Shown piece by piece: positions 1 through 64,000 of a stretch of DNA of 64,000 nucleotides. The translations under genes and the position numbers were made by a program. Positions within the stretch are counted from its first letter, which is position 1. Every line of letters begins with the position of its first letter. The stretch covers positions 124,001 through 188,000 of the forward strand of contig NZ_QNRK01000008.1 of assembly GCF_003315135.1 (NCBI RefSeq), read 5' to 3'. Source of the DNA: Roseiarcus fermentans. Lineage in GTDB: Bacteria; Pseudomonadota; Alphaproteobacteria; Rhizobiales; Beijerinckiaceae. Below the pieces are notes generated by a model. The model made no database searches. It was given only the letters and a program-made list of their open reading frames with translations, and had not been told where the DNA came from.

Positions 1-874
1 GGCCGTTCTGCAACACCCCCATGATCAGCGCGCCGATCAGCGTGCCGGCGACGCTGCCGCGCCCGCCGAACAGGTTCGTGCCGCCGAGGATGGTGGCGGT
101 GATGGCGGTGAGCTCGTAGCTGAGGCCCGCCGTCGGCTCGCCCGAATTGATCCGCGCCGCGAAAAGGAGGCCCGCCAGCCCCGAGAGCAGGCCCGAGAGG
201 GTGTAGAGCAGCACCTTCATCCGCTCGACGCGGACGCCCATGGCGCGCGCCGCCCCCTCGTTGTCGCCGATCACCTGCGCATAGATTCCGAAGCGGGTGT
301 GCGCGAGGACGACATGGGCGACGAGCGCGGTGAGCAGCAGGACGATCACCGGCACGGGCACGCCGAACGGTCGTCCCTGTCCGAGCCAGGTGATCTCGGG
401 CGGGAGCCCGTAGATCGAGACGCCGTCGCTGAGCACGAGCGCGAACCCGCGCGCAACCCCGAGCATGCCGAGCGTGACGATGAACGGCGGGATCGCGCCC
501 CGGGTGACCAGGAAGCCGTTGACGGCGCCGGTGAAGGCGCCAGCGGCGAGACAGCCGAGAATGCCGACCCACCAGGGCCAGTCGAGAGTCGAGGTCAGGA
601 TCGCCCCGACGACGCCCGACAGCGCCAGGATCGAGCCGACCGACAGATCGATGCCGGCCGACGAGATCACGAAGGTCATGCCGATCGCCAGCACCCCGAA
701 CACCGACGTCGACAACACGATGTTGAGGATGTTGGAGACCGAGAGGAAGACGTTCGACAGCGCCGCCATGATCCCGGAAAGGACGATCAGGACGACGATC
801 GATTCCAGCCGCAGCGCCGCGCCGCCGGCGAACCGGGCGCGCCAGGATGCCGCGGGGCTTGCAGTCGAGGCCAT
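1..874 (-). CDS. Sugar ABC transporter permease, RbsC/AlsC type (3' end outside window)
   Basis: The minus strand is open from an ATG at 874 to the left edge, giving about 291 residues without a stop. It is a very hydrophobic protein of the ribose/allose permease family (BPD_transp_2), with about eight membrane segments visible. The family pattern GIDLSVGSILALSG follows the second hydrophobic segment, and GGTNLFGGRGS lies near the C-terminal part, as in RbsC and AlsC. It would form the inner-membrane channel for the binding protein encoded just upstream (966-1943), with which it shares strand and close spacing (about 90 bp). The ATPase subunit is not in the window and probably lies further left. 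A palindromic repeat occupies the gap to the binding-protein gene. Confidence 0.9.
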   Translation of the reverse strand, partial: MASTASPAASWRARFAGGAALRLESIVVLIVLSGIMAALSNVFLSVSNILNIVLSTSVFGVLAIGMTFVISSAGIDLSVGSILALSGVVGAILTSTLDWPWWVGILGCLAAGAFTGAVNGFLVTRGAIPPFIVTLGMLGVARGFALVLSDGVSIYGLPPEITWLGQGRPFGVPVPVIVLLLTALVAHVVLAHTRFGIYAQVIGDNEGAARAMGVRVERMKVLLYTLSGLLSGLAGLLFAARINSGEPTAGLSYELTAITATILGGTNLFGGRGSVAGTLIGALIMGVLQNG

Positions 875-920
875 GGGGGAAGGGTCTCCGGGTCCGGTTC
901 ATGGGGAGGCCGCCCGTCTC

Positions 921-957
921 GGGCGCCCGGGGCGGCGAGACGCCGCCCCTCCCAATC
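921..957. repeat. REP-like GC-rich dispersed repeat, copy 1
   Basis: The segment GGGCGCCCGGGG, a variable G-rich middle, then GACGCCGCCCCTCCCAAT recurs almost unchanged at 33413-33447. Here it sits in the gap between the binding protein and permease genes. It contains GC-rich self-complementary parts (GGGCG with CGCCC) and could fold in RNA. Intergenic location in both cases fits a REP-type element. Confidence 0.6.
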
Positions 958-965
958 GCCGCCGC

Positions 966-1943
966 CTACTTCACGTACTGCATCAACGGGTCCTTGTTCT
1001 CCTCGATCGCCTGCTTGGTCAGCACCAGCGTCGGCACGTAGGTCATCTCCGGAACCTTGTCGCCGGCCAGCACCTTCTTGACGCCCTGGACCGCCTGCAT
1101 GCCGACCAGGAAGGGCAACTGCGCCACCGAAGCGTCGAGCCGTCCGGCCTTGATCGACTTGACCGCGTTCGAGTTGCCGTCGACGCCGATCACGATCACC
1201 TTGTCCTTGCCGGCCGCGCGCGCGGCCTCGAGCGCGCCGAGCGCCATGTCGTCGTTGGCGGCGAAGATCGCGACGAGGTCGGGACTGCGCTGCAGCGTGT
1301 CGTTGGTGATGTTGGCCGCCTTCAGGCTGTCCCAGTCGCCCGGCAGCGACGCCACGATTTCCAGTCCGGGCGCCTGCTTCTTGAGTTCGGTGGCGAAGCC
1401 GACCGCGCGCTTCTTGCCGGTGATGTTGCCCGACAGCCCCTCGATCACCAGCACCGGACCCTTGGCGTTTTTGCCGAGCTGGCTCGCGAGCCAGTCCGCG
1501 CCCTTGGCGCCCGCCGCCTCGTTGTCCGAACCGATGTGGAAGGCGACGTCGACGCCGGCCTTGGCGGTGATGGCCGGGTCGAGATTGTTGTCGAGGTCGA
1601 CCACCGGGATCTTCATTTCGTTCGCCTGCTTGAGGCACGGCAGCAGGATCGTCGAGTTGATCGCGGCGGTGATCATCGCGGCCGGCTTCTTCTGCAGCAT
1701 GGTGTTGCAGGCGTTGAGCTGCGGCTCGGCCGCCTGGTCGGATTCGACCGCCTGAAGATAGATGTCGACGCCCTCGGCCTTTCCGGCCGCGTCGACGCCC
1801 TTCTCCATCGCGCCCCAGAAGGGGTTCGACAGCGTCTTCATCAGGACTCCATAGGTGGGCTTGTCGTCGGCGAACGCCGCGACAGCCGTCAGCGCCAACG
1901 CCAGCGCGGCGGTCGAGGCCGCCGCAAGACCCTGTTTCCGCAT
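966..1943 (-). CDS. Periplasmic sugar-binding protein, AlsB-like (D-allose/ribose family)
   Basis: A 325-residue protein with a Sec signal peptide (MRKQ then a hydrophobic core, cleavage probably after AFA near residue 25). The mature part follows E. coli AlsB closely in its landmarks: LKTLSNPFWGAMEKG near the start, IEGLSGN, the DWD segment, LQRSP and ANDDMALG. It belongs to the periplasmic-binding-protein type I fold. The substrate is probably a pentose or hexose such as allose; the exact sugar cannot be read from the sequence. A strong Shine-Dalgarno GGGAGG lies just before the ATG. The LacI regulator ends 25 bp upstream, so regulator, binding protein and permease are likely co-transcribed. 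Confidence 0.92.
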   Translation of the reverse strand: MRKQGLAAASTAALALALTAVAAFADDKPTYGVLMKTLSNPFWGAMEKGVDAAGKAEGVDIYLQAVESDQAAEPQLNACNTMLQKKPAAMITAAINSTILLPCLKQANEMKIPVVDLDNNLDPAITAKAGVDVAFHIGSDNEAAGAKGADWLASQLGKNAKGPVLVIEGLSGNITGKKRAVGFATELKKQAPGLEIVASLPGDWDSLKAANITNDTLQRSPDLVAIFAANDDMALGALEAARAAGKDKVIVIGVDGNSNAVKSIKAGRLDASVAQLPFLVGMQAVQGVKKVLAGDKVPEMTYVPTLVLTKQAIEENKDPLMQYVK

Positions 1944-1968
1944 GCTTACCTCCCAGTTCTCGACGGTA

Positions 1969-3063
1969 TCAATGAGCCTTCGCCGCGGCCTTGAGCTTCG
2001 CGCGGACCGGCCCGGTGGATTCCCGAACCTTGAGGGCGCAGGCGAGCAGAACGCGTTCCGGCGGGGTTGCCGCGTCGCCGCCCATGCGCCGCGTCAGCAG
2101 CGTCCAGGCCGAGGCCGCGAAGCCGTCGACCGGCTGGGCGACCGTGGTGAGATAGGGGCGCAGCGCCAGCATCCAGTCGAAATCGTCGAAACCGACGATC
2201 GACACGTCGTCAGGGATTTCGAGCCCCAGATCGCGCGCGGCCTTCAGCGCCGCGAGGGCGCAGACGTTGGTCAGCGCGAAGATCGCGGTCGGGGGGGCGG
2301 GGCGGCTGAGCTCCGTCTCGATTGCGCTCCTCAGGTTTTCCAGATCGTGGCCGCCGAACACGAGCCGTTCGCGTCCGTCGAGTCCGGCTTCGGCGAGCGC
2401 CCGGCGGCAACCGGCGATGCGCTCGGCGAGGTTGCGCAGGTGCTGCGAGTGGGTGAGCACGGCGATGTCGCGATGGCCGAGGCCGATGAGATGGCGCACG
2501 GCTTCGTAGCCGCCGGTCTCGCAATCGGCGCGGACGGTGTCGAACTCCGGCGAGTCGGCGCCGCGGTCGAGCAGGACGGTCGGCGGCAGACGCAATCCGT
2601 GCGCGCCGAGGGCGGCCATCGAGACGTCGCTCGCGGGCACGGCGATCAGGCCGTCGAGGCGCCGGCCGATCAGCGCGTCGATCCGCCGCTTCTCGATCGC
2701 GGCGTCCTCGCTGGTCGAGGCGAGCAGGAGATCGTAGCCGTCGCGCTCGGCCAGGGCCTCGACGGCCTGCACGAGGCTGGCGAAGAAGACGTTGGTGACG
2801 TCGGGAACGACCATGCCGACGAGGCGGGTCGAGGCGCCCCGCAGCGCGCTCGCGGCGCGGTCGACCCGGTAGCCGAGGTCGGCGACGGCTTCGAGAACGC
2901 GGCGGCGGCTTTCCTCGCCCACGGGACGATTGCCGTTGACGACGTTCGAGGCGGTCGCGACCGACACCCCGGCGCGCGCGGCGACATCGCGGATGGTGGG
3001 CGGCTTCCCCACAGGCGTCTCTCCCATGCGACCGGCTGCCCCGATCTGTTGGTCTGTCGTCAT
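1969..3063 (-). CDS. LacI-family transcriptional regulator
   Basis: 364 residues. The N-terminal helix-turn-helix is TIRDVAARAGVSVATASNVV (about residues 23-42), followed by the hinge LGYRVDRAASALRG and a periplasmic-binding-protein-like effector domain ending in the family pattern VSIVGFDDFDWMLALRPYLTTVAQP. It probably represses the sugar importer gene set downstream on the same strand and dissociates when the sugar binds. The first gene of its own operon is itself, so it is probably autoregulated; an AACGTT core lies over its start region (3061-3106). Confidence 0.92.
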   Translation of the reverse strand: MTTDQQIGAAGRMGETPVGKPPTIRDVAARAGVSVATASNVVNGNRPVGEESRRRVLEAVADLGYRVDRAASALRGASTRLVGMVVPDVTNVFFASLVQAVEALAERDGYDLLLASTSEDAAIEKRRIDALIGRRLDGLIAVPASDVSMAALGAHGLRLPPTVLLDRGADSPEFDTVRADCETGGYEAVRHLIGLGHRDIAVLTHSQHLRNLAERIAGCRRALAEAGLDGRERLVFGGHDLENLRSAIETELSRPAPPTAIFALTNVCALAALKAARDLGLEIPDDVSIVGFDDFDWMLALRPYLTTVAQPVDGFAASAWTLLTRRMGGDAATPPERVLLACALKVRESTGPVRAKLKAAAKAH

Positions 3064-3106
3064 CTATAACGTTCTATATCTTGGCCGGAGCTGCCGTCCT
3101 TGTCAA
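3061..3106 (-). promoter_or_regulatory. Promoter and possible LacI-type operator of the sugar-import operon
   Basis: On the minus strand TTGACA (3106-3101) is followed about 18-20 bp later by an AT-rich -10 region (AAGATATAG). Directly after this comes AACGTT (3073-3068) within the imperfect dyad TATAGAACGTTATA. LacI-family operators usually have a central CG, so this is a reasonable autoregulatory operator. The dyad is one base out of register, hence the modest confidence. Confidence 0.45.
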
Positions 3107-3311
3107 GCCGCTCAGACTTTCGGCGCATGCGCCATTCGTGGAATTCTTGCGGTGGATCAATGCGCCCGGCCAGCCGCCATGCAAATAGCCGGGCTGGAGA
3201 GCGTTCTCCGGGGGCGGAAACGGCGCAAGGGCCGGAAAAGGCCGACAGCAGCCGAGACAATGAAGCGGCCGGGGGCGCCGGTCGCATCGACCATCCGGGA
3301 GGAATGAAAAC

Positions 3312-3515
3312 ATGTCAGATTGGAAAGTCGTTTACCGGGACCACCTCGACTGCGACAGGACGAGCCGCAGCGTCCCGAGCAAGGAAGCCGCCCTCAATCA
3401 GGCGAAATGCCTGTATCTTCAAAAGCGCGCCGAGATCTACAAGATCGAGGGGCCCGATGGCGCCTTCCTGCCGAGGGAGGAAGTGATGCGCTGGCTGTCC
3501 GTGAACAGGCGGTAG
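3312..3515 (+). CDS. Small conserved-looking hypothetical protein (67 aa)
   Basis: A 67-residue basic protein starting MSDWKVVYRDH and ending WLSVNRR. A good ribosome binding site (GGGAGGA, about 9 bp before the ATG) supports translation. The composition (KEAALNQAKCLYLQKRAEIYKIEGPDG) looks like a small soluble alpha/beta protein of the kind with one beta hairpin and one amphipathic helix. No signal peptide or membrane segment. I do not recognise a function. It stands alone between the divergent LacI operon and a decayed gene fragment. Confidence 0.6.
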   Translation: MSDWKVVYRDHLDCDRTSRSVPSKEAALNQAKCLYLQKRAEIYKIEGPDGAFLPREEVMRWLSVNRR

Positions 3516-3605
3516 CGGAACTCGCCGGGCCGGCCGATCGAGGCTTCGGTCGCCCGACGCGCCCGGCGCTCCGGCAGGCGTTCGAAGAGCGCGCGGCCGG
3601 CGCGG

Positions 3606-3810
3606 CGACAGACCCCCAGAGCCTCCGCCCCGCGCCCCTCGCGCTCGAGGGCTTCGACCAGATAGCCGAGCGCGTCCTCGTCGGCCGGCTGGTTTCGACG
3701 GCGCGGCGCAGGCTCGCGGCGGCCTCGCCGCATTCGCAACAAAGCTAGGTGACGCCGAGGTCGCGGTGCGTCCGTGCGTTCAGCGGGTCGGGCCGGATGA
3801 TCTTGGCGAT
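3606..3810 (-). pseudogene. Remnant of a TPR-sulfotransferase gene (second copy, decayed)
   Basis: About 205 bp closely match 26707-26912 inside the intact TPR-sulfotransferase gene, covering roughly residues 72-139 of that protein. Recognisable pieces are ADEDALGYLVEALER and PLNARTHRDLGVT. Where the intact gene has TAT (Tyr) after HRDLGVT, this copy has TAG, and an insertion/deletion near 3736 shifts the frame. The sulfotransferase domain is absent. This is a decayed, truncated paralogue. Confidence 0.8.
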
Positions 3811-4175
3811 CCGGCTCAAGCTCCTCAAGCCCGCCGGCGTCGTCCGCATCAGCGCGCGCGGCATCAAGTTCGCGCTCGCCTCCGCGTGCCCTTGCGCCGA
3901 CGAATGGCGCCTCGCCGCCGCCCCTCTCAACCCACCCGCCTGAGGCGCCGCCGCGACGCCAAAAATACCGCGGCCCCACGGCCCACCGGAGACCTCGAAC
4001 ACCCTCGCCATCCCGCGCGGACGGCGCATCGGCAGCGCGCGCTCATGACCCTGGCAAACCGGAGCCACCGTCACCACAACCAAACAGCTGCAGCACTATG
4101 AGAAATGCGAGCCAGCCCGCTCGGTCGCCTCCACAGCTCCCGCGCGGGCGATCTTAGCCAAAGCCGAAAGCGACC
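3811..4175. other. Intergenic stretch without a recognisable gene
   Basis: About 365 bp between the sulfotransferase remnant and the HPP gene. Short open frames exist on both strands but have no ribosome binding site and no recognisable protein. The first part may be more of the decaying gene, too diverged to align by eye. Confidence 0.5.
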
Positions 4176-4745
4176 TTACAGCCAGCTATCCGGATACTTT
4201 TGCTTCAGCCATAGTCTTTGGTAAGAAATCTTCCCCACAAGAAGGGTCACCACGCCGATCGCCACGGGATCCACCATGAAGGACCATGACGCATGCGTCG
4301 AAATAGCAATGAGTGGCGTAGCGCCAGCGGGCGAGTGCACTGTCTTCGTGATAATCATCAAACAAAGGACAGTCGCAACCGCAGTGGACATGACCGCGAT
4401 GCTGTCGCCTAGAAGGTGGAAAAAGATCAGACCGGTCGCTGCGCCGACAAAATGTCCGCCAATCAAGCTGCGCGGCTGAGCCATCGGACTGTCCGACGCG
4501 CCAAAAAGAATAACGCATGAACCGCCCAGGGAGAATAAAATGAATGGACGATCCGCCAAGTGCAGCATGCTTGCAATTCCCAAGATTAACGCCGTGGTGA
4601 CCCATGCGCCGAGCACATCTGGACGTTGTGGCTCAAGACCCTTCATCTTGTATTGGTGATCGCGATCTGGTTTCTTGAGGGCTTTCACAATCGTCTCGTG
4701 CACAGCGCGAAACCCATACAACAGCCACACATCTCGCGCAGTCAT
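4176..4745 (-). CDS. HPP-family integral membrane protein
   Basis: About 189 residues with four to five membrane segments. The family signature FGASDSPMAQPRSLIGGH is present near residue 82, followed by a loop with HSPAGATPL in the place of the HPPA-type motif. HPP proteins are inner-membrane proteins; some plant and cyanobacterial members move nitrite, but the role in proteobacteria is unsettled. The ATG at 4745 shares one base with the TGA of the MFS gene (TGATG), so the two are probably translationally coupled. It is the last gene of the catabolic operon; whether it moves a substrate or an ion there is unknown. Confidence 0.85.
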   Translation of the reverse strand: MTARDVWLLYGFRAVHETIVKALKKPDRDHQYKMKGLEPQRPDVLGAWVTTALILGIASMLHLADRPFILFSLGGSCVILFGASDSPMAQPRSLIGGHFVGAATGLIFFHLLGDSIAVMSTAVATVLCLMIITKTVHSPAGATPLIAISTHASWSFMVDPVAIGVVTLLVGKISYQRLWLKQKYPDSWL

Positions 4746-6013
4746 CACCTAAGCGTCCGGCGTGTCGTTCGGTCCCACGCGGCGCCGTCGCCGCTTTGTC
4801 GCCGCTCCGCCAGCAACCAGATGAGACCGGCGACCGGCAATGCGACGCCGAGCGACGACACGCTTTGCCAGCCGCCTGTCGCGTACGCCCATCCACCCAG
4901 CGCGGAGCCGGCCGCGCCAGCAAGGAAAAAGAACGCCATGTAAAGCCCGTTGAGTCGGCTTCGGTACTCGGGTTCGGTCACGAAGATCGACCTTTGACCA
5001 ACGATGAAGTTCACCGTCATCCCACTGTCGAGCACGATGGCGGACACGACCAGGAGGCAGAAGGCGAGACGGGAGTTTTCGACATGAACCAGCGTCAGCA
5101 GGAACCCCGCCGCAACGGCCATCATGGCGCCGCCGGTCGCCAGGCGGGTCCATCCTCTGTCGGCGAGTCGACCCGCGATCGGGGCCGCCAGCGTCCCGCC
5201 GCAACCGCCCAGAATCGCAAACAGCGCGACCCCGCTCTGGGAAAAATGAAGGCCGGGTCCAGTGAGCCGCATCGGAATCGTTGTCCAGAACAGGCTGAAA
5301 GCTCCATATAGAAAACACTGATAAATCGCCCGCTGACGCAGGGTCTGCGACTTCAACGCCAGTCGGCTCATCGACGCCAGCAACGCAACGTAGGTCAATT
5401 TCGACTCGGGCATCCGCTTTGGCAACCGTAATGCAAGCCAAACCGTCAAGGCGAGCATGAGGGCTGAGGCTAAAAGAAAGACGCATCGCCAATTTGAAAC
5501 AGACGCAATCCAGCTCGAAACGGGACGCGAAAGCATGACCCCCGCCATGAGTCCGGTGGTGACATTGCCGACCATCGTTCCTCGAGTCTCAGGAGAGGCC
5601 ATGTGAGAAGCATAGGGAATTAAGATTTGTACGCCAACCGAACCAAGCCCGATCAGTAAGACAGCAGGCAGGAACGACGCCGCGTCCGGGGACCAAGCCG
5701 CCGCCGCCAGCGCGAGGGAAGTTATCCCGACCATGCTCGTGACGAGGATGCGGTTTTCGATCAGGTCGCCAAGAGGAACGATCAAGAATAGACCGGCGCC
5801 ATAGCCAACTTGCGTCAAGGTGACCACGAGCCCGCTCGCCTCGGGCGGCAGACCGATCGCTCGCCCGATCAATCCAGCGAGCGGCTGCGCATAGTACACG
5901 TTCGCCGCGATCAGCCCGCAGGCTGCCGCCAGGAGCCACGTCAGGGACCGCGAGGCGGCGAGTTTTGCCACGTCGTCGGGCTTGAGGGTTAAGATGTCGC
6001 CCGCCCGTTCCAA
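4745..6013 (-). CDS. MFS transporter
   Basis: A 12-helix major facilitator protein. The loop 2-3 region reads PLGDLIENRI and loop 8-9 reads GRLADRGWTRL, both MFS landmarks. The frame is open further upstream to an ATG at 6127, but that would overlap the preceding gene by 50 bp and add an odd non-hydrophobic arm. A TTG at 6013 has a perfect GGGAGG seven bases before it and gives 422 residues, the usual MFS length, so I prefer that start. It probably imports the compound degraded by the operon, or exports a product; direction and substrate cannot be told from the sequence. Confidence 0.88.
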   Translation of the reverse strand: MERAGDILTLKPDDVAKLAASRSLTWLLAAACGLIAANVYYAQPLAGLIGRAIGLPPEASGLVVTLTQVGYGAGLFLIVPLGDLIENRILVTSMVGITSLALAAAAWSPDAASFLPAVLLIGLGSVGVQILIPYASHMASPETRGTMVGNVTTGLMAGVMLSRPVSSWIASVSNWRCVFLLASALMLALTVWLALRLPKRMPESKLTYVALLASMSRLALKSQTLRQRAIYQCFLYGAFSLFWTTIPMRLTGPGLHFSQSGVALFAILGGCGGTLAAPIAGRLADRGWTRLATGGAMMAVAAGFLLTLVHVENSRLAFCLLVVSAIVLDSGMTVNFIVGQRSIFVTEPEYRSRLNGLYMAFFFLAGAAGSALGGWAYATGGWQSVSSLGVALPVAGLIWLLAERRQSGDGAAWDRTTRRTLR

Positions 6014-6077
6014 AGAAGAGCCTCCCGCTATCGCGTTGATCCGCTGCCGCCGCCAGGCGACGGTGAGACGGGGCTCC

Positions 6078-6821
6078 TCAAACGACGTCACAGTGGACGC
6101 GCAGGCTGCCGCCACGGACCTCGACATGGTCGCCCGGACCGACAGGATGGATTCCGAGCGGCGTTCCGGTCAGGATGAGATGTCCCGGCAACAGTGCGCC
6201 CCCGTAGCGCTTCAGGTTAGCCTCGAGCCATTGCAGGGACGCGGCCGCGCCTCCGGTCAAACTCCAGAGCGGCCCCTGATCGATCGGTTTGCCGTTGACC
6301 AGAACGCTCAGGCTCGGCATTGCCCCCTGTCCGAGCGCGTCGACCCCCGCCGTCTCGTCCGGCAGCACGACGCCGGCGTTCAAGCCATTGTTCACAATGA
6401 GCTCCGACAAAGTCTTCGGCTCACTACGAAAGACAAGATTGTGAAGCTCAATGACAGGAAAGACAGCTGCGATCCTCCCGTCTGCGCCTATTCGCGCCGC
6501 CATCTCTCCTTCGATTGCGAGGTTGGCGAACGACGAAGCGTCGAGCGCTGCACCGGAACGGCGGAGCTCACTCTCGAACAAGACCGCGTGAATTGGACCG
6601 CGGAGGCCGAACTGCCGCTCGATCTCCGCGCTCGTACACCCGACCTTAAAGCCAGCAATCTTATCCCCGTCCTGGACCCTCAGGCGAGTGACCTCCGTTT
6701 GAACGCGGTACGCTTCGTCGAGGCTGAGCGAGCCGTGTCGTTCCCCGAAGTACGTGCCCGGCGACTGACGGCGATAGTCTGCAATCTGGCGCGCTGCGAG
6801 GTCCTCGATGGCTATATCCAT
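6078..6821 (-). CDS. 2-keto-4-pentenoate hydratase/fumarylacetoacetase-fold enzyme (MhpD-like)
   Basis: 247 residues from an ATG at 6821, which has GAGGA five bases upstream; a longer frame to 6980 would overlap the previous gene. The protein matches the MhpD/TesE hydratase and 4-oxalocrotonate decarboxylase group: KVGCTSAEIERQFGL, the acidic IEGEMA with a metal ligand pair, PVIELHN, NNGLNAGVVL and the C-terminal LTGTPLGIHPVGPGDHVEV. These enzymes add water to 2-hydroxypentadienoates or decarboxylate oxalocrotonates in ring-cleavage pathways and need a divalent metal. In this operon it probably handles an open-chain dienoate or a beta-dicarbonyl intermediate. Confidence 0.85.
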   Translation of the reverse strand: MDIAIEDLAARQIADYRRQSPGTYFGERHGSLSLDEAYRVQTEVTRLRVQDGDKIAGFKVGCTSAEIERQFGLRGPIHAVLFESELRRSGAALDASSFANLAIEGEMAARIGADGRIAAVFPVIELHNLVFRSEPKTLSELIVNNGLNAGVVLPDETAGVDALGQGAMPSLSVLVNGKPIDQGPLWSLTGGAAASLQWLEANLKRYGGALLPGHLILTGTPLGIHPVGPGDHVEVRGGSLRVHCDVV

Positions 6822-6888
6822 GTGTTCCTCGGCAGTTTCGTCAGCATTCGCTGGGAGGTCGACGACTTGGCTTGTCTCGAATCTAGCG

Positions 6889-7788
6889 CTACGTGGGGTT
6901 AGGCTCGGCCAGGAATTCGAGGATGATCTTGTTGAACTCAGCAGGTCGTTCGTCCGGAACCCAATGCCCACAATGTTCAATCACCTCGCCACGAACGTTC
7001 GAGGCCAGTCCGGCCATGCCCTGGCGCACGATGTCGCCGAGGAAACCGTCTCCCCCGATCGCGAGCACCGGCATGGTCAACGGGGTTTTCGAAGTTTCCT
7101 TGTTGTGCTCGGCGTCAATGAAGTGCGTCCGATAGTAGTTGAGCGCTCGCAACCCTCCGGGGGCGGAGTAGCAGCGAACATATTCATCCAGGTCTTCCTC
7201 GGGAATGGCGCCCGGAACATAGGCGAAGTTGTTGTGGAACCAGCGGAGATACATGCGCTCGCGGCCCTCGATCAGCGCTTCGGGGATGTCTTCCGCGTCA
7301 TGGAATGCAAGGTGCCAGACCTTGCGTCCCAAGCCGTCGGTGGCGAAAGGATGCTGCATGCATGCCTCGTATCCGAAGCCCGGCATGATCATTTCCACGA
7401 TGGCGAGTTTGGAGACGAAGGCGGGATGAGCGGCGGCCAAGGCGTAAGCGACCGCGCCACCGAAGTCATGACCGATGACGACCGCCCGTTTCAACCCGAG
7501 GTGCTGGAGGAGCTGCCAGATATCCTCGGCCATCGTGCGCTTCTCGTACCCGCTCAACGGGCGTTCAGAGTCGCCCACGCCCCTCATATCGGGCGCGATC
7601 ACCAAGTATTTTTCCGCCAGCGCAGGAATGACGCTCCGCTTCCACTCGTACCAGGTCTGGGCGAAACCATGCAGCAGCACGATGGGCTCGCCTTGCCCCG
7701 CGGTCACGTAGTGCAGGAGAACTCCGTTCGCCCTGTGCATCCGATGGTTCATGATTGTTGTGGTTGCCGTCGGCGTAAGCGCATTCAT
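6889..7788 (-). CDS. Alpha/beta hydrolase, epoxide hydrolase/dehalogenase type
   Basis: 299 residues from an ATG at 7788 preceded by GAGGAGGA; earlier in-frame ATGs lack this. The oxyanion motif is LLHGFAQTWYEW (residues 39-50). The nucleophile elbow is GHDFG with Asp108, which marks the epoxide hydrolase/haloalkane and haloacetate dehalogenase branch rather than the Ser esterases. The catalytic His is in EHCGHWVPDE (His275). It forms an ester with the substrate via Asp and releases a diol or an alcohol. It sits between the SDR and hydratase genes of the catabolic operon. Epoxide hydrolysis and dehalogenation cannot be separated by eye. Confidence 0.88.
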   Translation of the reverse strand: MNALTPTATTTIMNHRMHRANGVLLHYVTAGQGEPIVLLHGFAQTWYEWKRSVIPALAEKYLVIAPDMRGVGDSERPLSGYEKRTMAEDIWQLLQHLGLKRAVVIGHDFGGAVAYALAAAHPAFVSKLAIVEMIMPGFGYEACMQHPFATDGLGRKVWHLAFHDAEDIPEALIEGRERMYLRWFHNNFAYVPGAIPEEDLDEYVRCYSAPGGLRALNYYRTHFIDAEHNKETSKTPLTMPVLAIGGDGFLGDIVRQGMAGLASNVRGEVIEHCGHWVPDERPAEFNKIILEFLAEPNPT

Positions 7789-7849
7789 TGTGTTCCTCCT
7801 CGTCATCTGTTTGTTTATCATGCTCAGAGAGTTCTGTCGGAGCATTCGA

Positions 7850-8632
7850 TTACTGTAGTATCATCCCACCATCCACTTGAATGGATTGCCCAGTCATGTA
7901 ATCGGAGTCGTGAGACGCCAGGAAAGCGGCGATTCCTGCGCAATCTTCCGGCACGGACACACGTCCAAGCAGGATGCCCTTGCTGAACTCCTCCATGCCC
8001 TGCCCGACGCGCTCAGTGCGGCCAAACTCGATCATGTCGCTATCGAGTTTGCGCCAGAGTTCGGTGGCAACGATCCCTGGACATATGCCATTGACGGTAA
8101 TTCCGTATGTCGAGAACTCACGCGCCCCTGCCTGGGTCAGGGCGACGACGGCGAACTTGCTCGCGCTGTAATGCGAAACGAGCGCGAAGCCCTGCTTGCC
8201 AGCGACCGAGGCCGTATTGATGATCTTGCCCGGCGTCTTCTGGGCGATCATTTGCTTGGCGGCTTCCTGCATGCCCACCAATACGCCAAGGCCGTTGACC
8301 CGCATGACCAGCTCCCAGTCCTCCTCTGTGACGTCGAGGAAAGGCTTGGCCTTGGCGACGCCCGCATTGTTGAACATGACGTCGAGCTTCCCGAAGCGAG
8401 CGACCGTTGTTTGGATGGCGTTCTGAACGGCGTCGCGCTTGGTCACGTCGCAGTGAGCGGCAAAAGCGGCGCCCCCGGCATCGACAATCTCCCGGACAGT
8501 CAACTCAGCGACCTCGAGATTGATGTCTGCAATGCAGACCGAGGCGCCTTCCGCCGCCAGGCGAACCGCCATCGCCTTTCCGATACCCATTGCGCCCCCG
8601 GTGACGACGCAGCTTGTGTCTTTTAGTCTCAT
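7850..8632 (-). CDS. Short-chain dehydrogenase/reductase (SDR)
   Basis: 260 residues of a classical SDR: nucleotide-binding TGGAMGIG (11-18), acidic residue after the second strand (IADIN, favouring NAD over NADP), NNAG at 88-91, catalytic Ser142, Tyr155 and Lys159 (YSASK). The C-terminal half reads GRVSVPEDCAGIAAFLASHDSDYMTG, as usual. It resembles acetoin/sorbitol-type dehydrogenases. It probably oxidises an alcohol made by the neighbouring hydrolase or reduces a keto intermediate. Separated from the hydrolase gene by about 60 bp. Confidence 0.9.
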   Translation of the reverse strand: MRLKDTSCVVTGGAMGIGKAMAVRLAAEGASVCIADINLEVAELTVREIVDAGGAAFAAHCDVTKRDAVQNAIQTTVARFGKLDVMFNNAGVAKAKPFLDVTEEDWELVMRVNGLGVLVGMQEAAKQMIAQKTPGKIINTASVAGKQGFALVSHYSASKFAVVALTQAGAREFSTYGITVNGICPGIVATELWRKLDSDMIEFGRTERVGQGMEEFSKGILLGRVSVPEDCAGIAAFLASHDSDYMTGQSIQVDGGMILQ

Positions 8633-8708
8633 CTAAGGTCTCCCACCAGAGCCAAACCAATCTGACAGCCAATCGTTGGGATCGGCTGTCAGTATGTCTC
8701 AGTTTTCT

Positions 8709-9035
8709 CTAGCTGACTTTTAGGATATCGGCCCCTTCATAAAGGGCCCAGACATAGTTTTTGGTGCCATCTTCCCTGAGATGCTTATTGTCATAATTCT
8801 TGGGATGATTCCAAAACCTACGTACGTCTTCTTCTGTCTTGTAAGTTGCGATAATACACCAACGCTGTCCGCCGCCGATCGTCGTGCCAGGAAAATGCAC
8901 CGGCACCTCCGGGGTTCGACGCCCCATCACCACGAGGTCGCCACCGAGCTCCTGCACAATTGGACCCGCAGTTGTGAGGTACTTGCGATAGACATCCTCG
9001 TCTTTCAGGTCGAATAGATTCAATGCATAGAACAT
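8709..9035 (-). CDS. Small dimeric alpha/beta-barrel (DUF1330-like) protein
   Basis: 108 residues from an ATG at 9035 (GGAGAG upstream); a longer frame starts at 9062. It begins MFYALNLFDLKDEDVYRKYL and carries a central GGGQRWCIIATYKTEEDVRRFWNHP. This pattern of beta strand, helix with xxYxxYL, GG, two strands and the EEDVRRFW helix fits the dimeric ferredoxin-like barrel proteins (DUF1330/EthD type) that often accompany catabolic operons as isomerases or small monooxygenases. The specific reaction is unknown. Confidence 0.6.
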   Translation of the reverse strand: MFYALNLFDLKDEDVYRKYLTTAGPIVQELGGDLVVMGRRTPEVPVHFPGTTIGGGQRWCIIATYKTEEDVRRFWNHPKNYDNKHLREDGTKNYVWALYEGADILKVS

Positions 9036-9133
9036 TTTTTCTCTCCTCTCCTTGTACTCCATACATTGATATGGAGTTGCTCCATCGCAGCCGCGATGGA
9101 AACCAGCATAAGCGCTCCTCCTGCGCCTTCTTT

Positions 9134-10240
9134 TTATCCGTTGTTTAGCGCAAACCTTGCTACCGCTTCCTCATTCCAACGGAGCCCGATGCCGGGTCCA
9201 GGAAGTGGAACGGCCTCTCCGTCGATCACCTCGAGGGGCTGTTCAAGGATCGGGGCGGCCCAATCGACGAACTCCAGCCAATGCGCGGTCGGCGTCGCAG
9301 CCAGCAGGTGGACGCTGACCTCAGGGAAGAGATGCGACGACACCTCCCGCCCATAGGCCGCCGCCAGACCCGCAGCGCTGCGCCAGCCGCTCACGCCGCC
9401 GATACGATCGAGATCAAGCATGACGTAGTCTGAGGCCGCCGCCTCAAGCGACGCCGACATCGGGCTCAGACCGAGGAAATTCTCCCCCGCTTGGATCGGC
9501 GTCTTCGTCGCCTTGGCGATCTGCGCCGCATGGCGATAATCGTCGTGTCGGATCGGCTCCTCGATCCAGTAGACGCCTTCGTCGTCGAGAGCGCGGCACC
9601 TTTCCATGCCCTCGGCAAAGGTGAGCGCCTGGTTGAAGTCGACCATCAGAAGAGCTTCGCCCGGGATCTGCGCCCTCACGGCGCGCACCCTTGTCAAATC
9701 TGCGCCGAGATCCGATCCCCCAACCCGAAGTTTGACGGCGCGAAATCCTTCCGCCAGAAGCTCTTCAGCCTCGTCCGCTGCGGCCTTTGCAGGCATGAGG
9801 CCGAGACCGTTGCTGTTGTAGGCGTCAATCGGTTTGGGAGCCGAACCGAGAAGCGTCGAAAGCGGCAGTCCCGCTGCAATCGCCAGCGCATCCCAGGCGG
9901 CCACGTCGATTGCGGATGCGGCCATTGCAAGGGGGCCCGCCAGGCCCGGCAGCTTGAAACGACGCCCGAGCCACCGACTCAGGGACAGCGGCTCGACCCG
10001 AGCGCCGGCCAGAGCCTCGCTGAGACTGCGGAAGATCGGCTGAAGGGAGCGGGCGATCGAGACGTGGTAACAGAAGGCATACGAACGTCCTGTGATCCCT
10101 TCTTCCGTCTCCAAGTCGAGCAACAGCAAGGGAGCGGTATCGATCGTCTCAACGCTGGTGCCGAGTGGGCGGGCCATTGGCACCGCGACTGGCCGAGCCA
10201 CAAGGGATCGAAGCGTGAGGGAGGAGGTTCCCGCCCGCAT
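9134..10240 (-). CDS. Mandelate-racemase-like enolase-superfamily enzyme
   Basis: 368 residues aligned with Pseudomonas mandelate racemase at a constant offset of six. Metal ligands Asp201, Glu227 and Glu253 (DFNQ, WIEEP, AGENFLG) and the second-side dyad Asp276/His303 with Glu323 (SSHLFPEVSVHLLAATPTAHWLE) are all kept. The first-side lysine pair KxK is K170-L-R172, so the S-face base Lys166 of mandelate racemase is replaced by Arg. The enzyme abstracts an alpha proton of a carboxylate; racemase or dehydratase activity on an aryl- or alkyl-hydroxy acid is likely. Its ATG overlaps the TGA of the gene before it (TGATG). Confidence 0.88.
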   Translation of the reverse strand: MRAGTSSLTLRSLVARPVAVPMARPLGTSVETIDTAPLLLLDLETEEGITGRSYAFCYHVSIARSLQPIFRSLSEALAGARVEPLSLSRWLGRRFKLPGLAGPLAMAASAIDVAAWDALAIAAGLPLSTLLGSAPKPIDAYNSNGLGLMPAKAAADEAEELLAEGFRAVKLRVGGSDLGADLTRVRAVRAQIPGEALLMVDFNQALTFAEGMERCRALDDEGVYWIEEPIRHDDYRHAAQIAKATKTPIQAGENFLGLSPMSASLEAAASDYVMLDLDRIGGVSGWRSAAGLAAAYGREVSSHLFPEVSVHLLAATPTAHWLEFVDWAAPILEQPLEVIDGEAVPLPGPGIGLRWNEEAVARFALNNG

Positions 10241-11160
10241 CAGCGCCGTCCCTCAGACGAGAGCGCCAGAATATCGGCGATCGCTCGATTGAGCGGCGTC
10301 GCCGCCCCGACGGCGGCTCCGAGCCTTACGACGCCCCCACTCAGCCAAGGAGTCTCGAGCCGGTTTCCGCGTTCCATGTCGACAGCCATCGACGATGTCA
10401 TCGTTTCCGGCAGAGTGTCGCAGAACGCGAGGCGGCTTTCGGCGTAATCGGCAGCGAGCCCGACGCCTCTGGCGCGCCCGACCTGAACAACCTCGCGCAT
10501 GACGTCCAGGAGAAACGCGCGCGTCTGCGGATTTGAGCGGATCGGGCCGATCGTCGCGCGCATCGTGGCCGTCGTCGCTGAGAGCCCGACCAGAAAAACG
10601 AACTTCTCCCAAATCGCGCGCTGGATATCTCCACTCAGCTCGGCTTCGATGTTGGCCCGTTTGCACGCTTCCAGGAAAGCCTGGCATCGGGCCGAACGCC
10701 TGCCGTCGTACTCCCCGAATACAAGTCGCTGCATCGTTCCGGTATGAGCGATGACGCCCGGTTCAGCGATTGATGCGGCGATATAACTGACGCCGCCGAT
10801 GATCGCGTCGTCGCCGAGAACGCCGCGCAGAATATCGTCTTTGTCGACGCCGTTCTGGAACGATACGACGGCTGTTTCGCCCGAAACGAGAGGAGCCACG
10901 GCGCGTGCCGCCGCCTCGGTGTCCCACAGCTTGACCCCCAGGAGGACGAGGTCCACGCGGCCCAATTTTCGCGCGTCATCGCTGGCGACGACCTTTGGCA
11001 GGTGCAGATCGCCGAGCTGGCTCCTGATCCGCAACCCATCTTTCAGCAGCGTCGCGAGAGTCGCGCCCCTCGCGATGAAGACGACATCCGCGCCCCCTTT
11101 GGCGAGTCTGCCGCCGAAATAGCCGCCGACGCCCCCGGCCCCCATGATTGCGATTCGCAC
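10240..11160 (-). CDS. Ketopantoate reductase-family dehydrogenase (PanE/ApbA-like)
   Basis: About 306 residues from a GTG at 11160 with GGGAGGAG directly upstream; the longer frame to 11205 would start inside the operator. N-terminal Rossmann motif IAIMGAGGVGGYFGG, then SFQNGVDK and IWEKFVFLVGLSATTATMR with the catalytic Lys of the family. Members reduce 2-dehydropantoate to pantoate with NADPH, but paralogues in catabolic operons often act on other 2-oxo or 3-hydroxy acids. As the first gene of the TetR-controlled operon it is more likely a pathway enzyme than the pantothenate enzyme. Confidence 0.82.
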   Translation of the reverse strand: MRIAIMGAGGVGGYFGGRLAKGGADVVFIARGATLATLLKDGLRIRSQLGDLHLPKVVASDDARKLGRVDLVLLGVKLWDTEAAARAVAPLVSGETAVVSFQNGVDKDDILRGVLGDDAIIGGVSYIAASIAEPGVIAHTGTMQRLVFGEYDGRRSARCQAFLEACKRANIEAELSGDIQRAIWEKFVFLVGLSATTATMRATIGPIRSNPQTRAFLLDVMREVVQVGRARGVGLAADYAESRLAFCDTLPETMTSSMAVDMERGNRLETPWLSGGVVRLGAAVGAATPLNRAIADILALSSEGRR

Positions 11161-11189
11161 CGGATCTCCTCCCAATCGTCTTATCATTC

Positions 11190-11219
11190 TTGAATACTGA
11201 TTCAAAAACTCCGTGTCAA
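11190..11219 (-). promoter_or_regulatory. Operon promoter with perfect inverted repeat (putative TetR operator)
   Basis: On the minus strand TTGACA (11219-11214), 17 bp, then TATTCA (11196-11191) forms a sigma-70-type promoter for the operon starting at 11160. The spacer and -10 are covered by TTGAATACTGATTCAA (11190-11205), a perfect 6-bp inverted repeat with a 4-bp spacer. A repressor bound here would block the polymerase. The obvious candidate is the divergent TetR gene. Confidence 0.65.
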
Positions 11220-11336
11220 GAGGCCCTGGGCCGCCTCAAAGCCAGAACCCACGCGGGCTGCAAGAGTGAGTTTGGAGGCCTGGATCTCATGCAAACCAGG
11301 GTCCAGCTCGACCTGCCGCGGGCGCGCGGCCGCCCG

Positions 11337-11365
11337 TTGACTTTCCAACGAAAATCGCGTAACGG
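11337..11365 (+). promoter_or_regulatory. Promoter of the TetR gene
   Basis: TTGACT (11337-11342), 17 bp, TAACGG (11360-11365) on the plus strand, 33 bp before the ATG at 11398. It is well separated from the inverted repeat at 11190, so the TetR gene may be expressed constitutively. Confidence 0.5.
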
Positions 11366-11397
11366 GCAGCCTCGTCAATGAGAATGTGCGCTCAGTA

Positions 11398-12012
11398 ATG
11401 GCTCGCCCCAAGCAGTTCGACCCCGAGATCGCCCTCGATTTGGCGGTCGACATTTTTTGGGAGAGCGGATTCGAGGCGACGAGCATTGAAAGGCTTTGCC
11501 GCCGCCTCAAGCTCAACCCCGGCAGCCTTTACGGCGCCTATGGGGATAAACGCGCGCTTTTCATCGCTATTCTCGACCGCTACGTCGACAAGGTTTCCCT
11601 CGAAGCGATCCAACGGATTTCCGGGAGCCCGTCGGGAATCTTAGGAATAGTCAACTATTTCGACTTTCTCATCGAAGCCATCCTCGGCGGCAAACGCCGT
11701 TGGGGGTGTCTGATCACCAATTCGCTGATCGAACTCGCGGCCCGCGAGCCCGAGATTGCGGCGAAGGTGGAATTGCACTTCACTCGGTTGGAGACTGCCT
11801 TCGCCAGCGCATTGGCGCGCGCGCAAGCCGCAGGTGAGTTGCGGCCCGGATTTGGGCCCGAGTCGGCGCCGTACTTCGTGTGCCTGGTGCAGGGCCTCAA
11901 CGTGCTTGCACGGACGAAGCCGACGCGCGCGCGGTTAAGGGCGATTGTCGACGTGGCGCTGGACCCGCTCCGCGACGGTGCGGCTCTGCTGAGTCCCAAA
12001 TCTGTCGCTTGA
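11398..12012 (+). CDS. TetR-family transcriptional regulator
   Basis: About 204 residues starting MARPKQFDPEIALDLAVDIFWESGFEATSIERL, a typical TetR N-terminal domain of the YcdC/AcrR kind, with the recognition helix in LNPGSLYGAYGDKRALF. The C-terminal domain (WGCLITNSLIELA, EIAAKVELHF) is the TetR_C_6-like ligand and dimerisation part seen in many catabolic repressors. A GTG four codons earlier is also possible. Divergently oriented to the eight-gene operon and next to the inverted repeat at 11190-11205, so it probably represses that operon until the substrate is present. Confidence 0.88.
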   Translation: MARPKQFDPEIALDLAVDIFWESGFEATSIERLCRRLKLNPGSLYGAYGDKRALFIAILDRYVDKVSLEAIQRISGSPSGILGIVNYFDFLIEAILGGKRRWGCLITNSLIELAAREPEIAAKVELHFTRLETAFASALARAQAAGELRPGFGPESAPYFVCLVQGLNVLARTKPTRARLRAIVDVALDPLRDGAALLSPKSVA

Positions 12013-12052
12013 CCGGTCTGCCTCGGCCAGATACTCATCAGTCGTCTGATGA
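12009..12052 (+). promoter_or_regulatory. Promoter with shared 18-bp operator, site 1 (pfpI remnant and gor)
   Basis: TTGACC (12009-12014), 17 bp, TACTCA (12032-12037). The dyad TCATCAGTCGTCTGATGA (12035-12052) overlaps the -10 end and the expected start site. The same 18 bp occur at 13946 and 21877, with a close variant at 23705. The -35 overlaps the last codons of the TetR gene. Confidence 0.8.
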
Positions 12053-12080
12053 CTTTCGGCGCGGACCAGCGAGCGAGGGC

Positions 12081-12245
12081 ATGCCAAAACGTCTGAATCC
12101 GACCCACGATCCCGCCGAATCGCTCGCGGCGACACATCCGCATCAGCGTCCCCCAGCGGAGGGCGACGAGGCGGTTGTGGCCGCGACTTGGAGAGCGTTC
12201 AGCGCCGGTCGCCGAAGCAGGCGCTTCGTCACGCCGTCTCGATAG
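12081..12245 (+). pseudogene. Truncated DJ-1/PfpI gene copy
   Basis: An ATG frame of 54 codons reading MPKRLNPTHDPAESLAATHP, then HQRPPAEGDEAVVAAT. It aligns with the first 36 or so residues of the intact PfpI protein at 21929 (MPKVLILTGDAAEALEVIYP, HQRLTEEGYEAVVAAL), including the same distance from the upstream operator. After that the sequence diverges and the nucleophile-Cys half is missing. Non-conservative changes such as VLI to RLN in the first strand suggest decay. It ends ten bases before glutathione reductase and may now serve only as its leader. Confidence 0.8.
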
Positions 12246-12254
12246 ATCGCTAAG

Positions 12255-13643
12255 ATGACTGGCGTCTCGAGCTTTCCCGTCGACCTGTTCGTCATTGGCG
12301 CCGGATCGGGCGGCGTGCGCGCGGCGAGGATCGCCGCCGGCCATGGGGCGCGCGTGATGATCGCCGAGGAATTCCGCATCGGCGGCACATGCGTCATCCG
12401 AGGCTGCGTGCCCAAGAAGCTGCTGGTTTACGCCAGCCGCTTCGCCGACGATTTTTGCGACGCCCGCGGCTATGGTTGGAATGTCGGCGAGACCAGCTTC
12501 GATTGGCTGGCCATGGTCGCAGCCAAAGAAAAAGAAATCAGCCGATTGTCGGCAATCTATCGCGAAAATCTCGAAAAGGCCGGCGTCGACCTCGTCGAAG
12601 AGCGCGCCGAGATCGCGGCGCCGCGATCGGTGCGGTTGGCCAGCGGGCGTGTGATCAACGCAAAACACATTCTCATCGCCTCTGGCGCCACGCCGGAACT
12701 GGCGCCGTCGATTCCGGGCCTCGAACACGCGATTACCTCGAACGAAATCTTCGATCTGAAATCGTTCCCAAAGCGCCTGATGATCGTTGGCGGCGGTTAC
12801 ATCGCGGTCGAGTTCGCGTCGCTATTCGCTAAGCTCGGAGCCAAAGTCACGCAGGTGATGCGCGCGAGCAACATTCTTCGCGGTTTCGACGAGGATATGC
12901 GCGTCGGATTGGCGGAAGAGCTCGGCCATTCGGGTGTAACGTTCGCCACTGGCTGTTTGCCGACGCGGATCGAAAAACGGGCGGGAGCGCTCGACGTCGC
13001 GCTGTCGAACGGCGACAACCTCGTGGTCGATCAGGTTCTTATCGCCACAGGGCGTCGGCCAAACACGGCCAAGCTCGGACTGGAGAGCGTGGGGGTGGCC
13101 ACTGATGCGCACGGCGCCGTCAAAGTCGACGACGGCTCAACGACCAATGTCGCGACCATTCACGCCGTGGGCGACGTCACCAACCGTATCAATCTAACGC
13201 CGGTCGCGATCCGCGAAGGGCAGGCCTTCGCCGATCGCGTTTTTGGCGGCAAACCGGGCCTCGTCGATCATGACTGTGTGCCGAGCGCGGTGTTCACTAC
13301 GCCCGAAATCGGAACAGTCGGCTTGACGGAAGCGCTGGCGCGCGAGCGTTACCAGGTTGTCGACATTTATCGATCGCGTTTCCGGCCTTTGAAGGCGGCG
13401 GTTTCGGGTCGCTCGGAGCGCACGGTCATGAAGATCGTCGTCGACGGAACGTCCGATCAGATCCTCGGCGCCCACATTCTCGGCCATGAAGCAGGCGAAA
13501 TGATCCAACTTCTGGCCATCGCAGTGAAGATGAAAGCGACCAAAGCCGACCTTGACGCAACGATGGCGGTTCACCCCACCGCCGCCGAGGAGCTCGTCAC
13601 AATGCGCACTCGCACAGCGCGCTTCATCCACGAACGCGACTGA
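12255..13643 (+). CDS. gor: Glutathione-disulfide reductase
   Basis: 462 residues, class I pyridine-nucleotide disulfide reductase. FAD-binding GAGSGGVRAARIAA (15-28), redox pair in GGTCVIRGCVPKKL (Cys46, Cys51), NADPH-binding GGGYIAVEFAS, FAD motif HAVGDVTNRINLTPVA, and the C-terminal HPTAAEE with the active-site His-Glu. It reduces glutathione disulfide with NADPH in the cytoplasm. Here it lies under operator site 1 and close to two glutathione transferase genes, so it probably keeps glutathione reduced while the cluster is in use; a housekeeping copy elsewhere in the genome is possible. Confidence 0.93.
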   Translation: MTGVSSFPVDLFVIGAGSGGVRAARIAAGHGARVMIAEEFRIGGTCVIRGCVPKKLLVYASRFADDFCDARGYGWNVGETSFDWLAMVAAKEKEISRLSAIYRENLEKAGVDLVEERAEIAAPRSVRLASGRVINAKHILIASGATPELAPSIPGLEHAITSNEIFDLKSFPKRLMIVGGGYIAVEFASLFAKLGAKVTQVMRASNILRGFDEDMRVGLAEELGHSGVTFATGCLPTRIEKRAGALDVALSNGDNLVVDQVLIATGRRPNTAKLGLESVGVATDAHGAVKVDDGSTTNVATIHAVGDVTNRINLTPVAIREGQAFADRVFGGKPGLVDHDCVPSAVFTTPEIGTVGLTEALARERYQVVDIYRSRFRPLKAAVSGRSERTVMKIVVDGTSDQILGAHILGHEAGEMIQLLAIAVKMKATKADLDATMAVHPTAAEELVTMRTRTARFIHERD

Positions 13644-13912
13644 AGCGAGCGATCGCCGTCGCCGCTCGCGCGGTTCTTCGACGCTCGAACGCGCCATGGC
13701 GTCGGCCTGGTCTCGGAAGGTAGCGAGCCCACGGCTTTCCCTGGCGCCTTGCGCGGCGTGATCCCACTGACCGTAAACCAAAATCAGATCGGCGGTCGAT
13801 CTCTGACCTGCTGTCGCCCGGCTGGGCGAGGCGGCCGCGCTGGGCGCGTCGCGGCATCGAGACATTTTGAACGAAAGAAGCCGCTGCGCCTGGCCGCGCC
13901 GGCGCGAGCGGA

Positions 13913-13963
13913 TTGACACCATCAAAAGCCGCCGCTAACGTGATGTCATCAGTCGTCTGATGA
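13913..13963 (+). promoter_or_regulatory. Promoter with shared 18-bp operator, site 2 (main catabolic/transport operon)
   Basis: TTGACA (13913-13918), 17 bp, TAACGT (13936-13941). The dyad TCATCAGTCGTCTGATGA (13946-13963) lies over the expected transcription start, a classic repressor position. The first gene begins at 14053 after a leader of about 100 nt. About 270 bp between gor and this promoter hold nothing recognisable. Confidence 0.82.
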
Positions 13964-14052
13964 ATGCGAAGCACGCAGACGAAGTTAGACGGGAAGGGTG
14001 GGTCTCCGTAGGAGAAGCCTGTCTCCTTCGCCAACACGGGAGGAAGCGAAGC

Positions 14053-14823
14053 ATGCGTGAGTTCAAGGATTACGCCGAAAAATACTCGCACATCCGGATG
14101 GACCGTCGAGACGGCATTTTGGAGATAACTTTCCACAGCGACGGGGGGACCCTGGTTTGGGGCGGCGGGCCGCACGGGCAGTTGGGACCGGCCTTCCACG
14201 ACATCGCCCAGGATCGAGAAAACAGACTCGTCATCATGACGGGCACGGGCGACGCCTTCATCGAAGAGATCAACGCCGAGATCCTTGGCGAGCGGTTGCC
14301 AAAGAACAAAATCACGCCGATGACCTGGGATCACATCTACAGCGACGCCAAGCGCCTGCTGATGAACCTTCTCGACATCGAGGTTCCGATCATCGCTGCG
14401 GTGAATGGCCCGGTTAACATCCACGCCGAGCTCGCCGTGTTGAGCGATATCGTCCTGGCCGCTGATCACGCGACGTTCGCCGACGCGCCTCACTTTCCAA
14501 ACGGCCTCGTCCCGGGCGACGGAGTTCATGTGATCTGGCCTTATCTCCTGGGAAGGAACCGCGGCCGTTATTTCCTCCTGACCGGCCAACGGCTGTCGGC
14601 CCAAGAGGCTTTGCAACTGGGCGTCGTGAGTGAGGTCATGCCGGCCAACAAGCTGTTGCCGCGCGCCAGAGAATTGGCCCGGCAAATTCTCAACCAACCT
14701 CCTCTGACTGTGCGCTACGCCCGGGTGGTGATGACGCAAGAGCTCAAGAAACTCATGCTCGAACACCTGAGCCACGGGCTCGCCCTGCAAGGTCTGGCCG
14801 CCAACGAATATTGGCCCAGCTAG
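14053..14823 (+). CDS. 6-oxocamphor hydrolase-like crotonase-fold C-C hydrolase
   Basis: 256 residues from an ATG with GGGAGG ten bases upstream. It is a crotonase-superfamily protein, but closest in its landmarks to Rhodococcus 6-oxocamphor hydrolase (257 aa): LVW near 34, HDIAQDREN, LLDIEVPIIAAVNGPV, SDIVLAADHATF, PHFPNGLVPGDG, RGRYFLLTGQ. The residues matching His45, His122, His145 and Asp154 of that enzyme are His41, His124, His147 and Asp156; Glu244 appears as Gln246. That enzyme splits a cyclic beta-diketone by a retro-Claisen reaction. A similar ring-opening hydrolysis is the best guess here; a CoA-thioester substrate is less likely. First gene of the operon under operator site 2. Confidence 0.85.
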   Translation: MREFKDYAEKYSHIRMDRRDGILEITFHSDGGTLVWGGGPHGQLGPAFHDIAQDRENRLVIMTGTGDAFIEEINAEILGERLPKNKITPMTWDHIYSDAKRLLMNLLDIEVPIIAAVNGPVNIHAELAVLSDIVLAADHATFADAPHFPNGLVPGDGVHVIWPYLLGRNRGRYFLLTGQRLSAQEALQLGVVSEVMPANKLLPRARELARQILNQPPLTVRYARVVMTQELKKLMLEHLSHGLALQGLAANEYWPS

Positions 14824-15132
14824 TTCATCACGAAAAGGTAAGCGACGACCGCTCGCCGGTTGTCGATGGCCATCCTCGATTCCTGCGGCGGCATAAGAAG
14901 GGGGGGCACAGCCCCTCCCGCAGACGCGAAGCCCGCGAATACGACCTGGCGCCCGAATTGTCGGCGGGCTGGGCTCGCGCGACCGGGCCAAAGGTCATCG
15001 GGAACTCGATCTCCGACCAAAGAAAGTAAGACCGCAATGAAGCGGGAGATCGAGCCGGCAAAGACTGGACATGCGCTGCAGTTCGCGGCGACCGCGCAGC
15101 CAGTCAAATTCTATCGGGAGGAGACTAAACGG
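14824..15132. other. Leader between hydrolase and binding-protein genes
   Basis: About 310 bp. A G-rich inverted repeat (14900-14919, GGGGGGGC then GCCCCTCCC) could form a hairpin that lowers read-through or protects the upstream message. Remaining sequence has open frames on both strands but no recognisable protein and no promoter that I can defend. Confidence 0.45.
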
Positions 15133-16407
15133 ATGAGCGACACTGAGAACAGAGACGACATGGTCCAACAGTACCTGGAGGACTTTATCCCCAAGGGGCG
15201 CCGCGGCGACATCGAGCATCTCGCCGGCGAGGTCGTCAAAGGCGCAACGTCCCGGCGCAACTTCCTGACCCGGGCCGGTTCACTCGGCGTGGGGGCTACA
15301 GCGGCTTCGACGATTCTGACGGCGTTGGTCACCAGTGCGCCGAAGGCGTCGGCGGCGACCTCGGGCTCCGCAGAGGCGGGAAAGATTGCCGACAAATACA
15401 AGAACCTCACGATTGGCGTCCCGGTATACGCCTTCGCGGATGAAAACCAGATTACCATCGCCAATCAGATGCAAGCAGCGGCCCAGGCCGCCGGTTTGAA
15501 CTGGAAGTTCCTGTTGCAGGACGTAGCGGGTAGCGTGACGACGGCTGGGCAGGTGTTCGACAGTTTTGTCACCAGGGGCGTCGACGTTATCATAGATATT
15601 GTTATTCCGCCGCGGCTTGTCGCAGCGCAGATGGCAAAAGCTAAAGAGAAAAAAATACCAGTCTTTGGGATTTATACGTTCGGCACCAATTATCCCGACA
15701 TGGTGCTTGACTATGGCGGCGTGACCTCGGTCGAATCAAGCTTCGTCAGCAGCTATATGTTGTTCGATCAGCGAATTCGCCACCCCGGTAAGAAGAAGAT
15801 CAAGCTCGGAATCATCGACTCGCAGCTCGACGTCATCAAGCCTCGGCGCGGGGCCCTCGACGGCCTGTTGAGCCTGGCGATCAACAACGACTTCGAAGTG
15901 GTGCAGGTCATTCCCGATGTCGACCCGGCGAACACAGTGCAAGTGGCGACCCAGGTGACACAGGCGATTCTCACCAAGAATCCGGATGTCGACTGTCTGT
16001 GGGTGAGTTGGTCGCCGGCGCCAGTCCCGGTTGCGGCGGCGGTCGAACAGGCAGGAAAGGGCGACTCGTGCAAGGTCTATGGGCTCGTCGCCCAGAGCGC
16101 TGGCATACAGCTTATCAAAGAGGGCAAGAGTCCGCTGGTCGCAACCTCGTGGGTCGACTTGGTCTGGGTCGGCTGGGGCATGGTTGATCTCGTGCTCAAG
16201 CACCGCTCGGGCAAGCCGGTGGACCGTCTCGCGCTGCTTTCGACCAACGCTGTTCCGTGTGTCTGTATCGACCACGCCGAAGCGAACTCGTCAAATATTC
16301 AAATGGTGGATGTGTTGGGCGGAAAGCAGATTCCGACCTGGGTGTTTGCCCAAGGTTCGTACCGCGATCGGTTTGTCGCGTCTTGGAGCGAAAGTTATTC
16401 CTCGTAG
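15133..16407 (+). CDS. ABC transporter binding protein of the sugar type, Tat-exported
   Basis: 424 residues from ATG 15133 (GGGAGGAG about ten bases upstream); the frame is open further back. A 40-residue acidic N-terminal arm precedes a twin-arginine signal SRRNFLTRAGSLG (Arg41, Arg42) and a hydrophobic core, with a likely cut after KASA near residue 74. The mature part is a RbsB-like type I binding protein (DVIIDIVIPPRLVAAQMAKAK; IDSQLDVIKPRRGALDG). Most relatives use Sec, so the Tat signal implies folding or cofactor/ligand binding in the cytoplasm before export, or simply lineage habit. It should capture the substrate for the permease and ATPase downstream. Confidence 0.88.
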   Translation: MSDTENRDDMVQQYLEDFIPKGRRGDIEHLAGEVVKGATSRRNFLTRAGSLGVGATAASTILTALVTSAPKASAATSGSAEAGKIADKYKNLTIGVPVYAFADENQITIANQMQAAAQAAGLNWKFLLQDVAGSVTTAGQVFDSFVTRGVDVIIDIVIPPRLVAAQMAKAKEKKIPVFGIYTFGTNYPDMVLDYGGVTSVESSFVSSYMLFDQRIRHPGKKKIKLGIIDSQLDVIKPRRGALDGLLSLAINNDFEVVQVIPDVDPANTVQVATQVTQAILTKNPDVDCLWVSWSPAPVPVAAAVEQAGKGDSCKVYGLVAQSAGIQLIKEGKSPLVATSWVDLVWVGWGMVDLVLKHRSGKPVDRLALLSTNAVPCVCIDHAEANSSNIQMVDVLGGKQIPTWVFAQGSYRDRFVASWSESYSS

Positions 16408-16419
16408 TCAGCGAACTGC

Positions 16420-16449
16420 GCGCGCCCGGCTCTCCAGAGCGGGGCGCGC
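16420..16449 (+). terminator. Hairpin between binding protein and permease genes
   Basis: GCGCGCCC (16420-16427) pairs with GGGCGCGC (16442-16449), and inside it GCTCT (16429-16433) pairs with AGAGC (16436-16440) around a two-base loop, with one G-G mismatch. No T-run follows. Such hairpins after the first ABC gene often raise the amount of binding protein relative to the membrane parts by stabilising the upstream mRNA or partly ending transcription. Confidence 0.6.
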
Positions 16450-16534
16450 TGGCGGCAATCATCGGTAACGCCGTCGACGACGCGAAACGAGTCGGTTGAA
16501 GACGGCGAACGACTGTCAGGGGAGCGGGGACACG

Positions 16535-17566
16535 ATGACGATTCCAAGCGAGCGCACCACTCTTGCTTCTGCGCAGACCCGGATGGCCGACGCATCGAGC
16601 GCGCCGTCGGACAAAGCTCGGCGAACCGCTTTGGAGATGATCGCGCCGCTCGGCGTTCCGATTATGACGCTTGGCATGGTTGTTTACTTCGGTTTCGCCA
16701 CGACGGGGTTCTTGTCGATCGGCAACATCACCGACGTTTGCGCCAATTCTGCGCTGCCGGTCATCGTTGCCGTGGGGCTGACCATCCCGCTGGTGATGGG
16801 GGAGTTCGACCTCTCGATTTCAGCGCTTGCTGGTCTCGCCACCGTACTCTACGCGCAACTGGTGGCCAAGGAGGGGGTAGACCCTGCAATCGCAATCCTC
16901 GTCACGCTGGCCGCCTCGCTCGCGGCGGGGGCGTTCAATGGCTTTATGATCGCTTATGTCGGTCTGCCTGCCCTCGTTGCGACAATAGCGATGTCGTCGT
17001 TCCTGGTCGGCATGCAGTTTTATGTCTCCGGCAGCGTCCAGATCTATGGCGGATTCCCCGAGACGCTCGTCGCCTTCAGCCGTTCCAACATCGGCCCCGT
17101 CCCCACTTTGGTGATCGTCGCGGCGATCATCGTTCTTGGCGCCTGGGTCCTCCTCGAGAAAAGCGTATTTGGTCGACAGGTCAAGGCGGTTGGCGGGAAT
17201 GCCGAGGCGGCTCGCCTCGCTGGCGTGGACGTCCGGCGAACGCGGGCGCTCGGCTTTATCCTCTGCACGTTCGCGGCCAGTATCGCCGGCATCCTATTCG
17301 CCAATAAACAGGCTGTGGCTTACCCGCTCGCGGGCCTCGACGTCCTGCTGCCGTCGTTCACGGCGGCCTTTATCGGCGCAGCAACCTTCCGCTTCGGCGA
17401 ATTCAACATCTTTGGCACAGTCGTGGGCGTCCTGGTCACCCAGATCGCGGCGAATGGCCTGATTTTGCTCGGGGTGCCGAACTATACGACCTATGTCTTC
17501 CAGGGTGTGATCTTGCTGGTCGCGCTGATCTTCGCCCGCGTCGTCGCGTTGCGGGGGACGAATTAG
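16535..17566 (+). CDS. ABC transporter permease, RbsC/XylH type
   Basis: 343 residues from ATG 16535 (GGGGAG upstream); a TTG at 16496 in frame is less likely. Ten hydrophobic segments. Landmarks are MGEFDLSISALAGLATVLYA, matching the GxxDLSVG region, and GGNAEAARLAGVDVRRTRALGF, the coupling loop to the ATPase. A likely homodimer forms the inner-membrane channel. It lies between its binding protein and its ATPase. Confidence 0.9.
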   Translation: MTIPSERTTLASAQTRMADASSAPSDKARRTALEMIAPLGVPIMTLGMVVYFGFATTGFLSIGNITDVCANSALPVIVAVGLTIPLVMGEFDLSISALAGLATVLYAQLVAKEGVDPAIAILVTLAASLAAGAFNGFMIAYVGLPALVATIAMSSFLVGMQFYVSGSVQIYGGFPETLVAFSRSNIGPVPTLVIVAAIIVLGAWVLLEKSVFGRQVKAVGGNAEAARLAGVDVRRTRALGFILCTFAASIAGILFANKQAVAYPLAGLDVLLPSFTAAFIGAATFRFGEFNIFGTVVGVLVTQIAANGLILLGVPNYTTYVFQGVILLVALIFARVVALRGTN

Positions 17567-17586
17567 GGTGATGGGAGGCATTGGCC

Positions 17587-19290
17587 ATGACCAGCGATAG
17601 GGTGGAAGACAGGCGTCGTCCGGTGGTCCCGGTCCTCGACGTCAGGGAACTCTCGAAGCGCTATCCGGGGACACTGGCGCTCGACCGGGTCTCACTGCAC
17701 GTGGCGCCAAACGAGATCTTGGGGCTCGCGGGACACAACGGCGCCGGGAAGTCGACGCTGACGCGAATGCTCACGGGCGCCGGAAGGCCCGACTCGGGCG
17801 ACATGCTTCTGGACGGCCAGAGCATCAGGTTCCGCAGCCCGGACGACGCGATCACACACGGCGTTGCTCAGGTCCCGCAGCCGCTCATGATTATTCCGAA
17901 CCTGACCGGTAGGGAAAACCTGCTGCTCGGGATGCACACCAGACTGTTTCGGCCGGGTCGCGAGAACGGCGAGCAACTGTGGTTCGGCGGGAGCAAGAGC
18001 GCGGTGGCCGCTGTCGAGCTGATGGCCGAGCACCTGCACCTGACAAAGATCCTGAACGTAAAAGTTGGGCGGCTCCGTCCGGTGACTCAGCGCCTCATCA
18101 TGATCGGTCGCGCGCTTTTACGGAACCCGCGGCTGATCATCCTCGATGAGCCGACGGCGAATCTGGCGACGCCTGAAGTGGAGTTGCTGTTCTCGATTAT
18201 TCGTCCTCTGGCGCGGGACCGCGCCAGCGTCATTTACGTCACCCATCGACTCGACGAAATGCTCGACTTGTGCGACCGCGTCATCGTGATGCGGCAAGGA
18301 CGGGTCATCGCCGAGAAGGACGCCAGGATCCTCGACAAGAAGGAACTCAGCGGCCTCATCACCGGCGCAGATCTGTCGTCGAAAATAAAGACACTCGTGG
18401 CTGACGTCGACATCCATGGTCAGGTCCACGCCGGCGGGCCGTCGGCCGACAGGTCAAAAACCCCTCACGCCGGCGAAGAAGTCCTGTGCTGCGAGGATCT
18501 TTGTGCGCTGCCAAGGACACGCGGCGTCGACCTCAGGCTCCATCGGGGCGAGGTGCTCGGCATCGCCGGTCGCGACGGGTCGGGACGCACGAGCTTGTTG
18601 CGAACCCTTTGGGGCGATCGCCAGGTGACCAGCGGTCGCATCGTTGTCCGGGGCGTGCCGACTCGGTTGGCGAGCCCACGCGACGCAATCAAAGCCGGCT
18701 TCGCGTATTTGCCGGAGGAACGGGCGGCGAATGCTGTGTTTCCGTTGGCGAGCGTCGCTGCAAACGCGACGCTGCCATGGCTGTCGCGGTTCGCCGGGCC
18801 GGGCGGCCTCATGCGCGCACGTGAGGAGATTTCCAGCGTTTCAACGCTCTTGAAACGTCTCGACGTGCGACCGCTCAAAGGAGCGGCCTACGCCAGGATA
18901 GGGGCCTTCAGCGGCGGTAACCAGCAGAAGGTGGTGATCGCGCGCTGGCTCCTGGGCGGGGCGGACATTTTTCTGTTCGACGAGCCGACGCAAGGCATCG
19001 ATGTGGGCGCTCGGGAGCAAGTCTATGAGGTCATCCGCGAACTCGCCTCGGATGGAGCGGGGATCATCGTCGTATCCTCGGAAGCGGAGGAACTGGCGCG
19101 TTTGTGCAGCACCGTGCACCTGATGCGCGACGGCGCTGTCGTTCAAACGCTCGCAGGCGACGACGTAACGGAATCGGCGATCTCGCTTGCAATCGTCGCA
19201 GGGGAAATCGAAATCCCCGCCGCCGAGCCGTGGGTCGGGGCAGGCCGGGCGCGCGTCAGCGGACGATCGCCTCCGGACGCCGCCATATGA
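17587..19290 (+). CDS. ABC transporter ATPase, RbsA/XylG type with two nucleotide-binding domains
   Basis: 567 residues from ATG 17587, with GGGAGG eight bases upstream. Domain 1 has Walker A GHNGAGKSTL and Walker B LIILDEPTANL, but the usual LSGGQ signature is replaced by LRPVTQ. Domain 2 has the degenerate P-loop GRDGSGRTS that is normal for this family's second half, a good signature FSGGNQQKVVIARWLL and Walker B IFLFDEPTQGIDVGAR. About 70 residues of linker between domains are unusually polar. It powers the importer formed with the genes at 15133 and 16535. Confidence 0.9.
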   Translation: MTSDRVEDRRRPVVPVLDVRELSKRYPGTLALDRVSLHVAPNEILGLAGHNGAGKSTLTRMLTGAGRPDSGDMLLDGQSIRFRSPDDAITHGVAQVPQPLMIIPNLTGRENLLLGMHTRLFRPGRENGEQLWFGGSKSAVAAVELMAEHLHLTKILNVKVGRLRPVTQRLIMIGRALLRNPRLIILDEPTANLATPEVELLFSIIRPLARDRASVIYVTHRLDEMLDLCDRVIVMRQGRVIAEKDARILDKKELSGLITGADLSSKIKTLVADVDIHGQVHAGGPSADRSKTPHAGEEVLCCEDLCALPRTRGVDLRLHRGEVLGIAGRDGSGRTSLLRTLWGDRQVTSGRIVVRGVPTRLASPRDAIKAGFAYLPEERAANAVFPLASVAANATLPWLSRFAGPGGLMRAREEISSVSTLLKRLDVRPLKGAAYARIGAFSGGNQQKVVIARWLLGGADIFLFDEPTQGIDVGAREQVYEVIRELASDGAGIIVVSSEAEELARLCSTVHLMRDGAVVQTLAGDDVTESAISLAIVAGEIEIPAAEPWVGAGRARVSGRSPPDAAI

Positions 19291-19537
19291 TCGAGCGACG
19301 CGCCGCCCGCGGGAACGACGACAAAGTCGGAAGGCCCGCCCCCGCTTCGGATAGGTCCTTGACATCGCGGAAACCGATAGTCTCGGACTCGGCGTCGCAG
19401 ATTGTTCTGCGCGGAACGCCATCGCACTTGCGAGAACCGAGTTTCCGCTTCGATCTTTGTCCCGCTCAAGCTTCGGCGCGCGGCCTCACGGTGGTCCCGC
19501 GCATAAATCCAAAACGATAGCCCGATAGGAGAGCCCC

Positions 19538-20245
19538 GTGATCCGTTTCTATTTCCATCCGACGCCAAATCCCGCCAAAGTCGCGCTTTTCCTGGAGGAG
19601 ACCGGCGTGGCCTATGAAGTCGTTCCGGTCGACACGAGCAAAGGAGAGCAACATACGCCAGCCTTTCGCGCCATCAATCCGAATGGCAAGTTGCCAGCGA
19701 TCGTCGACACCCAGGGGCCCGGCGGCCGCGAGGCGAAGGTGTTCGATTCGAGCGCTATCCTTCTCTACCTCGGCGAAAAGACAGGGCGCTTCATGGGCGC
19801 CCCCGCCGATCGTCCTGAACTGCTTTCCTGGCTCTTCTTCGTCGCGACGGGGATGGGCCCATTCTCGGGCCAGGCGGTGCATTTCCAGCATGCCGCTCCC
19901 GAAAACATCCCGTATGCGGTGAACCGATATCGACGCGAGGTTGAACGGCACTATCGTGTCTTGGATGAGCGTCTGAGCGGACGCGATTACATCGTCGGCA
20001 ACGAATATTCCATCGTCGACATGTCCGCTTGGGGCTGGCTGGATCGGGCGCCCAGAGTGCTGCCCGGCAGCGCTGACCCGGTTGCCGCCTTCCCGAACCT
20101 CAAGCGCTGGTTCCAAACGGTTGACGCGCGACCCGCGGTGGCGCGCGCCCGCGCCGTCGGCACGGATCACGCCTTCAAGAAGGAGATGGACGAAGAGACG
20201 CGGCGGGCGCTCTTCCCATCGAACTATCCGGCGATCACGAAGTGA
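19538..20245 (+). CDS. Glutathione S-transferase, Nu/YfcG-like (GST-A)
   Basis: 235 residues from a GTG at 19538 with TAGGAGAG upstream. N-terminal thioredoxin-like domain MIRFYFHPTPNPAKVALFLEE, cis-Pro in NPNGKLPAIVD, FDSSAILLYLGEKTG for the glutathione gamma-glutamyl site, and an all-helical C-terminal domain (FVATGMGPFSGQAVHFQHAAPE, IVGNEYSIVDMSAWGW). It resembles E. coli YfcG/YghU, which act as glutathione-dependent disulfide reductases, and the beta-etherase-related group. It may add or remove glutathione from an intermediate. Starts about 250 bp after the ATPase, probably on the same message. Confidence 0.9.
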   Translation: MIRFYFHPTPNPAKVALFLEETGVAYEVVPVDTSKGEQHTPAFRAINPNGKLPAIVDTQGPGGREAKVFDSSAILLYLGEKTGRFMGAPADRPELLSWLFFVATGMGPFSGQAVHFQHAAPENIPYAVNRYRREVERHYRVLDERLSGRDYIVGNEYSIVDMSAWGWLDRAPRVLPGSADPVAAFPNLKRWFQTVDARPAVARARAVGTDHAFKKEMDEETRRALFPSNYPAITK

Positions 20246-20695
20246 GTCAGCGCCCCGCTTTCGCATTGCTCGGCCGCCACTAGATCCGACTGGAGCCGGC
20301 CGACAACAGCGGAAAGACAGCGCGATGGCTCAGCCGCAGAGCCTGGTGGGGGCCGGCGCCCTCGGCGCTGAGCAGAACGATCCGCGGCCGCCGCAGGTGC
20401 TTCTGCGGCGCGTTGCGGTCCTGGACCGGAGCGAGGAGCCGATCAACGTCGGCAAGCGCGACGGAAATGGAAACGCCAGAGCGCAGCCCGCAGGCTCGCG
20501 CGCCGCAAGTCCACAAGGAATCTCCCCCGGGATTCCCAGTCAGACGCGATTGATTAGCCGGAACCATTGTGGACATCGGCTTCGTCGCTTCGATCCCGAC
20601 GATTTGGATTTAGCGTCGTCGCTGGCGGCATGGCGGCGAGATGGCGGCGGCCTCGCGCCAGGCTGGCGACCGTTTCCGATGGAGAGGAGTTCCCG
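20246..20695. other. Intergenic stretch with a transposase scrap
   Basis: 450 bp between GST-A and the dehalogenase. The only recognisable content is an N-terminal fragment of an IS630-type transposase on the minus strand (20307-20477). No terminal inverted repeats were found by eye. Confidence 0.5.
20307..20477 (-). pseudogene. IS630-family transposase N-terminal remnant
   Basis: The minus strand encodes GVSISVALADVDRLLAPVQD followed by RNAPQKHLRRPRIVLLSAEGAG, close to the N-terminus of IS630-type transposases (pattern RNxPQKHVWRAxIVLLxADG). The helix-turn-helix that should follow (TGKSKTCVWRWQ type) is garbled and the DDE domain is absent. About 57 codons survive. It marks a former insertion between GST-A and the dehalogenase gene. 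Confidence 0.65.
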
Positions 20696-21430
20696 ATGAC
20701 AATTCGCGCGTTGGTATTCGATGCATACGGCACGCTCTATGACGTGCAGTCGGTGCGCGGCCTTGCGACTGAACTCTGCGGCGACAAAGGCGATTTCATT
20801 ACGCAGGCGTGGCGATTGAAGCAACTCGAATACACGTGGCTGCGCGGCCTAATGCGGGCGTATGAGGACTTCTCAGTTGTCACCCGTGCCGCGCTCGAGT
20901 TCGCGTTGGATAGGGCCGGCGTCACGCCGACACCTGCGCTCTGTGAGGAGTTGATGGCGAAATACCTCGATCTCGACTTGTATCCGGAAGCGCGCCAGGC
21001 GCTGGCGGCGCTTTCCGGGTATAAACTCGCGATCCTTTCGAACGGCAGCCCCGACATGCTCGCTGCGCTCGTCGAGGGGTCGGGGATCGCTCCTTTTTTT
21101 GCGGACGTGATCAGCGTGGACAGGGCGAAGACCTTTAAGCCCGACCCGAGGTGCTATGACCTCGTGGCGCCGGCGCTCGGCGTCGAGAGGCACGAGGTGT
21201 TGTTCGTTTCGTCAAACAGCTTTGATGTCGCGGGCGCGAAGCAATTCGGGCTCAAGGTCGCCTGGATCGATCGTGTTGGTCGCGCGCCCCCACCGATGAA
21301 CTCCGATGTTGGCCCCGCGGAATTCTACCGGTTGCTGCGCGGCGGCCCCGAACGGCTCGGGCAGGACGCGGACTTTCGGATCGGCTCCCTCACCGACTTG
21401 CAGGGAGTCCTATCCGGTTTGGCGAAGTGA
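20696..21430 (+). CDS. Haloacid dehalogenase, type II (L-2-haloacid dehalogenase family)
   Basis: 244 residues from an ATG with GGAGAGGAG upstream. All landmarks of DehII/DhlB are present: nucleophile Asp9 in FDAYGTLYDV, an Arg in the cap helices, LSNGSPDML, KTFKPDPRCYDL with the catalytic Lys and Tyr, and VSSNSFDVAGAKQFGLKVAWIDR with the Ser/Asn/Asp cluster. The family removes halide from 2-haloalkanoic acids with inversion at C2 in the cytoplasm. This argues that the compound imported by the adjacent ABC system may be halogenated, or that a haloacid arises from it. Last gene of the site 2 gene set. Confidence 0.88.
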   Translation: MTIRALVFDAYGTLYDVQSVRGLATELCGDKGDFITQAWRLKQLEYTWLRGLMRAYEDFSVVTRAALEFALDRAGVTPTPALCEELMAKYLDLDLYPEARQALAALSGYKLAILSNGSPDMLAALVEGSGIAPFFADVISVDRAKTFKPDPRCYDLVAPALGVERHEVLFVSSNSFDVAGAKQFGLKVAWIDRVGRAPPPMNSDVGPAEFYRLLRGGPERLGQDADFRIGSLTDLQGVLSGLAK

Positions 21431-21846
21431 GTCGGGGAGGCGGGCCCGCTGTCGCCTCAGCCATCGTCTTCGACGGGGCCCGGGCGCCGGCGCGCGGCAT
21501 CCGGATCGGGGGCTGTCGCTTTGTCTGCACAGCCTCGAGTGGACAGGAGGGAGGGTCGATTGCCGCCTCGGTCGTCGACGGCGCGCCGCCCCGGCGCCAT
21601 CGTCACCGCGACCGAGGTTCGGCCGGCCACGAAGGAACAGGCCGGTCGCGGGTCCGGGTCGGCGGGCGCAGGCGGCCGAACAAGACCCTCCTGGGAATCC
21701 GCGACGGCCACGATCGACAGCGGCGACTGCGTGGCCCGCGCGGCCGGAGGCCCTGTAGCGCGCGAGCGTCGTCGCAACAGGGCGCGCTGGGCGACAAATT
21801 TGTTTTGCACGGGGTCTGCATGAAACTTTGATGGAAAGCGGGAGGC
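21431..21846. other. Intergenic stretch without a recognisable gene
   Basis: About 415 GC-rich bases between the dehalogenase gene and operator site 3. Open frames on both strands are low-complexity (Arg/Gly/Pro-rich) and have no ribosome binding site. I see no promoter, repeat or RNA here until the TTGACG at 21847. Confidence 0.5.
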
Positions 21847-21894
21847 TTGACGTCGGGGCGGCGCCGCATTATTAATTCATCAGTCGTCTGATGA
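21847..21894 (+). promoter_or_regulatory. Promoter with shared 18-bp operator, site 3 (pfpI)
   Basis: TTGACG (21847-21852), 17 bp, TATTAA (21870-21875). The dyad TCATCAGTCGTCTGATGA (21877-21894) covers the expected start of transcription; the pfpI ATG follows at 21929. Confidence 0.82.
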
Positions 21895-21928
21895 CATGTC
21901 ATGTGTCGGCCGACAAAGGGAGTGAGCG

Positions 21929-22516
21929 ATGCCGAAAGTTTTGATTCTCACTGGCGATGCCGCCGAAGCGCTCGAAGTGATATATCCGCATCAACGACTC
22001 ACGGAGGAGGGCTATGAGGCGGTTGTGGCCGCTTTGTCTCCGAAGTTGTTGCAATTGGTGGTCCACGAAATGGTGCCAGGCAACGACACTTTCGTCGAAA
22101 AACCGGGCTATCATTGGCCGGCCGACGTAGCGTTCTCCGATGTTGACCCATCGGACTATGCTGCGATAATCATCCCCGGGGGGCGCGCTCCTGAGTATAT
22201 CCGCAACAATCCAGACTTCATTCGCATCGTTCAATACTTTTTCAAAGAGAACCTGCCGGTGGCGCACTTGTGCCACGCCTCCATAGCGCTGGCCACGGCC
22301 GGCGTTTTGAAGGGGCGTCGTATCGCCGCGTTTCCTGAACTGAAATCCGATGTCGAGGCGGCGGGCGCCGAATTCGTGAATGCTGAGGTTGTCGTGGACG
22401 GACCCATGGTGTCGGCTCGCGCGTATCCGGACCACCCCGCCTGGATGCGAGAATTCATGCGGGTGCTTCGCAAGCGGTCGCCGGTTGCCGTGCCGGTCGC
22501 GACGGCAGCCGAATAG
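21929..22516 (+). CDS. DJ-1/PfpI-family protein
   Basis: 195 residues with GGGAG upstream of the ATG. Family landmarks: MPKVLILTGDAAEALEVIYP, the acidic residue in GGRAPEYI and the nucleophile elbow HLCHASIAL (Cys near 111). Relatives include stress proteases, glyoxalase III-type deglycases and isonitrile hydratases. Its own promoter carries the cluster operator, so it is co-regulated with the transporter and hydrolases and may detoxify a reactive carbonyl intermediate. A truncated copy lies at 12081. Confidence 0.9.
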   Translation: MPKVLILTGDAAEALEVIYPHQRLTEEGYEAVVAALSPKLLQLVVHEMVPGNDTFVEKPGYHWPADVAFSDVDPSDYAAIIIPGGRAPEYIRNNPDFIRIVQYFFKENLPVAHLCHASIALATAGVLKGRRIAAFPELKSDVEAAGAEFVNAEVVVDGPMVSARAYPDHPAWMREFMRVLRKRSPVAVPVATAAE

Positions 22517-22532
22517 AAGAAGATGTTCCGGC

Positions 22533-22559
22533 GCCTCCGACCCTTGTGTGGTCGGAGGC
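22533..22559 (+). terminator. Hairpin after pfpI
   Basis: GCCTCCGACC (22533-22542) and GGTCGGAGGC (22550-22559) form a perfect 10-bp stem with a 7-base loop, 17 bases after the pfpI stop codon. There is no T-run, so it may be a weak or Rho-assisted terminator, or a 3' end stabiliser. Confidence 0.6.
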
Positions 22560-22704
22560 CAGAGGGAAATTGATTCGCGCAGCACTTGTTGGAATCGTCA
22601 GGGTCGGCTTATTGAGATCAAGCAATGCGGCATCCCCGGCCGTTTTGTGATGATTATTTGACGCCCCCCGTTCATGGCAGCGGGGCCGACGATAGGCGGT
22701 TGCG

Positions 22705-23487
22705 ATGAATCATGTGAATGAACGTTTGGAGCCGCGGCGGAGTTTCCGTCCCGTGAGACGCGCGCAGCTCGTCGACGAGGTCATAGAGCAGTTGCGGCTG
22801 CGGATCAGCTCGGGGGACTTTAAGGTTGGCGACCGATTGCCCGCGGAGACGGTCCTTGTTTCCGAGCTGGGCGTCGGTCGAACAACCCTTCGGGAAGCAG
22901 TCCGTGTTCTCGAGCACGCCGGACTGTTCGAGGTTCGTCAGGGTTCGGGCACCTACCTCCGGTCCAGCACCGACGCCAAAGCCTTGGCTCCCCGATTGCG
23001 CCACGCCCGCGTTCTCGACGTCCTCGATGTCCGACGCGCGCTGGAGATCGAAATGACGCGAATGGCGGCGGCCTACCGGACGGAGGCTGCTCTGGTCGCT
23101 CTGAGGGACTCGTTGGAACGTATGCGGCGCGGCATGGAATCGGGCGATCAACGGGTCTTCATCGACGCAGAGATGGAAATATACCGCGTCATCGCCGCCG
23201 GCACTCAAAACGCGATCATGATCGAGATCTATGGGCTGTTTTCCGAAGCGCTGCGGCTTGCGCTCACTCAGATCATCGCCATTCCTGGTGTGATGCCCGA
23301 TTGCTTGGCCCGTCACGAACAGCTGTTCAAGGCGATCGAGGCTCGGGACGTGGATAAAGCCGAAGCCGTCGCAAAGGCCCATTTGGGTCGAGTGACACGG
23401 CTGGTCCAGGAGGTCTTGGGCGATGCGCGTGTCGACGAAGCCGGCAAAAAGGACGCGCAAGCCGTCCAGCCGCTGCGGGCTCCCTGA
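22705..23487 (+). CDS. GntR-family regulator with FCD domain (probable repressor of the cluster)
   Basis: 260 residues. N-terminal winged helix QLVDEVIEQLRLRISSGDF, then LPAETVLVSELGVGRTTLREAVRVLEHAGLFEVRQGSGTYL, the GntR signature. The C-terminal all-helical FCD domain (LDVRRALEIEMTRMAA; FHxxI-like and HEQLFKAIEARDVDKAEAVAKAHL) binds a small carboxylate, often via metal-coordinating His and Asp residues. It lies between operator sites 3 and 4 and is the only regulator in this region, so it is the best candidate for binding the four dyads. No copy of the dyad was seen before its own start. Confidence 0.9.
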   Translation: MNHVNERLEPRRSFRPVRRAQLVDEVIEQLRLRISSGDFKVGDRLPAETVLVSELGVGRTTLREAVRVLEHAGLFEVRQGSGTYLRSSTDAKALAPRLRHARVLDVLDVRRALEIEMTRMAAAYRTEAALVALRDSLERMRRGMESGDQRVFIDAEMEIYRVIAAGTQNAIMIEIYGLFSEALRLALTQIIAIPGVMPDCLARHEQLFKAIEARDVDKAEAVAKAHLGRVTRLVQEVLGDARVDEAGKKDAQAVQPLRAP

Positions 23488-23678
23488 TCCTCGAGGAGTG
23501 TCTCTCGCGGGCGCTCACGCAGCCGTCGGGCCTTGAGCTCAGGGCGATAGACGCTGTGGCGGACGTTTGGCGGGCGGCTCGATCGGCGGCAACCCCACGT
23601 CGCCTCTTTTTCGCATCTGCGCCGCCTCGGTTCGTATCTCGATTCGATCGTTGTGCCGGCTGGCCTGATCACCGGTGA

Positions 23679-23722
23679 TTGACAGGGACGAAATCGAGGC
23701 CTAGTCATCAGACGTCTGCTGA
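23679..23722 (+). promoter_or_regulatory. Promoter with variant 18-bp operator, site 4 (decayed hydrolase copy)
   Basis: TTGACA (23679-23684), 17 bp, TAGTCA (23702-23707). The dyad here is TCATCAGACGTCTGCTGA (23705-23722): its centre GACGTC is perfectly symmetric, but one outer base differs from the other sites. The -35 to dyad distance equals that of site 1. Confidence 0.75.
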
Positions 23723-23790
23723 ATTAGTGATCAGGCAGGATCGTGCTCTCTTGGAGAAACATCCGTCGGTCGCGGACGTGGGAGGCCAGG

Positions 23791-24350
23791 ATGGACCGAA
23801 CGGGCGCGATTCTCGAGATTACTCTTGATGGTAACGGAGGCGATCTGGTCTGGGGTGGGGGGCCGCATGGTCAGCTCGGGCCCGCCTTCCACGATATCGC
23901 ACAGGATCGAGAAAATAAGCTCGTTATCATGACGGGATCCGGCGACGCATTCACTGAACAGATCGATGCCGAAATACTCGGTGAGCGGCTACCCAAAAAT
24001 AAGGTAACGCCGTTAATTTGGGGCCATATACACGCCAAACGCTTGTTGAGGAATCTTCTCGACATCGAGGTTCCGATCATCTCCGCGGTCAACGGGCCGG
24101 TCACGGGGCAACGGCTCTCAGCGCACGAGGCGCTTCAACTCGGGGGCAGTGAAATCATGCCCGCGGCAAGGCTGACGCCGCGTGCTCGGGAACTCGCTCG
24201 GCCAATTCTGAATCAGCCGCCTCTCACTGTCCGCTCGGCTCGGGTCGCGATGATCAGGAACTTAAGCAACGCCTGCTGGAACATCTCAGTCATGCTTGGC
24301 TCTCCAGGGCCTCGCCGCGAATGCGCGCGCGCAACATGGGGAAAGACTGT
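23791..24350 (+). pseudogene. Internally deleted second copy of the C-C hydrolase
   Basis: The frame from ATG 23791 (GGGAGG upstream) reads MDRTGAILEITLDGNGGDLV, then WGGGPHGQLGPAFHDIAQDREN, nearly the same as the intact gene at 14053. After VNGPV it jumps straight to TGQRLSAHEALQL: about 55 residues (122-176 of the intact enzyme) are missing in frame, removing His124, His147 and Asp156. Two codons are also lost near 24030. Around 24255 a frameshift garbles the last 25 residues. The first 13 residues of the enzyme are not recognisable. No catalytic protein can result. Confidence 0.85.
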
Positions 24351-24353
24351 CGG

Positions 24354-24416
24354 TTCAAAAGAGGTGTTGACGAGAAAACAAGGCGCGCTCTGTTTCCTTC
24401 CAATTACCAGCCATAA
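24354..24416 (+). pseudogene. Last 20 codons of a lost GST-A copy
   Basis: The frame FKRGVDEKTRRALFPSNYQP with its own TAA matches the end of GST-A at 20245 (FKKEMDEETRRALFPSNYPA). It follows directly on the broken hydrolase copy, so everything that lies between hydrolase and GST-A in the intact set (the ABC transporter and most of the GST) has been deleted here. Confidence 0.75.
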
Positions 24417-24471
24417 GCGCAATGCCTAAACCCACTGAACGTCCCCTCGGACAAACAGGAGCGACTGAACA

Positions 24472-25176
24472 ATGATTGATTTGTATTATTGGCCCACGCC
24501 AAATGGCCATAAGATAACACTCTTCCTTGAAGAATCTGGTGTCAATTATCACATTCATCCAATTGATATAAGTGCTGGCGATCAATTCAAAGCCTCGTTC
24601 CTTCAGATATCTCCCAATAACCGGATGCCCGCGATTGTTGATAGCAGCCCTGCAGACGGCGGAAAGCCTGTCAGCGTGTTCGAATCCGGCGCCATCCTGT
24701 TATATCTCGCCGACAAGACCGGGTTGTTCCTGCCTGATGATCTTCGCGGCCGCAAAACCACTCTGGAGTGGTTGTTCTGGCAGGTTGGTGGTCTCGGACC
24801 GATGGCAGGGCAGAATCATCATTTCGGCGTTTACGCCCCGGAAAGAATTCCCTATGCGGTCGACCGATACGTGAAGGAGACAAACCGTCTTTATGGGGTC
24901 CTGGATCGAAGGCTCGCTGATCTGCCCTTTATCGCGGGATCGAGCTACACAATCGCCGATATGGCCATTTACCCTTGGATCGTTCCATGGAAACGCCAGC
25001 AACAAGTCTTGTCAGAGTTCCCCAATCTTGAACGTTGGTTCGAGGCCATTCGCCAACGACCCGCGACCGTACGCGCTTATGCGAAGGGTGAACCCTATGC
25101 GAGCAGGCCGGCCGTCACGGAGGAGGGCAAGAAAATCTTGTTCGGTCAAACGTCGGCGCGGCCGATCGGGACCTGA
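24472..25176 (+). CDS. yfcG: Glutathione transferase, YfcG-type disulfide-bond oxidoreductase (GST-B)
   Basis: 234 residues, very similar to E. coli YfcG over the whole length: MIDLYYWPTPNGHKITLFLE, ISPNNRMPAIVDSSPADGG, FESGAILLYLADKTGLFL, WQVGGLGPMAGQNHHF, SYTIADMAIYPW. YfcG reduces disulfides using two glutathiones held in the dimer, without an active-site Cys. It is intact, with GGAGC upstream of ATG 24472, and probably still under operator site 4. The sequence here is visibly lower in GC than its neighbours (for example 24470-24620), which hints at separate origin from GST-A. Confidence 0.92.
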   Translation: MIDLYYWPTPNGHKITLFLEESGVNYHIHPIDISAGDQFKASFLQISPNNRMPAIVDSSPADGGKPVSVFESGAILLYLADKTGLFLPDDLRGRKTTLEWLFWQVGGLGPMAGQNHHFGVYAPERIPYAVDRYVKETNRLYGVLDRRLADLPFIAGSSYTIADMAIYPWIVPWKRQQQVLSEFPNLERWFEAIRQRPATVRAYAKGEPYASRPAVTEEGKKILFGQTSARPIGT

Positions 25177-25220
25177 GGCAGGACGCCCGATCCTTGGCCA
25201 GTTTTGGACGCCGATTGACA

Positions 25221-25444
25221 CCGATCCCGCCCATGGTCGCTTTCCGCCGGCATCGAGCATGGGCGCGGGAACACTGCGCCGTGAGCCGATCGCATCGGCG
25301 GCAAGCGTCGAAGTTGAGGTGTCCGTGTTCGATTTGTTCTGCGCTGCGCCAGACTTTGCGCCGCCGCGCTTGCGCGCAGCCTTCGCTCGTCGCCGCGACA
25401 TGACGCCGCCGCGATCCTGGCCGACACGGGGGGTGCGGTTAGCT
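25221..25444. repeat. Direct repeat flanking the sulfotransferase gene, downstream copy
   Basis: About 224 bp nearly identical (estimated near 88 percent) to 27112-27333. It starts at the sulfotransferase stop codon and runs to the point equivalent to the sulfotransferase start; on the minus strand it even keeps the ATG at 25234 and the first codons MGGIG before diverging. It looks like the leader of a second, lost sulfotransferase gene. Confidence 0.8.
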
Positions 25445-27125
25445 AATGCATCTCGACCGGCGCCAGCGCGCGCAACGCGCCGAGCCACGGCTCATAGCGC
25501 CGCCAGCGCTGCATCGATGTCGCGTAAACCGGCTGGCGCGCCTGCCAGCGGCTCGCGGTTCTGACGACCCGCGGGTTTCGCTCCGGCGCGAGGCAGGCGT
25601 CGTTCCAATCGAGCCCGAGAAAGGCCACAAGCCGGCGTGTTTGCGCCTCCCGATCGACGACCAGCGCCTCGTAGTCGACTTCGATGAAGCGGTCGGGCGG
25701 AAGAATTCTGCGCCAATGGTCCATCAATCGCTCGTACTGACGATAATAAAACACGAGATCCCCGCGTTCCCAGGCGTATTCGTGGCCAGCCCAGAAATTA
25801 GTGAAGTAGTTCGAAAGACAGGTGTCGATCGGGTGGCGACGGCAATGAATGATGCGCGCTTGCGGAAGCGCGAGCCGCACGAGCCAGAGCAACTCGAAAT
25901 TGCGAGGCATCTTGTCCGTCACGCGCAGCGCTTTCGGGCCGAGGCCGCGCAGGAGCGACAGATACGCCTCCGCGACCTCCGCCATCGAGTCCCTTCGGAT
26001 CGGAATGACGCCGGCCGCCTGCCAGGTCGCCAGCCGATCTGCCCAAAAGGGCAGTTCCCCGCCGGGCGCGACCGTCGGGTGCGACGACAGGATCTGCTCG
26101 ACGAGGGTGGTGCCGGACCGGGGCATGCCGACCACCAGGACCGGCAGATCGTCTTCGGGCCGGGCAGGCCTCGCCAGCAACGGCGCCGCCCGGTCGAGCG
26201 CCTCGGCGGTGAAGCTTTGCAGGGTGCGATCCACCCTGGCGGCGCAGTCCTGCCGATTGAAGCGGATGGAGCGCGCTCTCAGGCTGTTCCCCGCGTCGTA
26301 ATGCCCGATCGCCCTGGCGTGCTCGCCGAGGTCGTCATAGGCTTTGCCGAGGCCGAAATGGATCGCCAGGCGCGCCAACGCCGGAAGGGTCGGCCGGTCG
26401 AGCGCCGCCTCCATCCGCCGCAGGAGGGGTCGGTCCTCCTCTGTCATGCGCTTGATGTCGGCGAGCGCCGGGAAGGCGGTCGGCGTCTCCTCGACCCCGC
26501 GGGCGAGCAGCCGCTCCGCCGCTTCGAACCTGCCGAGGTCGGACAGGAGCTTGCCGATCCGATGCACGGTGTTGGCGCGCCGGGGCGCCAGCGTCGCCAG
26601 AGTTTGAAGGTCCCTCTCCGCCTCCCCGCTTCGCCCCTCCTTCATCAGCGCCTTGACGGCGTAGAAGCCTCGGTCGGCTTCGTCCTGCGCCGAGCGGCGC
26701 AAGGCGTGACAGACCTCCAGAGCCTCCGCCTCGCGCCCCTGGCGCTCGAGGGCTTCGACCAGATAGCCGAGCGCGTCCTCGTCGGCCGGCTGGAGTTCGA
26801 CGGCGCGGCGCAGGCTCGCCGCGGCCTCGCCGCATCGGCCGCAACAAAGATAGGTGACGCCGAGGTCGCGGTGCGCCCGTGCGTTCAGCGGGTCGAGCCG
26901 GATGATCTCGGCGACGACGGGAATCGCCTCCATCCAGCGCCCGGCGAACCATCGCTTCTCCGCCTCGAGCGACAGCGCCCGCAGTCTTCGCCTCGTCTCG
27001 GGCGAAAACGCCGGGGCCGGGGCCGGGCCGGGCGGCGCAGCCGCGCTTTCGGTTCCCCCGCGCGCCCGCGGGTCGTCGCGAACGTCGTTCGCCCCGGCGA
27101 GGTCCGATGCGCCGATCCCGCCCAT
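25443..27125 (-). CDS. TPR-repeat sulfotransferase-family protein
   Basis: 560 residues. An Ala/Pro-rich N-terminal tail (1-40) is followed by tetratricopeptide repeats from about 55 to 285 (AGRWMEAIPVVAEIIRLDPL, HRDLGVTYLCCGRCGEAAAS). The C-terminal sulfotransferase domain has the phosphosulfate loop GMPRSGTTLVEQIL (333-346) and the 3'-phosphate site RRHPIDTCLSNYF. It would move sulfate from PAPS to an unknown acceptor; the TPR part probably binds a protein or peptide. Such fusions occur in families in Hyphomicrobiales. No signal peptide. A 220-bp leader repeat lies on both sides, and a decayed third piece is at 3606. Confidence 0.88.
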   Translation of the reverse strand: MGGIGASDLAGANDVRDDPRARGGTESAAAPPGPAPAPAFSPETRRRLRALSLEAEKRWFAGRWMEAIPVVAEIIRLDPLNARAHRDLGVTYLCCGRCGEAAASLRRAVELQPADEDALGYLVEALERQGREAEALEVCHALRRSAQDEADRGFYAVKALMKEGRSGEAERDLQTLATLAPRRANTVHRIGKLLSDLGRFEAAERLLARGVEETPTAFPALADIKRMTEEDRPLLRRMEAALDRPTLPALARLAIHFGLGKAYDDLGEHARAIGHYDAGNSLRARSIRFNRQDCAARVDRTLQSFTAEALDRAAPLLARPARPEDDLPVLVVGMPRSGTTLVEQILSSHPTVAPGGELPFWADRLATWQAAGVIPIRRDSMAEVAEAYLSLLRGLGPKALRVTDKMPRNFELLWLVRLALPQARIIHCRRHPIDTCLSNYFTNFWAGHEYAWERGDLVFYYRQYERLMDHWRRILPPDRFIEVDYEALVVDREAQTRRLVAFLGLDWNDACLAPERNPRVVRTASRWQARQPVYATSMQRWRRYEPWLGALRALAPVEMH

Positions 27126-27333
27126 GGTCGCTTTCCGCCGTCATCGAGCCTGGGCGCGGGAACACTGCGCCGCGAGCCGATCGTACCCGCGGCGCGCGTC
27201 GAAGTTAAGTTGTCCGTGTTCGTGTTGTTCTGCGCTGGCGCAGACTTTGCCCCGCCGCGCTTGCGCGCAGCCTTCGCTCGTCGCCGCGACCTGACGCCGC
27301 AGCGATCCTGGCCGACCCGGGGGGCGGCGGCTA
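27112..27333. repeat. Direct repeat flanking the sulfotransferase gene, upstream copy
   Basis: Covers the sulfotransferase start (ATG 27125) and its whole upstream gap back to the stop codon of the 2-hydroxyacid dehydrogenase gene (27331). Matches 25221-25444 with scattered substitutions and one 3-bp difference near the far end. It may hold the promoter of the gene; both copies also contain one long shared minus-strand reading frame (RRRAKAARKRGGAKS, IGSRRSVPAP), whose coding status is doubtful. Confidence 0.8.
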
Positions 27334-28359
27334 ACTCCGCTCGATCGGCTTCGAGCGCGAGCGGGCGACCGTCTCGCGCTGCGCCCTGCGGCAGGAGAGC
27401 GGCGGCAGTCCGCGCAGGATCAGCTCCGCGTCGGCGACCGTCTGGCGGCCGATTTCGAGCAGCGAATCCGTCATCGCGCCGGCCCGGTGCGGCGACAGCA
27501 CCAGAGCTTCGACCCTGCGCGCCGGATCGTCCGGCGGCGCCGGCTCGACCGGGAAGACGTCGGTCGCCGCGCGGAATTTTCCATCCTCGATCGCGCGCAA
27601 GAATTCCGGGAAATCGACCACCCCGGCGCGGCTCATCAGCAGCATGACGGCGCCGGGCGTCACCCGATCGAACTCCCGCTTGCCCAGGAACCCCTGGTTC
27701 TCGCTGGTGACGGAGGCGAACACGACGATCGCCTGCGATTCTGCCAGGATCTCGTCGAGCGAAGCGGCCTCGACCCCGAAGCCCTCCATGAAATGCGCCG
27801 ACACCCACGGATCATAAGCCTTCACCGTGCAGCCGAACGGCCGGACGAGCGGAACGAAGGCGCGCGCGAGATCGCCGAAGCCGATCAGGCCGACCCGCGC
27901 CCCGTAGAGCGAGAAGCAGCCCGCGGCGCCGTCGAGCAGCCACTTCTCGTCGCCCCTGCGCATGGCGCGGTCGGCGGTCGTGATCCCGCGGCAGAGGTCG
28001 ATCAGCAGCCCGAGCGTCATTTCGGCGACGGGCCGCGCGAAGGCGGAGCTCGGCGCGAGCACGTGGACGCCGCGCTCGAAGCAGACGTCGTAATCGACGT
28101 TCTGAAGAAAATTGGTTTCGACGTTGATGATGGCGCGCAGTTTTTGCGCGCGGGCGAGGCGTTCCCCCGGCATGTCGCTCTGGCCGATCAGCAGCGCCAT
28201 TTCCGGCAGGAGCGCCTCGAACCGCTCCGCCGGCATGCGACCGGGCCCATCGTGCGCCGCGAGTTCGCCGAGGGTCTCGAGACGCCGCCACAGCGCGGGG
28301 TCGAAGATCTCGGTCAGGCCGCGCGGCTGCGGATCGACCACGATCAGCGGTTTCGTCAT
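27331..28359 (-). CDS. D-isomer-specific 2-hydroxyacid dehydrogenase
   Basis: 342 residues from ATG 28359 with GGGAGGAG upstream. NAD-binding GLIGFGDLARAFVPLVRPFG, followed by an acidic residue in AYDPW. The catalytic Arg is in MSRAGVVDFPEF, the Glu in VFPVEPAPPDD and the His in LSPHRAGAMTD. Members include phosphoglycerate, glyoxylate and hydroxypyruvate reductases. The MSRAG in place of NxxRG is a variation, so the substrate is open. It follows gabD by about 80 bp on the same strand and could be co-transcribed. Confidence 0.88.
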   Translation of the reverse strand: MTKPLIVVDPQPRGLTEIFDPALWRRLETLGELAAHDGPGRMPAERFEALLPEMALLIGQSDMPGERLARAQKLRAIINVETNFLQNVDYDVCFERGVHVLAPSSAFARPVAEMTLGLLIDLCRGITTADRAMRRGDEKWLLDGAAGCFSLYGARVGLIGFGDLARAFVPLVRPFGCTVKAYDPWVSAHFMEGFGVEAASLDEILAESQAIVVFASVTSENQGFLGKREFDRVTPGAVMLLMSRAGVVDFPEFLRAIEDGKFRAATDVFPVEPAPPDDPARRVEALVLSPHRAGAMTDSLLEIGRQTVADAELILRGLPPLSCRRAQRETVARSRSKPIERS

Positions 28360-28439
28360 GTTCTCCTCCCGCACACGTCCCCCCGACCCGGATCGCTATC
28401 GAGGCGCTCGAGGCGCCCCGTCCGGTTGTCCCTCGCGGA

Positions 28440-29897
28440 CTATGGCGCCGCGAGGCCGCCCATCAGCATGTATTTCATCTCGAGGTATTCCTCGACGCCG
28501 TGGCGCGAGCCCTCGCGGCCGATCCCGCTCTCCTTGACGCCGCCGAACGGCGCCTCGGCGGTCGAGATGATGCCCTCGTTGATGCCGACCATGCCGTATT
28601 CGAGCCCTTCGGCGACCCGCCAGACGCGGCCGATGTCGCGGGCGTAGAAGTAGCAGGCGAGGCCGAACTCGGTGGCGTTGGCCATGGCGATCGCCTCGTC
28701 CTCGGTCTTGAAGCGGAACAGCGGCGCGACCGGGCCGAAAGTTTCCTCGCGCGCCACGGCCATATCGGGGGTCACGCCCGCGAGCACGGTCGGCTGATAA
28801 AAATTGCCGCCGAGCGCCTTGCCGCCGACCACGATCCGCGCGCCCTTGGCGAGCGCGTCGGCGACGTGCTCCTCGACCTTGGCGACCGCCGCCTCGTTGA
28901 TCAACGGGCCGGTCGTCACGCCGTCGCCGAAACCGTCGCCGACCTTGAGCGTTCGCACGGCCGCGGCGAGTTTGTCGGCAAAGGCCTCGTAGACGCCGTC
29001 CTGCACCAGCAGGCGGTTGGCGCAGACGCAGGTCTGGCCGGCGTTGCGGTACTTGGACGCCATCGCGCCCTGGACGGCGGCGTCGAGGTCGGCGTCGTCG
29101 AACACGATGAACGGCGCGTTGCCGCCGAGTTCGAGCCCGAGCTTCTTGATGGTCGGGGCGCACTGCGCCATCAGCGTTCGGCCGACTTCGGTGGAGCCGG
29201 TGAAGGTGAGGCCGCGCACGATCGGATTGGCCGTCATCTCGGCGCCGATCTCGCGCGAGGACCCGGTGATCACCGAGAAGACGCCGGGCGGCAGGCCGGC
29301 GCGCTCGCCCAGTTCGGCGATCGCCAGCGCCGAGAGCGGCGTCTCGGACGCGGGCTTGCACACGAAGGCGCAGCCGGCGGCGAGCGCCGGCCCGGCCTTG
29401 CGGGTGATCATGGCGTTGGGAAAATTCCACGGCGTGATCGCCGCGACCACGCCGAGCGGCTGCCTGATCACGATCATGCGCGCGTTGGGCCAGGGCGAGG
29501 GGATCGTCTCGCCGTAGATGCGCTTGGCTTCCTCGGCGAAGAACTCGATGAACGAGGCGCCGTAGGCGATCTCGCCGCGCGATTCGGCGAGCGGCTTGCC
29601 CTGCTCGGCGGTCATGATGCGCGCCAGGTCTTCCTGGTTGTCCATCATCAGGGCGAACCACTTGCGCAAGATCGTGGCGCGCTCCTTGGCGGTTCGCTTC
29701 GCCCACAGCTTTTGCGCCGTCTCGGCGGCCTCGATCGCCCGCCGCGTCTCCGCCGCGCCGAGTTTCGGGACCCGCCCGATCACGCCGCCGTCCGATGGGT
29801 TGGTGACCGCAAGCGTCGCCGCGCCGCCGATCCATTCGCCGGCGACGTAGCATGTGTCCTTGAGCAGCGTGGGGTCTGTCAACGCCAGGGTCGTCAT
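28440..29897 (-). CDS. gabD: Succinate-semialdehyde dehydrogenase (NADP-type)
   Basis: 485 residues from ATG 29897 (AGGAG upstream), the usual length. ALDH motifs: PWNFPNAMITRKAGPALAAGC, FTGSTEVGRTLM, catalytic Glu in LELGGNAPFIVFDDAD, catalytic Cys in NAGQTCVCANR, and EETFGPVAPLF. The SSADH-specific stretch KYRNAGQTCVCANRLLVQ is present. It oxidises succinate semialdehyde to succinate, feeding GABA or related carbon into the TCA cycle. Divergent from the ETF-QO gene. Confidence 0.9.
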   Translation of the reverse strand: MTTLALTDPTLLKDTCYVAGEWIGGAATLAVTNPSDGGVIGRVPKLGAAETRRAIEAAETAQKLWAKRTAKERATILRKWFALMMDNQEDLARIMTAEQGKPLAESRGEIAYGASFIEFFAEEAKRIYGETIPSPWPNARMIVIRQPLGVVAAITPWNFPNAMITRKAGPALAAGCAFVCKPASETPLSALAIAELGERAGLPPGVFSVITGSSREIGAEMTANPIVRGLTFTGSTEVGRTLMAQCAPTIKKLGLELGGNAPFIVFDDADLDAAVQGAMASKYRNAGQTCVCANRLLVQDGVYEAFADKLAAAVRTLKVGDGFGDGVTTGPLINEAAVAKVEEHVADALAKGARIVVGGKALGGNFYQPTVLAGVTPDMAVAREETFGPVAPLFRFKTEDEAIAMANATEFGLACYFYARDIGRVWRVAEGLEYGMVGINEGIISTAEAPFGGVKESGIGREGSRHGVEEYLEMKYMLMGGLAAP

Positions 29898-30281
29898 TCG
29901 CAAGGCTCCTGTCCCGGGCCGCCGCGGCGCCGCGGCGGGGACGTTGGTTGAGGAAAACCGGCCGCCATGCGTCGAGGGCGGCGATTCTGGCCCGGGACAG
30001 TGGGGCGCCGGAAGGCGGCGCGCAACGTTTCTTCTGTCGGCCCCGTCCACGGCGACGCTCGACCCGTTCGTTCGGATGGGTTTTCCGCAGGCGCGATTTG
30101 CGGCAGATCTCGACAAGCGGGGAGGCGAGCGGGGCCTCGAAAGAACGGATCGCCGCCTCTGGAAAACGGTTTAGACATGAACTATCTTGCCGTGACACGG
30201 ATGCATCGCGCCTTTAGGAAGGCATGACGAAGGTTTCACAAGCGGGTGACCGGGCCGGACCGCACGAAAGACGAGGGAGCC

Positions 30282-31955
30282 ATGACGCCGAAGGACATTC
30301 TCGATAAGTTCGGGCCGCGGGAGTCGATGGCCTACGACGTGGTGGTCGTCGGGGCCGGGCCTGCGGGGCTGGCGACCGCGATCCGGCTGAAGCAGCTCGA
30401 CCCGGCGCTGTCGGTGGTCGTCCTGGAGAAGGGCTCGGAGCCGGGCGCGCACATTCTCTCCGGCGCGGTGATGGACCCCAGGGCCCTGACGGAACTCTTT
30501 CCCGACTGGCAGGCGCGCGGCGCGCCGCTCAACCAGCCGGTCGTCGGCGACGACGTGCTGATCCTGTCCGAGACGGGGTCGCGCCGCATTCCGGATTTTC
30601 TCGTCCCGCGCAATTTCCACAACAACGGCTGCTACATCGTCCGGCTCGGCTATGTGGTGAAGTGGCTCGCCGAACAGGCCGAGGCGCTCGGGGTCGAGAT
30701 CTTCCCGGGCTTCGCCGCCGCCGAGATCCTCTACGCCGAGGACGGCTCGGTGCGCGGGGTCGCGACCGGGAACATGGGGATCGGCAAGGACGGCGAGGCC
30801 AAGGACGCGTTCCAGCTCGGCATGGAGCTGACCGGCCGCTACACCATCTTCGCCGAGGGCGCGCGCGGCCAGCTCGGCCGGCAATTGCTCGACCGCTTCC
30901 GCCTGACCGAGGGCAAGGACCCGCAGACCTACGCGATCGGGATCAAGGAGCTGTGGGAGGTTCCCGACGAGAAGGCGGAGCCCGGCCGCGTCATGCACAC
31001 CGCCGGCTGGCCGATGGGCAGGGGCGCCTTCGGCGGCGGCTTCCTCTACCATCTCGAAGGGAGCCTCGTTTCGGTCGGCTTCGTCATCGGCCTCGACTAT
31101 GCGAATCCGTGGCTGAACCCGTTCGAGGAGATGCAGCGCTGGAAGACGCATCCCGCCATCCGCTCGCACATCGAGGGCGGCAAGCGGCTGAGCTACGGCG
31201 CGCGCGCGATCAACAACGGCGGCCCGCAGGCCCTGCCGAAGGTCGTGTTCCCGGGCGGCGCGCTGGTCGGCTGCGACGCGGGCTTCATGAACGCGGCGCG
31301 CGTCAAGGGCAGCCACGCGGCGATCAAGAGCGGCATGCTGTGCGCCGAAGCGCTGGCGGAAGCGCTCGCCGCCGGCCGCAGCGGCGACGAACTCGACGCT
31401 TACCCGGCCCTCTTCCGCAAGAGCTGGCTCCACTGGGAATTGCAGCAGAGCCGCAACTTCAAGCCCTGGTTCAAGAAGGGGCCGCTGGTCGGCGAACTGA
31501 TGACCGGCGTCGAGCACTGGCTCTTGCCGAAGCTCGGCGTTGCGTCGCCGCCCTGGACGATCCACGTCGCCAAGCCCGATTACGCCTGCCTGAAGCCGGC
31601 CTCGGAATGCCCGAAGATCGACTACCCCAAGCCCGACGGCAAGCTGACCTTCGACCGGCTGGGGTCGGTGTTCATCGCCAACGTCGCCCACGAAGAGGAC
31701 CAGCCGCCGCATCTGACGCTGAAGGACGCGACCGTTCCGGTCGCGGTGAATCTCGCCCGTTTCGCCGGGCCCGAGCAGCGTTACTGCCCGGCCGGGGTGT
31801 ACGAGTTCGTCGCCGACGAGACGGGCGCGGAGCGCCTGGTGATCAACGCCCAGAATTGCGTCCACTGCAAGACCTGCGACGTCAAGGATCCCACCCAGAA
31901 CATCGTCTGGGTCGCGCCCGAAGGCGGCGGCGGCCCGAATTACTCCGGCATGTGA
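30282..31955 (+). CDS. Electron-transfer flavoprotein-ubiquinone oxidoreductase
   Basis: 557 residues from ATG 30282 (GAGGGAG upstream). FAD-binding VVVVGAGPAGLATAIRL at the N-terminus, GGFLYHLEG and GCDAGFMNAARVKGSHAAIKSGMLCAEAL, and the 4Fe-4S ligands in RYCPAGVYEF and NAQNCVHCKTCDVKDPTQNIVW near the C-terminus. It passes electrons from ETF, and so from acyl-CoA and other flavin dehydrogenases, to ubiquinone at the inner membrane. Complete and well conserved. Confidence 0.95.
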   Translation: MTPKDILDKFGPRESMAYDVVVVGAGPAGLATAIRLKQLDPALSVVVLEKGSEPGAHILSGAVMDPRALTELFPDWQARGAPLNQPVVGDDVLILSETGSRRIPDFLVPRNFHNNGCYIVRLGYVVKWLAEQAEALGVEIFPGFAAAEILYAEDGSVRGVATGNMGIGKDGEAKDAFQLGMELTGRYTIFAEGARGQLGRQLLDRFRLTEGKDPQTYAIGIKELWEVPDEKAEPGRVMHTAGWPMGRGAFGGGFLYHLEGSLVSVGFVIGLDYANPWLNPFEEMQRWKTHPAIRSHIEGGKRLSYGARAINNGGPQALPKVVFPGGALVGCDAGFMNAARVKGSHAAIKSGMLCAEALAEALAAGRSGDELDAYPALFRKSWLHWELQQSRNFKPWFKKGPLVGELMTGVEHWLLPKLGVASPPWTIHVAKPDYACLKPASECPKIDYPKPDGKLTFDRLGSVFIANVAHEEDQPPHLTLKDATVPVAVNLARFAGPEQRYCPAGVYEFVADETGAERLVINAQNCVHCKTCDVKDPTQNIVWVAPEGGGGPNYSGM

Positions 31956-32091
31956 GGCGCGCGAACGGCGGATCCGTCATCCTCGGCTCGAGCGCCGCGG
32001 CCGCGTTCGGGCAGGCTGGCGGCGCGCCGCCGGGCGCGGTATCGTCCGGCGGGTTCCAGAAGATGCACGCTTCGGCGTCGGGGGTCGGATC

Positions 32092-32502
32092 ATGACAATC
32101 ACACGCGGCTTGGGTCTTGGCGCGCTGCTCGTCGTCGCGTGCGGTCATGCCGGCGCGACCGAGATGGACGGTCGGCTGTCCGGCGCCTGGGCGACCTCAC
32201 AGGCCGACTGCCAGAAGCTGTTCGTCCGCGGCGGCGGCGGCTACACCTTCCGCCAGCCGGTCGACCAGTTCGCCCAGGCGGCGATCATCACGCCGGGCAC
32301 GGTCGTCCTGCCGAACCAGACCTGCCAGGTCACGGGCGCGACCCAAGACAATGGGCTGACGAAGCTCGAGTTTCAGTGCAAGGACTCGATCAGCTACACC
32401 ACGCAGTCGGTCGAGATCGAGGTCAAGTCCAGCTCCTCGATGATCTACCGGCCGAACGGCGATAAGACGCTGGACACCGCCCTGATCAAATGCGGGATGT
32501 GA
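32092..32502 (+). CDS. Secreted small hypothetical protein
   Basis: 136 residues with a signal peptide (MTITRGLGLGALLVVACGHAGA; cut after AGA near 22). The mature part of about 114 residues has four Cys (in ADCQKL, QTCQV, QCKDS, IKCGM) that could form two disulfides, and alternates beta-strand-like stretches (STSVEIEVKSSSS type). It begins ATEMDGRLSGAWATSQADC, like other small periplasmic proteins of Hyphomicrobiales, but I do not know a function. It ends 17 bp into the opposing acetyltransferase gene. Confidence 0.75.
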   Translation: MTITRGLGLGALLVVACGHAGATEMDGRLSGAWATSQADCQKLFVRGGGGYTFRQPVDQFAQAAIITPGTVVLPNQTCQVTGATQDNGLTKLEFQCKDSISYTTQSVEIEVKSSSSMIYRPNGDKTLDTALIKCGM

Positions 32503-33052
32503 CCCCGGGCTCGGGTGCGGAGGATCCCGCGCCGGGGAACAGCATCGTGACGTGAACAGTCGTTCCTTCGCGGCGCGTGCTGGTGATCAGGCCGCTGTGC
32601 TCGAACACGGCGAGCATCGAGGCGTTGTCGGACAGGACCTCGGCGGTGAACTCGGTTATCCCCGATTCGCGCGCCACCGCCGTGATGGCGTGCATCAGCA
32701 CCGCGCCGAGACCATGGTGCTGAAAGTCGTCGACGACCGAGAAGGCCACCTCGGCCTTGCCCGGCTCGATGACCACGAACCGCGCCCCGCCGACGATTCC
32801 CGGCGCGCCGTTCCGCTCGGCGACCGCGATCAGGACGACGTGATCGACGAAATTCACGTCGAAGAAGAAGTGCTCCTCCTTCTCGGAAAAGTGGCGCTTC
32901 ACCGCGAAGAAGCGATGGTAGAGCGTGTCGGCGCTCGCGTGCTCCATCAAGTCGATGATTTCCTTGCGGTCTTCCGGCTTCTGGGCGCGGATTTCCACCG
33001 TGCTGCCGTCGTGGAGCGTTTCGATCACGTGGTATGTCTTGGGATTGAACAT
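32486..33052 (-). CDS. GNAT-family N-acetyltransferase
   Basis: 188 residues from ATG 33052; GGGGGGAA upstream. The GNAT core is seen in VAFSVVDDFQHHGLGAVLMHAI, where QHHGLG holds the acetyl-CoA pyrophosphate loop, followed by GITEFTAEVLSDNASMLAVFEHSG. The N-terminal part IRAQKPEDRKEIIDLMEHASADTLYHRFF resembles the acetyltransferase domain of Pat/YfiQ-type proteins, here as a stand-alone domain. Acceptor unknown. Convergent with the preceding gene, overlapping at the stop codons. Confidence 0.85.
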   Translation of the reverse strand: MFNPKTYHVIETLHDGSTVEIRAQKPEDRKEIIDLMEHASADTLYHRFFAVKRHFSEKEEHFFFDVNFVDHVVLIAVAERNGAPGIVGGARFVVIEPGKAEVAFSVVDDFQHHGLGAVLMHAITAVARESGITEFTAEVLSDNASMLAVFEHSGLITSTRREGTTVHVTMLFPGAGSSAPEPGVTSRI

Positions 33053-33760
33053 GTCGGGCGTTCCCCCCCCTCGCCAAGGCCCCCGGCGTCCTGCCGCGAT
33101 GCCGCCGCATTTATGCAGAGATCGGCCGGAACCGCCAGACGCGGCGCATCTCTGCGGACGGGGCGCGGCGGTTGGCCGCGCTTTCGGTCTACCGACACGG
33201 GGAAAAGCCGGGCGCGGTCGCCTTCGAGCGGCGCCGGCCGCTCGAACGGCTGCGCCCTCGAACGCCCGGCGGCTTTCCGACCGGCACGTTCGCGATGTCG
33301 GCCGGTTTTGAGCCTTTTCAAGGGTTTGCGCGGGATTTTCCGGGCGACTCTCACTCCCGAGCTGGCCCCGAGTCGCGGCGGTCGCGCCGCGCAACGGGAG
33401 GGCGCCCGCCCCGGGCGCCCGGGGGGCGGGACGCCGCCCCTCCCAATGCGCGCCCTGTCCGCTCCTCGCGAACGGTCGGCTCGGAAGACGCCGGCGACCC
33501 GACCATCGCCCCGCTCGTCGAGCGCGGCGCGTGGCCAACGGTCGCGTCTTCAGGCGCGCGGAAGGCGCGAGCCCGCGCAGGGTCTGCTTCTGGATGTCAG
33601 ACAGCCGGGCGCTTTGGCCGGAAGCGATGCACGCCCAATCGAAACACCATAGTCCATGTTTCTCTTTTTCGCAACGAATTGTCCGCCGAGCGCTCTGCGT
33701 CGTCACCCTTCGCCGCCGCATCCGAGCCCCGAGGCTCGAAGTCATCGTCCGGAGGACGGA
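33053..33760. other. Long intergenic stretch with a REP-like repeat
   Basis: About 700 very GC-rich bases. The only structure I can support is the dispersed repeat at 33413-33447. Open frames on either strand are Arg/Ala/Pro-rich, lack ribosome binding sites and look like chance frames. Confidence 0.5.
33413..33447. repeat. REP-like GC-rich dispersed repeat, copy 2
   Basis: GGGCGCCCGGGG, a short G-rich part, then GACGCCGCCCCTCCCAAT. Same element as at 921-957, differing mainly in the middle. Just upstream lies GGGCGCCCGCCCCGGGCGCC, which adds further dyad symmetry. Confidence 0.6.
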
Positions 33761-34507
33761 TCATTCCTTCGGCGCGGCGCCCGAGGGGAGCGCGTTCGCC
33801 GCGTACACCGACCAACGCACCCCCTCGAGGTATTCGGCCCGTTCCGGACTGATCGACGCCGCGCTGAGCAACGCGCGGGCCTGCGCCTTGAACGCCGCAA
33901 TCGACTCGCGGTGACGGCCGGCGATCGTCTTGGCCATGGCGTAGGTCCGCGTCTCGAGTTCGGGCGCCGGGACGAGATGATTCAGGAGGTTGACCCGCAG
34001 CGCCCGCTCGGCGTCGACCGGGTCGGCGGTCGCCGCCATTTCCATCGCGACGTTCGGGGGCAGGCGCGCGACGAAGCGTTGCACGCCGGACAGGTTGTAG
34101 GGCAGGCCGATCCTGGCCGGCACGAAGGCGAAGCTCGCGTCCGGATCGCCGAGCGCGATGTCGCAATCGAGCGCGAGATCGCACGCGCCGCCCCAGACCG
34201 AACCGTCGATCATGGCGATCACGGGACCGGGAAAGTCGCCCACGGCCCGAAGCAGTTGCTCGAGGGGGTCGCGCCAGGCGAGCGGATCCTGGCCTCGGGG
34301 CGACAGTTCGCCGAGGTCGTGACCGGCCGACCAGATCTTGTTCTTGCTCGCCGCGCGCAGCACGACCACGCGCGCGTCGGCGCGCATGGCGCTCAAGGCG
34401 GCGATCGCCTCGGCGATCAAGGCCGCGCTGAGGGCGTTGCGGCGGCCGTAATTGTCGAAGGCGATCGTGCCCACGCCGTCGGCGAGGTTCGACTGAATGA
34501 GCGCCAT
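33761..34507 (-). CDS. scpB: Methylmalonyl-CoA decarboxylase (ScpB/YgfG type)
   Basis: 248 residues from ATG 34507 (AGGGA upstream). A crotonase-fold protein that follows E. coli ScpB rather than enoyl-CoA hydratases: WSAGHDLGELSPRGQDPLAWRDPL, IAMIDGSVWGGACDLAL, FAFVPARIGLPYNLSGVQRF with the Tyr of the active site in PYN. It lacks the two Glu of true hydratases. It would turn methylmalonyl-CoA into propionyl-CoA and CO2. The neighbouring CoA-transferase gene on the same strand is broken. Confidence 0.88.
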   Translation of the reverse strand: MALIQSNLADGVGTIAFDNYGRRNALSAALIAEAIAALSAMRADARVVVLRAASKNKIWSAGHDLGELSPRGQDPLAWRDPLEQLLRAVGDFPGPVIAMIDGSVWGGACDLALDCDIALGDPDASFAFVPARIGLPYNLSGVQRFVARLPPNVAMEMAATADPVDAERALRVNLLNHLVPAPELETRTYAMAKTIAGRHRESIAAFKAQARALLSAASISPERAEYLEGVRWSVYAANALPSGAAPKE

Positions 34508-34543
34508 CTGCAAATCCCTTCACACGACGTGTCCAACGGTTGA

Positions 34544-34936
34544 TCAGCGTCGGCAGCGCGGCGCGGTCGCCGTCGCCCACGGGCGGCGCGCGCCGCTTCG
34601 CCGGATCGGCCACGCCGGACATCCTGAACGGGTTCCCCGCGACGGTCGACTCGCCGATCGCCGGGTCGTCGGTCGAGACCAGCCTGTCGCGGGCCGGAGG
34701 TCCTCGAAGATCGCGCGATCCGCCGGCCGCTTCAGGTCGAGGGCGATGCTCTCTCCTTGTCGCAATCGATCGCCGCGAAGGAGGGGGACTTTCCGGTCTC
34801 GAACGGCCCGAAGGCGCGCGTCGCCTGCGCCGGGACGCTCGACCTTGATCGCCCGCGCGCCGAGCTGGGCGAGACTCATCGCGCAGAACGGCCCTGCAAG
34901 CACGCGCGACAGGTCGAGAACCGTGACGCCCTGCAA
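34544..34936 (-). pseudogene. CaiB/BaiF-type CoA-transferase, gutted
   Basis: The frame from a TTG at 34936 reads LQGVTVLDLSRVLAGPFCAM and continues SLAQLGARAIKVERPGAGDA, the standard family III CoA-transferase N-terminus, and keeps ESIALDLKRPADRAIFEDL. It then jumps, with a frame change, to the family C-terminus (TDDPAIGESTVAGNPFRMSG in the next frame, 34620-34680). Normally about 400 residues; some 270 in the middle are missing, including the catalytic Asp region. It is the gene before scpB on the same strand. Confidence 0.8.
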
Positions 34937-35060
34937 CGGTCGGGCAGAGGGATCCGGGGATGGCTTGGTTGTTCACTCCGGGTTTGCCGCTCGTGTGATT
35001 GCGTCGATTCGAGAAGAAAGCAATGGAGCAGAGGCGGATCTCCGCAGACGCCGGCGCCTC

Positions 35061-36122
35061 TTATCCTCCGAACGCAAAGATGCGCTTCCAGTCGTCCTTC
35101 ATGCTGACGACGACCCAGCCGTCCCTTTTCGCCTGGTCGTCCAGGGCCGCGGGGAAGCTCCCGACGCGTGTGTCGGGCAGTCCGCGCGCCGGCCCGTAGG
35201 CGTATTCGCGCTTCGCGTCGTCGTGCAGCACCAGCATCATGAGGCGCGCGCCGCCGCCCGACTTCACGTATTCCAGCATCTCGCGGTCGCCGGTCGAGTT
35301 GCCGAACGCGGCGTGCGGCCGGCGGCCGATCTCGAGGTGGATGCCCTCGGGCTTGCCGGCGTGGTCGTCGTTGAGGAGCAGCTTCGGCTCCTTGGTGAGG
35401 ATCGGCCGGCCAGCCTTGTCGTAGCCGAATTGGGTCCCGAGCGCCGACCCGACCACCTGCTCCGGCGGAATGCCGTACACCCGCTGCGAATAGACGCGCA
35501 CAAAATCCTGTCCGCCGCCGGTGACGATGAAGGTCTTGAAGCCGTTGGCGCGAAAGAGGCCCAGAACCTCCTGCATCGGCTGGTAGACGAGGTCGGTGTA
35601 GAACCGCTTCCAGCGATGGTCGTGGGCCGCCTCGATCCACGCCTTGGCCTCGGCCGCGAACGTCTCCACGTCCATTCCCGTGAGGGTCGCCGCCGCGATC
35701 GTTTCGAGGTCGCGCAGCGAAAGCTTGCCGATCCTCTCGAGATCGCCGGTCAGCGCCGTCCTGAACGGCTCGACTTTCGCCAAATGGGGATTCGCCTTGA
35801 CCAAACCCGGCACGCGGTCGAGGCAGTAGACGACCTGCGTGTAGATCGGGTGCTCGACCCACAGCGTTCCGTCCTGGTCGAACGCGGCGATGCGGTCCTC
35901 CGCCGGGACGAAATCCGTGCTCGCCGGATCGGTGGCGGCGCGGAGAAAAGCCAGGATCGCCTGCTTCGCCGGCCTGTCGTTCCACGACGGCAAGGGCGCC
36001 GCCTCGTCGGCGCGCGCGCCCGACGCTGCGAAAAGCGCAGGCAGCGCCGACAGCGCCGGCAGCGCCGCGAGCCCGCCGAGCACGTGGCGTCGGCTCACGC
36101 TTTTCCACTCCGTTAACGACAT
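35061..36122 (-). CDS. HAD-family phosphatase with Tat signal peptide
   Basis: 353 residues from ATG 36122 (GGAGA upstream). The N-terminus MSLTEWKSVSRRHVLGGLAAL carries a twin-arginine signal (Arg11, Arg12) and likely cut after ARA near 38. The HAD core follows: FDQDGTLWVEHP (motif I with both Asp), IVTGGGQDF (motif II), a Lys in TKEPKL, and AFGNSTGDREML (motif IV). It resembles secreted non-specific acid phosphatases and phosphoserine phosphatase-like enzymes of about 330 residues. Periplasmic, presumably metal-loaded before export. Substrate unknown. Confidence 0.85.
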   Translation of the reverse strand: MSLTEWKSVSRRHVLGGLAALPALSALPALFAASGARADEAAPLPSWNDRPAKQAILAFLRAATDPASTDFVPAEDRIAAFDQDGTLWVEHPIYTQVVYCLDRVPGLVKANPHLAKVEPFRTALTGDLERIGKLSLRDLETIAAATLTGMDVETFAAEAKAWIEAAHDHRWKRFYTDLVYQPMQEVLGLFRANGFKTFIVTGGGQDFVRVYSQRVYGIPPEQVVGSALGTQFGYDKAGRPILTKEPKLLLNDDHAGKPEGIHLEIGRRPHAAFGNSTGDREMLEYVKSGGGARLMMLVLHDDAKREYAYGPARGLPDTRVGSFPAALDDQAKRDGWVVVSMKDDWKRIFAFGG

Positions 36123-36369
36123 GACCGAATCTCCGTTTGCCTGACCCGCCGGCAGGAGCGCCGCCCGCAAGGCCGGCGACCTTCGCGGCGGGATCGAAAC
36201 CGGAATAGCAGGAAGTCGTGTCGCCACGCGTTCGCGTTGCGGGCCGCTCGCGCCCCGCGCGCCTTTACAGGACTGCCGCGCTTGCCTAGTAGAGTCGAAG
36301 TTCGACCGGCAGGGGCGGCGCCTGAGAACGAGGCGGGGCGCGGGCGGCAAGACAGGTTCGGAGGTCTCC

Positions 36370-37497
36370 ATGAGAATCGTTCGACGCTCACTCGTCGTCG
36401 CCGCGCTCATGGGCGTCGCGCTGCCGCTCTCGGCGGAAATGGGCGGGTCGTTCGCGCCGGTCTCCGAGGCGCAGGCCCAGGGCTTCATCAAGGACCTGAT
36501 CGCGCGCCTGCGCGGCGAGACCCTGCCCGCCGGCATCGTCAAGTCCAACGGCCGCATCGAGGCCACGCAGGTCGACGTGTCGTCGAAATACGCGGGCCGC
36601 CTCGCCGAGGTTCTGGTCGAGGAGGGGTCGAACGTCACCCAGGGTCAGGTGATCGCCAAAATCTCGTCGCCGGAATACGAGGCGCAGCTTCGCGCGGCGC
36701 AGGCCAGCGTGCAGAGCGCCAAGGACGCCCTGATCGCCGCCGAGGCGGAGATCACCTCGCGCGAGAGCGCGCTCGAATTCGCCAGGTCCGATTTTCAACG
36801 CGGCCAGGAGCTGATGAAGACCGGCTTCATCACCAAGCAGGTGTTCGAGCAGCGCAAGCGCAACTTCGACTCGGCCGTCGCGGGTGTGGCGAGCTTCACG
36901 TCGCAAAGGGATCAGGCCCAGTCCAAGATCAAGAACTCGGAAGCGGAGGTCGAGCGGATCGAATCGATCATCCACGACCTCACGCTTGTCTCGCCGCGCA
37001 ACGGCCGGGTCCAGTACCAGCTCGCGCGCGCCGGCGAAGTGGTCGCGGTCGGCGCCCCGATCGTCACCATTCTCGATCTCACCGACGTCTACATGACGAT
37101 CTTCCTGCCCGCGGCGGACGCGGGCCGGGTGACGATCGGCGACGAGGCGCGCATCGTCCTCGACCCGATCCCCGACCGCATCATTCCCGCCAACGTCAGC
37201 TTCGTGGCCGCCGACGCCCAGTTCACGCCCAAGACCGTCGAGACCAAGGACGAGCGGGCGAAGCTCATGTTCCGCATGAAGCTGAAGATCGATCCCCAGG
37301 TCCTCCAGGCCTATTACACGCGGGTGAAGACGGGAATCCGCGGCATGGGCTTCGTGCGCACCCGCGCCGACGTCGCCTGGCCCGCCGACCTCGCGGTCAA
37401 TATTCCCAAGCCGAAAGCGCCCGACGACGCCGCGCCCGCCGCCGCGCCGCAGGTGGCCGCGCCCCAGGCCACGGACAGCCAGACGCCCGCAAAATGA
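36370..37497 (+). CDS. HlyD-family periplasmic adaptor (YhiI-like)
   Basis: 375 residues with GGAGG upstream. A hydrophobic N-terminal segment (signal or anchor), the lipoyl-like half VDVSSKYAGRLAEVLVEEGSNVTQGQVIAKI, a coiled-coil hairpin from about 110 to 205 (AAQASVQSAKDALIAAEAEI; QSKIKNSEAEVERIES), and the second lipoyl half LTLVSPRNGRVQYQLARAGEVV. The C-terminal tail is Pro/Ala-rich. It bridges the inner-membrane ABC exporter encoded next to an outer-membrane channel. Its TGA overlaps the ATG of the next gene by four bases. Confidence 0.9.
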   Translation: MRIVRRSLVVAALMGVALPLSAEMGGSFAPVSEAQAQGFIKDLIARLRGETLPAGIVKSNGRIEATQVDVSSKYAGRLAEVLVEEGSNVTQGQVIAKISSPEYEAQLRAAQASVQSAKDALIAAEAEITSRESALEFARSDFQRGQELMKTGFITKQVFEQRKRNFDSAVAGVASFTSQRDQAQSKIKNSEAEVERIESIIHDLTLVSPRNGRVQYQLARAGEVVAVGAPIVTILDLTDVYMTIFLPAADAGRVTIGDEARIVLDPIPDRIIPANVSFVAADAQFTPKTVETKDERAKLMFRMKLKIDPQVLQAYYTRVKTGIRGMGFVRTRADVAWPADLAVNIPKPKAPDDAAPAAAPQVAAPQATDSQTPAK

Positions 37498-40235
37498 CCG
37501 GCGAGCCGATCGCCCGCGTCACGGCCGTCTCGCACCGATACGGGACGACGGTCTCGCTCGACGACGTCTCGATCGACATCCCGTCGCGAATCATGGTCGG
37601 CGTCATCGGCCCGGACGGCGTCGGCAAGTCGACGCTGCTCGGTCTGATCGCCGGCGTGCGCCGAATCCAGCAGGGCGAGGTCGTCGTCTTCGACAAGAAC
37701 GTCGGCGACATCCGCAACCTGACCGAGATCCGCGGCCGCATCGCCTACATGCCGCAGGGCCTCGGGCGCAATCTCTACCCGACGCTCAGCGTGTTCGAGA
37801 ACATCGACTTCTTCGGCCGCCTGTTCGGCCAGGACGAAAAGGAGCGGCGCGGCAGGATCACCGAGCTTCTCACCGCGACCGCGATGGAGAAGTTCGAGGG
37901 ACGCCCGGCCGGGAAGCTATCGGGCGGCATGAAGCAAAAGCTCAGCCTGTGCTGTGCGTTGATCAACGATCCGGACCTCCTGATCCTCGACGAGCCGACG
38001 ACCGGCGTCGATCCGCTGTCGCGCGGCCAGTTCTGGGACCTGATCAACTCCATCCGGGCGCGCCGCCCGCAGATGAGCGTCATCGTCGCCACCGCCTACA
38101 TGGACGAAGCGGAGCGCTTCGACTGGCTGATGGCGATGGACGACGGCAAGATCATCGCGACCGGCGACCTGAACGAGCTGCTCGCCAAGACCGGCGAGAA
38201 AAACCTCGACGACGCCTTCATCGCGCTGATGCCCGAGGCCAAGCGCGCCCTGCACCAGAAGGTCGTGGTGCGCCCGCGGGTGGTCTCGGCCGACGAGACG
38301 CCGGCGATCCAGGCCGAGGGGCTGACGCGAAAATTCGGCGACTTCGTCGCCGTCGACCACGTCAGCTTCAAGATCCCGCCCGGCGAAATCTTCGGCTTCC
38401 TCGGCTCCAACGGCTGCGGCAAGTCGACGACGATGAAGATGCTGGTCGGCTTTCTGCCGGCGACCAGCGGAACCTGCCAGCTGTTCGGCCAGCCGATGGG
38501 CTCCGACGACATGCAGGCGCGGCGCAACGTCGGTTACATGACGCAGGCCTTCTCGCTCTACGGCGAGTTGACGGTCCGCCAGAATCTCGAGCTGCACGCC
38601 GAGCTCTACCACCTGCCCAAGGACAGGGTCGGCCCGCGGATCGCCGAGCTGCTCGATCGCTACGATCTCGAGGCCTTCGTCGACGCGCGGCCCGACCGGC
38701 TGCCGCTCGGCATCAAGCAGCGGCTTCAGCTCGCCGTCGCCGTGCTGCACGAGCCGGCCATTCTCATTCTCGACGAGCCGACCTCCGGGGTCGACCCGAT
38801 CGCGCGCGACGCCTTCTGGCGCACGCTGATCGACCTGTCGCGCGACGACGGCGTGACGATCTTCGTCACCACCCACTTCATGAACGAGGCGGAGCGCTGT
38901 GACCGCATTTCGCTGATGCACGCGGGCCGCGTGCTCGCGGTCGGCGCGCCCTACGACCTGGTCCGCGAGCGCGGCAGCGCCTCGCTCGAGGACTGTTTCG
39001 TCGGCTATCTCGCGGAAGCCGCCGGGATCGACATGGCGAAGGCGGCGACGCCGCCGGTCGAGGCGATTGTGGCGGAGGCCGCGCCTGTCGGGCCGCCGAA
39101 GCGGTTCAGCCCCGGGCGGCTCTGGGCCTACGCGCGGCGCGAGACGGTCGAACTGCTGCGCGACCCGATCCGCCTCGCCTTCGCCGTGATCGGCCCGATC
39201 GTCCTGATGCTGGCGTTCGGCTTCGGCATCTCGTTCGACATCGAGAACCTGAAGATGGCGGCGTTCGACCAGGACCAGACGCCGCAGAGCCGCGAGTTGC
39301 TGCAGGGTTTCGAGGGCTCGCGCTACTTCTCGGTGCAGCCGCCGATCACGTCGGACGAGGAGGCGCAGCGCCGCCTGAAGAGCGGCCAGACCCAGATCGT
39401 GGTCGAGGTGCCGCCCGGCTTCGGCCGCGATCTGCTCAACGGCCGCAAGCCCGAGGTCGACGTCACCGTCGACGGCGCGATGACCTTCCGCGGCGAGACG
39501 GCCAGGAACTACGTCGCCGGCGTGATCAGCAAGCAGGGCGAAGAGCTGAAGCGCGAGGTGCTGCGGCCGGGCGCGCCCAACACATGGAGCAACGACGACA
39601 TCGAGGTGCGCTTCCGCTACAATCAAGCCTTCCTCAGCGTCAATGCGATGATCCCCAGCATCTTCATGCTGATGCTCTGCCTGATCCCCGCGATCATGTC
39701 GGCGATCGCGATCGTGCGCGAGAAGGAGACCGGCTCGATCGCCAACTTCCGCTCGACGCCGATCACCCGGTTCGAGTTCCTGATCGGCAAGCAGCTGCCC
39801 TATGTCGCGATCGCGATGATCAACTTCTTCGTGCTCTACCTGATGTCGGTGTTCATCTTCGACGTTCCGGCCAAGGGACCGTTCCTGGTGCTGCTCCTGG
39901 GCACGCTGATCTACGTGATCGCGACCACGGGATTCGGCGAGCTGATTTCGTCGTTCACCCGGTCTCAGGTCGCGGCGGTGTTCGCCACCACGATCCTCGC
40001 GATGGTGCCGGCGATCAACTTCTCCGGCATGCTGGCGCCGGTCTCCTCGTTGTCCGGCGGCGCGCGGGTGATCGGCCTCGCCTTCCCGTCGTCGTGGTAT
40101 CAGCAGATTTCCGTCGGCGTGTTCGCAAAGGCGCTCGGATTCGCGGATCTGTGGCCGAACATCGCCGCGATCGCCGCGATTGCGCTGGTGTTCATGATCC
40201 TGTCCCTCATGTTGTTGCGCAAGCAGGAGGCGTGA
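37494..40235 (+). CDS. rbbA: ABC exporter, RbbA-type: two ATPase domains fused to an ABC2 permease
   Basis: 913 residues, the same length as E. coli RbbA (YhiH). Domain 1: Walker A GPDGVGKSTLLGL, LSGGMKQKLSL, LLILDEPTTGVDP. Domain 2: Walker A GSNGCGKSTTMKM, LPLGIKQRLQLAVAVLH as a modified signature, ILILDEPTSGVDP. From about 540 to the end an ABC2-type membrane domain with an N-terminal helix, a large periplasmic loop and five helices (IAIVREKETGSIANFRSTP before helix 3). With YhiI- and YhhJ-like partners it forms a drug- or small-molecule exporter. A ribosome-linked role has been reported for E. coli RbbA. Confidence 0.9.
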   Translation: MTGEPIARVTAVSHRYGTTVSLDDVSIDIPSRIMVGVIGPDGVGKSTLLGLIAGVRRIQQGEVVVFDKNVGDIRNLTEIRGRIAYMPQGLGRNLYPTLSVFENIDFFGRLFGQDEKERRGRITELLTATAMEKFEGRPAGKLSGGMKQKLSLCCALINDPDLLILDEPTTGVDPLSRGQFWDLINSIRARRPQMSVIVATAYMDEAERFDWLMAMDDGKIIATGDLNELLAKTGEKNLDDAFIALMPEAKRALHQKVVVRPRVVSADETPAIQAEGLTRKFGDFVAVDHVSFKIPPGEIFGFLGSNGCGKSTTMKMLVGFLPATSGTCQLFGQPMGSDDMQARRNVGYMTQAFSLYGELTVRQNLELHAELYHLPKDRVGPRIAELLDRYDLEAFVDARPDRLPLGIKQRLQLAVAVLHEPAILILDEPTSGVDPIARDAFWRTLIDLSRDDGVTIFVTTHFMNEAERCDRISLMHAGRVLAVGAPYDLVRERGSASLEDCFVGYLAEAAGIDMAKAATPPVEAIVAEAAPVGPPKRFSPGRLWAYARRETVELLRDPIRLAFAVIGPIVLMLAFGFGISFDIENLKMAAFDQDQTPQSRELLQGFEGSRYFSVQPPITSDEEAQRRLKSGQTQIVVEVPPGFGRDLLNGRKPEVDVTVDGAMTFRGETARNYVAGVISKQGEELKREVLRPGAPNTWSNDDIEVRFRYNQAFLSVNAMIPSIFMLMLCLIPAIMSAIAIVREKETGSIANFRSTPITRFEFLIGKQLPYVAIAMINFFVLYLMSVFIFDVPAKGPFLVLLLGTLIYVIATTGFGELISSFTRSQVAAVFATTILAMVPAINFSGMLAPVSSLSGGARVIGLAFPSSWYQQISVGVFAKALGFADLWPNIAAIAAIALVFMILSLMLLRKQEA

Positions 40236-40236
40236 G

Positions 40237-41421
40237 ATGCCCGACGTGCCCTCCGCCGCGCCGCCGCGTTTTGTCCAGCGCAAGCCGCTGACGGTTCTCG
40301 ATCACCTCTCGAACGTCTATCATCTGGTGATCAAGGAGCTGCGCAGCATCCGCGCCGACCCGGTGATGCTGTTCCTGGTGCTCTATTCGTTCTCGATCTC
40401 GGTCAACACGGTCGCGACCGGCGCGGTGACCGAGGCGACCAACCTGTCCGTCGGCATCGTCGACGAGGACGGTTCGACCCTGTCCCGGCAGATCGCCGAA
40501 GCGCTGAAGGCGCCGACGTTCCAGCCGCCGGTGCAGATCCGGGCCTCCGAGATCGACCCGCTGATGGACGAAGGCAAGCTCCTGTTCGTCGTCGAGATCC
40601 CGCCGAACTTCGAGGCGGACCTGCGCGCCCAGCGCCAGACCGGCGTGCAGATCAACGTCGACGCGACCGCCGTCGCCCAGGCCGGCAACGGCGCGAGCTA
40701 TCTCAGGACAGCGATCGCCAACGAAATCCAGCGCTTCCTCTCCGGCAAGGACGCCTCGACCGCCGCTCCGGTCAATCTCGTCGTGCGCGCCGCGTTCAAC
40801 CCGAACCTCAAGACGTCCTGGTTCTCGGCGATGACGCAGGTCATCAATCAGATCACCATGCTGACCGTGATCCTGACCGGCGCGGCGCTCATTCGCGAGC
40901 GCGAGCAGGGCACGGTCGAGCATCTTCTCGTCATGCCGATCGTGGCGCCGGAGATCATGATCGCCAAGATGATCGCCAACGCGCTCGTCATTCTCGTCGC
41001 CGCGACCCTGTCGATCCAGTTCGTCGTGCACTGGTGGATCGGCGCGCCGATCAACGGCTCGCTGGGCCTGTTCATCTTCGGGGCGGCGATCTATTCGCTG
41101 GTGGTGGCGGCGCTCGGCATCATGCTCGGCACGCTCGCCACCACGATGGGGCAGTTCGGCCTCCTCGCCATCCCGGTCCTGATGGTGACGCAGCTTCTCT
41201 CGGGCAGTTCGACGCCGATGGAGAGCATGCCCGTCTGGCTGCAATATATCGTCCAGACCGTCAGCCCGACGCCGCATTTCGTGGCGTTCGCGCAGGCCGT
41301 GCTGTTCCGGGGGGCGGACATCACGCTCGTCTGGCGCGATATCGTCGCGATGGCCGTGATCGGGGCCGTCTATTACGCCGTGGCGCAGTCGCGGTTCAGA
41401 CGGGTCATCTTCGGCGGATGA
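40237..41421 (+). CDS. yhhJ: ABC2-type permease, YhhJ-like
   Basis: 394 residues, ATG one base after the preceding TGA. One N-terminal helix (ADPVMLFLVLYSFSISV), a periplasmic domain of about 170 residues, then five helices starting TMLTVILTGAALIREREQGTVEHLLVMP. The RERExGTxExLLxxP motif is typical for ABC2 permeases. It pairs with the permease half of the RbbA-type protein, so the exporter has one two-domain ATPase and two different membrane parts. Confidence 0.9.
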   Translation: MPDVPSAAPPRFVQRKPLTVLDHLSNVYHLVIKELRSIRADPVMLFLVLYSFSISVNTVATGAVTEATNLSVGIVDEDGSTLSRQIAEALKAPTFQPPVQIRASEIDPLMDEGKLLFVVEIPPNFEADLRAQRQTGVQINVDATAVAQAGNGASYLRTAIANEIQRFLSGKDASTAAPVNLVVRAAFNPNLKTSWFSAMTQVINQITMLTVILTGAALIREREQGTVEHLLVMPIVAPEIMIAKMIANALVILVAATLSIQFVVHWWIGAPINGSLGLFIFGAAIYSLVVAALGIMLGTLATTMGQFGLLAIPVLMVTQLLSGSSTPMESMPVWLQYIVQTVSPTPHFVAFAQAVLFRGADITLVWRDIVAMAVIGAVYYAVAQSRFRRVIFGG

Positions 41422-41889
41422 CGCCGTCCCAGGTCCCGGCTGCCGCGGAGCGCGCGTCCGCTGCGGCCGCGCCCGGCCGGCGCCGACCCGGGGCGCCGGC
41501 CTTACGCCGCCGCCTCCCGCTCCATGTTCCGGACGCGCAGCGGCCGCCGAGTCGCCGCTTTCGCCGCCCCGGGCTCGCCGTCCACCCTCACGCGCGGTCG
41601 ATCGTCCGCGAACCATCGCGCGAGCGGGAGCTTGACGTCGTGGAGGCAGCGCCGCGCGAAGGCGAAACGCTCTCCCGGGAACAGGAGCTGGTCGAAGGAT
41701 GCGAACTGCTTCGGGCGAGCCTTCGAAGCGCGGCGCAGCGTCCTCCGCGCCGCCCCGCGCCCGCCGTAACTCCGGCGAAAGCGCTTCTCTCCCCAGCGCA
41801 GGCCGCTACGCCCTGCCGTTCACGACGAATCGGTCGCGACTGCCGCGCCCGGCCGTCGCCCGAACAAGCGGGCGCGACCGGGCCGCCGG
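41422..41889. other. Intergenic stretch with an unassigned coding-like segment
   Basis: About 470 bp. On the minus strand 41518-41770 a stop-bounded frame reads KQFASFDQLLFPGERFAFAR, then RCLHDVKLPLARWFADDRPRV, which looks more protein-like than its surroundings, but has no start codon or ribosome binding site and no family that I can name. It might be a decayed gene. The rest is GC-rich spacer. Confidence 0.35.
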
Positions 41890-42480
41890 CTACTGCACGG
41901 ACGCGTTCGGCCTCGTCTGCGCCGAGCGGACGAGGATCTGCTCCGCCATGGTGCGGGCCTGGCTTTCCGGCACCAGCCCGTCGATGAACAGGGTGGAGAG
42001 GCCGTGCACGAGGCCCCAGGCCGCCAGCGTCGCCGGGCTTTCGTCCTGCGTCTTGGCGTCGGCGCCGGTGACCACCTGCTCCAGGAAGCCGAGCGCCTCG
42101 CCGACCGCCTCGCTGAGTTTCGGGTAGCGCGCGCGTTCGACCATCAACGGCCCGAACATCAGGCGGAACAGCCCGCGCTTCTGCAGCGCGAACTCGACAT
42201 AGGCGAGGCCGACGCCCGTCAGCGGCTCGGGGCTTTCGACCGCGGCCTTCATTGCGGCGGTCAGTTCACGGAAGCCTTCGGCGGCGACGGAGGCGAGCAG
42301 ATCCTCCTTGCTGTCGAAGTGCCGATAAGCGGCGGTCGCGGAAACGCCGACGCGGCGTGCGGTCTCGCGCAGGCCGACGCCTTCCGGGCCGGCCTCGTCG
42401 AGGATGGCGCGGGCGGCGGCCCGCATGGCGTTCGGCAAATTTCCGTGCCGATAAGGCCGGGGGGCAGGGGTATCGTCCAT
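41890..42480 (-). CDS. TetR-family regulator with WHG domain
   Basis: About 196 residues from ATG 42480 (AGGGAT seven bases upstream; ATG 42486 is possible). N-terminus YRHGNLPNAMRAAARAILDEAGPEGVGLRETARRVGVSATAAYRHFDSKEDLLASVAAEGF, a TetR DNA-binding domain; C-terminal domain with WGLVHGLSTLF, the WHG motif of TetR_C_33. Convergent with the exporter operon that ends at 41421, so it may control that exporter, as is common, but no operator was identified. Confidence 0.88.
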   Translation of the reverse strand: MDDTPAPRPYRHGNLPNAMRAAARAILDEAGPEGVGLRETARRVGVSATAAYRHFDSKEDLLASVAAEGFRELTAAMKAAVESPEPLTGVGLAYVEFALQKRGLFRLMFGPLMVERARYPKLSEAVGEALGFLEQVVTGADAKTQDESPATLAAWGLVHGLSTLFIDGLVPESQARTMAEQILVRSAQTRPNASVQ

Positions 42481-42486
42481 TATCAT

Positions 42487-42905
42487 CCCTTTTTCGGTCG
42501 TCCCGCCTCGGCGTCCGCCGAAGCGTGTTTGCTAACTCGACCCCGACCCCCACAAACACGAAAGACCGCAAGAAGCGCGGTAACGGCGCAGACTGATGCC
42601 GCGCCAGCCAGGATCCGAACCCAATCGCCCTTCGGACCTGGCGCGCCAGGCGACACGTCAATACGTGTTCACAGGCAAGATACTCTGTACACGCGGTCTC
42701 GTTCCTTACGATCACATTAAATTTCGTCAATGTTGTGAGCCCTCGAGGGGATTCCCGCCTGGGCTCAGGATTATCTCGCGGAGGGCTCACGCTACGCACA
42801 GGCCGCTGTCACAACCCGATCTGCGGGCGTATAGCTGTAGGTCCGACGAGGACGATCCGCAGCGCCGCAGCGGTCGAGCGCCAGAAACAGGAGTGTCGTC
42901 TGCCG
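42487..42905. other. Intergenic stretch with a long-range inverted repeat
   Basis: About 420 bp between the divergent TetR and DUF6489-like genes. The one clear structure is GTGAGCCCTC (42735-42744) facing GAGGGCTCAC (42781-42790), a perfect 10-bp pair around 36 bases. No gene or RNA family was recognised. Confidence 0.5.
42735..42790. repeat. Inverted repeat, possible structured RNA or attenuator
   Basis: Perfect 10-bp arms with an internal GAGGGGATTCCCGCCTGGGC that could fold further (GGG with CCC). It lies 116 bp before the small gene at 42906. It might be a leader structure of that gene or an independent small RNA. Confidence 0.45.
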
Positions 42906-43130
42906 ATGAAGATCACCGTCAATGTCGATTGCACGCCGCTGGAGGCGCGCCAGTTCATGGGCCTGCCCGACGTCGAGCCGATGCAGAAGGCCGCCATGGC
43001 GGAGATCGAAAAGCGCATGATGACGGAACTCGAACGCTTTTCCCCGGAATCCTTGTTCAAGGCCTGGCTGCCGATCGCCGGCATGAACGCCGAGTGGCTG
43101 CACGAGTTTCTCAAGCGCGCGGCGTCGTGA
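42906..43130 (+). CDS. DUF6489-like small protein
   Basis: 74 residues: MKITVNVDCTPLEARQFMGL, PDVEPMQKAAMAEIEKRM and a helical tail ending WLHEFLKRAAS. The pattern MKI.V..DCTP.EAR.F.GLPDV matches a small alphaproteobacterial family of unknown function (DUF6489). Soluble, no signal peptide. AGGAG is twelve bases before the ATG, a long spacing. Confidence 0.75.
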   Translation: MKITVNVDCTPLEARQFMGLPDVEPMQKAAMAEIEKRMMTELERFSPESLFKAWLPIAGMNAEWLHEFLKRAAS

Positions 43131-43337
43131 GACGGAGGCGAACGGCGAGTAGCAAGTAGGGAAGAGAGGGCAGGGACGATTTTTCCACGCCCCACTCGCC
43201 ACCCGCCATTCGCCGTCCCTCTTCCGCCGCGATGGGGGCGTTCCTACATAGTCGGCAAGCCGCTTCAATCGCGGCAAATCCAAGATCGGATCGTCCCTGT
43301 TCGCTACGGGTCGGGGGCGAGGCCAGAAGGGTCGACC

Positions 43338-45983
<2,646 letters not shown>

Positions 45984-45994
45984 CGATCGCGTCG

Positions 45995-46020
45995 GCCGGC
46001 CCCGCGGGAGCGGGGCCGGC
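45995..46020 (+). terminator. Hairpin after clpB
   Basis: GCCGGCCCCG (45995-46004) and CGGGGCCGGC (46011-46020) form a perfect 10-bp stem with a six-base loop, 12 bases after the clpB stop. No T-run follows, so termination may be partial. Confidence 0.65.
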
Positions 46021-46144
46021 GGAGGTTTCAAGGCCGCGCAGGGCGTGAGCGAGCGGGAAGCGGATCGCGCGGGTCGGAACCCGTCGCGCCGGCGCTTCCC
46101 GGTTCGTCCGCCCCGCCGCCGACGGATGGGGAGCCACACAATCC

Positions 46145-46420
46145 ATGAGCAACAGTTTCGTCGCCCGCTTCGTCGGCGGTTCGCCGATGGCGGTCGTCCT
46201 GCGGCTGGTGGTCGTGTCGTTCGTGGTCGGCTTCCTGCTCGACGCGTTCGGCCTCGACCCGGCCAACCTCGTCGGCGAGGTCGTGCGCTCGGCGCGGCAC
46301 GTGTTCGAATACGGCTTCGCCAACCTGCGCGAGTTCGGCCGGATGTTCCTGACCGGCGCGATGGTGGTGGTGCCGGTGTGGATCGTGCTGCGGCTGCTGG
46401 ATGCGGGGCGGGGGCGGTAG
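46145..46420 (+). CDS. DUF6460-like small membrane protein
   Basis: 91 residues with two hydrophobic segments (PMAVVLRLVVVSFVVGFLL and MFLTGAMVVVPVWIVLRLL) and a short soluble part between them containing FGLDPANLVGEVV. This arrangement matches a small inner-membrane family of Hyphomicrobiales of unknown function (DUF6460). GGGGAG lies ten bases before the ATG. Confidence 0.75.
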   Translation: MSNSFVARFVGGSPMAVVLRLVVVSFVVGFLLDAFGLDPANLVGEVVRSARHVFEYGFANLREFGRMFLTGAMVVVPVWIVLRLLDAGRGR

Positions 46421-46483
46421 GCGGAGGCCTGCCGTCGCCTCGAACGGATATCAGTCCGCCGAACTGGTCCTCGGCGTTCCGGC

Positions 46484-46512
46484 TTGTTCCCGAAATGGGA
46501 ACATGCTATCGG
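46484..46512 (+). promoter_or_regulatory. higBA promoter and operator
   Basis: TGTTCCCGAAATGGGAACA (46485-46503) is a perfect 7-bp inverted repeat with a 5-base spacer. It lies between TTGTTC (46484-46489) and TATCGG (46507-46512, spacing 17), a weak promoter. The predicted transcript would start at or one base from the higB ATG at 46518. HigA-type antitoxins repress such sites. Confidence 0.7.
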
Positions 46513-46517
46513 TCGCC

Positions 46518-46820
46518 ATGCGTGTCATCGCGAAGAGCGTCTTGATCCGTTTCGCCGAACAGCATCCGGAAACGAGACCGTCGCTGGATCGCTGGCATGC
46601 TCTGTTCAAGGCCGCCGAATGGGGAACCGCGGACGAAGTTCAGAGAGCGGCGCCGAAGGCCAAGGTGCTGAACGGCGAACGGGTTCGGTTCGAGGTCGCG
46701 GGGGGAAATTATCGGATGGTTGTCGCCTTCGACTTCCGCAGGCGGATCGCGTTCATCAAGTTCATCGGGTCGCATGCGGAGTACGACAAGGTCGACGCCC
46801 TCGAGGTTTCGCAGTTCTAG
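46518..46820 (+). CDS. higB: HigB-type toxin (mRNA interferase)
   Basis: 100 residues: MRVIAKSVLIRFAEQHPETR, FKAAEWGTADEVQRAAPKAKVL, RVRFEVAGGNYRMVVAFDF and AFIKFIGSHAEYDKVDA. This is the RelE-fold HigB family of the HigB_toxin type, which cuts translated mRNA on the ribosome. No clear ribosome binding site; the transcript may be leaderless. Followed after 11 bp by its antitoxin. Confidence 0.9.
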   Translation: MRVIAKSVLIRFAEQHPETRPSLDRWHALFKAAEWGTADEVQRAAPKAKVLNGERVRFEVAGGNYRMVVAFDFRRRIAFIKFIGSHAEYDKVDALEVSQF

Positions 46821-46831
46821 GGACGAAGAAC

Positions 46832-47215
46832 ATGCAGATTCAGGTCATCCGCAGCGACGAAGACCATCGCGCTGCGCTCGCCGAGATCGAGGCCCTGTGG
46901 GGGGCGGAGCAGGGGACGGACGACGGCGACCGGCTCGAAGCGCTGGTCGCTCTTGTCGAAAATTACGAGGCGAGGCGCTGGCCGCTGGTGGTCGATCCGT
47001 CGCTGGATGCAGTCGACGTGCTGCGCTTCGCAATCGACGAACTCGGGCACAGCCGGGCGGAGCTGACGGAAATCCTGGGCTCCCGCTCCCGTGTGTCGGA
47101 AATCCTCGGACGCCGACGCGCGCTGACCGTTCCGATGATCCGCGCCATCAGCGAGGCGTGGAAGCTTCCGGCGGCGCTTCTGGTGCGGCCGACCCGGGCC
47201 AGGACGGCGGCGTGA
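46832..47215 (+). CDS. higA: HigA-type antitoxin
   Basis: 127 residues. An N-terminal domain of about 60 residues (IRSDEDHRAALAEIEALWGA, LVALVENYEARRWP) typical for toxin-binding HigA, and a C-terminal helix-turn-helix HSRAELTEILGSRSRVSEILGRRRALTVPMIRAI. It neutralises HigB and, with it, represses the promoter at 46484-46512. Confidence 0.9.
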   Translation: MQIQVIRSDEDHRAALAEIEALWGAEQGTDDGDRLEALVALVENYEARRWPLVVDPSLDAVDVLRFAIDELGHSRAELTEILGSRSRVSEILGRRRALTVPMIRAISEAWKLPAALLVRPTRARTAA

Positions 47216-47371
47216 CCGTGTCCGCCTGGGACTGATCGCCGCGGCCGCCCGGCGGCGCAAACGAACGCGCCCAAAAATCCCGCCGCACCGCCCCCACGCC
47301 CCGCCTCGCGCCAGAATCCTGTTCTGGCGCGGCGGTCCGGCGTTCTCGACCGGGCGGCGGAGGTGACGCCG

Positions 47372-47860
47372 TTACGGGCAGGCGTCCCAAAAGCCCTGCG
47401 TGCGGCTCGGGTCGGTGTAGTACCAGCACAGGCCCGGCTGGGGCGGGGCCGACGCGTAAGCCACCGCAGCCGCGGCGGCGACGAAGCCGATCGCCGCGCC
47501 CGCCGCGATCGCCCCGCCCGGCGCCCAGCGATACCAGCTCGGCCTTCCGACCCAGACGGCGCGCGGCGCGACGACGCCCGCGCCCGGACGGTAGCCGGGA
47601 GCGCCGGGGCGATAGCCCGGGTGGTAGCCGGGACCGCCGGGGCGATAGCCGGGATGGACGCCGGGACGATAGCCCGGATGGACGCCCGGGCGGTAGCCCG
47701 GATGGACGTGCGCGTGGCGATACTGGGCGGTCTGGACCATGCCGTCGCCGGCAAGGGCCGCCGGTTCTCCTCCGCTCACGACCTCCAGCGCCCCCGCCTC
47801 GATCGGCGACAGCAGGAACGCCGCAGCCGCGGCAGCCATGGCGACATTCGAAATCTTCAT
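47372..47860 (-). CDS. Secreted HPGYRPG-repeat protein
   Basis: 162 residues. Signal peptide MKISNVAMAAAAAAFLLSPIEAGA, a central stretch of about six HPGYRPG-type repeats (about residues 52-95), a hydrophobic segment (GGAIAAGAAIGFVAAAAAVAY) and a C-terminal GLCWYYTDPSRTQGFWDACP with two Cys. The same C-terminus recurs in small exported proteins of Bradyrhizobium-like bacteria. The Gly-rich helix may insert in a membrane. Function unknown. Confidence 0.8.
   Translation of the reverse strand: MKISNVAMAAAAAAFLLSPIEAGALEVVSGGEPAALAGDGMVQTAQYRHAHVHPGYRPGVHPGYRPGVHPGYRPGGPGYHPGYRPGAPGYRPGAGVVAPRAVWVGRPSWYRWAPGGAIAAGAAIGFVAAAAAVAYASAPPQPGLCWYYTDPSRTQGFWDACP
47590..47705. repeat. Tandem repeats coding for HPGYRPG units
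   Basis: Roughly 21-24-bp units such as GATGGACGCCGGGACGATAGC recur head to tail, with small changes, inside the exported repeat-protein gene. Unit number may vary by slippage. Confidence 0.6.
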
Positions 47861-48120
47861 GACATTCCCTCCGCCGGGCGCGCCAGATGCTGCGCACGGC
47901 CCGATTCCTCAGGCCGGTCGGCGGCGCATCCTGCCCCAGGCGCGGCAAAAAGGGAATCGGGTCGTCCGCCGCCGTCCGCCATCGCGCAGCGCTTCCGCCA
48001 CGCCCGCCGCGTCGGGTCCGAGCGCCGCTTGAACAGGCCGGGGGCCCGAGCCAGATTGCGCTGATCCTCGCCGCATCGCCGACACCGTGGGGGCGCGGTC
48101 GGCGACGCCGGCGCGGGACT

Positions 48121-50625
48121 TCAGGCCGAGGTCGAAACCAGCGTGACTTTCGTCCCGTCGAGCCCAGTGGTCCCGATCTCATGCCCGTCGTCGGTGATCG
48201 AGAAGCGGAGGTGGCGCGCGCCGAGATCGGCGGCGAGGAAGTCGCCTTGGAGGTCGAGCGATACGGAGACCGTTGCGCCGTTCGTCAGTTGCAACGAGGC
48301 GTCGTAGGGGTTGAACGTCGACTGCGAGGCGATCCCGGTCGATCCCTTGATGTAGGCGAAGTCGCGAAGATCGAAGGAATCGCCGGCGCCGAAGCCGAGC
48401 GTCTGCGCAGAGAAGGCCGCCGAATGGTCGAGGATGAGCGCCCCCGAGGCGCCGCCGCCGAAGACCACGGTATCGCTCTCGGACTGGCCGACCTCGACCG
48501 AGCCGACGCCGTCGATGTCGATCTCGCCGCCGCCATAGACGCTTCCTCCGACGACGATGTTCCCGGTCTTGGCGACCAACTCGCCGGCGTTGTCGATCGA
48601 TTGTTCGATCGCCAAACCGCCGGCCGAATCCGACTGCACTGTCCCGCCGTTGCCGAACCAATTCGAGTCGATGGCGAGGCCGCTCGCCCCGGTGGCGTCG
48701 ATTGTCGCGCCGAAGCCGTTCTCGAGCCAGGACATGTTGGAATCGCCGATCCTCCCAGCGCCTTCGATCGTCTCGCTGTAATTTTCCATGCCTGCGCCGG
48801 GGCCGGCCGTGAGGATCGAGGAATCGGCGCCCTCGAGATCGACGACGCCAGTTCCGTTGAGCATCAACGACTGTCCGCCGGCGATCTCGAGCGTCGTCGC
48901 GTGGGCGACGCCTTCGATCGCGATCTTTCCGGAGTTGAACACCTGCGGGTTGCCGATGATCAGCGTCGAGTTGTCGACGATGTCGACCGTGCCGAGAATG
49001 GCCGATTGAACCGAAAACGTGTCGGCGAGCGCGCCGACGTCGCCGGCGGTCGTCATGAGCGCACCCTGCGCAGAAATCGTCGCATCCGATTGGCCGCTGA
49101 CGGCCGCGCCGTGCTCGAGCACGATCCGCCCGTCGCCCACCGCCTCGACCCGGCCGCCGCCGGATGTGATCTCGGCGCCGTTCAGGGTCAGCGCGCCGGC
49201 GCCGCTCGCGAGGAGGACGCCCCCGTTCACGAAGGCGCCGCCGATGGTCAGACCGCCGGCGCCGGTCGTCTCGACCAAACCATCGTTGGTATTGGCGCTC
49301 TCGCTGTTCGCCTGCATCGCCAGCGTGTCGGCGACGATGGCGAGGCCAGCGGCGCCGTTGCTGTTGACCACGCCCGCTGCGCCGACATCGAGTCTCAGCC
49401 AGCCGTCGCCGATCACGCCCGAGCCCGAGAGATCGCTGTAGTCCTGGAAATTTGCGCCGACGCCGTTGGAAATCAGCTGGTTCCTCACGCTGTCCGAGAG
49501 AACGACGCTGCCGCCGAGAATCTCGCCGCCGCCGTCGCAGAACTCCAGCGTCGTCGTTGCGGTCTTGCCCATGACCTTCACGATGCCCGAGGGCTCGTTG
49601 ACCATCAGGACGTTGACGTTGAGCGTCGAGTTGTCGACGACGGCGATCGTTCCGAAATTGTCGGTGTTCAGTTGCATCCAGTCGCCGGCGAATGAGCCGT
49701 TGACGCCGACGTGTGTCGTATTGCCGGCCGTTGTCGTGACCAGCCCGCCATTGGCGGCCGCCGAGCCGATGAAGAGATCGTTGACGCCGAGACCGCTGTT
49801 GTCGAGCGCCAGCTCGGCGCCGGCGCCGACCATCACGTCGCCATTGCCGGACACATTCGCATTGTTGACGGTGACGACGCCCGCGGTCGCGATCAGGCGC
49901 CCGTCATTCTTCACGGCGCTGTCGATCGTCAGGCCGCCCACACCCGTGGATTCGAGCAGCCCCGCATTCTCGATCGCGGTCGCGCCGGTGTCGAGGACGA
50001 GCGTCTGGCCGGCGGCGCCGTTGGCATCGATCGTGCCGGGCGAGTCGTTCTGCAGGGCGAGGCCGGAATTCCCCGACGAGCCGCTGGCGCCGTTGCCGAT
50101 CGTCCCGAAGCCCGAAATCGTATCGTTGACGTTCTCGAAAAGCGCCTGGGATGCGGTCGTGCCGACGATGCGCGCATGGCCGGCGAGCGAGACCGCGCCG
50201 CCGCCCTTCAGCACCAAGTGCGAGGTCATGTCCGCGAGCGTCGCCCAAGACGCGCCGGACGACGTCAGGGCGAGCTTTCCTGAGCCGTCAATCTCGTCGA
50301 GCCAGGGGCTCTGTCCCTGGACCGGGCCGATCGCGAGCGTCGCCCCGCCGCCGACGGCCACCGAGCCGAGATCGTAAAGGTCGGATGAGCCTGCGGTATT
50401 GTCGACGTCGAACACGCCGCTCGTGAGCGACAGCGTAGCGCCGGACTGCGCGGTCAGCATTTCGACGGTTTCATTCGAGCCGCTGGTTACCGTGTAGGCT
50501 TTCGACAGCGTCCCGAGGAGGGCGGCGACAGCGGCGCTATTCGGAACGACGCCGTTCCAGGCGGCTTTGGTCGACCAGGAGCCGCCGGACGCGTTGTTCC
50601 ATATCGAAGTCGTCGTCGAACTCAT
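48121..50625 (-). CDS. Large beta-strand repeat protein (putative exported adhesin or S-layer-like)
   Basis: 834 residues made almost wholly of short beta-strand repeats rich in Gly, Asn, Thr, Ser and Val. It starts MSSTTTSIWNNASGGSWSTKAAWNG, the opening of many passenger-type beta-helix proteins. Repeats with GLTI, TLVLDTG, GSGVIGDGWL and TTGAGGLTIGG recur about every 50-70 residues. There is no N-terminal signal peptide and no C-terminal beta barrel. The end (LRFSITDDGHEIGTTGLDGTKVTLVSTSA) could be a type I secretion signal. Probably a surface or extracellular protein. Only a G-rich stretch serves as ribosome binding site. Confidence 0.75.
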   Translation of the reverse strand: MSSTTTSIWNNASGGSWSTKAAWNGVVPNSAAVAALLGTLSKAYTVTSGSNETVEMLTAQSGATLSLTSGVFDVDNTAGSSDLYDLGSVAVGGGATLAIGPVQGQSPWLDEIDGSGKLALTSSGASWATLADMTSHLVLKGGGAVSLAGHARIVGTTASQALFENVNDTISGFGTIGNGASGSSGNSGLALQNDSPGTIDANGAAGQTLVLDTGATAIENAGLLESTGVGGLTIDSAVKNDGRLIATAGVVTVNNANVSGNGDVMVGAGAELALDNSGLGVNDLFIGSAAANGGLVTTTAGNTTHVGVNGSFAGDWMQLNTDNFGTIAVVDNSTLNVNVLMVNEPSGIVKVMGKTATTTLEFCDGGGEILGGSVVLSDSVRNQLISNGVGANFQDYSDLSGSGVIGDGWLRLDVGAAGVVNSNGAAGLAIVADTLAMQANSESANTNDGLVETTGAGGLTIGGAFVNGGVLLASGAGALTLNGAEITSGGGRVEAVGDGRIVLEHGAAVSGQSDATISAQGALMTTAGDVGALADTFSVQSAILGTVDIVDNSTLIIGNPQVFNSGKIAIEGVAHATTLEIAGGQSLMLNGTGVVDLEGADSSILTAGPGAGMENYSETIEGAGRIGDSNMSWLENGFGATIDATGASGLAIDSNWFGNGGTVQSDSAGGLAIEQSIDNAGELVAKTGNIVVGGSVYGGGEIDIDGVGSVEVGQSESDTVVFGGGASGALILDHSAAFSAQTLGFGAGDSFDLRDFAYIKGSTGIASQSTFNPYDASLQLTNGATVSVSLDLQGDFLAADLGARHLRFSITDDGHEIGTTGLDGTKVTLVSTSA

Positions 50626-50892
50626 GAGAGGCCCCCGAAGAATGGCGCCGCGACAGACCGGGCTCGCCGGAGCGGCATTTCAATTCCGCGACGGGCGAAC
50701 GGAGTCTCCGACACGGAATGCACGTCGTCAACAGGAGATAGAGAACCGCTCGCTCGACGAGCGCCGCCTCGCAATGGCGCGGTCGCGGCGGCCTCGCGGG
50801 ACGGCGGCCGACCTTGCGTCCCGGCGCGCTGCGGGCCACATACCCGTCGCCTGCCGGCGCGACCGGCCGCGGGCGCGAGATGGGAGCTTTTC

Positions 50893-51153
50893 ATGCCGCA
50901 GACCAGCAACCGTTTTTTCGACGATCTCTCCCGCCTGATGACCGATGCCGCGGGCCTCGCCGACGGCGCCAAGCGCGAGGCGCAGACCTTCGCCAAGAGC
51001 CAGCTCGAGCGCATGATGGCGGGAATGGACGTCGTCAGCCGCGAGGAGTTCGAGGCCGTGCGCGAGATGGCCGCCAAGGCCCGCGACGAGAACGAGACGC
51101 TCGCCGCCCGCATCGCCGCGCTCGAGGCCAAGCTCGCCGGGTCAAACCCCTGA
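50893..51153 (+). CDS. ubiK: UbiK-like accessory factor (BMFP domain)
   Basis: 86 residues. N-terminal MPQTSNRFFDDLSRLMTDAA with an amphipathic helix, and the C-terminal coiled coil SREEFEAVREMAAKARDENETLAARIAALEAKL. This is the BMFP/YqiC family; in E. coli UbiK helps aerobic ubiquinone synthesis, and in Brucella the protein has membrane-fusing activity in vitro. It forms trimers. Confidence 0.9.
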   Translation: MPQTSNRFFDDLSRLMTDAAGLADGAKREAQTFAKSQLERMMAGMDVVSREEFEAVREMAAKARDENETLAARIAALEAKLAGSNP

Positions 51154-51375
51154 CAGGATTCGCGTTCTTCCGCAGAGTCTTGATTCGGTTCGCAGATTCT
51201 GTGGACGGCGGAGAGGGCGGGGTTTACCTTCGGACACGAATCACTGAGGAATGCGGCGTTCGCTTCGGGTGATCCGGGCGGGCCGCGCCTCGCGGCGGCG
51301 CTTCGTCAGAAGCGCCGGATTCGCGTCTGCGTGTGTGGTGTCGCGTCCCGGTAAGCCCGCGCCGAAAGAGCCCTG

Positions 51376-51879
51376 ATGACCCCGATCGAGACTGTCGCCG
51401 ACGACCGACCCGAGCACCCCGTCGACGTGGTCGAGCGGCTGGCCGCGATCAACGCCTGGACCTTCGACCGCGCCGAGGAGGACGAGATCTCGATCCTCGT
51501 CGCCGGGGAATGGGCCAACTACGACGTCGCTTTCACCTGGATCCCGGGCATCGAATCGCTGCATGTCGCCTGTTCGTTCGACCTCAAGGCGCCGCCGCGC
51601 AAGCGCGCCGCGATCGGCGAGCTGATGCAGCTCATCAACGAGCAGCTGTGGCTCGGCCACTTCGACCTGTGGCGGGAGCAGGACCTGGTGATGTTCCGCC
51701 ATTCGCTCTGCCTCGCGGGCGGGGCGAGCGCGAGCGATTCGCAGTGCTCGGCGGTGGTCAAGGCCGCCATCTCCGCCTGCGAGACCTATTATCAGGCGTT
51801 CCAGTTCGTGCTCTGGGCCGACCGCAACCCGCGCGAGGCGATCGCCTTCGCCGCCTTCGAGACCCGCGGCTCCGCCTGA
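51376..51879 (+). CDS. YbjN domain-containing protein
   Basis: 167 residues. HPVDVVERLAAINAWTFDR, FDLKAPPRKRAAIGELMQLINEQLWLGHFDLW and RHSLCLAGGASASDSQC are typical for the alphaproteobacterial YbjN family (type III secretion chaperone-like fold). Function not settled; E. coli YbjN affects motility and stress traits. Cytosolic. Its 3' end is followed by a palindromic element. Confidence 0.85.
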   Translation: MTPIETVADDRPEHPVDVVERLAAINAWTFDRAEEDEISILVAGEWANYDVAFTWIPGIESLHVACSFDLKAPPRKRAAIGELMQLINEQLWLGHFDLWREQDLVMFRHSLCLAGGASASDSQCSAVVKAAISACETYYQAFQFVLWADRNPREAIAFAAFETRGSA

Positions 51880-51890
51880 ACGGGCTCGCT

Positions 51891-51940
51891 GTAGGGCGGG
51901 CTCGCTGAGCCCGCCGGCGCGGTCGGCGACCGCGCCCTAC
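51891..51940. repeat. Cloverleaf-like palindromic element
   Basis: Two perfect hairpins side by side, GGCGGGCTC/GAGCCCGCC (51895-51903 with 51907-51915) and GCGCGGTCG/CGACCGCGC (51917-51925 with 51927-51935), held between GTAG and CTAC (51891-51894, 51937-51940). This is the shape of a REP/BIME-type unit between ybjN and rpmF; it may also end the ybjN message. Confidence 0.65.
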
Positions 51941-52046
51941 AAAGCGGAACAACGGGGCTGGCCTTTCGGTCGGTTTGCGTGTAAGAGCGCGCCTTCCCGT
52001 TTCCCGCCCGCGAAGACGCCGCGAGCGCCCGTTTGGAGTCCTATCT

Positions 52047-52241
52047 ATGGCCGTTCCGAGACGCAAAACGTCGCCCTCCCGCCGCGGCATGCGCCGCTCG
52101 GCCGACGCCCTCAAGGCGCCGACCTATGTCGAGGACAAGGACTCGGGCGAACTGCGCCGTCCGCACCACATCGACCTGAAGACCGGCATGTATCGCGGCC
52201 GCCAGGTGCTGAAGCCCAAGGGTTCGACCGCGGAAGCCTGA
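52047..52241 (+). CDS. rpmF: Ribosomal protein bL32
   Basis: 64 residues: [44 protein letters not shown] and YRGRQVL. This is the Cys-free alphaproteobacterial form of L32, with GGAG upstream of the ATG. Part of the large ribosomal subunit. In many relatives it is followed by fatty-acid genes (plsX), but not here. Confidence 0.97.
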
Positions 52242-52270
52242 CCGCTTCCTCGAGCTTCGGCGACGAACGA

Positions 52271-52292
52271 GCCGGCCTTCGGGCCGGCTTTT
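52271..52292 (+). terminator. Rho-independent terminator of rpmF
   Basis: GCCGGCC (52271-52277), loop TTCG, GGCCGGC (52282-52288), then TTTT. It also could serve the convergent gene at 52309. Confidence 0.85.
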
Positions 52293-52308
52293 CGTCGTGT
52301 CGGCCGCT

Positions 52309-53184
52309 TCACACGACGGTCGCCAGGAACAGGGGCAGGGCGATCAGCGAGATGAGGGTCGAGACGACCACCAGCCCGGCCACGTCCTCCGGCCGGTTGT
52401 CGTAGCGCGCCGCGAACATGTAATTGTAGACCGCGACCGGCATGGCGCTCTCGATCACCAGCACGCCCCGCGCCGTCCCGGTCAGGCCGAGCGCGAGCGC
52501 GACGCCCCAGCCGATGGCGAATCCGCCCACCAGCCTCAGGGCCGAGAACGCCAGCGGCCAGGCGAGCGAGGTCGCGCGCAGCTGCGCCAGCGACCAGCCG
52601 AGCGCGAGCAGCATCATCGGGATGGTCAGGCCGCCGAGGATGTGGGCGGCGCGGGCGAGCGGCGCCGGCAGCGCGCTTCCGGTCACGCTGAGGAACGCGC
52701 CCAGCGCCGTCGCCCACAGGAGCGGCGAGGCCAGCGTTTCCCGCAACGAGAACCGCCCCGCCGCCAGCGCCTGGCCGATGACGAAGTTGAACACGCCGTG
52801 GACCGCGAGATACGCGACGGCGAGCGCCAGGCCGTCCTTGCCGAACGCGAACAGCGCCAGCGGCAGGCCGATGTTGCCGCAATTGGCGAAGGTCGAGGCC
52901 GGCAGATAGGTCGACATCGGCTGGCGCGAGACGGTCACGAGCGCATAGCCCGCGGCGAGCGCGATCAGGGTGCACAGCGTCGCCCCGAGGCCCATCGCCG
53001 CGAGGCTGTCGGCGCCGAGCCCCGAGGTCGCCAGCGAATCGACGATCAGGCAGGGGGTGCCGACGTAGGTCGCGACCATCGAGAAGCTCGGCGTGTCGAA
53101 CGGCTGCCTCGTGCGCCCCCAGACGAAGCCGACGAAGGCGACGACCGCGACCGGCCCCATGACGTCGAGAAGGATGGCCAGCAT
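52309..53184 (-). CDS. AEC-family transporter
   Basis: 291 residues, about ten helices. Landmarks: STFANCGNIGLPLALFAFG (first half) and IESAMPVAVYNYMFAARYD near the C-terminus, as in the auxin efflux carrier/malonate transporter family. Secondary carrier of the inner membrane; possible substrates are malonate, lactate or other small anions. Starts 5 bp after the stop codon of the EamA gene, so the pair is one operon. Confidence 0.9.
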   Translation of the reverse strand: MLAILLDVMGPVAVVAFVGFVWGRTRQPFDTPSFSMVATYVGTPCLIVDSLATSGLGADSLAAMGLGATLCTLIALAAGYALVTVSRQPMSTYLPASTFANCGNIGLPLALFAFGKDGLALAVAYLAVHGVFNFVIGQALAAGRFSLRETLASPLLWATALGAFLSVTGSALPAPLARAAHILGGLTIPMMLLALGWSLAQLRATSLAWPLAFSALRLVGGFAIGWGVALALGLTGTARGVLVIESAMPVAVYNYMFAARYDNRPEDVAGLVVVSTLISLIALPLFLATVV

Positions 53185-53189
53185 GGCGG

Positions 53190-54074
53190 TCAGCGGGCGA
53201 CCGAGGCGACGATCGCCCCGCCGACGATCAGCGCGCAGGCGAGCGCGAGCGCCGGCGTCGCGGGCGCCACGCCCACCCCGACCAGAATGAGCGTCGACAG
53301 AACCGGCGCGGCGTAGGAGGCGACCCCGAGCAGACGGATGTCGCCGTGCTTGACGCCGTAGTCCCAGACATAGAAGGCGAGCCCCACCGGCCCCAGGCCG
53401 AGGCCGAGGATGGCGAGCCACTGGACGGCGTTCGCCGGAACGACGGTGGTCTCGAACGCGGCGTGACAGAGGGCCGCCAGCGCCGCCGTGGCGAGGCAGA
53501 ATCCGGCGACCGCCTCCGTCGGCGCGCCCTTGAGCCGGCGCGACAGCACGGAATAGCCGGACCAGACGAAGGCGCAGCACAGCGCCAGGCCGTAGCCCTG
53601 AAGCGCCCGGCCGCCCGCCGCGGCGAAGCTCGCGCCCTTGGAGAGAAACAGCGTCGCCGCCCCGGCGAATCCGAGGCCAGCGCCGATCACGTGGCGGGGA
53701 AGCAGCCGCTCGCCGGGGAGGGCGGCGGAAAACAGCACGATCAGCAGCGGCCAGAGATAGGCGATCAGGCTCGCGTCGGCGGGCGGGGCCCGCCGCAAGG
53801 CGGCGAAATACAGCGCATGATAGCCGAACAGGCCGCCGATCCCGACCGCCCACACCGGCCACGGCTGCGCCAGCGCCGACAGCTTTCCGCGCGCCGCCGC
53901 ATAGACCAGCCCGCCGAGCCCGCCGACCGCGAAGGTGAGCGCCGCCAGTTCGAAGGGCGGCGTTTCCCCCGAGAGCGCGGTCAGGAGCGCCAGCGACGAC
54001 CACAGCGCCACGGCGCCGAAGCCGATCAGCGTGGCGGAAAACGGTGCGCGCGGCGGGGCGGAAGGCTCGATCAT
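53190..54074 (-). CDS. EamA/DMT-family transporter
   Basis: 294 residues from ATG 54074; the longer frame to 54173 lacks hydrophobic character. Ten helices in two EamA halves. Landmarks: GFGAVALWSSLALL, YFAALRRAPPADASLIAYLWPLLIVLFSA and YVWDYGVKHGDIRLLGVASYAAPVLS, close to the YedA/RarD-like aromatic or general metabolite exporters. Upstream of the AEC gene on the same strand. Confidence 0.9.
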   Translation of the reverse strand: MIEPSAPPRAPFSATLIGFGAVALWSSLALLTALSGETPPFELAALTFAVGGLGGLVYAAARGKLSALAQPWPVWAVGIGGLFGYHALYFAALRRAPPADASLIAYLWPLLIVLFSAALPGERLLPRHVIGAGLGFAGAATLFLSKGASFAAAGGRALQGYGLALCCAFVWSGYSVLSRRLKGAPTEAVAGFCLATAALAALCHAAFETTVVPANAVQWLAILGLGLGPVGLAFYVWDYGVKHGDIRLLGVASYAAPVLSTLILVGVGVAPATPALALACALIVGGAIVASVAR

Positions 54075-54269
54075 GGCCCGCGCTGCTATCAGCGCCGGCA
54101 AGCAATGGAAAGACGGATCGGACGATCGTGGCGACAATCCGTCGGAACCGTTCCCTCCCGTGAACATTACCAAGCTTTCATCCTCAGGTCATGCTGAGGT
54201 TAGGGCCGAAGGACCAGCATTGCCGCAACGGCGCCGGCCTCCCTCCGGCGATGGCTTTGCGGGTAGAGG

Positions 54270-55790
54270 ATGCGCTCGATCGGAATGTCCTTGTCCCTGC
54301 GGCGAGCGCTGCTCGCCGGCGTCGCCTGCGCGGCCGTGGCCGGCGCGGCGGCGGAGACGGGATCGCGTCCGGTCCGCGCGCCGGCGGTCACGGGAGTGGT
54401 CGCGGCGACCGGAACGGTCGGGGCGATTCCGGCGCAGCCCGCGGCGGGTCCGGGGTCGTTCGCCGACATCGTCGACCGGGTCGAACCGGCGGTGGTGTCG
54501 GTCAAGGTGAAGATCGTCGATTCGGACCAGGGCGACGACGAAGGGGCGCAGGGCCTCCCGGACGTGGCGCCGGGCAGCCCGTTCTATCGCTTCTTCCGTC
54601 GTTTCGGGCTGCCGGACGAGGGCGACTCGGGACCGAGGCGCCATTCCACGCTGGCGCAGGGCTCGGGCTTCTTCGTGTCCCGGGACGGCTACATCGTGAC
54701 CAACAATCACGTGGTCGACCACGCGAAAGAGGTGACGATCACGCTGGCGAACGGCTCGACCCTCCCGGCCAGGGTGATCGGGGTCGACAAGAAGACCGAC
54801 CTCGCGCTCCTGAAGGCGCAGGGCGGCGGCGACTTCGCGTTCGTGACCTTCGCCGCCAAGGCGCCGCGGGTGGGGGACTGGGTGATCGCGGTCGGCAATC
54901 CGTTCGGCCTCGGCGGCACGGTTACCGCCGGCATCGTCTCGGCGCGCGGACGCGACATCGGCGCCGGCCCCTACGACGACTTTCTCCAGATCGACGCGCC
55001 GGTGAACCACGGCAATTCCGGCGGCCCGACCTTCAACGCCGAGGGCGAGGTGGTCGGCGTCAACACCGCCATCTTCTCCCCCTCAGGAGGCAGCGTCGGC
55101 ATCGGCTTCGCGATCTCCGGGGATGTGGTGCGGAGCGTGATCGAGCAGCTCAAGGCGAACGGGGTGGTCACCCGCGGCTGGATCGGGGTGCAGATTCAGG
55201 CGGTGTCGCAGGACATCGCCGACAGCCTCGGCCTGAAGAGCGCCGGCGGGGCCCTGATTTCCGCCGTCGAGAAAAATTCGCCGGCGGAGGCCGCCGGGGT
55301 GAAGAGCGGCGACGTCGTCACCGCCGTGGATGGCGAGACGGTCGCCGATCCCCACGACCTCGCGCGCCGCATCGCCGCGACGGCGCCGAAGAAGTCGGTG
55401 TTGCTGGCGCTGATCCGCAACGGCGCGCCGTTGACGCGCGAGGTGACGCTCGGAACGATGCCGCCGGAAAAGGCGGCCGAGGGCGCCGCGGAGCCGGAAG
55501 GCCAGACCGGCGACGCGTCGGAACTCGCCAGGCTCGGGCTGACGTTGCGGGCGGGCCGCGGCGACGGCGGCGTCGTGGTGGCGGACGTCGACCCCGACAG
55601 TCCGGCCGCGGACGAGGGCATGCGGGCCGGAGACGTGATCCTGGAGGTGCGCGGGCGGGCGGTGACGCGGCCGTCCGAGGTCGCCGACGCGATCGCCTCC
55701 GCCAAGAACGACGGCAAGAAGAGCGTGCTTTTTCGCGTGAAGTCGGAGGACGGCGAGCGATTCCTCGCCATGCCGACTCGCGCCTCTTGA
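54270..55790 (+). CDS. degP: DegP/HtrA-type periplasmic serine protease
   Basis: 506 residues (a second ATG at 54285 is possible). Signal peptide LRRALLAGVACAAVAGAAA. Protease domain with His147 (NNHVVD), Asp177 (TDLALL) and Ser250 (HGNSGGP), and the LA-loop SPFYRFFRRFGLPDE. Two PDZ domains, about 290-375 (RGWIGVQIQAV) and 405-500 (GDVILEVRGRAV). It degrades or holds misfolded envelope proteins. The following two-component genes are probably linked to envelope stress. Confidence 0.94.
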   Translation: MRSIGMSLSLRRALLAGVACAAVAGAAAETGSRPVRAPAVTGVVAATGTVGAIPAQPAAGPGSFADIVDRVEPAVVSVKVKIVDSDQGDDEGAQGLPDVAPGSPFYRFFRRFGLPDEGDSGPRRHSTLAQGSGFFVSRDGYIVTNNHVVDHAKEVTITLANGSTLPARVIGVDKKTDLALLKAQGGGDFAFVTFAAKAPRVGDWVIAVGNPFGLGGTVTAGIVSARGRDIGAGPYDDFLQIDAPVNHGNSGGPTFNAEGEVVGVNTAIFSPSGGSVGIGFAISGDVVRSVIEQLKANGVVTRGWIGVQIQAVSQDIADSLGLKSAGGALISAVEKNSPAEAAGVKSGDVVTAVDGETVADPHDLARRIAATAPKKSVLLALIRNGAPLTREVTLGTMPPEKAAEGAAEPEGQTGDASELARLGLTLRAGRGDGGVVVADVDPDSPAADEGMRAGDVILEVRGRAVTRPSEVADAIASAKNDGKKSVLFRVKSEDGERFLAMPTRAS

Positions 55791-55937
55791 GTTTCCGGCG
55801 GGCCGGCCCGGTTCGAGGGCGGGTCCGCTGGCAGCAAATGGTCGGAAGGGAAAACGGGCAGGTCCCCGGCCCAGCGCGTAGCGCGCCTTTCCGTCCAGTC
55901 GGCGGTCGCACAATCCCCGCCCGCGCGACGCCGGCAC

Positions 55938-55979
55938 GCGGCGGCAGGTCCCATTCAGCCCCCCGGGACCTGCCGTCGC
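55938..55979 (+). terminator. Strong hairpin after degP
   Basis: GCGGCGGCAGGTCCC (55938-55952) pairs with GGGACCTGCCGTCGC (55965-55979), 15 pairs with one G-T wobble and a 12-base loop. No T-run. It isolates degP from the promoter at 56035. Confidence 0.65.
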
Positions 55980-56034
55980 ACCTTCTCGACCCGGCCCTGT
56001 CCCTCGGCGAAGCGCGTCTTTCGCCAGCGCGTCT

Positions 56035-56063
56035 TTGGCCGAGGCGCGCAATGTTGATATAGA
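56035..56063 (+). promoter_or_regulatory. Promoter of the response-regulator operon
   Basis: TTGGCC (56035-56040), 17 bp, TATAGA (56058-56063). The predicted start is within a base or two of the ATG at 56071, so the mRNA may be leaderless. Confidence 0.6.
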
Positions 56064-56070
56064 ACGCGTC

Positions 56071-56754
56071 ATGCGAATCCTGATCATCGAAGACGACCGC
56101 GACGCCGCCGCCTATCTCACCAAGGCGTTCAAGGAGGCGGGGCACGTGGTCGACGTCGCCCACGACGGCGTGACCGGCTACGACATGGCGCTCGAGGGCG
56201 GCTACGAGGTCGCGATCGTCGACCGGATGCTGCCGAAAATGGACGGCCTGACGCTGATCGGCGCCCTGCGCGGACAGAAGAACGAGACGCCGATCCTGAT
56301 CCTGTCGGCGCTCGGGCAGGTGGACGATCGGGTCAAGGGCCTGAGGGCGGGGGGCGACGACTATCTCGCCAAGCCCTACGCCTTCTCGGAGCTGCTCGCC
56401 CGGGTTGAGACGCTGGCGCGCCGCCGGCCGGCGGGCGCCCCCGAGGAGACCGTGTACCGCGTCGGCGACCTGACCCTCGACCGGCTGTCGCACAAGGTCA
56501 CCCGCCGCGGCGAGGAGATCGTGCTGCAGCCGCGCGAGTTCCGCCTGCTCGAATACCTGATGCAGAACGCCGGCAAGGTCGTCACCCGGACGATGCTGCT
56601 CGAACACGTCTGGGACTATCATTTCGACCCGCAGACCAACGTGATCGACGTCCACGTCTCGCGGCTCCGGGCCAAGATCGACCGGGACTTCGACGCGCCC
56701 TTGCTCACCACCGTGCGCGGCGCCGGATACATGATACGTGACGGCGCTCGCTAA
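56071..56754 (+). CDS. OmpR-family response regulator
   Basis: 227 residues from ATG 56071. Receiver domain with the acidic pair in IIEDDRD, phospho-acceptor Asp51 (IVDRMLPKMDG), and Lys in LAKPYAFSELLAR; C-terminal winged helix with VLQPREFRLLEYLMQNAGKVVTRTMLLEHVWDYHFDPQTNVIDVHVSRLRAKI. Close to the PhoP/CreB-like group. The kinase gene overlaps its end by 17 bp. Confidence 0.93.
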   Translation: MRILIIEDDRDAAAYLTKAFKEAGHVVDVAHDGVTGYDMALEGGYEVAIVDRMLPKMDGLTLIGALRGQKNETPILILSALGQVDDRVKGLRAGGDDYLAKPYAFSELLARVETLARRRPAGAPEETVYRVGDLTLDRLSHKVTRRGEEIVLQPREFRLLEYLMQNAGKVVTRTMLLEHVWDYHFDPQTNVIDVHVSRLRAKIDRDFDAPLLTTVRGAGYMIRDGAR

Positions 56755-58189
56755 GCTCTTTCGCGCCACCGCCTTTCGCCTGGCGCTGGCGATTCTCGCC
56801 GTCAGTTCCGTCGGCGCCGGGGTCGTGCTGGCGATCATCGCCTGGCAGGTGGTCGCGGTGGTCGACGAGGAGATCGCCCGCACCATCGACGCCGAGGCCA
56901 AGGGCCTGACCGACGCCTTCAATCATGACGGTCTGGTCGGCCTCTATTCCTCGATCGAGGCGCGCAAGCGCCAGCCGGGCGCGTCGCTCTACCTGCTCAC
57001 CGACCCGGCCGGCGAATCGCTCGCCGGCAACGTCGAGCAGATCCCGCTCGAAGTCCTGGAGCGCCAGGGATTCATCGTCGTCAACTACCGCACCAACGGC
57101 CCCGGCGACCGGGTCCGGCAGGCGCTCGTGCGCATCTACAAGCTGCCGCCCGGGTTCCTGCTGCTGGTGGGGCACGACCTCGGCGACCGCGCCCGGATCG
57201 AGGGCGTGATGGTTCGGGCGCTGGCGGTGTCGCTGGTGTTCTTCGCTGCGCTCGCGGCGCTGGGCGCGCTCTTCGTCGCCCGCAACGTGCTGAAACGGAT
57301 CGACGACATCAACACCTCGGCCCAGGGCGTCATGGCCGGCGACCTGACCGGCCGGCTGCCGGTGTCCGGCTCCGGCGACGAGCTCGACCGGCTGGCCGAA
57401 AGCCTCAACGCCATGCTCAAGCGAATCGGCGTGCTGATGCAGGGCTTGCGCGAGGTGTCCGACAACATCGCCCACGACCTGCGCACGCCGCTCACCCGGC
57501 TGCGCAATCACGCCGAGGCGGCGCTCGCCTACGGCGACGATCCCGCCGCCTACCGCGCGGCGCTGGAGAAGACGATCGAGGAATCCGACGCGCTGATCAA
57601 GATCTTCAACGCGCTCCTGCTGATTGCGCGCGCCGAGGCCGGCGGCGGGATCGACGGGCAGACCGCCTTCGACCTCGCCGAGGCCGCCCGCGCCGTGGCG
57701 GACCTCTACGAGCCGATCGCCGAGGAGGAGGGCGTCGACCTCGCCGTCGACATCGACGCGCCGCTGACGGTGCGCGGCAACCGCGAGCTGATCGGCCAGA
57801 CGATCGCCAATCTGGTCGACAACGCGCTGAAATACGGCGCCATGAGCGGGCGCCATCCGGGAGACCCGAAGCCGTCGATCGTCGTTTCGGCGCGCCGCGT
57901 CGGCGATGCGGTCGAGCTGGTGGTGGCCGATCGCGGCCCCGGCGTTCCGCCGGAGGATCGCAAGCGGGTTCTCGACCGATTCGTCCGCCTCGAAGGGTCG
58001 CGCTCGCGTCCGGGCTCCGGGCTCGGGCTGTCGCTCGCCGCGGCGGTCGCGCGGATGCACGGCGGTCGGGTCGAACTGGCGGACAATGCGCCGGGCTTGC
58101 GCGTGCGCGTGATCCTGCCGGCCGAGCACGCGCCGCCCGCGCTGCCGGCGCCGGTTTCGGGGAGCGTCCATGAACCGGTCGCTGGGTGA
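56738..58189 (+). CDS. Sensor histidine kinase
   Basis: 483 residues from a GTG. First membrane helix 12-37, periplasmic part about 40-158 (no named sensor domain), second helix 160-182, HAMP (ARNVLKRIDDINTSAQGVMAGDL), HisKA with His246 (SDNIAHDLRTPLTRLRNHA), ATPase boxes NLVDNALKYGA, DRGPGVPPEDRKRVLDRF and GSGLGLSLAAAVARMHGG. Partner of the regulator at 56071. Its end overlaps glnE by 20 bp. Confidence 0.94.
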   Translation: MTALAKLFRATAFRLALAILAVSSVGAGVVLAIIAWQVVAVVDEEIARTIDAEAKGLTDAFNHDGLVGLYSSIEARKRQPGASLYLLTDPAGESLAGNVEQIPLEVLERQGFIVVNYRTNGPGDRVRQALVRIYKLPPGFLLLVGHDLGDRARIEGVMVRALAVSLVFFAALAALGALFVARNVLKRIDDINTSAQGVMAGDLTGRLPVSGSGDELDRLAESLNAMLKRIGVLMQGLREVSDNIAHDLRTPLTRLRNHAEAALAYGDDPAAYRAALEKTIEESDALIKIFNALLLIARAEAGGGIDGQTAFDLAEAARAVADLYEPIAEEEGVDLAVDIDAPLTVRGNRELIGQTIANLVDNALKYGAMSGRHPGDPKPSIVVSARRVGDAVELVVADRGPGVPPEDRKRVLDRFVRLEGSRSRPGSGLGLSLAAAVARMHGGRVELADNAPGLRVRVILPAEHAPPALPAPVSGSVHEPVAG

Positions 58190-61094
58190 GCGGCTGGTCA
58201 CGGCGCCGCGGCTCTCCGCGCCCGCCGCCGCCCGGCGCAAGCTCGAGGCGCTGGTCGGCGCTCCCGAGGGGCGCGACCTCGCGCCGCTCGTCGCGGAGGG
58301 CAAGGCGCGCGACCTCCTGCTCGGCCTCGCCGATCACTCGCCCTATCTTTGGGCGCTGGCGGGCGAGGACCCCGCCCGGCTCGCCCGTCTCCTCTCGCAT
58401 TCGCCGGAGCGCGCGCTCGACGCCCTGGTCGCCGGCCTGTCGCGGCGGATGAACGACGAGGCGGAGGCGATGCGCGCGCTGCGCCTCGCCAAGCGGGAAT
58501 CGGCGTTGCTGATCGCGCTCGCCGACATCGGCGGGGTGTGGGACGTGGTCGAGACCACCGAGGCCCTGACCCGTTTCGCCGACGCGGCCGTCGGCGCGGC
58601 GCTCGCCTTTCTCGTCCGCCAGAATGCGCTCGCCGGCAGACTCGCGCTCGATCCGGAGGCGCCCGACCTGCAGGCCGCCTGCGGCCTCACCGTGCTGGCG
58701 CTCGGCAAGCACGGCGCGCGCGAGCTCAACTATTCGAGCGACATCGACCTGATCGTCCTCTACGACGCCGCCTCCGCCGCCATTCCGCCCGGCGCGGAGC
58801 CGGCTCCGCTCTATGTGCGCATCACCCAGGCGCTCGCCCGTCTGCTGCAGGAGCGCACCTCCGACGGCTACGTGCTCAGGGTCGATCTGAGGCTGAGGCC
58901 CGACCCGGCCTCGACGCCGGTCGCGCTCTCCACCCTCAGCGCCTACGCCTATTACGAGACGCTCGGCCAGAACTGGGAGCGGGCGGCGATGATCAAGGCG
59001 CGCCCGGCGGCGGGCGACCTCGAGCTCGGCGACCGCTTCCTCGCCGACCTTTCGCCGTTCGTCTGGCGCAAGTATTTCGACTACGCCGCGATCGCCGACA
59101 TCCACGCGATGAAGCGGCAGATCCACGCCGTTCGCGGCCACGAGCGGGTGGTGGTCGCCGGCCACGACGTCAAGCTCGGCCGCGGCGGCATCCGCGAGGT
59201 CGAGTTCTTCGTCCAGACGCAGCAGCTGATCTTCGGCGGGCGGCGGCCGCGCATGCGCGGGCGGCGCACGCTCGACATGCTGAAGGAGCTCTACGCCGAG
59301 AAGTGGGTGACGGCGGAAGCGGTCAGCGACCTGACCGAAGCCTATGGCTTCCTGCGCACGGTCGAGCACAGGCTGCAGATGGTGGCCGACGAGCAGACGC
59401 AGCGCCTGCCGTTCGAGCGCGCCGACCTCGCCCGCTTCGCCCGCTTCTGCGGCTACGGCCGGCTGGAATCCTTCGCCCGCGACCTGACGTTCCACCTGAC
59501 CCGGGTCGAGACGCACTATGCGCGGCTGTTCGAGGACGCCCCGGCCCTCAGCGTCGCCTCCGGCAGCCTCGTCTTCACCGGCGTGACCGACGATCCGGCG
59601 ACGCTCGCGACGCTTCGTCGCCTCGGCTTCCAGCACCCGGAGGCGGCGGCGGAGACGATCCGCGGCTGGCACTTCGGCCGCCGCGCCGGCGTGCGCAGCC
59701 CGCGCGCCCGCGAGGTCCTGACGGAGCTGACGCCGGCGCTGCTCGAGGCCTTCGCCGGCTCCGGCGATCCCGCCGCGGCGCTCGCCGCCTTCGACGCCGC
59801 GATGGCGCACATGACCGCGTCCGTCGAGCTGCTGTCGATCTTGCGCTCCAACGAGCGGTTGCGCGAACTCTTCGGCGACGTGCTCGGCTCCGCGCCCCGG
59901 CTCGCCGAGGTGATCGCGTCCCGCCCGCACGTGCTCGACGCCGCGATCGACCCGGACCGGACGATCGACTTCGAGGACAGTTTTCGCGAGGAGGCGACCC
60001 GCCTGCGCGCCGAGACCTATGTCGGGCAGGCGCGCAACTTCGAGGACGCGCTCGACCGGGCGCGCGACTTCGCCGCCGAGGAGATGTTCCTGATCGGGCT
60101 CAATCTCTTGTCGGGCCGGCTCGATCCCGACCGCGCCGGCCAGGCCTACAGCGCGCTCGCCGCCGCCATGGTCGGGGCGCTGTTGAAGCGGGTCGCGGCG
60201 GATTTCGCCCAAGACCACGGCGTGATCGCCGGCGGCCGGGTCGCCGTGCTGGCGATGGGCAAGCTCGGCTCGCGCGAGATGACCGCGGCCTCGGATCTCG
60301 ACTTGATCCTGATCTACGACTTCCCCGAGACCGCCGGCGAATCGGACGGCGCGCGGCCGCTCGGCCCCGGGGTCTATTACGCCCGCTTCACCCAGCGCCT
60401 GCTCGCCGCGCTGACCGCCAAGACCCGCCGCGGCGCGCTCTACGAGGTCGACATGCGTTTGAGGCCCTCCGGCCGCAAGGGGCCGCTCGCCACCCAGTTC
60501 TCCGCCTTCGCCCGCTACCAGCGCGACGAGGCCGAGACCTGGGAGCACATGGCCCTGACGCGCGCCCGAATCGTGGCGGGCGAGGCGAGCCTCGCGGCCG
60601 AGGCGACGAAGGCGATCCGCGCCACGCTCACGCGCAGGCGCGATCCGGGCGAGGTCGCCCGGGAGGTGACGACGATGCGCGCGCTGATCGCCCGGGAGAA
60701 GGGCGAGAGCGACCCCTGGGACTTGAAGCTGGTCAAGGGCGGGTTGATGGACATCGAGTTCGTCGCCCAGTACCTCGCCCTCGCCTTCGGCCACGACAGG
60801 CCGGACATCCTCGACGTGTCGACACGGGCCGCGATCGACAAGGCCGGCCGGGCGAAGCTGCTCGATTCTCGCCATGTCGAGACGCTGCTCGAGGCGCACC
60901 GGCTCTACACCGACGCCACCCAGTTTATGCGCCTCGCCATCTCCGGGCCGTTCGACCCGAAGACCGCCGCCTCCGGCGTCAAGCGCCGGATCGCCGCCTC
61001 GAGCGGCTTCCCGGATTTCGAGGCGTTCATCGCCGCGCTCGACGAGCGGCGGCGGAAGGTGCGGGAGACCTACGAGGCGGTGCTGAAGGGGTGA
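58170..61094 (+). CDS. glnE: Bifunctional glutamine synthetase adenylyltransferase/deadenylase
   Basis: 974 residues. The N-terminal deadenylating domain has GKHGARELNYSSDIDLIVLYD and VDLRLRPDPASTPVAL; the C-terminal adenylylating domain has GKLGSREMTAASDLDLILIYD and VDMRLRPSGRKGPLATQ, both with the GxxxxxxxSDxDL nucleotidyltransferase motif; GlnE helical domains sit in between. It switches glutamine synthetase off and on according to PII state. The overlap with the kinase gene suggests coupled translation. Confidence 0.96.
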   Translation: MNRSLGERLVTAPRLSAPAAARRKLEALVGAPEGRDLAPLVAEGKARDLLLGLADHSPYLWALAGEDPARLARLLSHSPERALDALVAGLSRRMNDEAEAMRALRLAKRESALLIALADIGGVWDVVETTEALTRFADAAVGAALAFLVRQNALAGRLALDPEAPDLQAACGLTVLALGKHGARELNYSSDIDLIVLYDAASAAIPPGAEPAPLYVRITQALARLLQERTSDGYVLRVDLRLRPDPASTPVALSTLSAYAYYETLGQNWERAAMIKARPAAGDLELGDRFLADLSPFVWRKYFDYAAIADIHAMKRQIHAVRGHERVVVAGHDVKLGRGGIREVEFFVQTQQLIFGGRRPRMRGRRTLDMLKELYAEKWVTAEAVSDLTEAYGFLRTVEHRLQMVADEQTQRLPFERADLARFARFCGYGRLESFARDLTFHLTRVETHYARLFEDAPALSVASGSLVFTGVTDDPATLATLRRLGFQHPEAAAETIRGWHFGRRAGVRSPRAREVLTELTPALLEAFAGSGDPAAALAAFDAAMAHMTASVELLSILRSNERLRELFGDVLGSAPRLAEVIASRPHVLDAAIDPDRTIDFEDSFREEATRLRAETYVGQARNFEDALDRARDFAAEEMFLIGLNLLSGRLDPDRAGQAYSALAAAMVGALLKRVAADFAQDHGVIAGGRVAVLAMGKLGSREMTAASDLDLILIYDFPETAGESDGARPLGPGVYYARFTQRLLAALTAKTRRGALYEVDMRLRPSGRKGPLATQFSAFARYQRDEAETWEHMALTRARIVAGEASLAAEATKAIRATLTRRRDPGEVAREVTTMRALIAREKGESDPWDLKLVKGGLMDIEFVAQYLALAFGHDRPDILDVSTRAAIDKAGRAKLLDSRHVETLLEAHRLYTDATQFMRLAISGPFDPKTAASGVKRRIAASSGFPDFEAFIAALDERRRKVRETYEAVLKG

Positions 61095-61132
61095 GGCCGC
61101 AAGACACGGCCGTCGACCGCGTCAGCCGGCGG

Positions 61133-61903
61133 CTACGGGCGCCGCTTCGCCAGCCCCTCGATCAGCGCCTTCAGCGTCGCGACCGTCGACGCGTCCGCGT
61201 CGCCGTCCACGAGCGCGGGCCGAAAATGGCGCTGGAACGCCGTCACCACGGCGCGGGTGTGACGGTCGCAGACGCCGGAAAGCTCGACCCCGTAGCCGTA
61301 GAGCGCCAGCAGCGCCTGCAGCGCCCTGACCGGCGGCCCTTCCTCCCCGGGTCGGAACAGCGGCCCGCCGGCGACCGGCGCCGGCTCGACCCAATGCCCG
61401 ACGCCGGCCGCAAACAGCCGCCGCCACGGAAAGACTTCCCCGGGATCGCGCTTGCGCGTCGGCGCGATGTCGGAATGGGCGAGCACCCGCTCGGCGGGAA
61501 TTGTCCAGCGCGAGCCGATGTCGCGGCATAGCGCGATGGTCGCGTCGATCTGCGCGTCGGAAAAAGGCGGCGCGCCGCCGTCGTGGCCGGGATTGACGAT
61601 CTCGATCCCGACGGACGCGGAGTTCAGGTCGCTGTCGCCCTTCCAGAGCCCCTTGCCGGCGTGCCAGGCGCGGTCGCGCTCGGCGACGAGCTGGACGATC
61701 CGCCCGTCCTCGTGGACGAGGTAATGCGCCGACACCTGCGAGGCCGGATCGACGAGCAGCGCCAGCGCCGCCTCCGCCGTCGGCATCCCGGTGTAGTGGA
61801 GGACGATCGCGTTCGGTCTCCCGGCTCCCCGCCGGTCGCCGAAATTGGGCGAGGCGAGGAACGCGGACGCGAGCGGACTGTCGCAGACGGGACCGGACGT
61901 CAT
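61133..61903 (-). CDS. N-acetylmuramoyl-L-alanine amidase (AmiD/AmpD family) with peptidoglycan-binding domain
   Basis: 256 residues. Amidase_2 domain: zinc ligands in VLHYTGMPTAE, NSASVGIEIVN (the Glu) and HSDIAPTRKRDPGE; then a C-terminal PG_binding_1 domain RPGEEGPPVRALQALLALYGYGV. No signal peptide, so either a cytosolic anhydro-muropeptide recycler like AmpD or exported otherwise. Convergent with glnE and separated by only about 40 bp. Confidence 0.9.
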   Translation of the reverse strand: MTSGPVCDSPLASAFLASPNFGDRRGAGRPNAIVLHYTGMPTAEAALALLVDPASQVSAHYLVHEDGRIVQLVAERDRAWHAGKGLWKGDSDLNSASVGIEIVNPGHDGGAPPFSDAQIDATIALCRDIGSRWTIPAERVLAHSDIAPTRKRDPGEVFPWRRLFAAGVGHWVEPAPVAGGPLFRPGEEGPPVRALQALLALYGYGVELSGVCDRHTRAVVTAFQRHFRPALVDGDADASTVATLKALIEGLAKRRP

Positions 61904-61959
61904 ATCCCGCCTCTCGACAGGAGGATTCCGGTCCCGCCGCGCGGTTTCATGCCGTCGCG

Positions 61960-62256
61960 TCAGTTGTACCAGGCGACGCAGATGCGGTTGCCGTAGGCGT
62001 CGTAGCCGTGGCGCGCGCAGTGGCGCGGGGCCGTCACGGCGTTGCCGACCAGGGCGCCGCCGACGCCGCCGATGGCTGCGCCCGCGAGCGCCCCGCCCAC
62101 GGAGCCGCCGGACACCGCCGACCCGACCAGCGCGCCGGTGCCCGCGCCGAGCGCGCCGCCGATGAGCGTGCCGTTCTGCTGTTGCTGCGTCGCGCAGCCC
62201 GAAACCGAGAACGCGCCGGCGAGCGCCATTGCGAGGGCGACCATTTTCATTGTCAT
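61960..62256 (-). CDS. Glycine-zipper lipoprotein 1
   Basis: 98 residues from ATG 62256 (GGGGAA upstream). Lipoprotein signal with FSVSGCA (lipid Cys near 20), Gln-rich spacer, then a Gly-zipper of two hairpin helices (GALGAGTGALVGSAVSGGSV and GALAGAAIGGVGGALVGNAV) and the tail CARHGYDAYGNRICVAWYN. First of four tandem paralogues; the most divergent. Outer-membrane anchored, function unknown. Confidence 0.8.
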   Translation of the reverse strand: MTMKMVALAMALAGAFSVSGCATQQQQNGTLIGGALGAGTGALVGSAVSGGSVGGALAGAAIGGVGGALVGNAVTAPRHCARHGYDAYGNRICVAWYN

Positions 62257-62337
62257 GTGCAGATTCCCCAACCTATGGCCCGACGCCGGAAAAGCGAAAC
62301 GAATCCGGCGACTGCCGACTATAGCGCCGCATTCGCC

Positions 62338-62631
62338 TCAGTAATAGGCGGTACAGACCTGATTGCCGTTGTAGTCGTATCCCCAGCGCGCGCATTGTCC
62401 GGTCGGCTGGGGCGTGGCGGCCGAGCCGATCAGCGCGCCGGAGCCGGCGCCGATCGCCGCGCCCGCGAGCGCGCCGCCGGCGCTGCCGTGGGTGACCGCC
62501 GAGCCGACCAGCGCGCCGGCGCCGGCGCCGAGCGCGCCGCCGGCGAGCGCGTTGGTCTGCTGCGGCGTCTGGCAGGCGGAGACCGAGGCGGCGGCCGCGA
62601 GGGCAAGCAAAAGCGTCGTGATCCTGTTCAT
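62338..62631 (-). CDS. Glycine-zipper lipoprotein 2
   Basis: 97 residues from ATG 62631 (GGGAG ten bases upstream). Lipobox-like VSACQ, TPQQTNALAGGALGAGAG, Gly-zipper with GSAGGALAGAAIGAGSGALI, and tail CARWGYDYNGNQVCTAYY. Same layout as its neighbours. Confidence 0.82.
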   Translation of the reverse strand: MNRITTLLLALAAAASVSACQTPQQTNALAGGALGAGAGALVGSAVTHGSAGGALAGAAIGAGSGALIGSAATPQPTGQCARWGYDYNGNQVCTAYY

Positions 62632-62694
62632 CGATGCCATACTCCCGTCCTTGCTGTGCGCCCCGCCGGCCCCCGAAGGGTTTTTCGTCAGGTA

Positions 62695-63078
62695 TCAGTA
62701 ATAGGCGATGCAGATGCGATTGCCGTTGTAGTCGTAGCCCCAGCGCGCGCAGCCGCCCGGCCCCGGGCCCGGCGGCGGCGCGTAATAGCCCTGCTGCGGC
62801 GGCGGGGCGTAGTAGCCCGGCCCCGGAGGCGGCGGCGGCGCGTAGCCGGGATTGCTGGGGGTCAGCGACGAGCCGAGCAGCGCCCCGGTCCCGGCGCCGA
62901 GCGCCGCGCCGGCGAGCGTCCCGCCGGGGCTGCCGTGCGACACCGCCGATCCGATCAGCGCGCCGGCGCCGCCGCCGAGGGCGCCGCCGGCGAGCGCGTT
63001 CGTCTGCTGCTGCGTCTGGCAGGCCGACAGCGCCAGGGCGGCGGCGAGCGCCGTCGCGAGAGCCAACACCGTTTTCAT
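62695..63078 (-). CDS. Glycine-zipper lipoprotein 3 with Pro/Tyr-rich insert
   Basis: 127 residues from ATG 63078 (GGGGAAG upstream). Lipobox-like LSACQ, TQQQTNALAGGALGGGAGAL, Gly-zipper, then an insert of about 30 residues (APPPPPGPGYYAPPPQQGYY and more) before the shared tail CARWGYDYNGNRICIAYY. The insert sets it apart from the other three. Confidence 0.82.
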   Translation of the reverse strand: MKTVLALATALAAALALSACQTQQQTNALAGGALGGGAGALIGSAVSHGSPGGTLAGAALGAGTGALLGSSLTPSNPGYAPPPPPGPGYYAPPPQQGYYAPPPGPGPGGCARWGYDYNGNRICIAYY

Positions 63079-63134
63079 GGAACTTCCCCTTTGACTTTTG
63101 CCGGGTCCGGCGGCGTGTCGCCGCGCGCCTCCGC

Positions 63135-63428
63135 TCAGTAATAGGCGATGCAAATGCGGTTGCCGTTGTAGTCGTAACCCCAGCGCGCGCAATTGCCCTG
63201 ATAGGTCGGCGTCGCCGCGGCGCCGATCATCGCGCCGGACGCCGCGCCGATCGCCGCGCCGGCGAGCGTCCCGCCCGGGCTTCCGCCCGAGACCGCGGAG
63301 CCGATGAGCGCGCCCGCGCCGCCCCCCAGCGCCCCGCCGGCGAGCGCGTTCGTCTGCTGCGGCGTCTGGCAGGCCGACACCGACAGCGCAGCCGCGAACG
63401 CCAGCGAAAGAGCCAACATTGATTTCAT
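63135..63428 (-). CDS. Glycine-zipper lipoprotein 4
   Basis: 97 residues from ATG 63428 (GGGAG upstream). Lipobox-like VSACQ, TPQQTNALAGGALGGGAGAL, Gly-zipper GSPGGTLAGAAIGAASGAMI, tail CARWGYDYNGNRICIAYY. Nearly the same as copy 3 without the insert. First gene of the tandem set on the minus strand. Confidence 0.82.
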   Translation of the reverse strand: MKSMLALSLAFAAALSVSACQTPQQTNALAGGALGGGAGALIGSAVSGGSPGGTLAGAAIGAASGAMIGAAATPTYQGNCARWGYDYNGNRICIAYY

Positions 63429-63675
63429 GGGGTATGATCTCCCGACCGATCGGTCTCGAATCCCAATCCGGCGCCCTTGTGCGCGCGGGGCGCCCGCCAA
63501 GCGGGCCAGCCGCCCGCGCGCCGCACATTTCCATAAACGGATTGACGCTGCAATGAACGCGGCGTTCGGCATTCGCACACCCCCTGGACCGCGACGAAAC
63601 GGCGGCAATGTTGCTTTTGTTCCCGTTCCTTGCACGATCCCGCCGCGCATTCGCCGCCGCGCGGCGCCTTTCCGC

Positions 63676-63705
63676 TTGACCGGCGCCGCCCGCGCCTCCT
63701 ATTCG
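63676..63705 (+). promoter_or_regulatory. Promoter of rnpB
   Basis: TTGACC (63676-63681), 18 bp, TATTCG (63700-63705), about 5-7 bp before the expected 5' end of RNase P RNA. Confidence 0.55.
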
Positions 63706-63709
63706 CAGC

Positions 63710-64000
<291 letters not shown>

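Follow-up and report, generated by a model that had tools for sequence, protein, structure and literature searches.

The window, a stretch of 64,000 nucleotides from Roseiarcus fermentans, contains a genomic island with a core at ~3.9–25.4 kb and a total block of ~24 kb. Its GC content is 0.58–0.65, against 0.67–0.72 in both flanks (profile run to 40 kb), and direct repeats lie on both sides. The bordering genes, lacI and a 2-hydroxyacid dehydrogenase gene, are adjacent in 4 of the 7 congeners examined, and searches for the hydrolase and PanE genes (E ≤ 1e-40 and 1e-70) found neither in any of 10 congeners. We regard the ~24-kb block, of which the proposed operon stretch (14053–21430) is part, as an insertion that entered the species by horizontal transfer. 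All genes from 11386 to 25176 are on one strand.

Genes of the island

The features are listed below by position in the window.

3064–27330, no strand: genomic island, outer limits; low-GC segment between lacI and the 2-hydroxyacid dehydrogenase gene
9134–10240, minus: enolase-superfamily enzyme, mandelate-racemase subgroup, KxR variant (MR_MLE Pfam; 3ugv, E 1e-93; mandelate racemase, 6e-81)
10240–11205, minus: PanE/ApbA-like 2-keto acid reductase (ApbA and ApbA_C; TIGR00745, 242 bits versus 141)
11386–12012, plus: TetR-family regulator; relatives adjoin PanE and enolase genes elsewhere
12035–12052, no strand: operator 1, TCATCAGTCGTCTGATGA, upstream of the pfpI relic and gor; TTGAC 26 bp upstream
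12081–12185, plus: decayed 5' pfpI fragment (12035–12184 matches 21877–22032 at 74.5%)
12255–13643, plus: gor, glutathione reductase, second of the genome (TIGR01424, 618 bits, cut-off 606)
13946–13963, no strand: operator 2, hydrolase operon promoter; TTGAC 33 bp upstream
14053–14823, plus: 6-oxocamphor/beta-diketone hydrolase family enzyme, crotonase fold (1o8u, E 1e-83)
15133–16407, plus: Tat-exported CUT2-type binding protein, highly divergent (Peripla_BP_4, E 1.5e-20; Tat-type motif SRRNFL)
16535–17566, plus: CUT2-type permease (BPD_transp_2, E 7e-38)
17587–19290, plus: double-domain CUT2 ATPase (two ABC_tran stretches; AraG 353 bits, cut-off 689)
19538–20245, plus: GST-A, YfcG-like, Nu class (YfcG 5hfk, E 2e-53; NaGSTNu 5uun, 6e-35)
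20696–21430, plus: L-2-haloacid dehalogenase, type II (TIGR01428, 207 bits versus 125; 1qq5, E 4e-59; 1jud, 9e-44)
21877–21894, no strand: operator 3, pfpI promoter; TTGAC 30 bp upstream
21929–22516, plus: PfpI/DJ-1 family protein (TIGR01382, 151 bits versus 139)
22705–23487, plus: GntR/FCD regulator (GntR and FCD domains), proposed repressor of the four operators
23705–23722, no strand: operator 4, second hydrolase promoter, 13/14 arm bases; TTGAC 26 bp upstream
23791–24429, plus: second beta-diketone hydrolase gene, now a pseudogene without the active-site block and with the frame lost at its end
24472–25176, plus: GST-B, YfcG-like (YfcG 5hfk, E 1e-85; 45% identical to GST-A)

Profile matches recovered every gene named in the preliminary description (gor, a hydrolase, an RbsB/C/A-type importer, a GST, a dehalogenase and pfpI), and the particular classes it had given to the hydrolase, GST and dehalogenase held up as well. 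The hydrolase matches 6-oxocamphor hydrolase 1o8u at 1e-83 and the Anabaena beta-diketone hydrolase 2j5g at 3e-74, whereas the best chain named enoyl-CoA hydratase reaches only 1e-23; its protein sequence thus places it clearly in the 6-oxocamphor/beta-diketone hydrolase family of CoA-independent crotonases. His124, His147 and Asp156 are conserved in all 96 alignment rows. A report on the Anabaena enzyme (PMC3584854) names His43, His144, Asp153 and Glu243 as catalytic; the window enzyme has His41, His147 and Asp156 at the matching places and Gln at that of the Glu. This residue, Gln246, is Glu in 93 of the 96 rows and recurs as Gln in the DNA of the broken copy and in 2 of 95 other rows. Gln in place of the catalytic family Glu counts against the mechanism proposed below.

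The second hydrolase gene is 80% identical to the first over residues 14–121 and 75% over 176–232, with nothing between; lacking the block of invariant His and Asp residues and being frameshifted, it is a pseudogene. Synonymous sites of the hydrolase pair are saturated (dS 2.7, dN/dS 0.04 over 103 codons); for the pfpI pair dS is 0.53 and dN/dS 0.45 over 35 codons. On these unequal ages, together with the 45% identity of the GST pair, we rejected a single segmental duplication that would have produced pfpI–hydrolase–GST twice.

Both GSTs are kin to YfcG, YghU and NaGSTNu (GST-B matches 5uun at 5e-44) and have the glutathione-activating Thr/Asn pair of the Nu class, here as a TPN motif at residues 9–11, which in GST-A aligns with the TPN of YfcG. 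Nu-class enzymes carry out a glutathione-lyase reaction that yields GSSG, according to PMC5892560. The other gor copy of the genome, on contig C5, is 64% identical to the island gene. The dehalogenase aligns with 1qq5 (residues 3–243), which we take to be Xanthobacter DhlB, and with 1jud (3–198) across the conserved active-site motifs. In the enolase-superfamily protein the motif is KxR, as in all rows above 45% identity, with KxK in two rows at 42–44%. Mandelate racemase carries KxK. We considered a hydroxyacid-racemase role for this enzyme, and the KxR motif weakens the case for a simple racemase step.

The CUT2 importer is complete, with genes for binding protein, permease and double ATPase side by side. 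None of the three proteins reaches the cut-off of an equivalog model with an assigned sugar; the binding protein finds its best solved relative at only E 3e-7 and has no NCBIfam match. A single-sequence structure model of the binding protein was of low quality (mean pLDDT 41), and we dropped the attempt to deduce the ligand from it. At a guess, the ligand could be a polar, perhaps glycosylated, alicyclic or halogenated compound; neither the importer nor the hydrolase has a feature that would call for a halogen in the substrate.

Operators and regulators

An 18-bp palindrome, TCATCAGnnnnCTGATGA, occurs at five places in the 6.8-Mb genome with at most one arm mismatch, four of them in the island and one outside. 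The copies at 12035, 13946 and 21877 are identical over 18 bp, and that at 23705 keeps 13/14 arm bases and 16/18 bases overall. At ≤3 mismatches the window has 10 matches, whereas 100 shuffles averaged 1.4 and none had as many as 10. A TTGAC element lies 26–33 bp upstream of all four operators (chance ~0.04 per site). Because operator 1 is followed by the decayed 5' pfpI fragment, it is a copied pfpI promoter; operators 2 and 4 share 16/18 bases although their hydrolase genes are saturated at synonymous sites.

The preliminary description had placed the genes under one promoter and operator. The shared operator stands on firmer ground than that description gave it, with sites before gor, the hydrolase operon, pfpI and the broken second hydrolase gene; the single promoter is called into question by gaps of 310 bp after the hydrolase, 248 bp after the ATPase and 451 bp after GST-A. 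We found no plus-strand terminator-like site in these gaps, but a sigma-70 consensus scan also missed the plus-strand TTGAC promoters. The gaps and the scan's silence at the TTGAC promoters count against the mechanism proposed below, and co-transcription across the gaps would have to be assumed.

We infer that the GntR/FCD protein binds the palindrome at the four operators; operator 3 lies 0.8 kb before the start of its gene and operator 4 lies 0.2 kb after its end. Binding by the TetR protein instead, whose gene ends 22 bp before operator 1, is unlikely: the GntR gene sits between operators 3 and 4, the window's PanE–TetR intergenic stretch contains no palindrome at ≤3 mismatches, and the DNA fetched around TetR relatives in Polaromonas (57%) and genome G501 (51%) held no exact palindrome match.

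Recurrence elsewhere and readings of the island

The preliminary description had proposed one recurring import-and-degradation module. This did not survive the searches: a binding-protein or permease relative (E ≤ 1e-8) stood beside the hydrolase at 0 of 93 loci. Plasmids gave no match to the binding protein at 1e-20, and a search of genome contigs with this single protein, which finds close relatives only, gave none; the permease had no match at 1e-60 in 397 other genomes of the phylum sample and was 33–37% identical in the 15 plasmid matches listed. After the 93 loci and the plasmid, genome-contig and phylum searches we rejected a conserved hydrolase–importer module, and since the pairing was found nowhere else, the island is the one locus that speaks for a joint function. 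When genes up to 4 kb from the hydrolase were clustered at 74 of the 80 genome-contig loci, the families named by eye were a luciferase-like one at 22 loci and an SDR one at 21, neither of them present in the hydrolase operon of the window.

What does recur is a set of two YfcG-like GSTs, a type II haloacid dehalogenase, a PanE-like reductase, an enolase-superfamily enzyme and a TetR regulator. On plasmid 1 of Polaromonas JS666 the order is GST-B–GST-A–enolase–PanE–TetR, with the dehalogenase 7 kb from GST-A; genome G424 has a consecutive dehalogenase (71%), PanE (60%), TetR (54%) and GST-A (75%), and G501 has PanE, enolase and TetR together. A dehalogenase relative occurs on 11 of 29 plasmids with GST-A, always within 17 kb, the other 18 being absent from the dehalogenase match list. 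In a class sample of 20 GST-A regions it was found in only 3, and PanE in 1; a dehalogenase annotated beside GST-A on a Bradyrhizobium Ash2021 plasmid did not match that of the window at 1e-5. The preliminary description had set co-occurrence elsewhere as its own deciding test, and the outcome was split: hydrolase and importer were never together within the searches, while GST and dehalogenase recur together. The component families are all of known kinds, and their combination was not found in other DNA searched. Judging by titles and the starts of abstracts, none of the open-licence papers listed deals with this gene set; nor did we find an open-licence paper that joins 6-oxocamphor hydrolase with an ABC transporter, Polaromonas JS666 with glutathione S-transferase and haloacid dehalogenase, or haloacid dehalogenase with mandelate racemase, 2-dehydropantoate 2-reductase and glutathione S-transferase.

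The reading we favour is a composite, acquired catabolic island, probably regulated by GntR, in which a C–C hydrolase and importer have been joined to a haloacid/glutathione cassette. It could instead be a stress island whose regulon answers reactive electrophiles or reactive chlorine, with Gor, GSTs, PfpI and dehalogenase repairing or removing damage, the hydrolase breaking reactive diketones and the importer a passenger. On two Rhizobium plasmids, GST-A relatives have peroxiredoxin-like, SDR and DUF1109/sigma-factor genes as neighbours, and another hydrolase clade has, in 7 of its 8 members, a GST gene (38–41% identical to GST-B) no more than 4 kb away. Also in favour is a survey of chlorite-dismutase neighbourhoods (PMC9751292), which reports an RCS-sensing DUF1109 anti-sigma factor and glutathione-reductase-like, peroxiredoxin, glutathione S-transferase and enoyl-CoA hydratase/isomerase families, and discusses a haloacid dehalogenase family. 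Pfam scans of 40 window proteins, however, turned up neither DUF1109 nor an ECF sigma, peroxiredoxin or Msr family, and the full three-part importer behind the same operator, with the PanE, enolase and dehalogenase genes, points to metabolism; we consider the stress reading possible but rather doubtful.

Chance assembly at an insertion hot spot, with unrelated cassettes (hydrolase, importer, GST/dehalogenase, PfpI), some under a copied promoter and without joint function, would fit the flux seen in the broken hydrolase copy and pfpI relic, the flanking direct repeats and the importer partnership that is not repeated elsewhere. The nearest hydrolases also lie apart from other window genes, the closest relative (77%) alone beside a lysR-like gene. 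We nevertheless think it unlikely, given the four related promoter/operator sites, one of them kept across a saturated synonymous distance, the common strand from 11386 to 25176 and the recurrence of GST, dehalogenase, PanE and TetR together.

The composite island would work in two layers, a horizontally acquired catabolic/detoxification mechanism to which we give about an even chance of being right as follows. Layer one would be the cassette also found elsewhere, with short halogenated or otherwise electrophilic acids as its most likely substrates. Layer two, seen only here so far, would comprise four promoters with one operator, serving pfpI, gor (through the copied pfpI promoter) and the two hydrolase genes, one dead and the live one followed by the CUT2 importer, GST-A and dehalogenase. 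The GntR/FCD protein would occupy the palindromes until its FCD domain binds a carboxylic acid, either the substrate itself or the keto or hydroxy acid derived from it. The importer would take up a polar compound, the hydrolase, needing no CoA, would split a C–C bond that lies between two carbonyls, the GSTs would remove a leaving group or glutathione adduct to give GSSG for reduction by the extra Gor, and the dehalogenase would convert a 2-halo acid to a 2-hydroxy acid. The gene families, the four sites in their TTGAC setting, the insertion and the recurring neighbours were read directly from the sequence; the order of steps and the substrate we infer.

A more specific version strikes us as quite improbable: a new route under a carboxylate-sensing GntR regulon, in which a dedicated Tat-exported CUT2 binding protein serves to bring in a cyclic 1,3-dicarbonyl with a halogen or leaving group, or a precursor of it, the Gln-variant CoA-independent C–C hydrolase opens it, and the Nu-class GST, its own Gor and the L-2-haloacid dehalogenase finish the job.

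Enzymes of the 6-oxocamphor hydrolase (OCH) type cleave C–C bonds without CoA, and to our knowledge no natural substrate is known for most members. Here a well-defined operator links one of them with an importer, glutathione enzymes and a dehalogenase, so the compound that the importer binds and the one that induces the regulator would be clues to its substrate. The GST/dehalogenase/PanE/enolase/TetR set, found in alpha- and betaproteobacteria and partly on plasmids, deserves an assigned role.

Comparison with known systems

The window hydrolase resembles 6-oxocamphor hydrolase (1o8u/1szo) and the Anabaena beta-diketone hydrolase (2j5g/2j5s) over nearly its full length and keeps the catalytic His and Asp. 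It differs in the Glu-to-Gln exchange, in six extra residues near position 75–80 relative to 1o8u, and in sharing a presumed operon with an importer and a GST. The importer has the make-up of AraFGH, RbsABC and YtfQRT (binding protein, one permease, double ATPase), but its permease and ATPase fall far under their equivalog cut-offs and its binding protein lies outside NCBIfam. Both GSTs are akin to YfcG/YghU and NaGSTNu, yet score under the NCBIfam YfcG cut-off (295 and 185 versus 332 bits). The dehalogenase, known here from its sequence, shares aligned motifs with the L-2-haloacid dehalogenases 1qq5 and 1jud. Plasmid 1 of Polaromonas sp. JS666 (NC_007949) has relatives of GST-A, GST-B, enolase, PanE, TetR and dehalogenase at 42–63% within ~9 kb, in an order unlike that of the window and with an acetate symporter annotated beside the dehalogenase; among the hits at 1e-5 in 22 kb there, none is to the hydrolase, the importer, gor, pfpI or GntR.

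The hydrolase gene and its operators

All genes named in the preliminary description are present in the window, which covers bases 124001-188000 of contig C8 of the 6.79-Mb host genome, and frame and family scans recovered every one as an open reading frame. For the hydrolase, ATG 14053 is the most likely start, because the longer frame from 13960 starts within an operator. Among solved chains, it matches 6-oxocamphor hydrolase (OCH, 1o8u) at E 1e-83 and the Anabaena beta-diketone hydrolase (ABDH) at 3e-74, with the best chain named enoyl-CoA hydratase at only 1e-23. The positions which we take to be His122, His145, and Asp154 in OCH numbering are invariant across 96 aligned hydrolase rows. 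Gln takes the place of the family's Glu in the window hydrolase and in two other rows of this alignment. For ABDH, PMC3584854 gives His43, His144, Asp153, and Glu243 as catalytic. A second hydrolase gene is broken:

23791-24429, second hydrolase, broken; block between residues 121 and 176 missing, frame lost near the end

The missing block is the one containing the invariant His and Asp. The DNA of this copy aligns with Gln at the same Glu position; since the broken copy has it too, the Gln looks, by alignment, like a lineage trait and not a recent defect.

The palindrome TCATCAGTCGTCTGATGA occurs in identical copies at 12035, 13946, and 21877 (operators 1-3), and a fourth copy at 23705 has one arm base and one central base changed; elsewhere in the whole genome, a single place, on contig C45, comes within one arm mismatch. 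TTGAC stands 26-33 bp upstream of each copy (chance ∼0.04 per site), although 12035/21877 and 13946/23705 are related pairs, so the four settings are not four independent observations. A sigma-70 consensus scan of the plus strand did not include these promoters among the sites listed. The hydrolase gene pair is saturated at synonymous sites (dS 2.7, dN/dS 0.04, 103 codons), yet TTGACA and 16 of the 18 operator bases are common to both promoters, a retention that speaks for selection on the operator. The GntR/FCD regulator gene is situated between operators 3 and 4, and we infer that its product binds the palindromes. The TetR regulator gene ends just upstream of operator 1; the exact palindrome was not found near TetR relatives in the DNA fetched from Polaromonas and from the sampled genome G501. 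With four related promoter/operator sites, co-regulation is firmer than originally claimed.

Operator 1 is followed by the decayed beginning of a pfpI gene (35 codons with 60% residue identity, dS 0.53, dN/dS 0.45) and then by gor, which therefore seems to have come under a copy of the pfpI promoter. Another gor in the genome is 64% identical to this one. We also considered a single segmental duplication, but the differing ages of the duplicated parts argue against it.

An acquired island

In a profile to 40 kb, GC content is 0.58-0.65 over ∼3.9 to 25.4 kb versus 0.67-0.72 on either side, and third-position GC is 0.58-0.77 in island genes versus 0.84-0.95 in genes beyond that have a family match.

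Flanking genes and probable further island genes
1969-3063, lacI (flank)
4176-8632 and 8709-9062, minus strand, genes for an HPP membrane protein, MFS transporter, alpha/beta hydrolase, SDR, and DUF1330 protein (probably island)
27331-28374, 2-hydroxyacid dehydrogenase gene (flank)

Homologues of the flanking genes adjoin, 0.1-0.7 kb apart, in four of the seven same-genus genomes fetched (L190, L191, L192, and L195); the L189 contig stops close to the 2-hydroxyacid dehydrogenase gene, and next to that gene L193 and L194 showed no lacI. The hydrolase (E<=1e-40) and the PanE gene (1e-70) are missing from all 10 congeners. Together with the adjoining flanks, this absence shows that ∼24 kb was inserted. 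The minus-strand genes at 4176-8632 and 8709-9062 are also low in GC and therefore probably belong to the same island; they possibly encode further pathway steps.

The window contains several repeats. A direct repeat of ∼240 bp (3572-3809 and 26671-26914, 88.6% identical) lies close to both island ends, with its right copy within a TPR-sulfotransferase gene and its left in a frame without an assigned family, and it could mark the insertion event. Other direct repeats (25221-25473 and 27112-27362, 86.6% identical) lie on both sides of the TPR-sulfotransferase gene (25443-27125), and a window self-comparison found internal repeats of ∼350-1170 bp at 66-72% identity within 61930-63450.

Gene neighborhoods elsewhere

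We searched for 16 window proteins (E<=1e-8) in 93 hydrolase loci (six from related genomes, seven from plasmids, and 80 from genome contigs), several of them <20 kb, the genome-contig loci being the best 80 of at least 549 confirmed relatives. Relatives of the binding protein, permease, PfpI, dehalogenase, or GntR regulator turned up at none of the 93, and, as far as these searches reach, the proposed conserved import-and-degradation pathway is not borne out. The nearest hydrolase among the matches listed (77%, Bradyrhizobium sp. Ai1a-2) stands alone beside a gene that, by eye, is lysR-like. For the binding protein, plasmids gave no match at 1e-20, genome contigs gave no confirmed relative, and 384 other genomes of the class gave two weak ones (27-28%); for the permease, 397 other genomes of the phylum gave no match at 1e-60, and identity reached at most 37% in the 15 plasmid rows listed. 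One Rhizobium plasmid, WYJ-E13, carries relatives of the hydrolase (45%), GST-A (75%), and the dehalogenase (43%) within ∼11 kb.

Seven of the eight members of a separate hydrolase clade (loci L011, L012, L015, L029, L031, L118, and L127; the exception is L103) have a GST, 38-41% identical to GST-B, no more than 4 kb away. Where annotated, the surroundings of these seven include peroxiredoxin-like or alkyl-hydroperoxide-reductase genes, and alkene-reductase or NADH-flavin-oxidoreductase genes too; this OCH-like clade and its neighbors resemble a set for enone/diketone detoxification. A GST-A/GST-B pair (71-72%/78%) adjoins another CUT2 permease and ATPase, 27% and 31-32% identical to the window's, in three genomes of a single genus (L223, L224, and L225).

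What does recur is a cassette falling partly outside the gene set as first described. On Polaromonas sp. JS666 plasmid 1, relatives of GST-B (63%), GST-A (54%), the enolase-superfamily enzyme (54%), PanE (60%), and TetR (57%) follow one another directly; a dehalogenase (HAD) relative (42%) lies 7 kb from GST-A. HAD (71%), PanE (60%), TetR (54%), and GST-A (75%) are consecutive in sampled genome G424; G501 belongs to the same genus, and there HAD (72%) adjoins GST-A (77%), another HAD (69%) lies near GST-B (77%) and GST-A (76%), and PanE, enolase, and TetR stand together with one further frame between. GST-A was matched (E<=1e-60) in 29 plasmid records, and at least 11 of these also have the dehalogenase (60 of 64 dehalogenase records listed), with the two genes 78 bp to 16.4 kb apart in records 138 kb to 2.1 Mb long. 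An identical 78-bp gap in four of these 11 may reflect one event, and the computed chance product (log10 -20) therefore overstates the link. The other 18 had no dehalogenase among those matches, and the HAD annotated beside GST-A on a Bradyrhizobium Ash2021 plasmid does not match the window HAD at 1e-5. GST-A occurs at E<=1e-70 in 17 other genomes of the 384, and 20 regions from these held relatives (1e-8) of HAD in three, GST-B in six, TetR in eight, and PanE in one. Given these recurrences and the GST-A plasmids and regions without partners, the link is real but not universal.

Possible chemistry and overall reading

Nu-class GSTs can accommodate two GSH molecules or one of GSSG and have disulfide reduction or glutathione lyase activity; in the beta-etherase pathway, GSSG is a product of the lyase step (PMC5892560). 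A lyase step releasing GSSG would give the extra Gor of the same regulon a clear role, that of reducing it. In sequence, the dehalogenase has the motifs of the L-2-haloacid type. Carboxylates are the usual signals of FCD regulators, which fits acids as products of both the hydrolase and the dehalogenase. The enolase-superfamily enzyme (9134-10240, minus strand) belongs to the mandelate-racemase subgroup and has a KxR motif instead of the KxK of mandelate racemase, making a simple racemase step doubtful. Among the relatives fetched, all those above 45% identity have KxR and both at 42-44% have KxK, a possible functional split inside the subgroup.

The observed gene set stands as described. As far as our searches reach, the module is an assembly peculiar to this locus and sits on an acquired island: its parts are of already known kinds, and what is new is their combination and its regulation.
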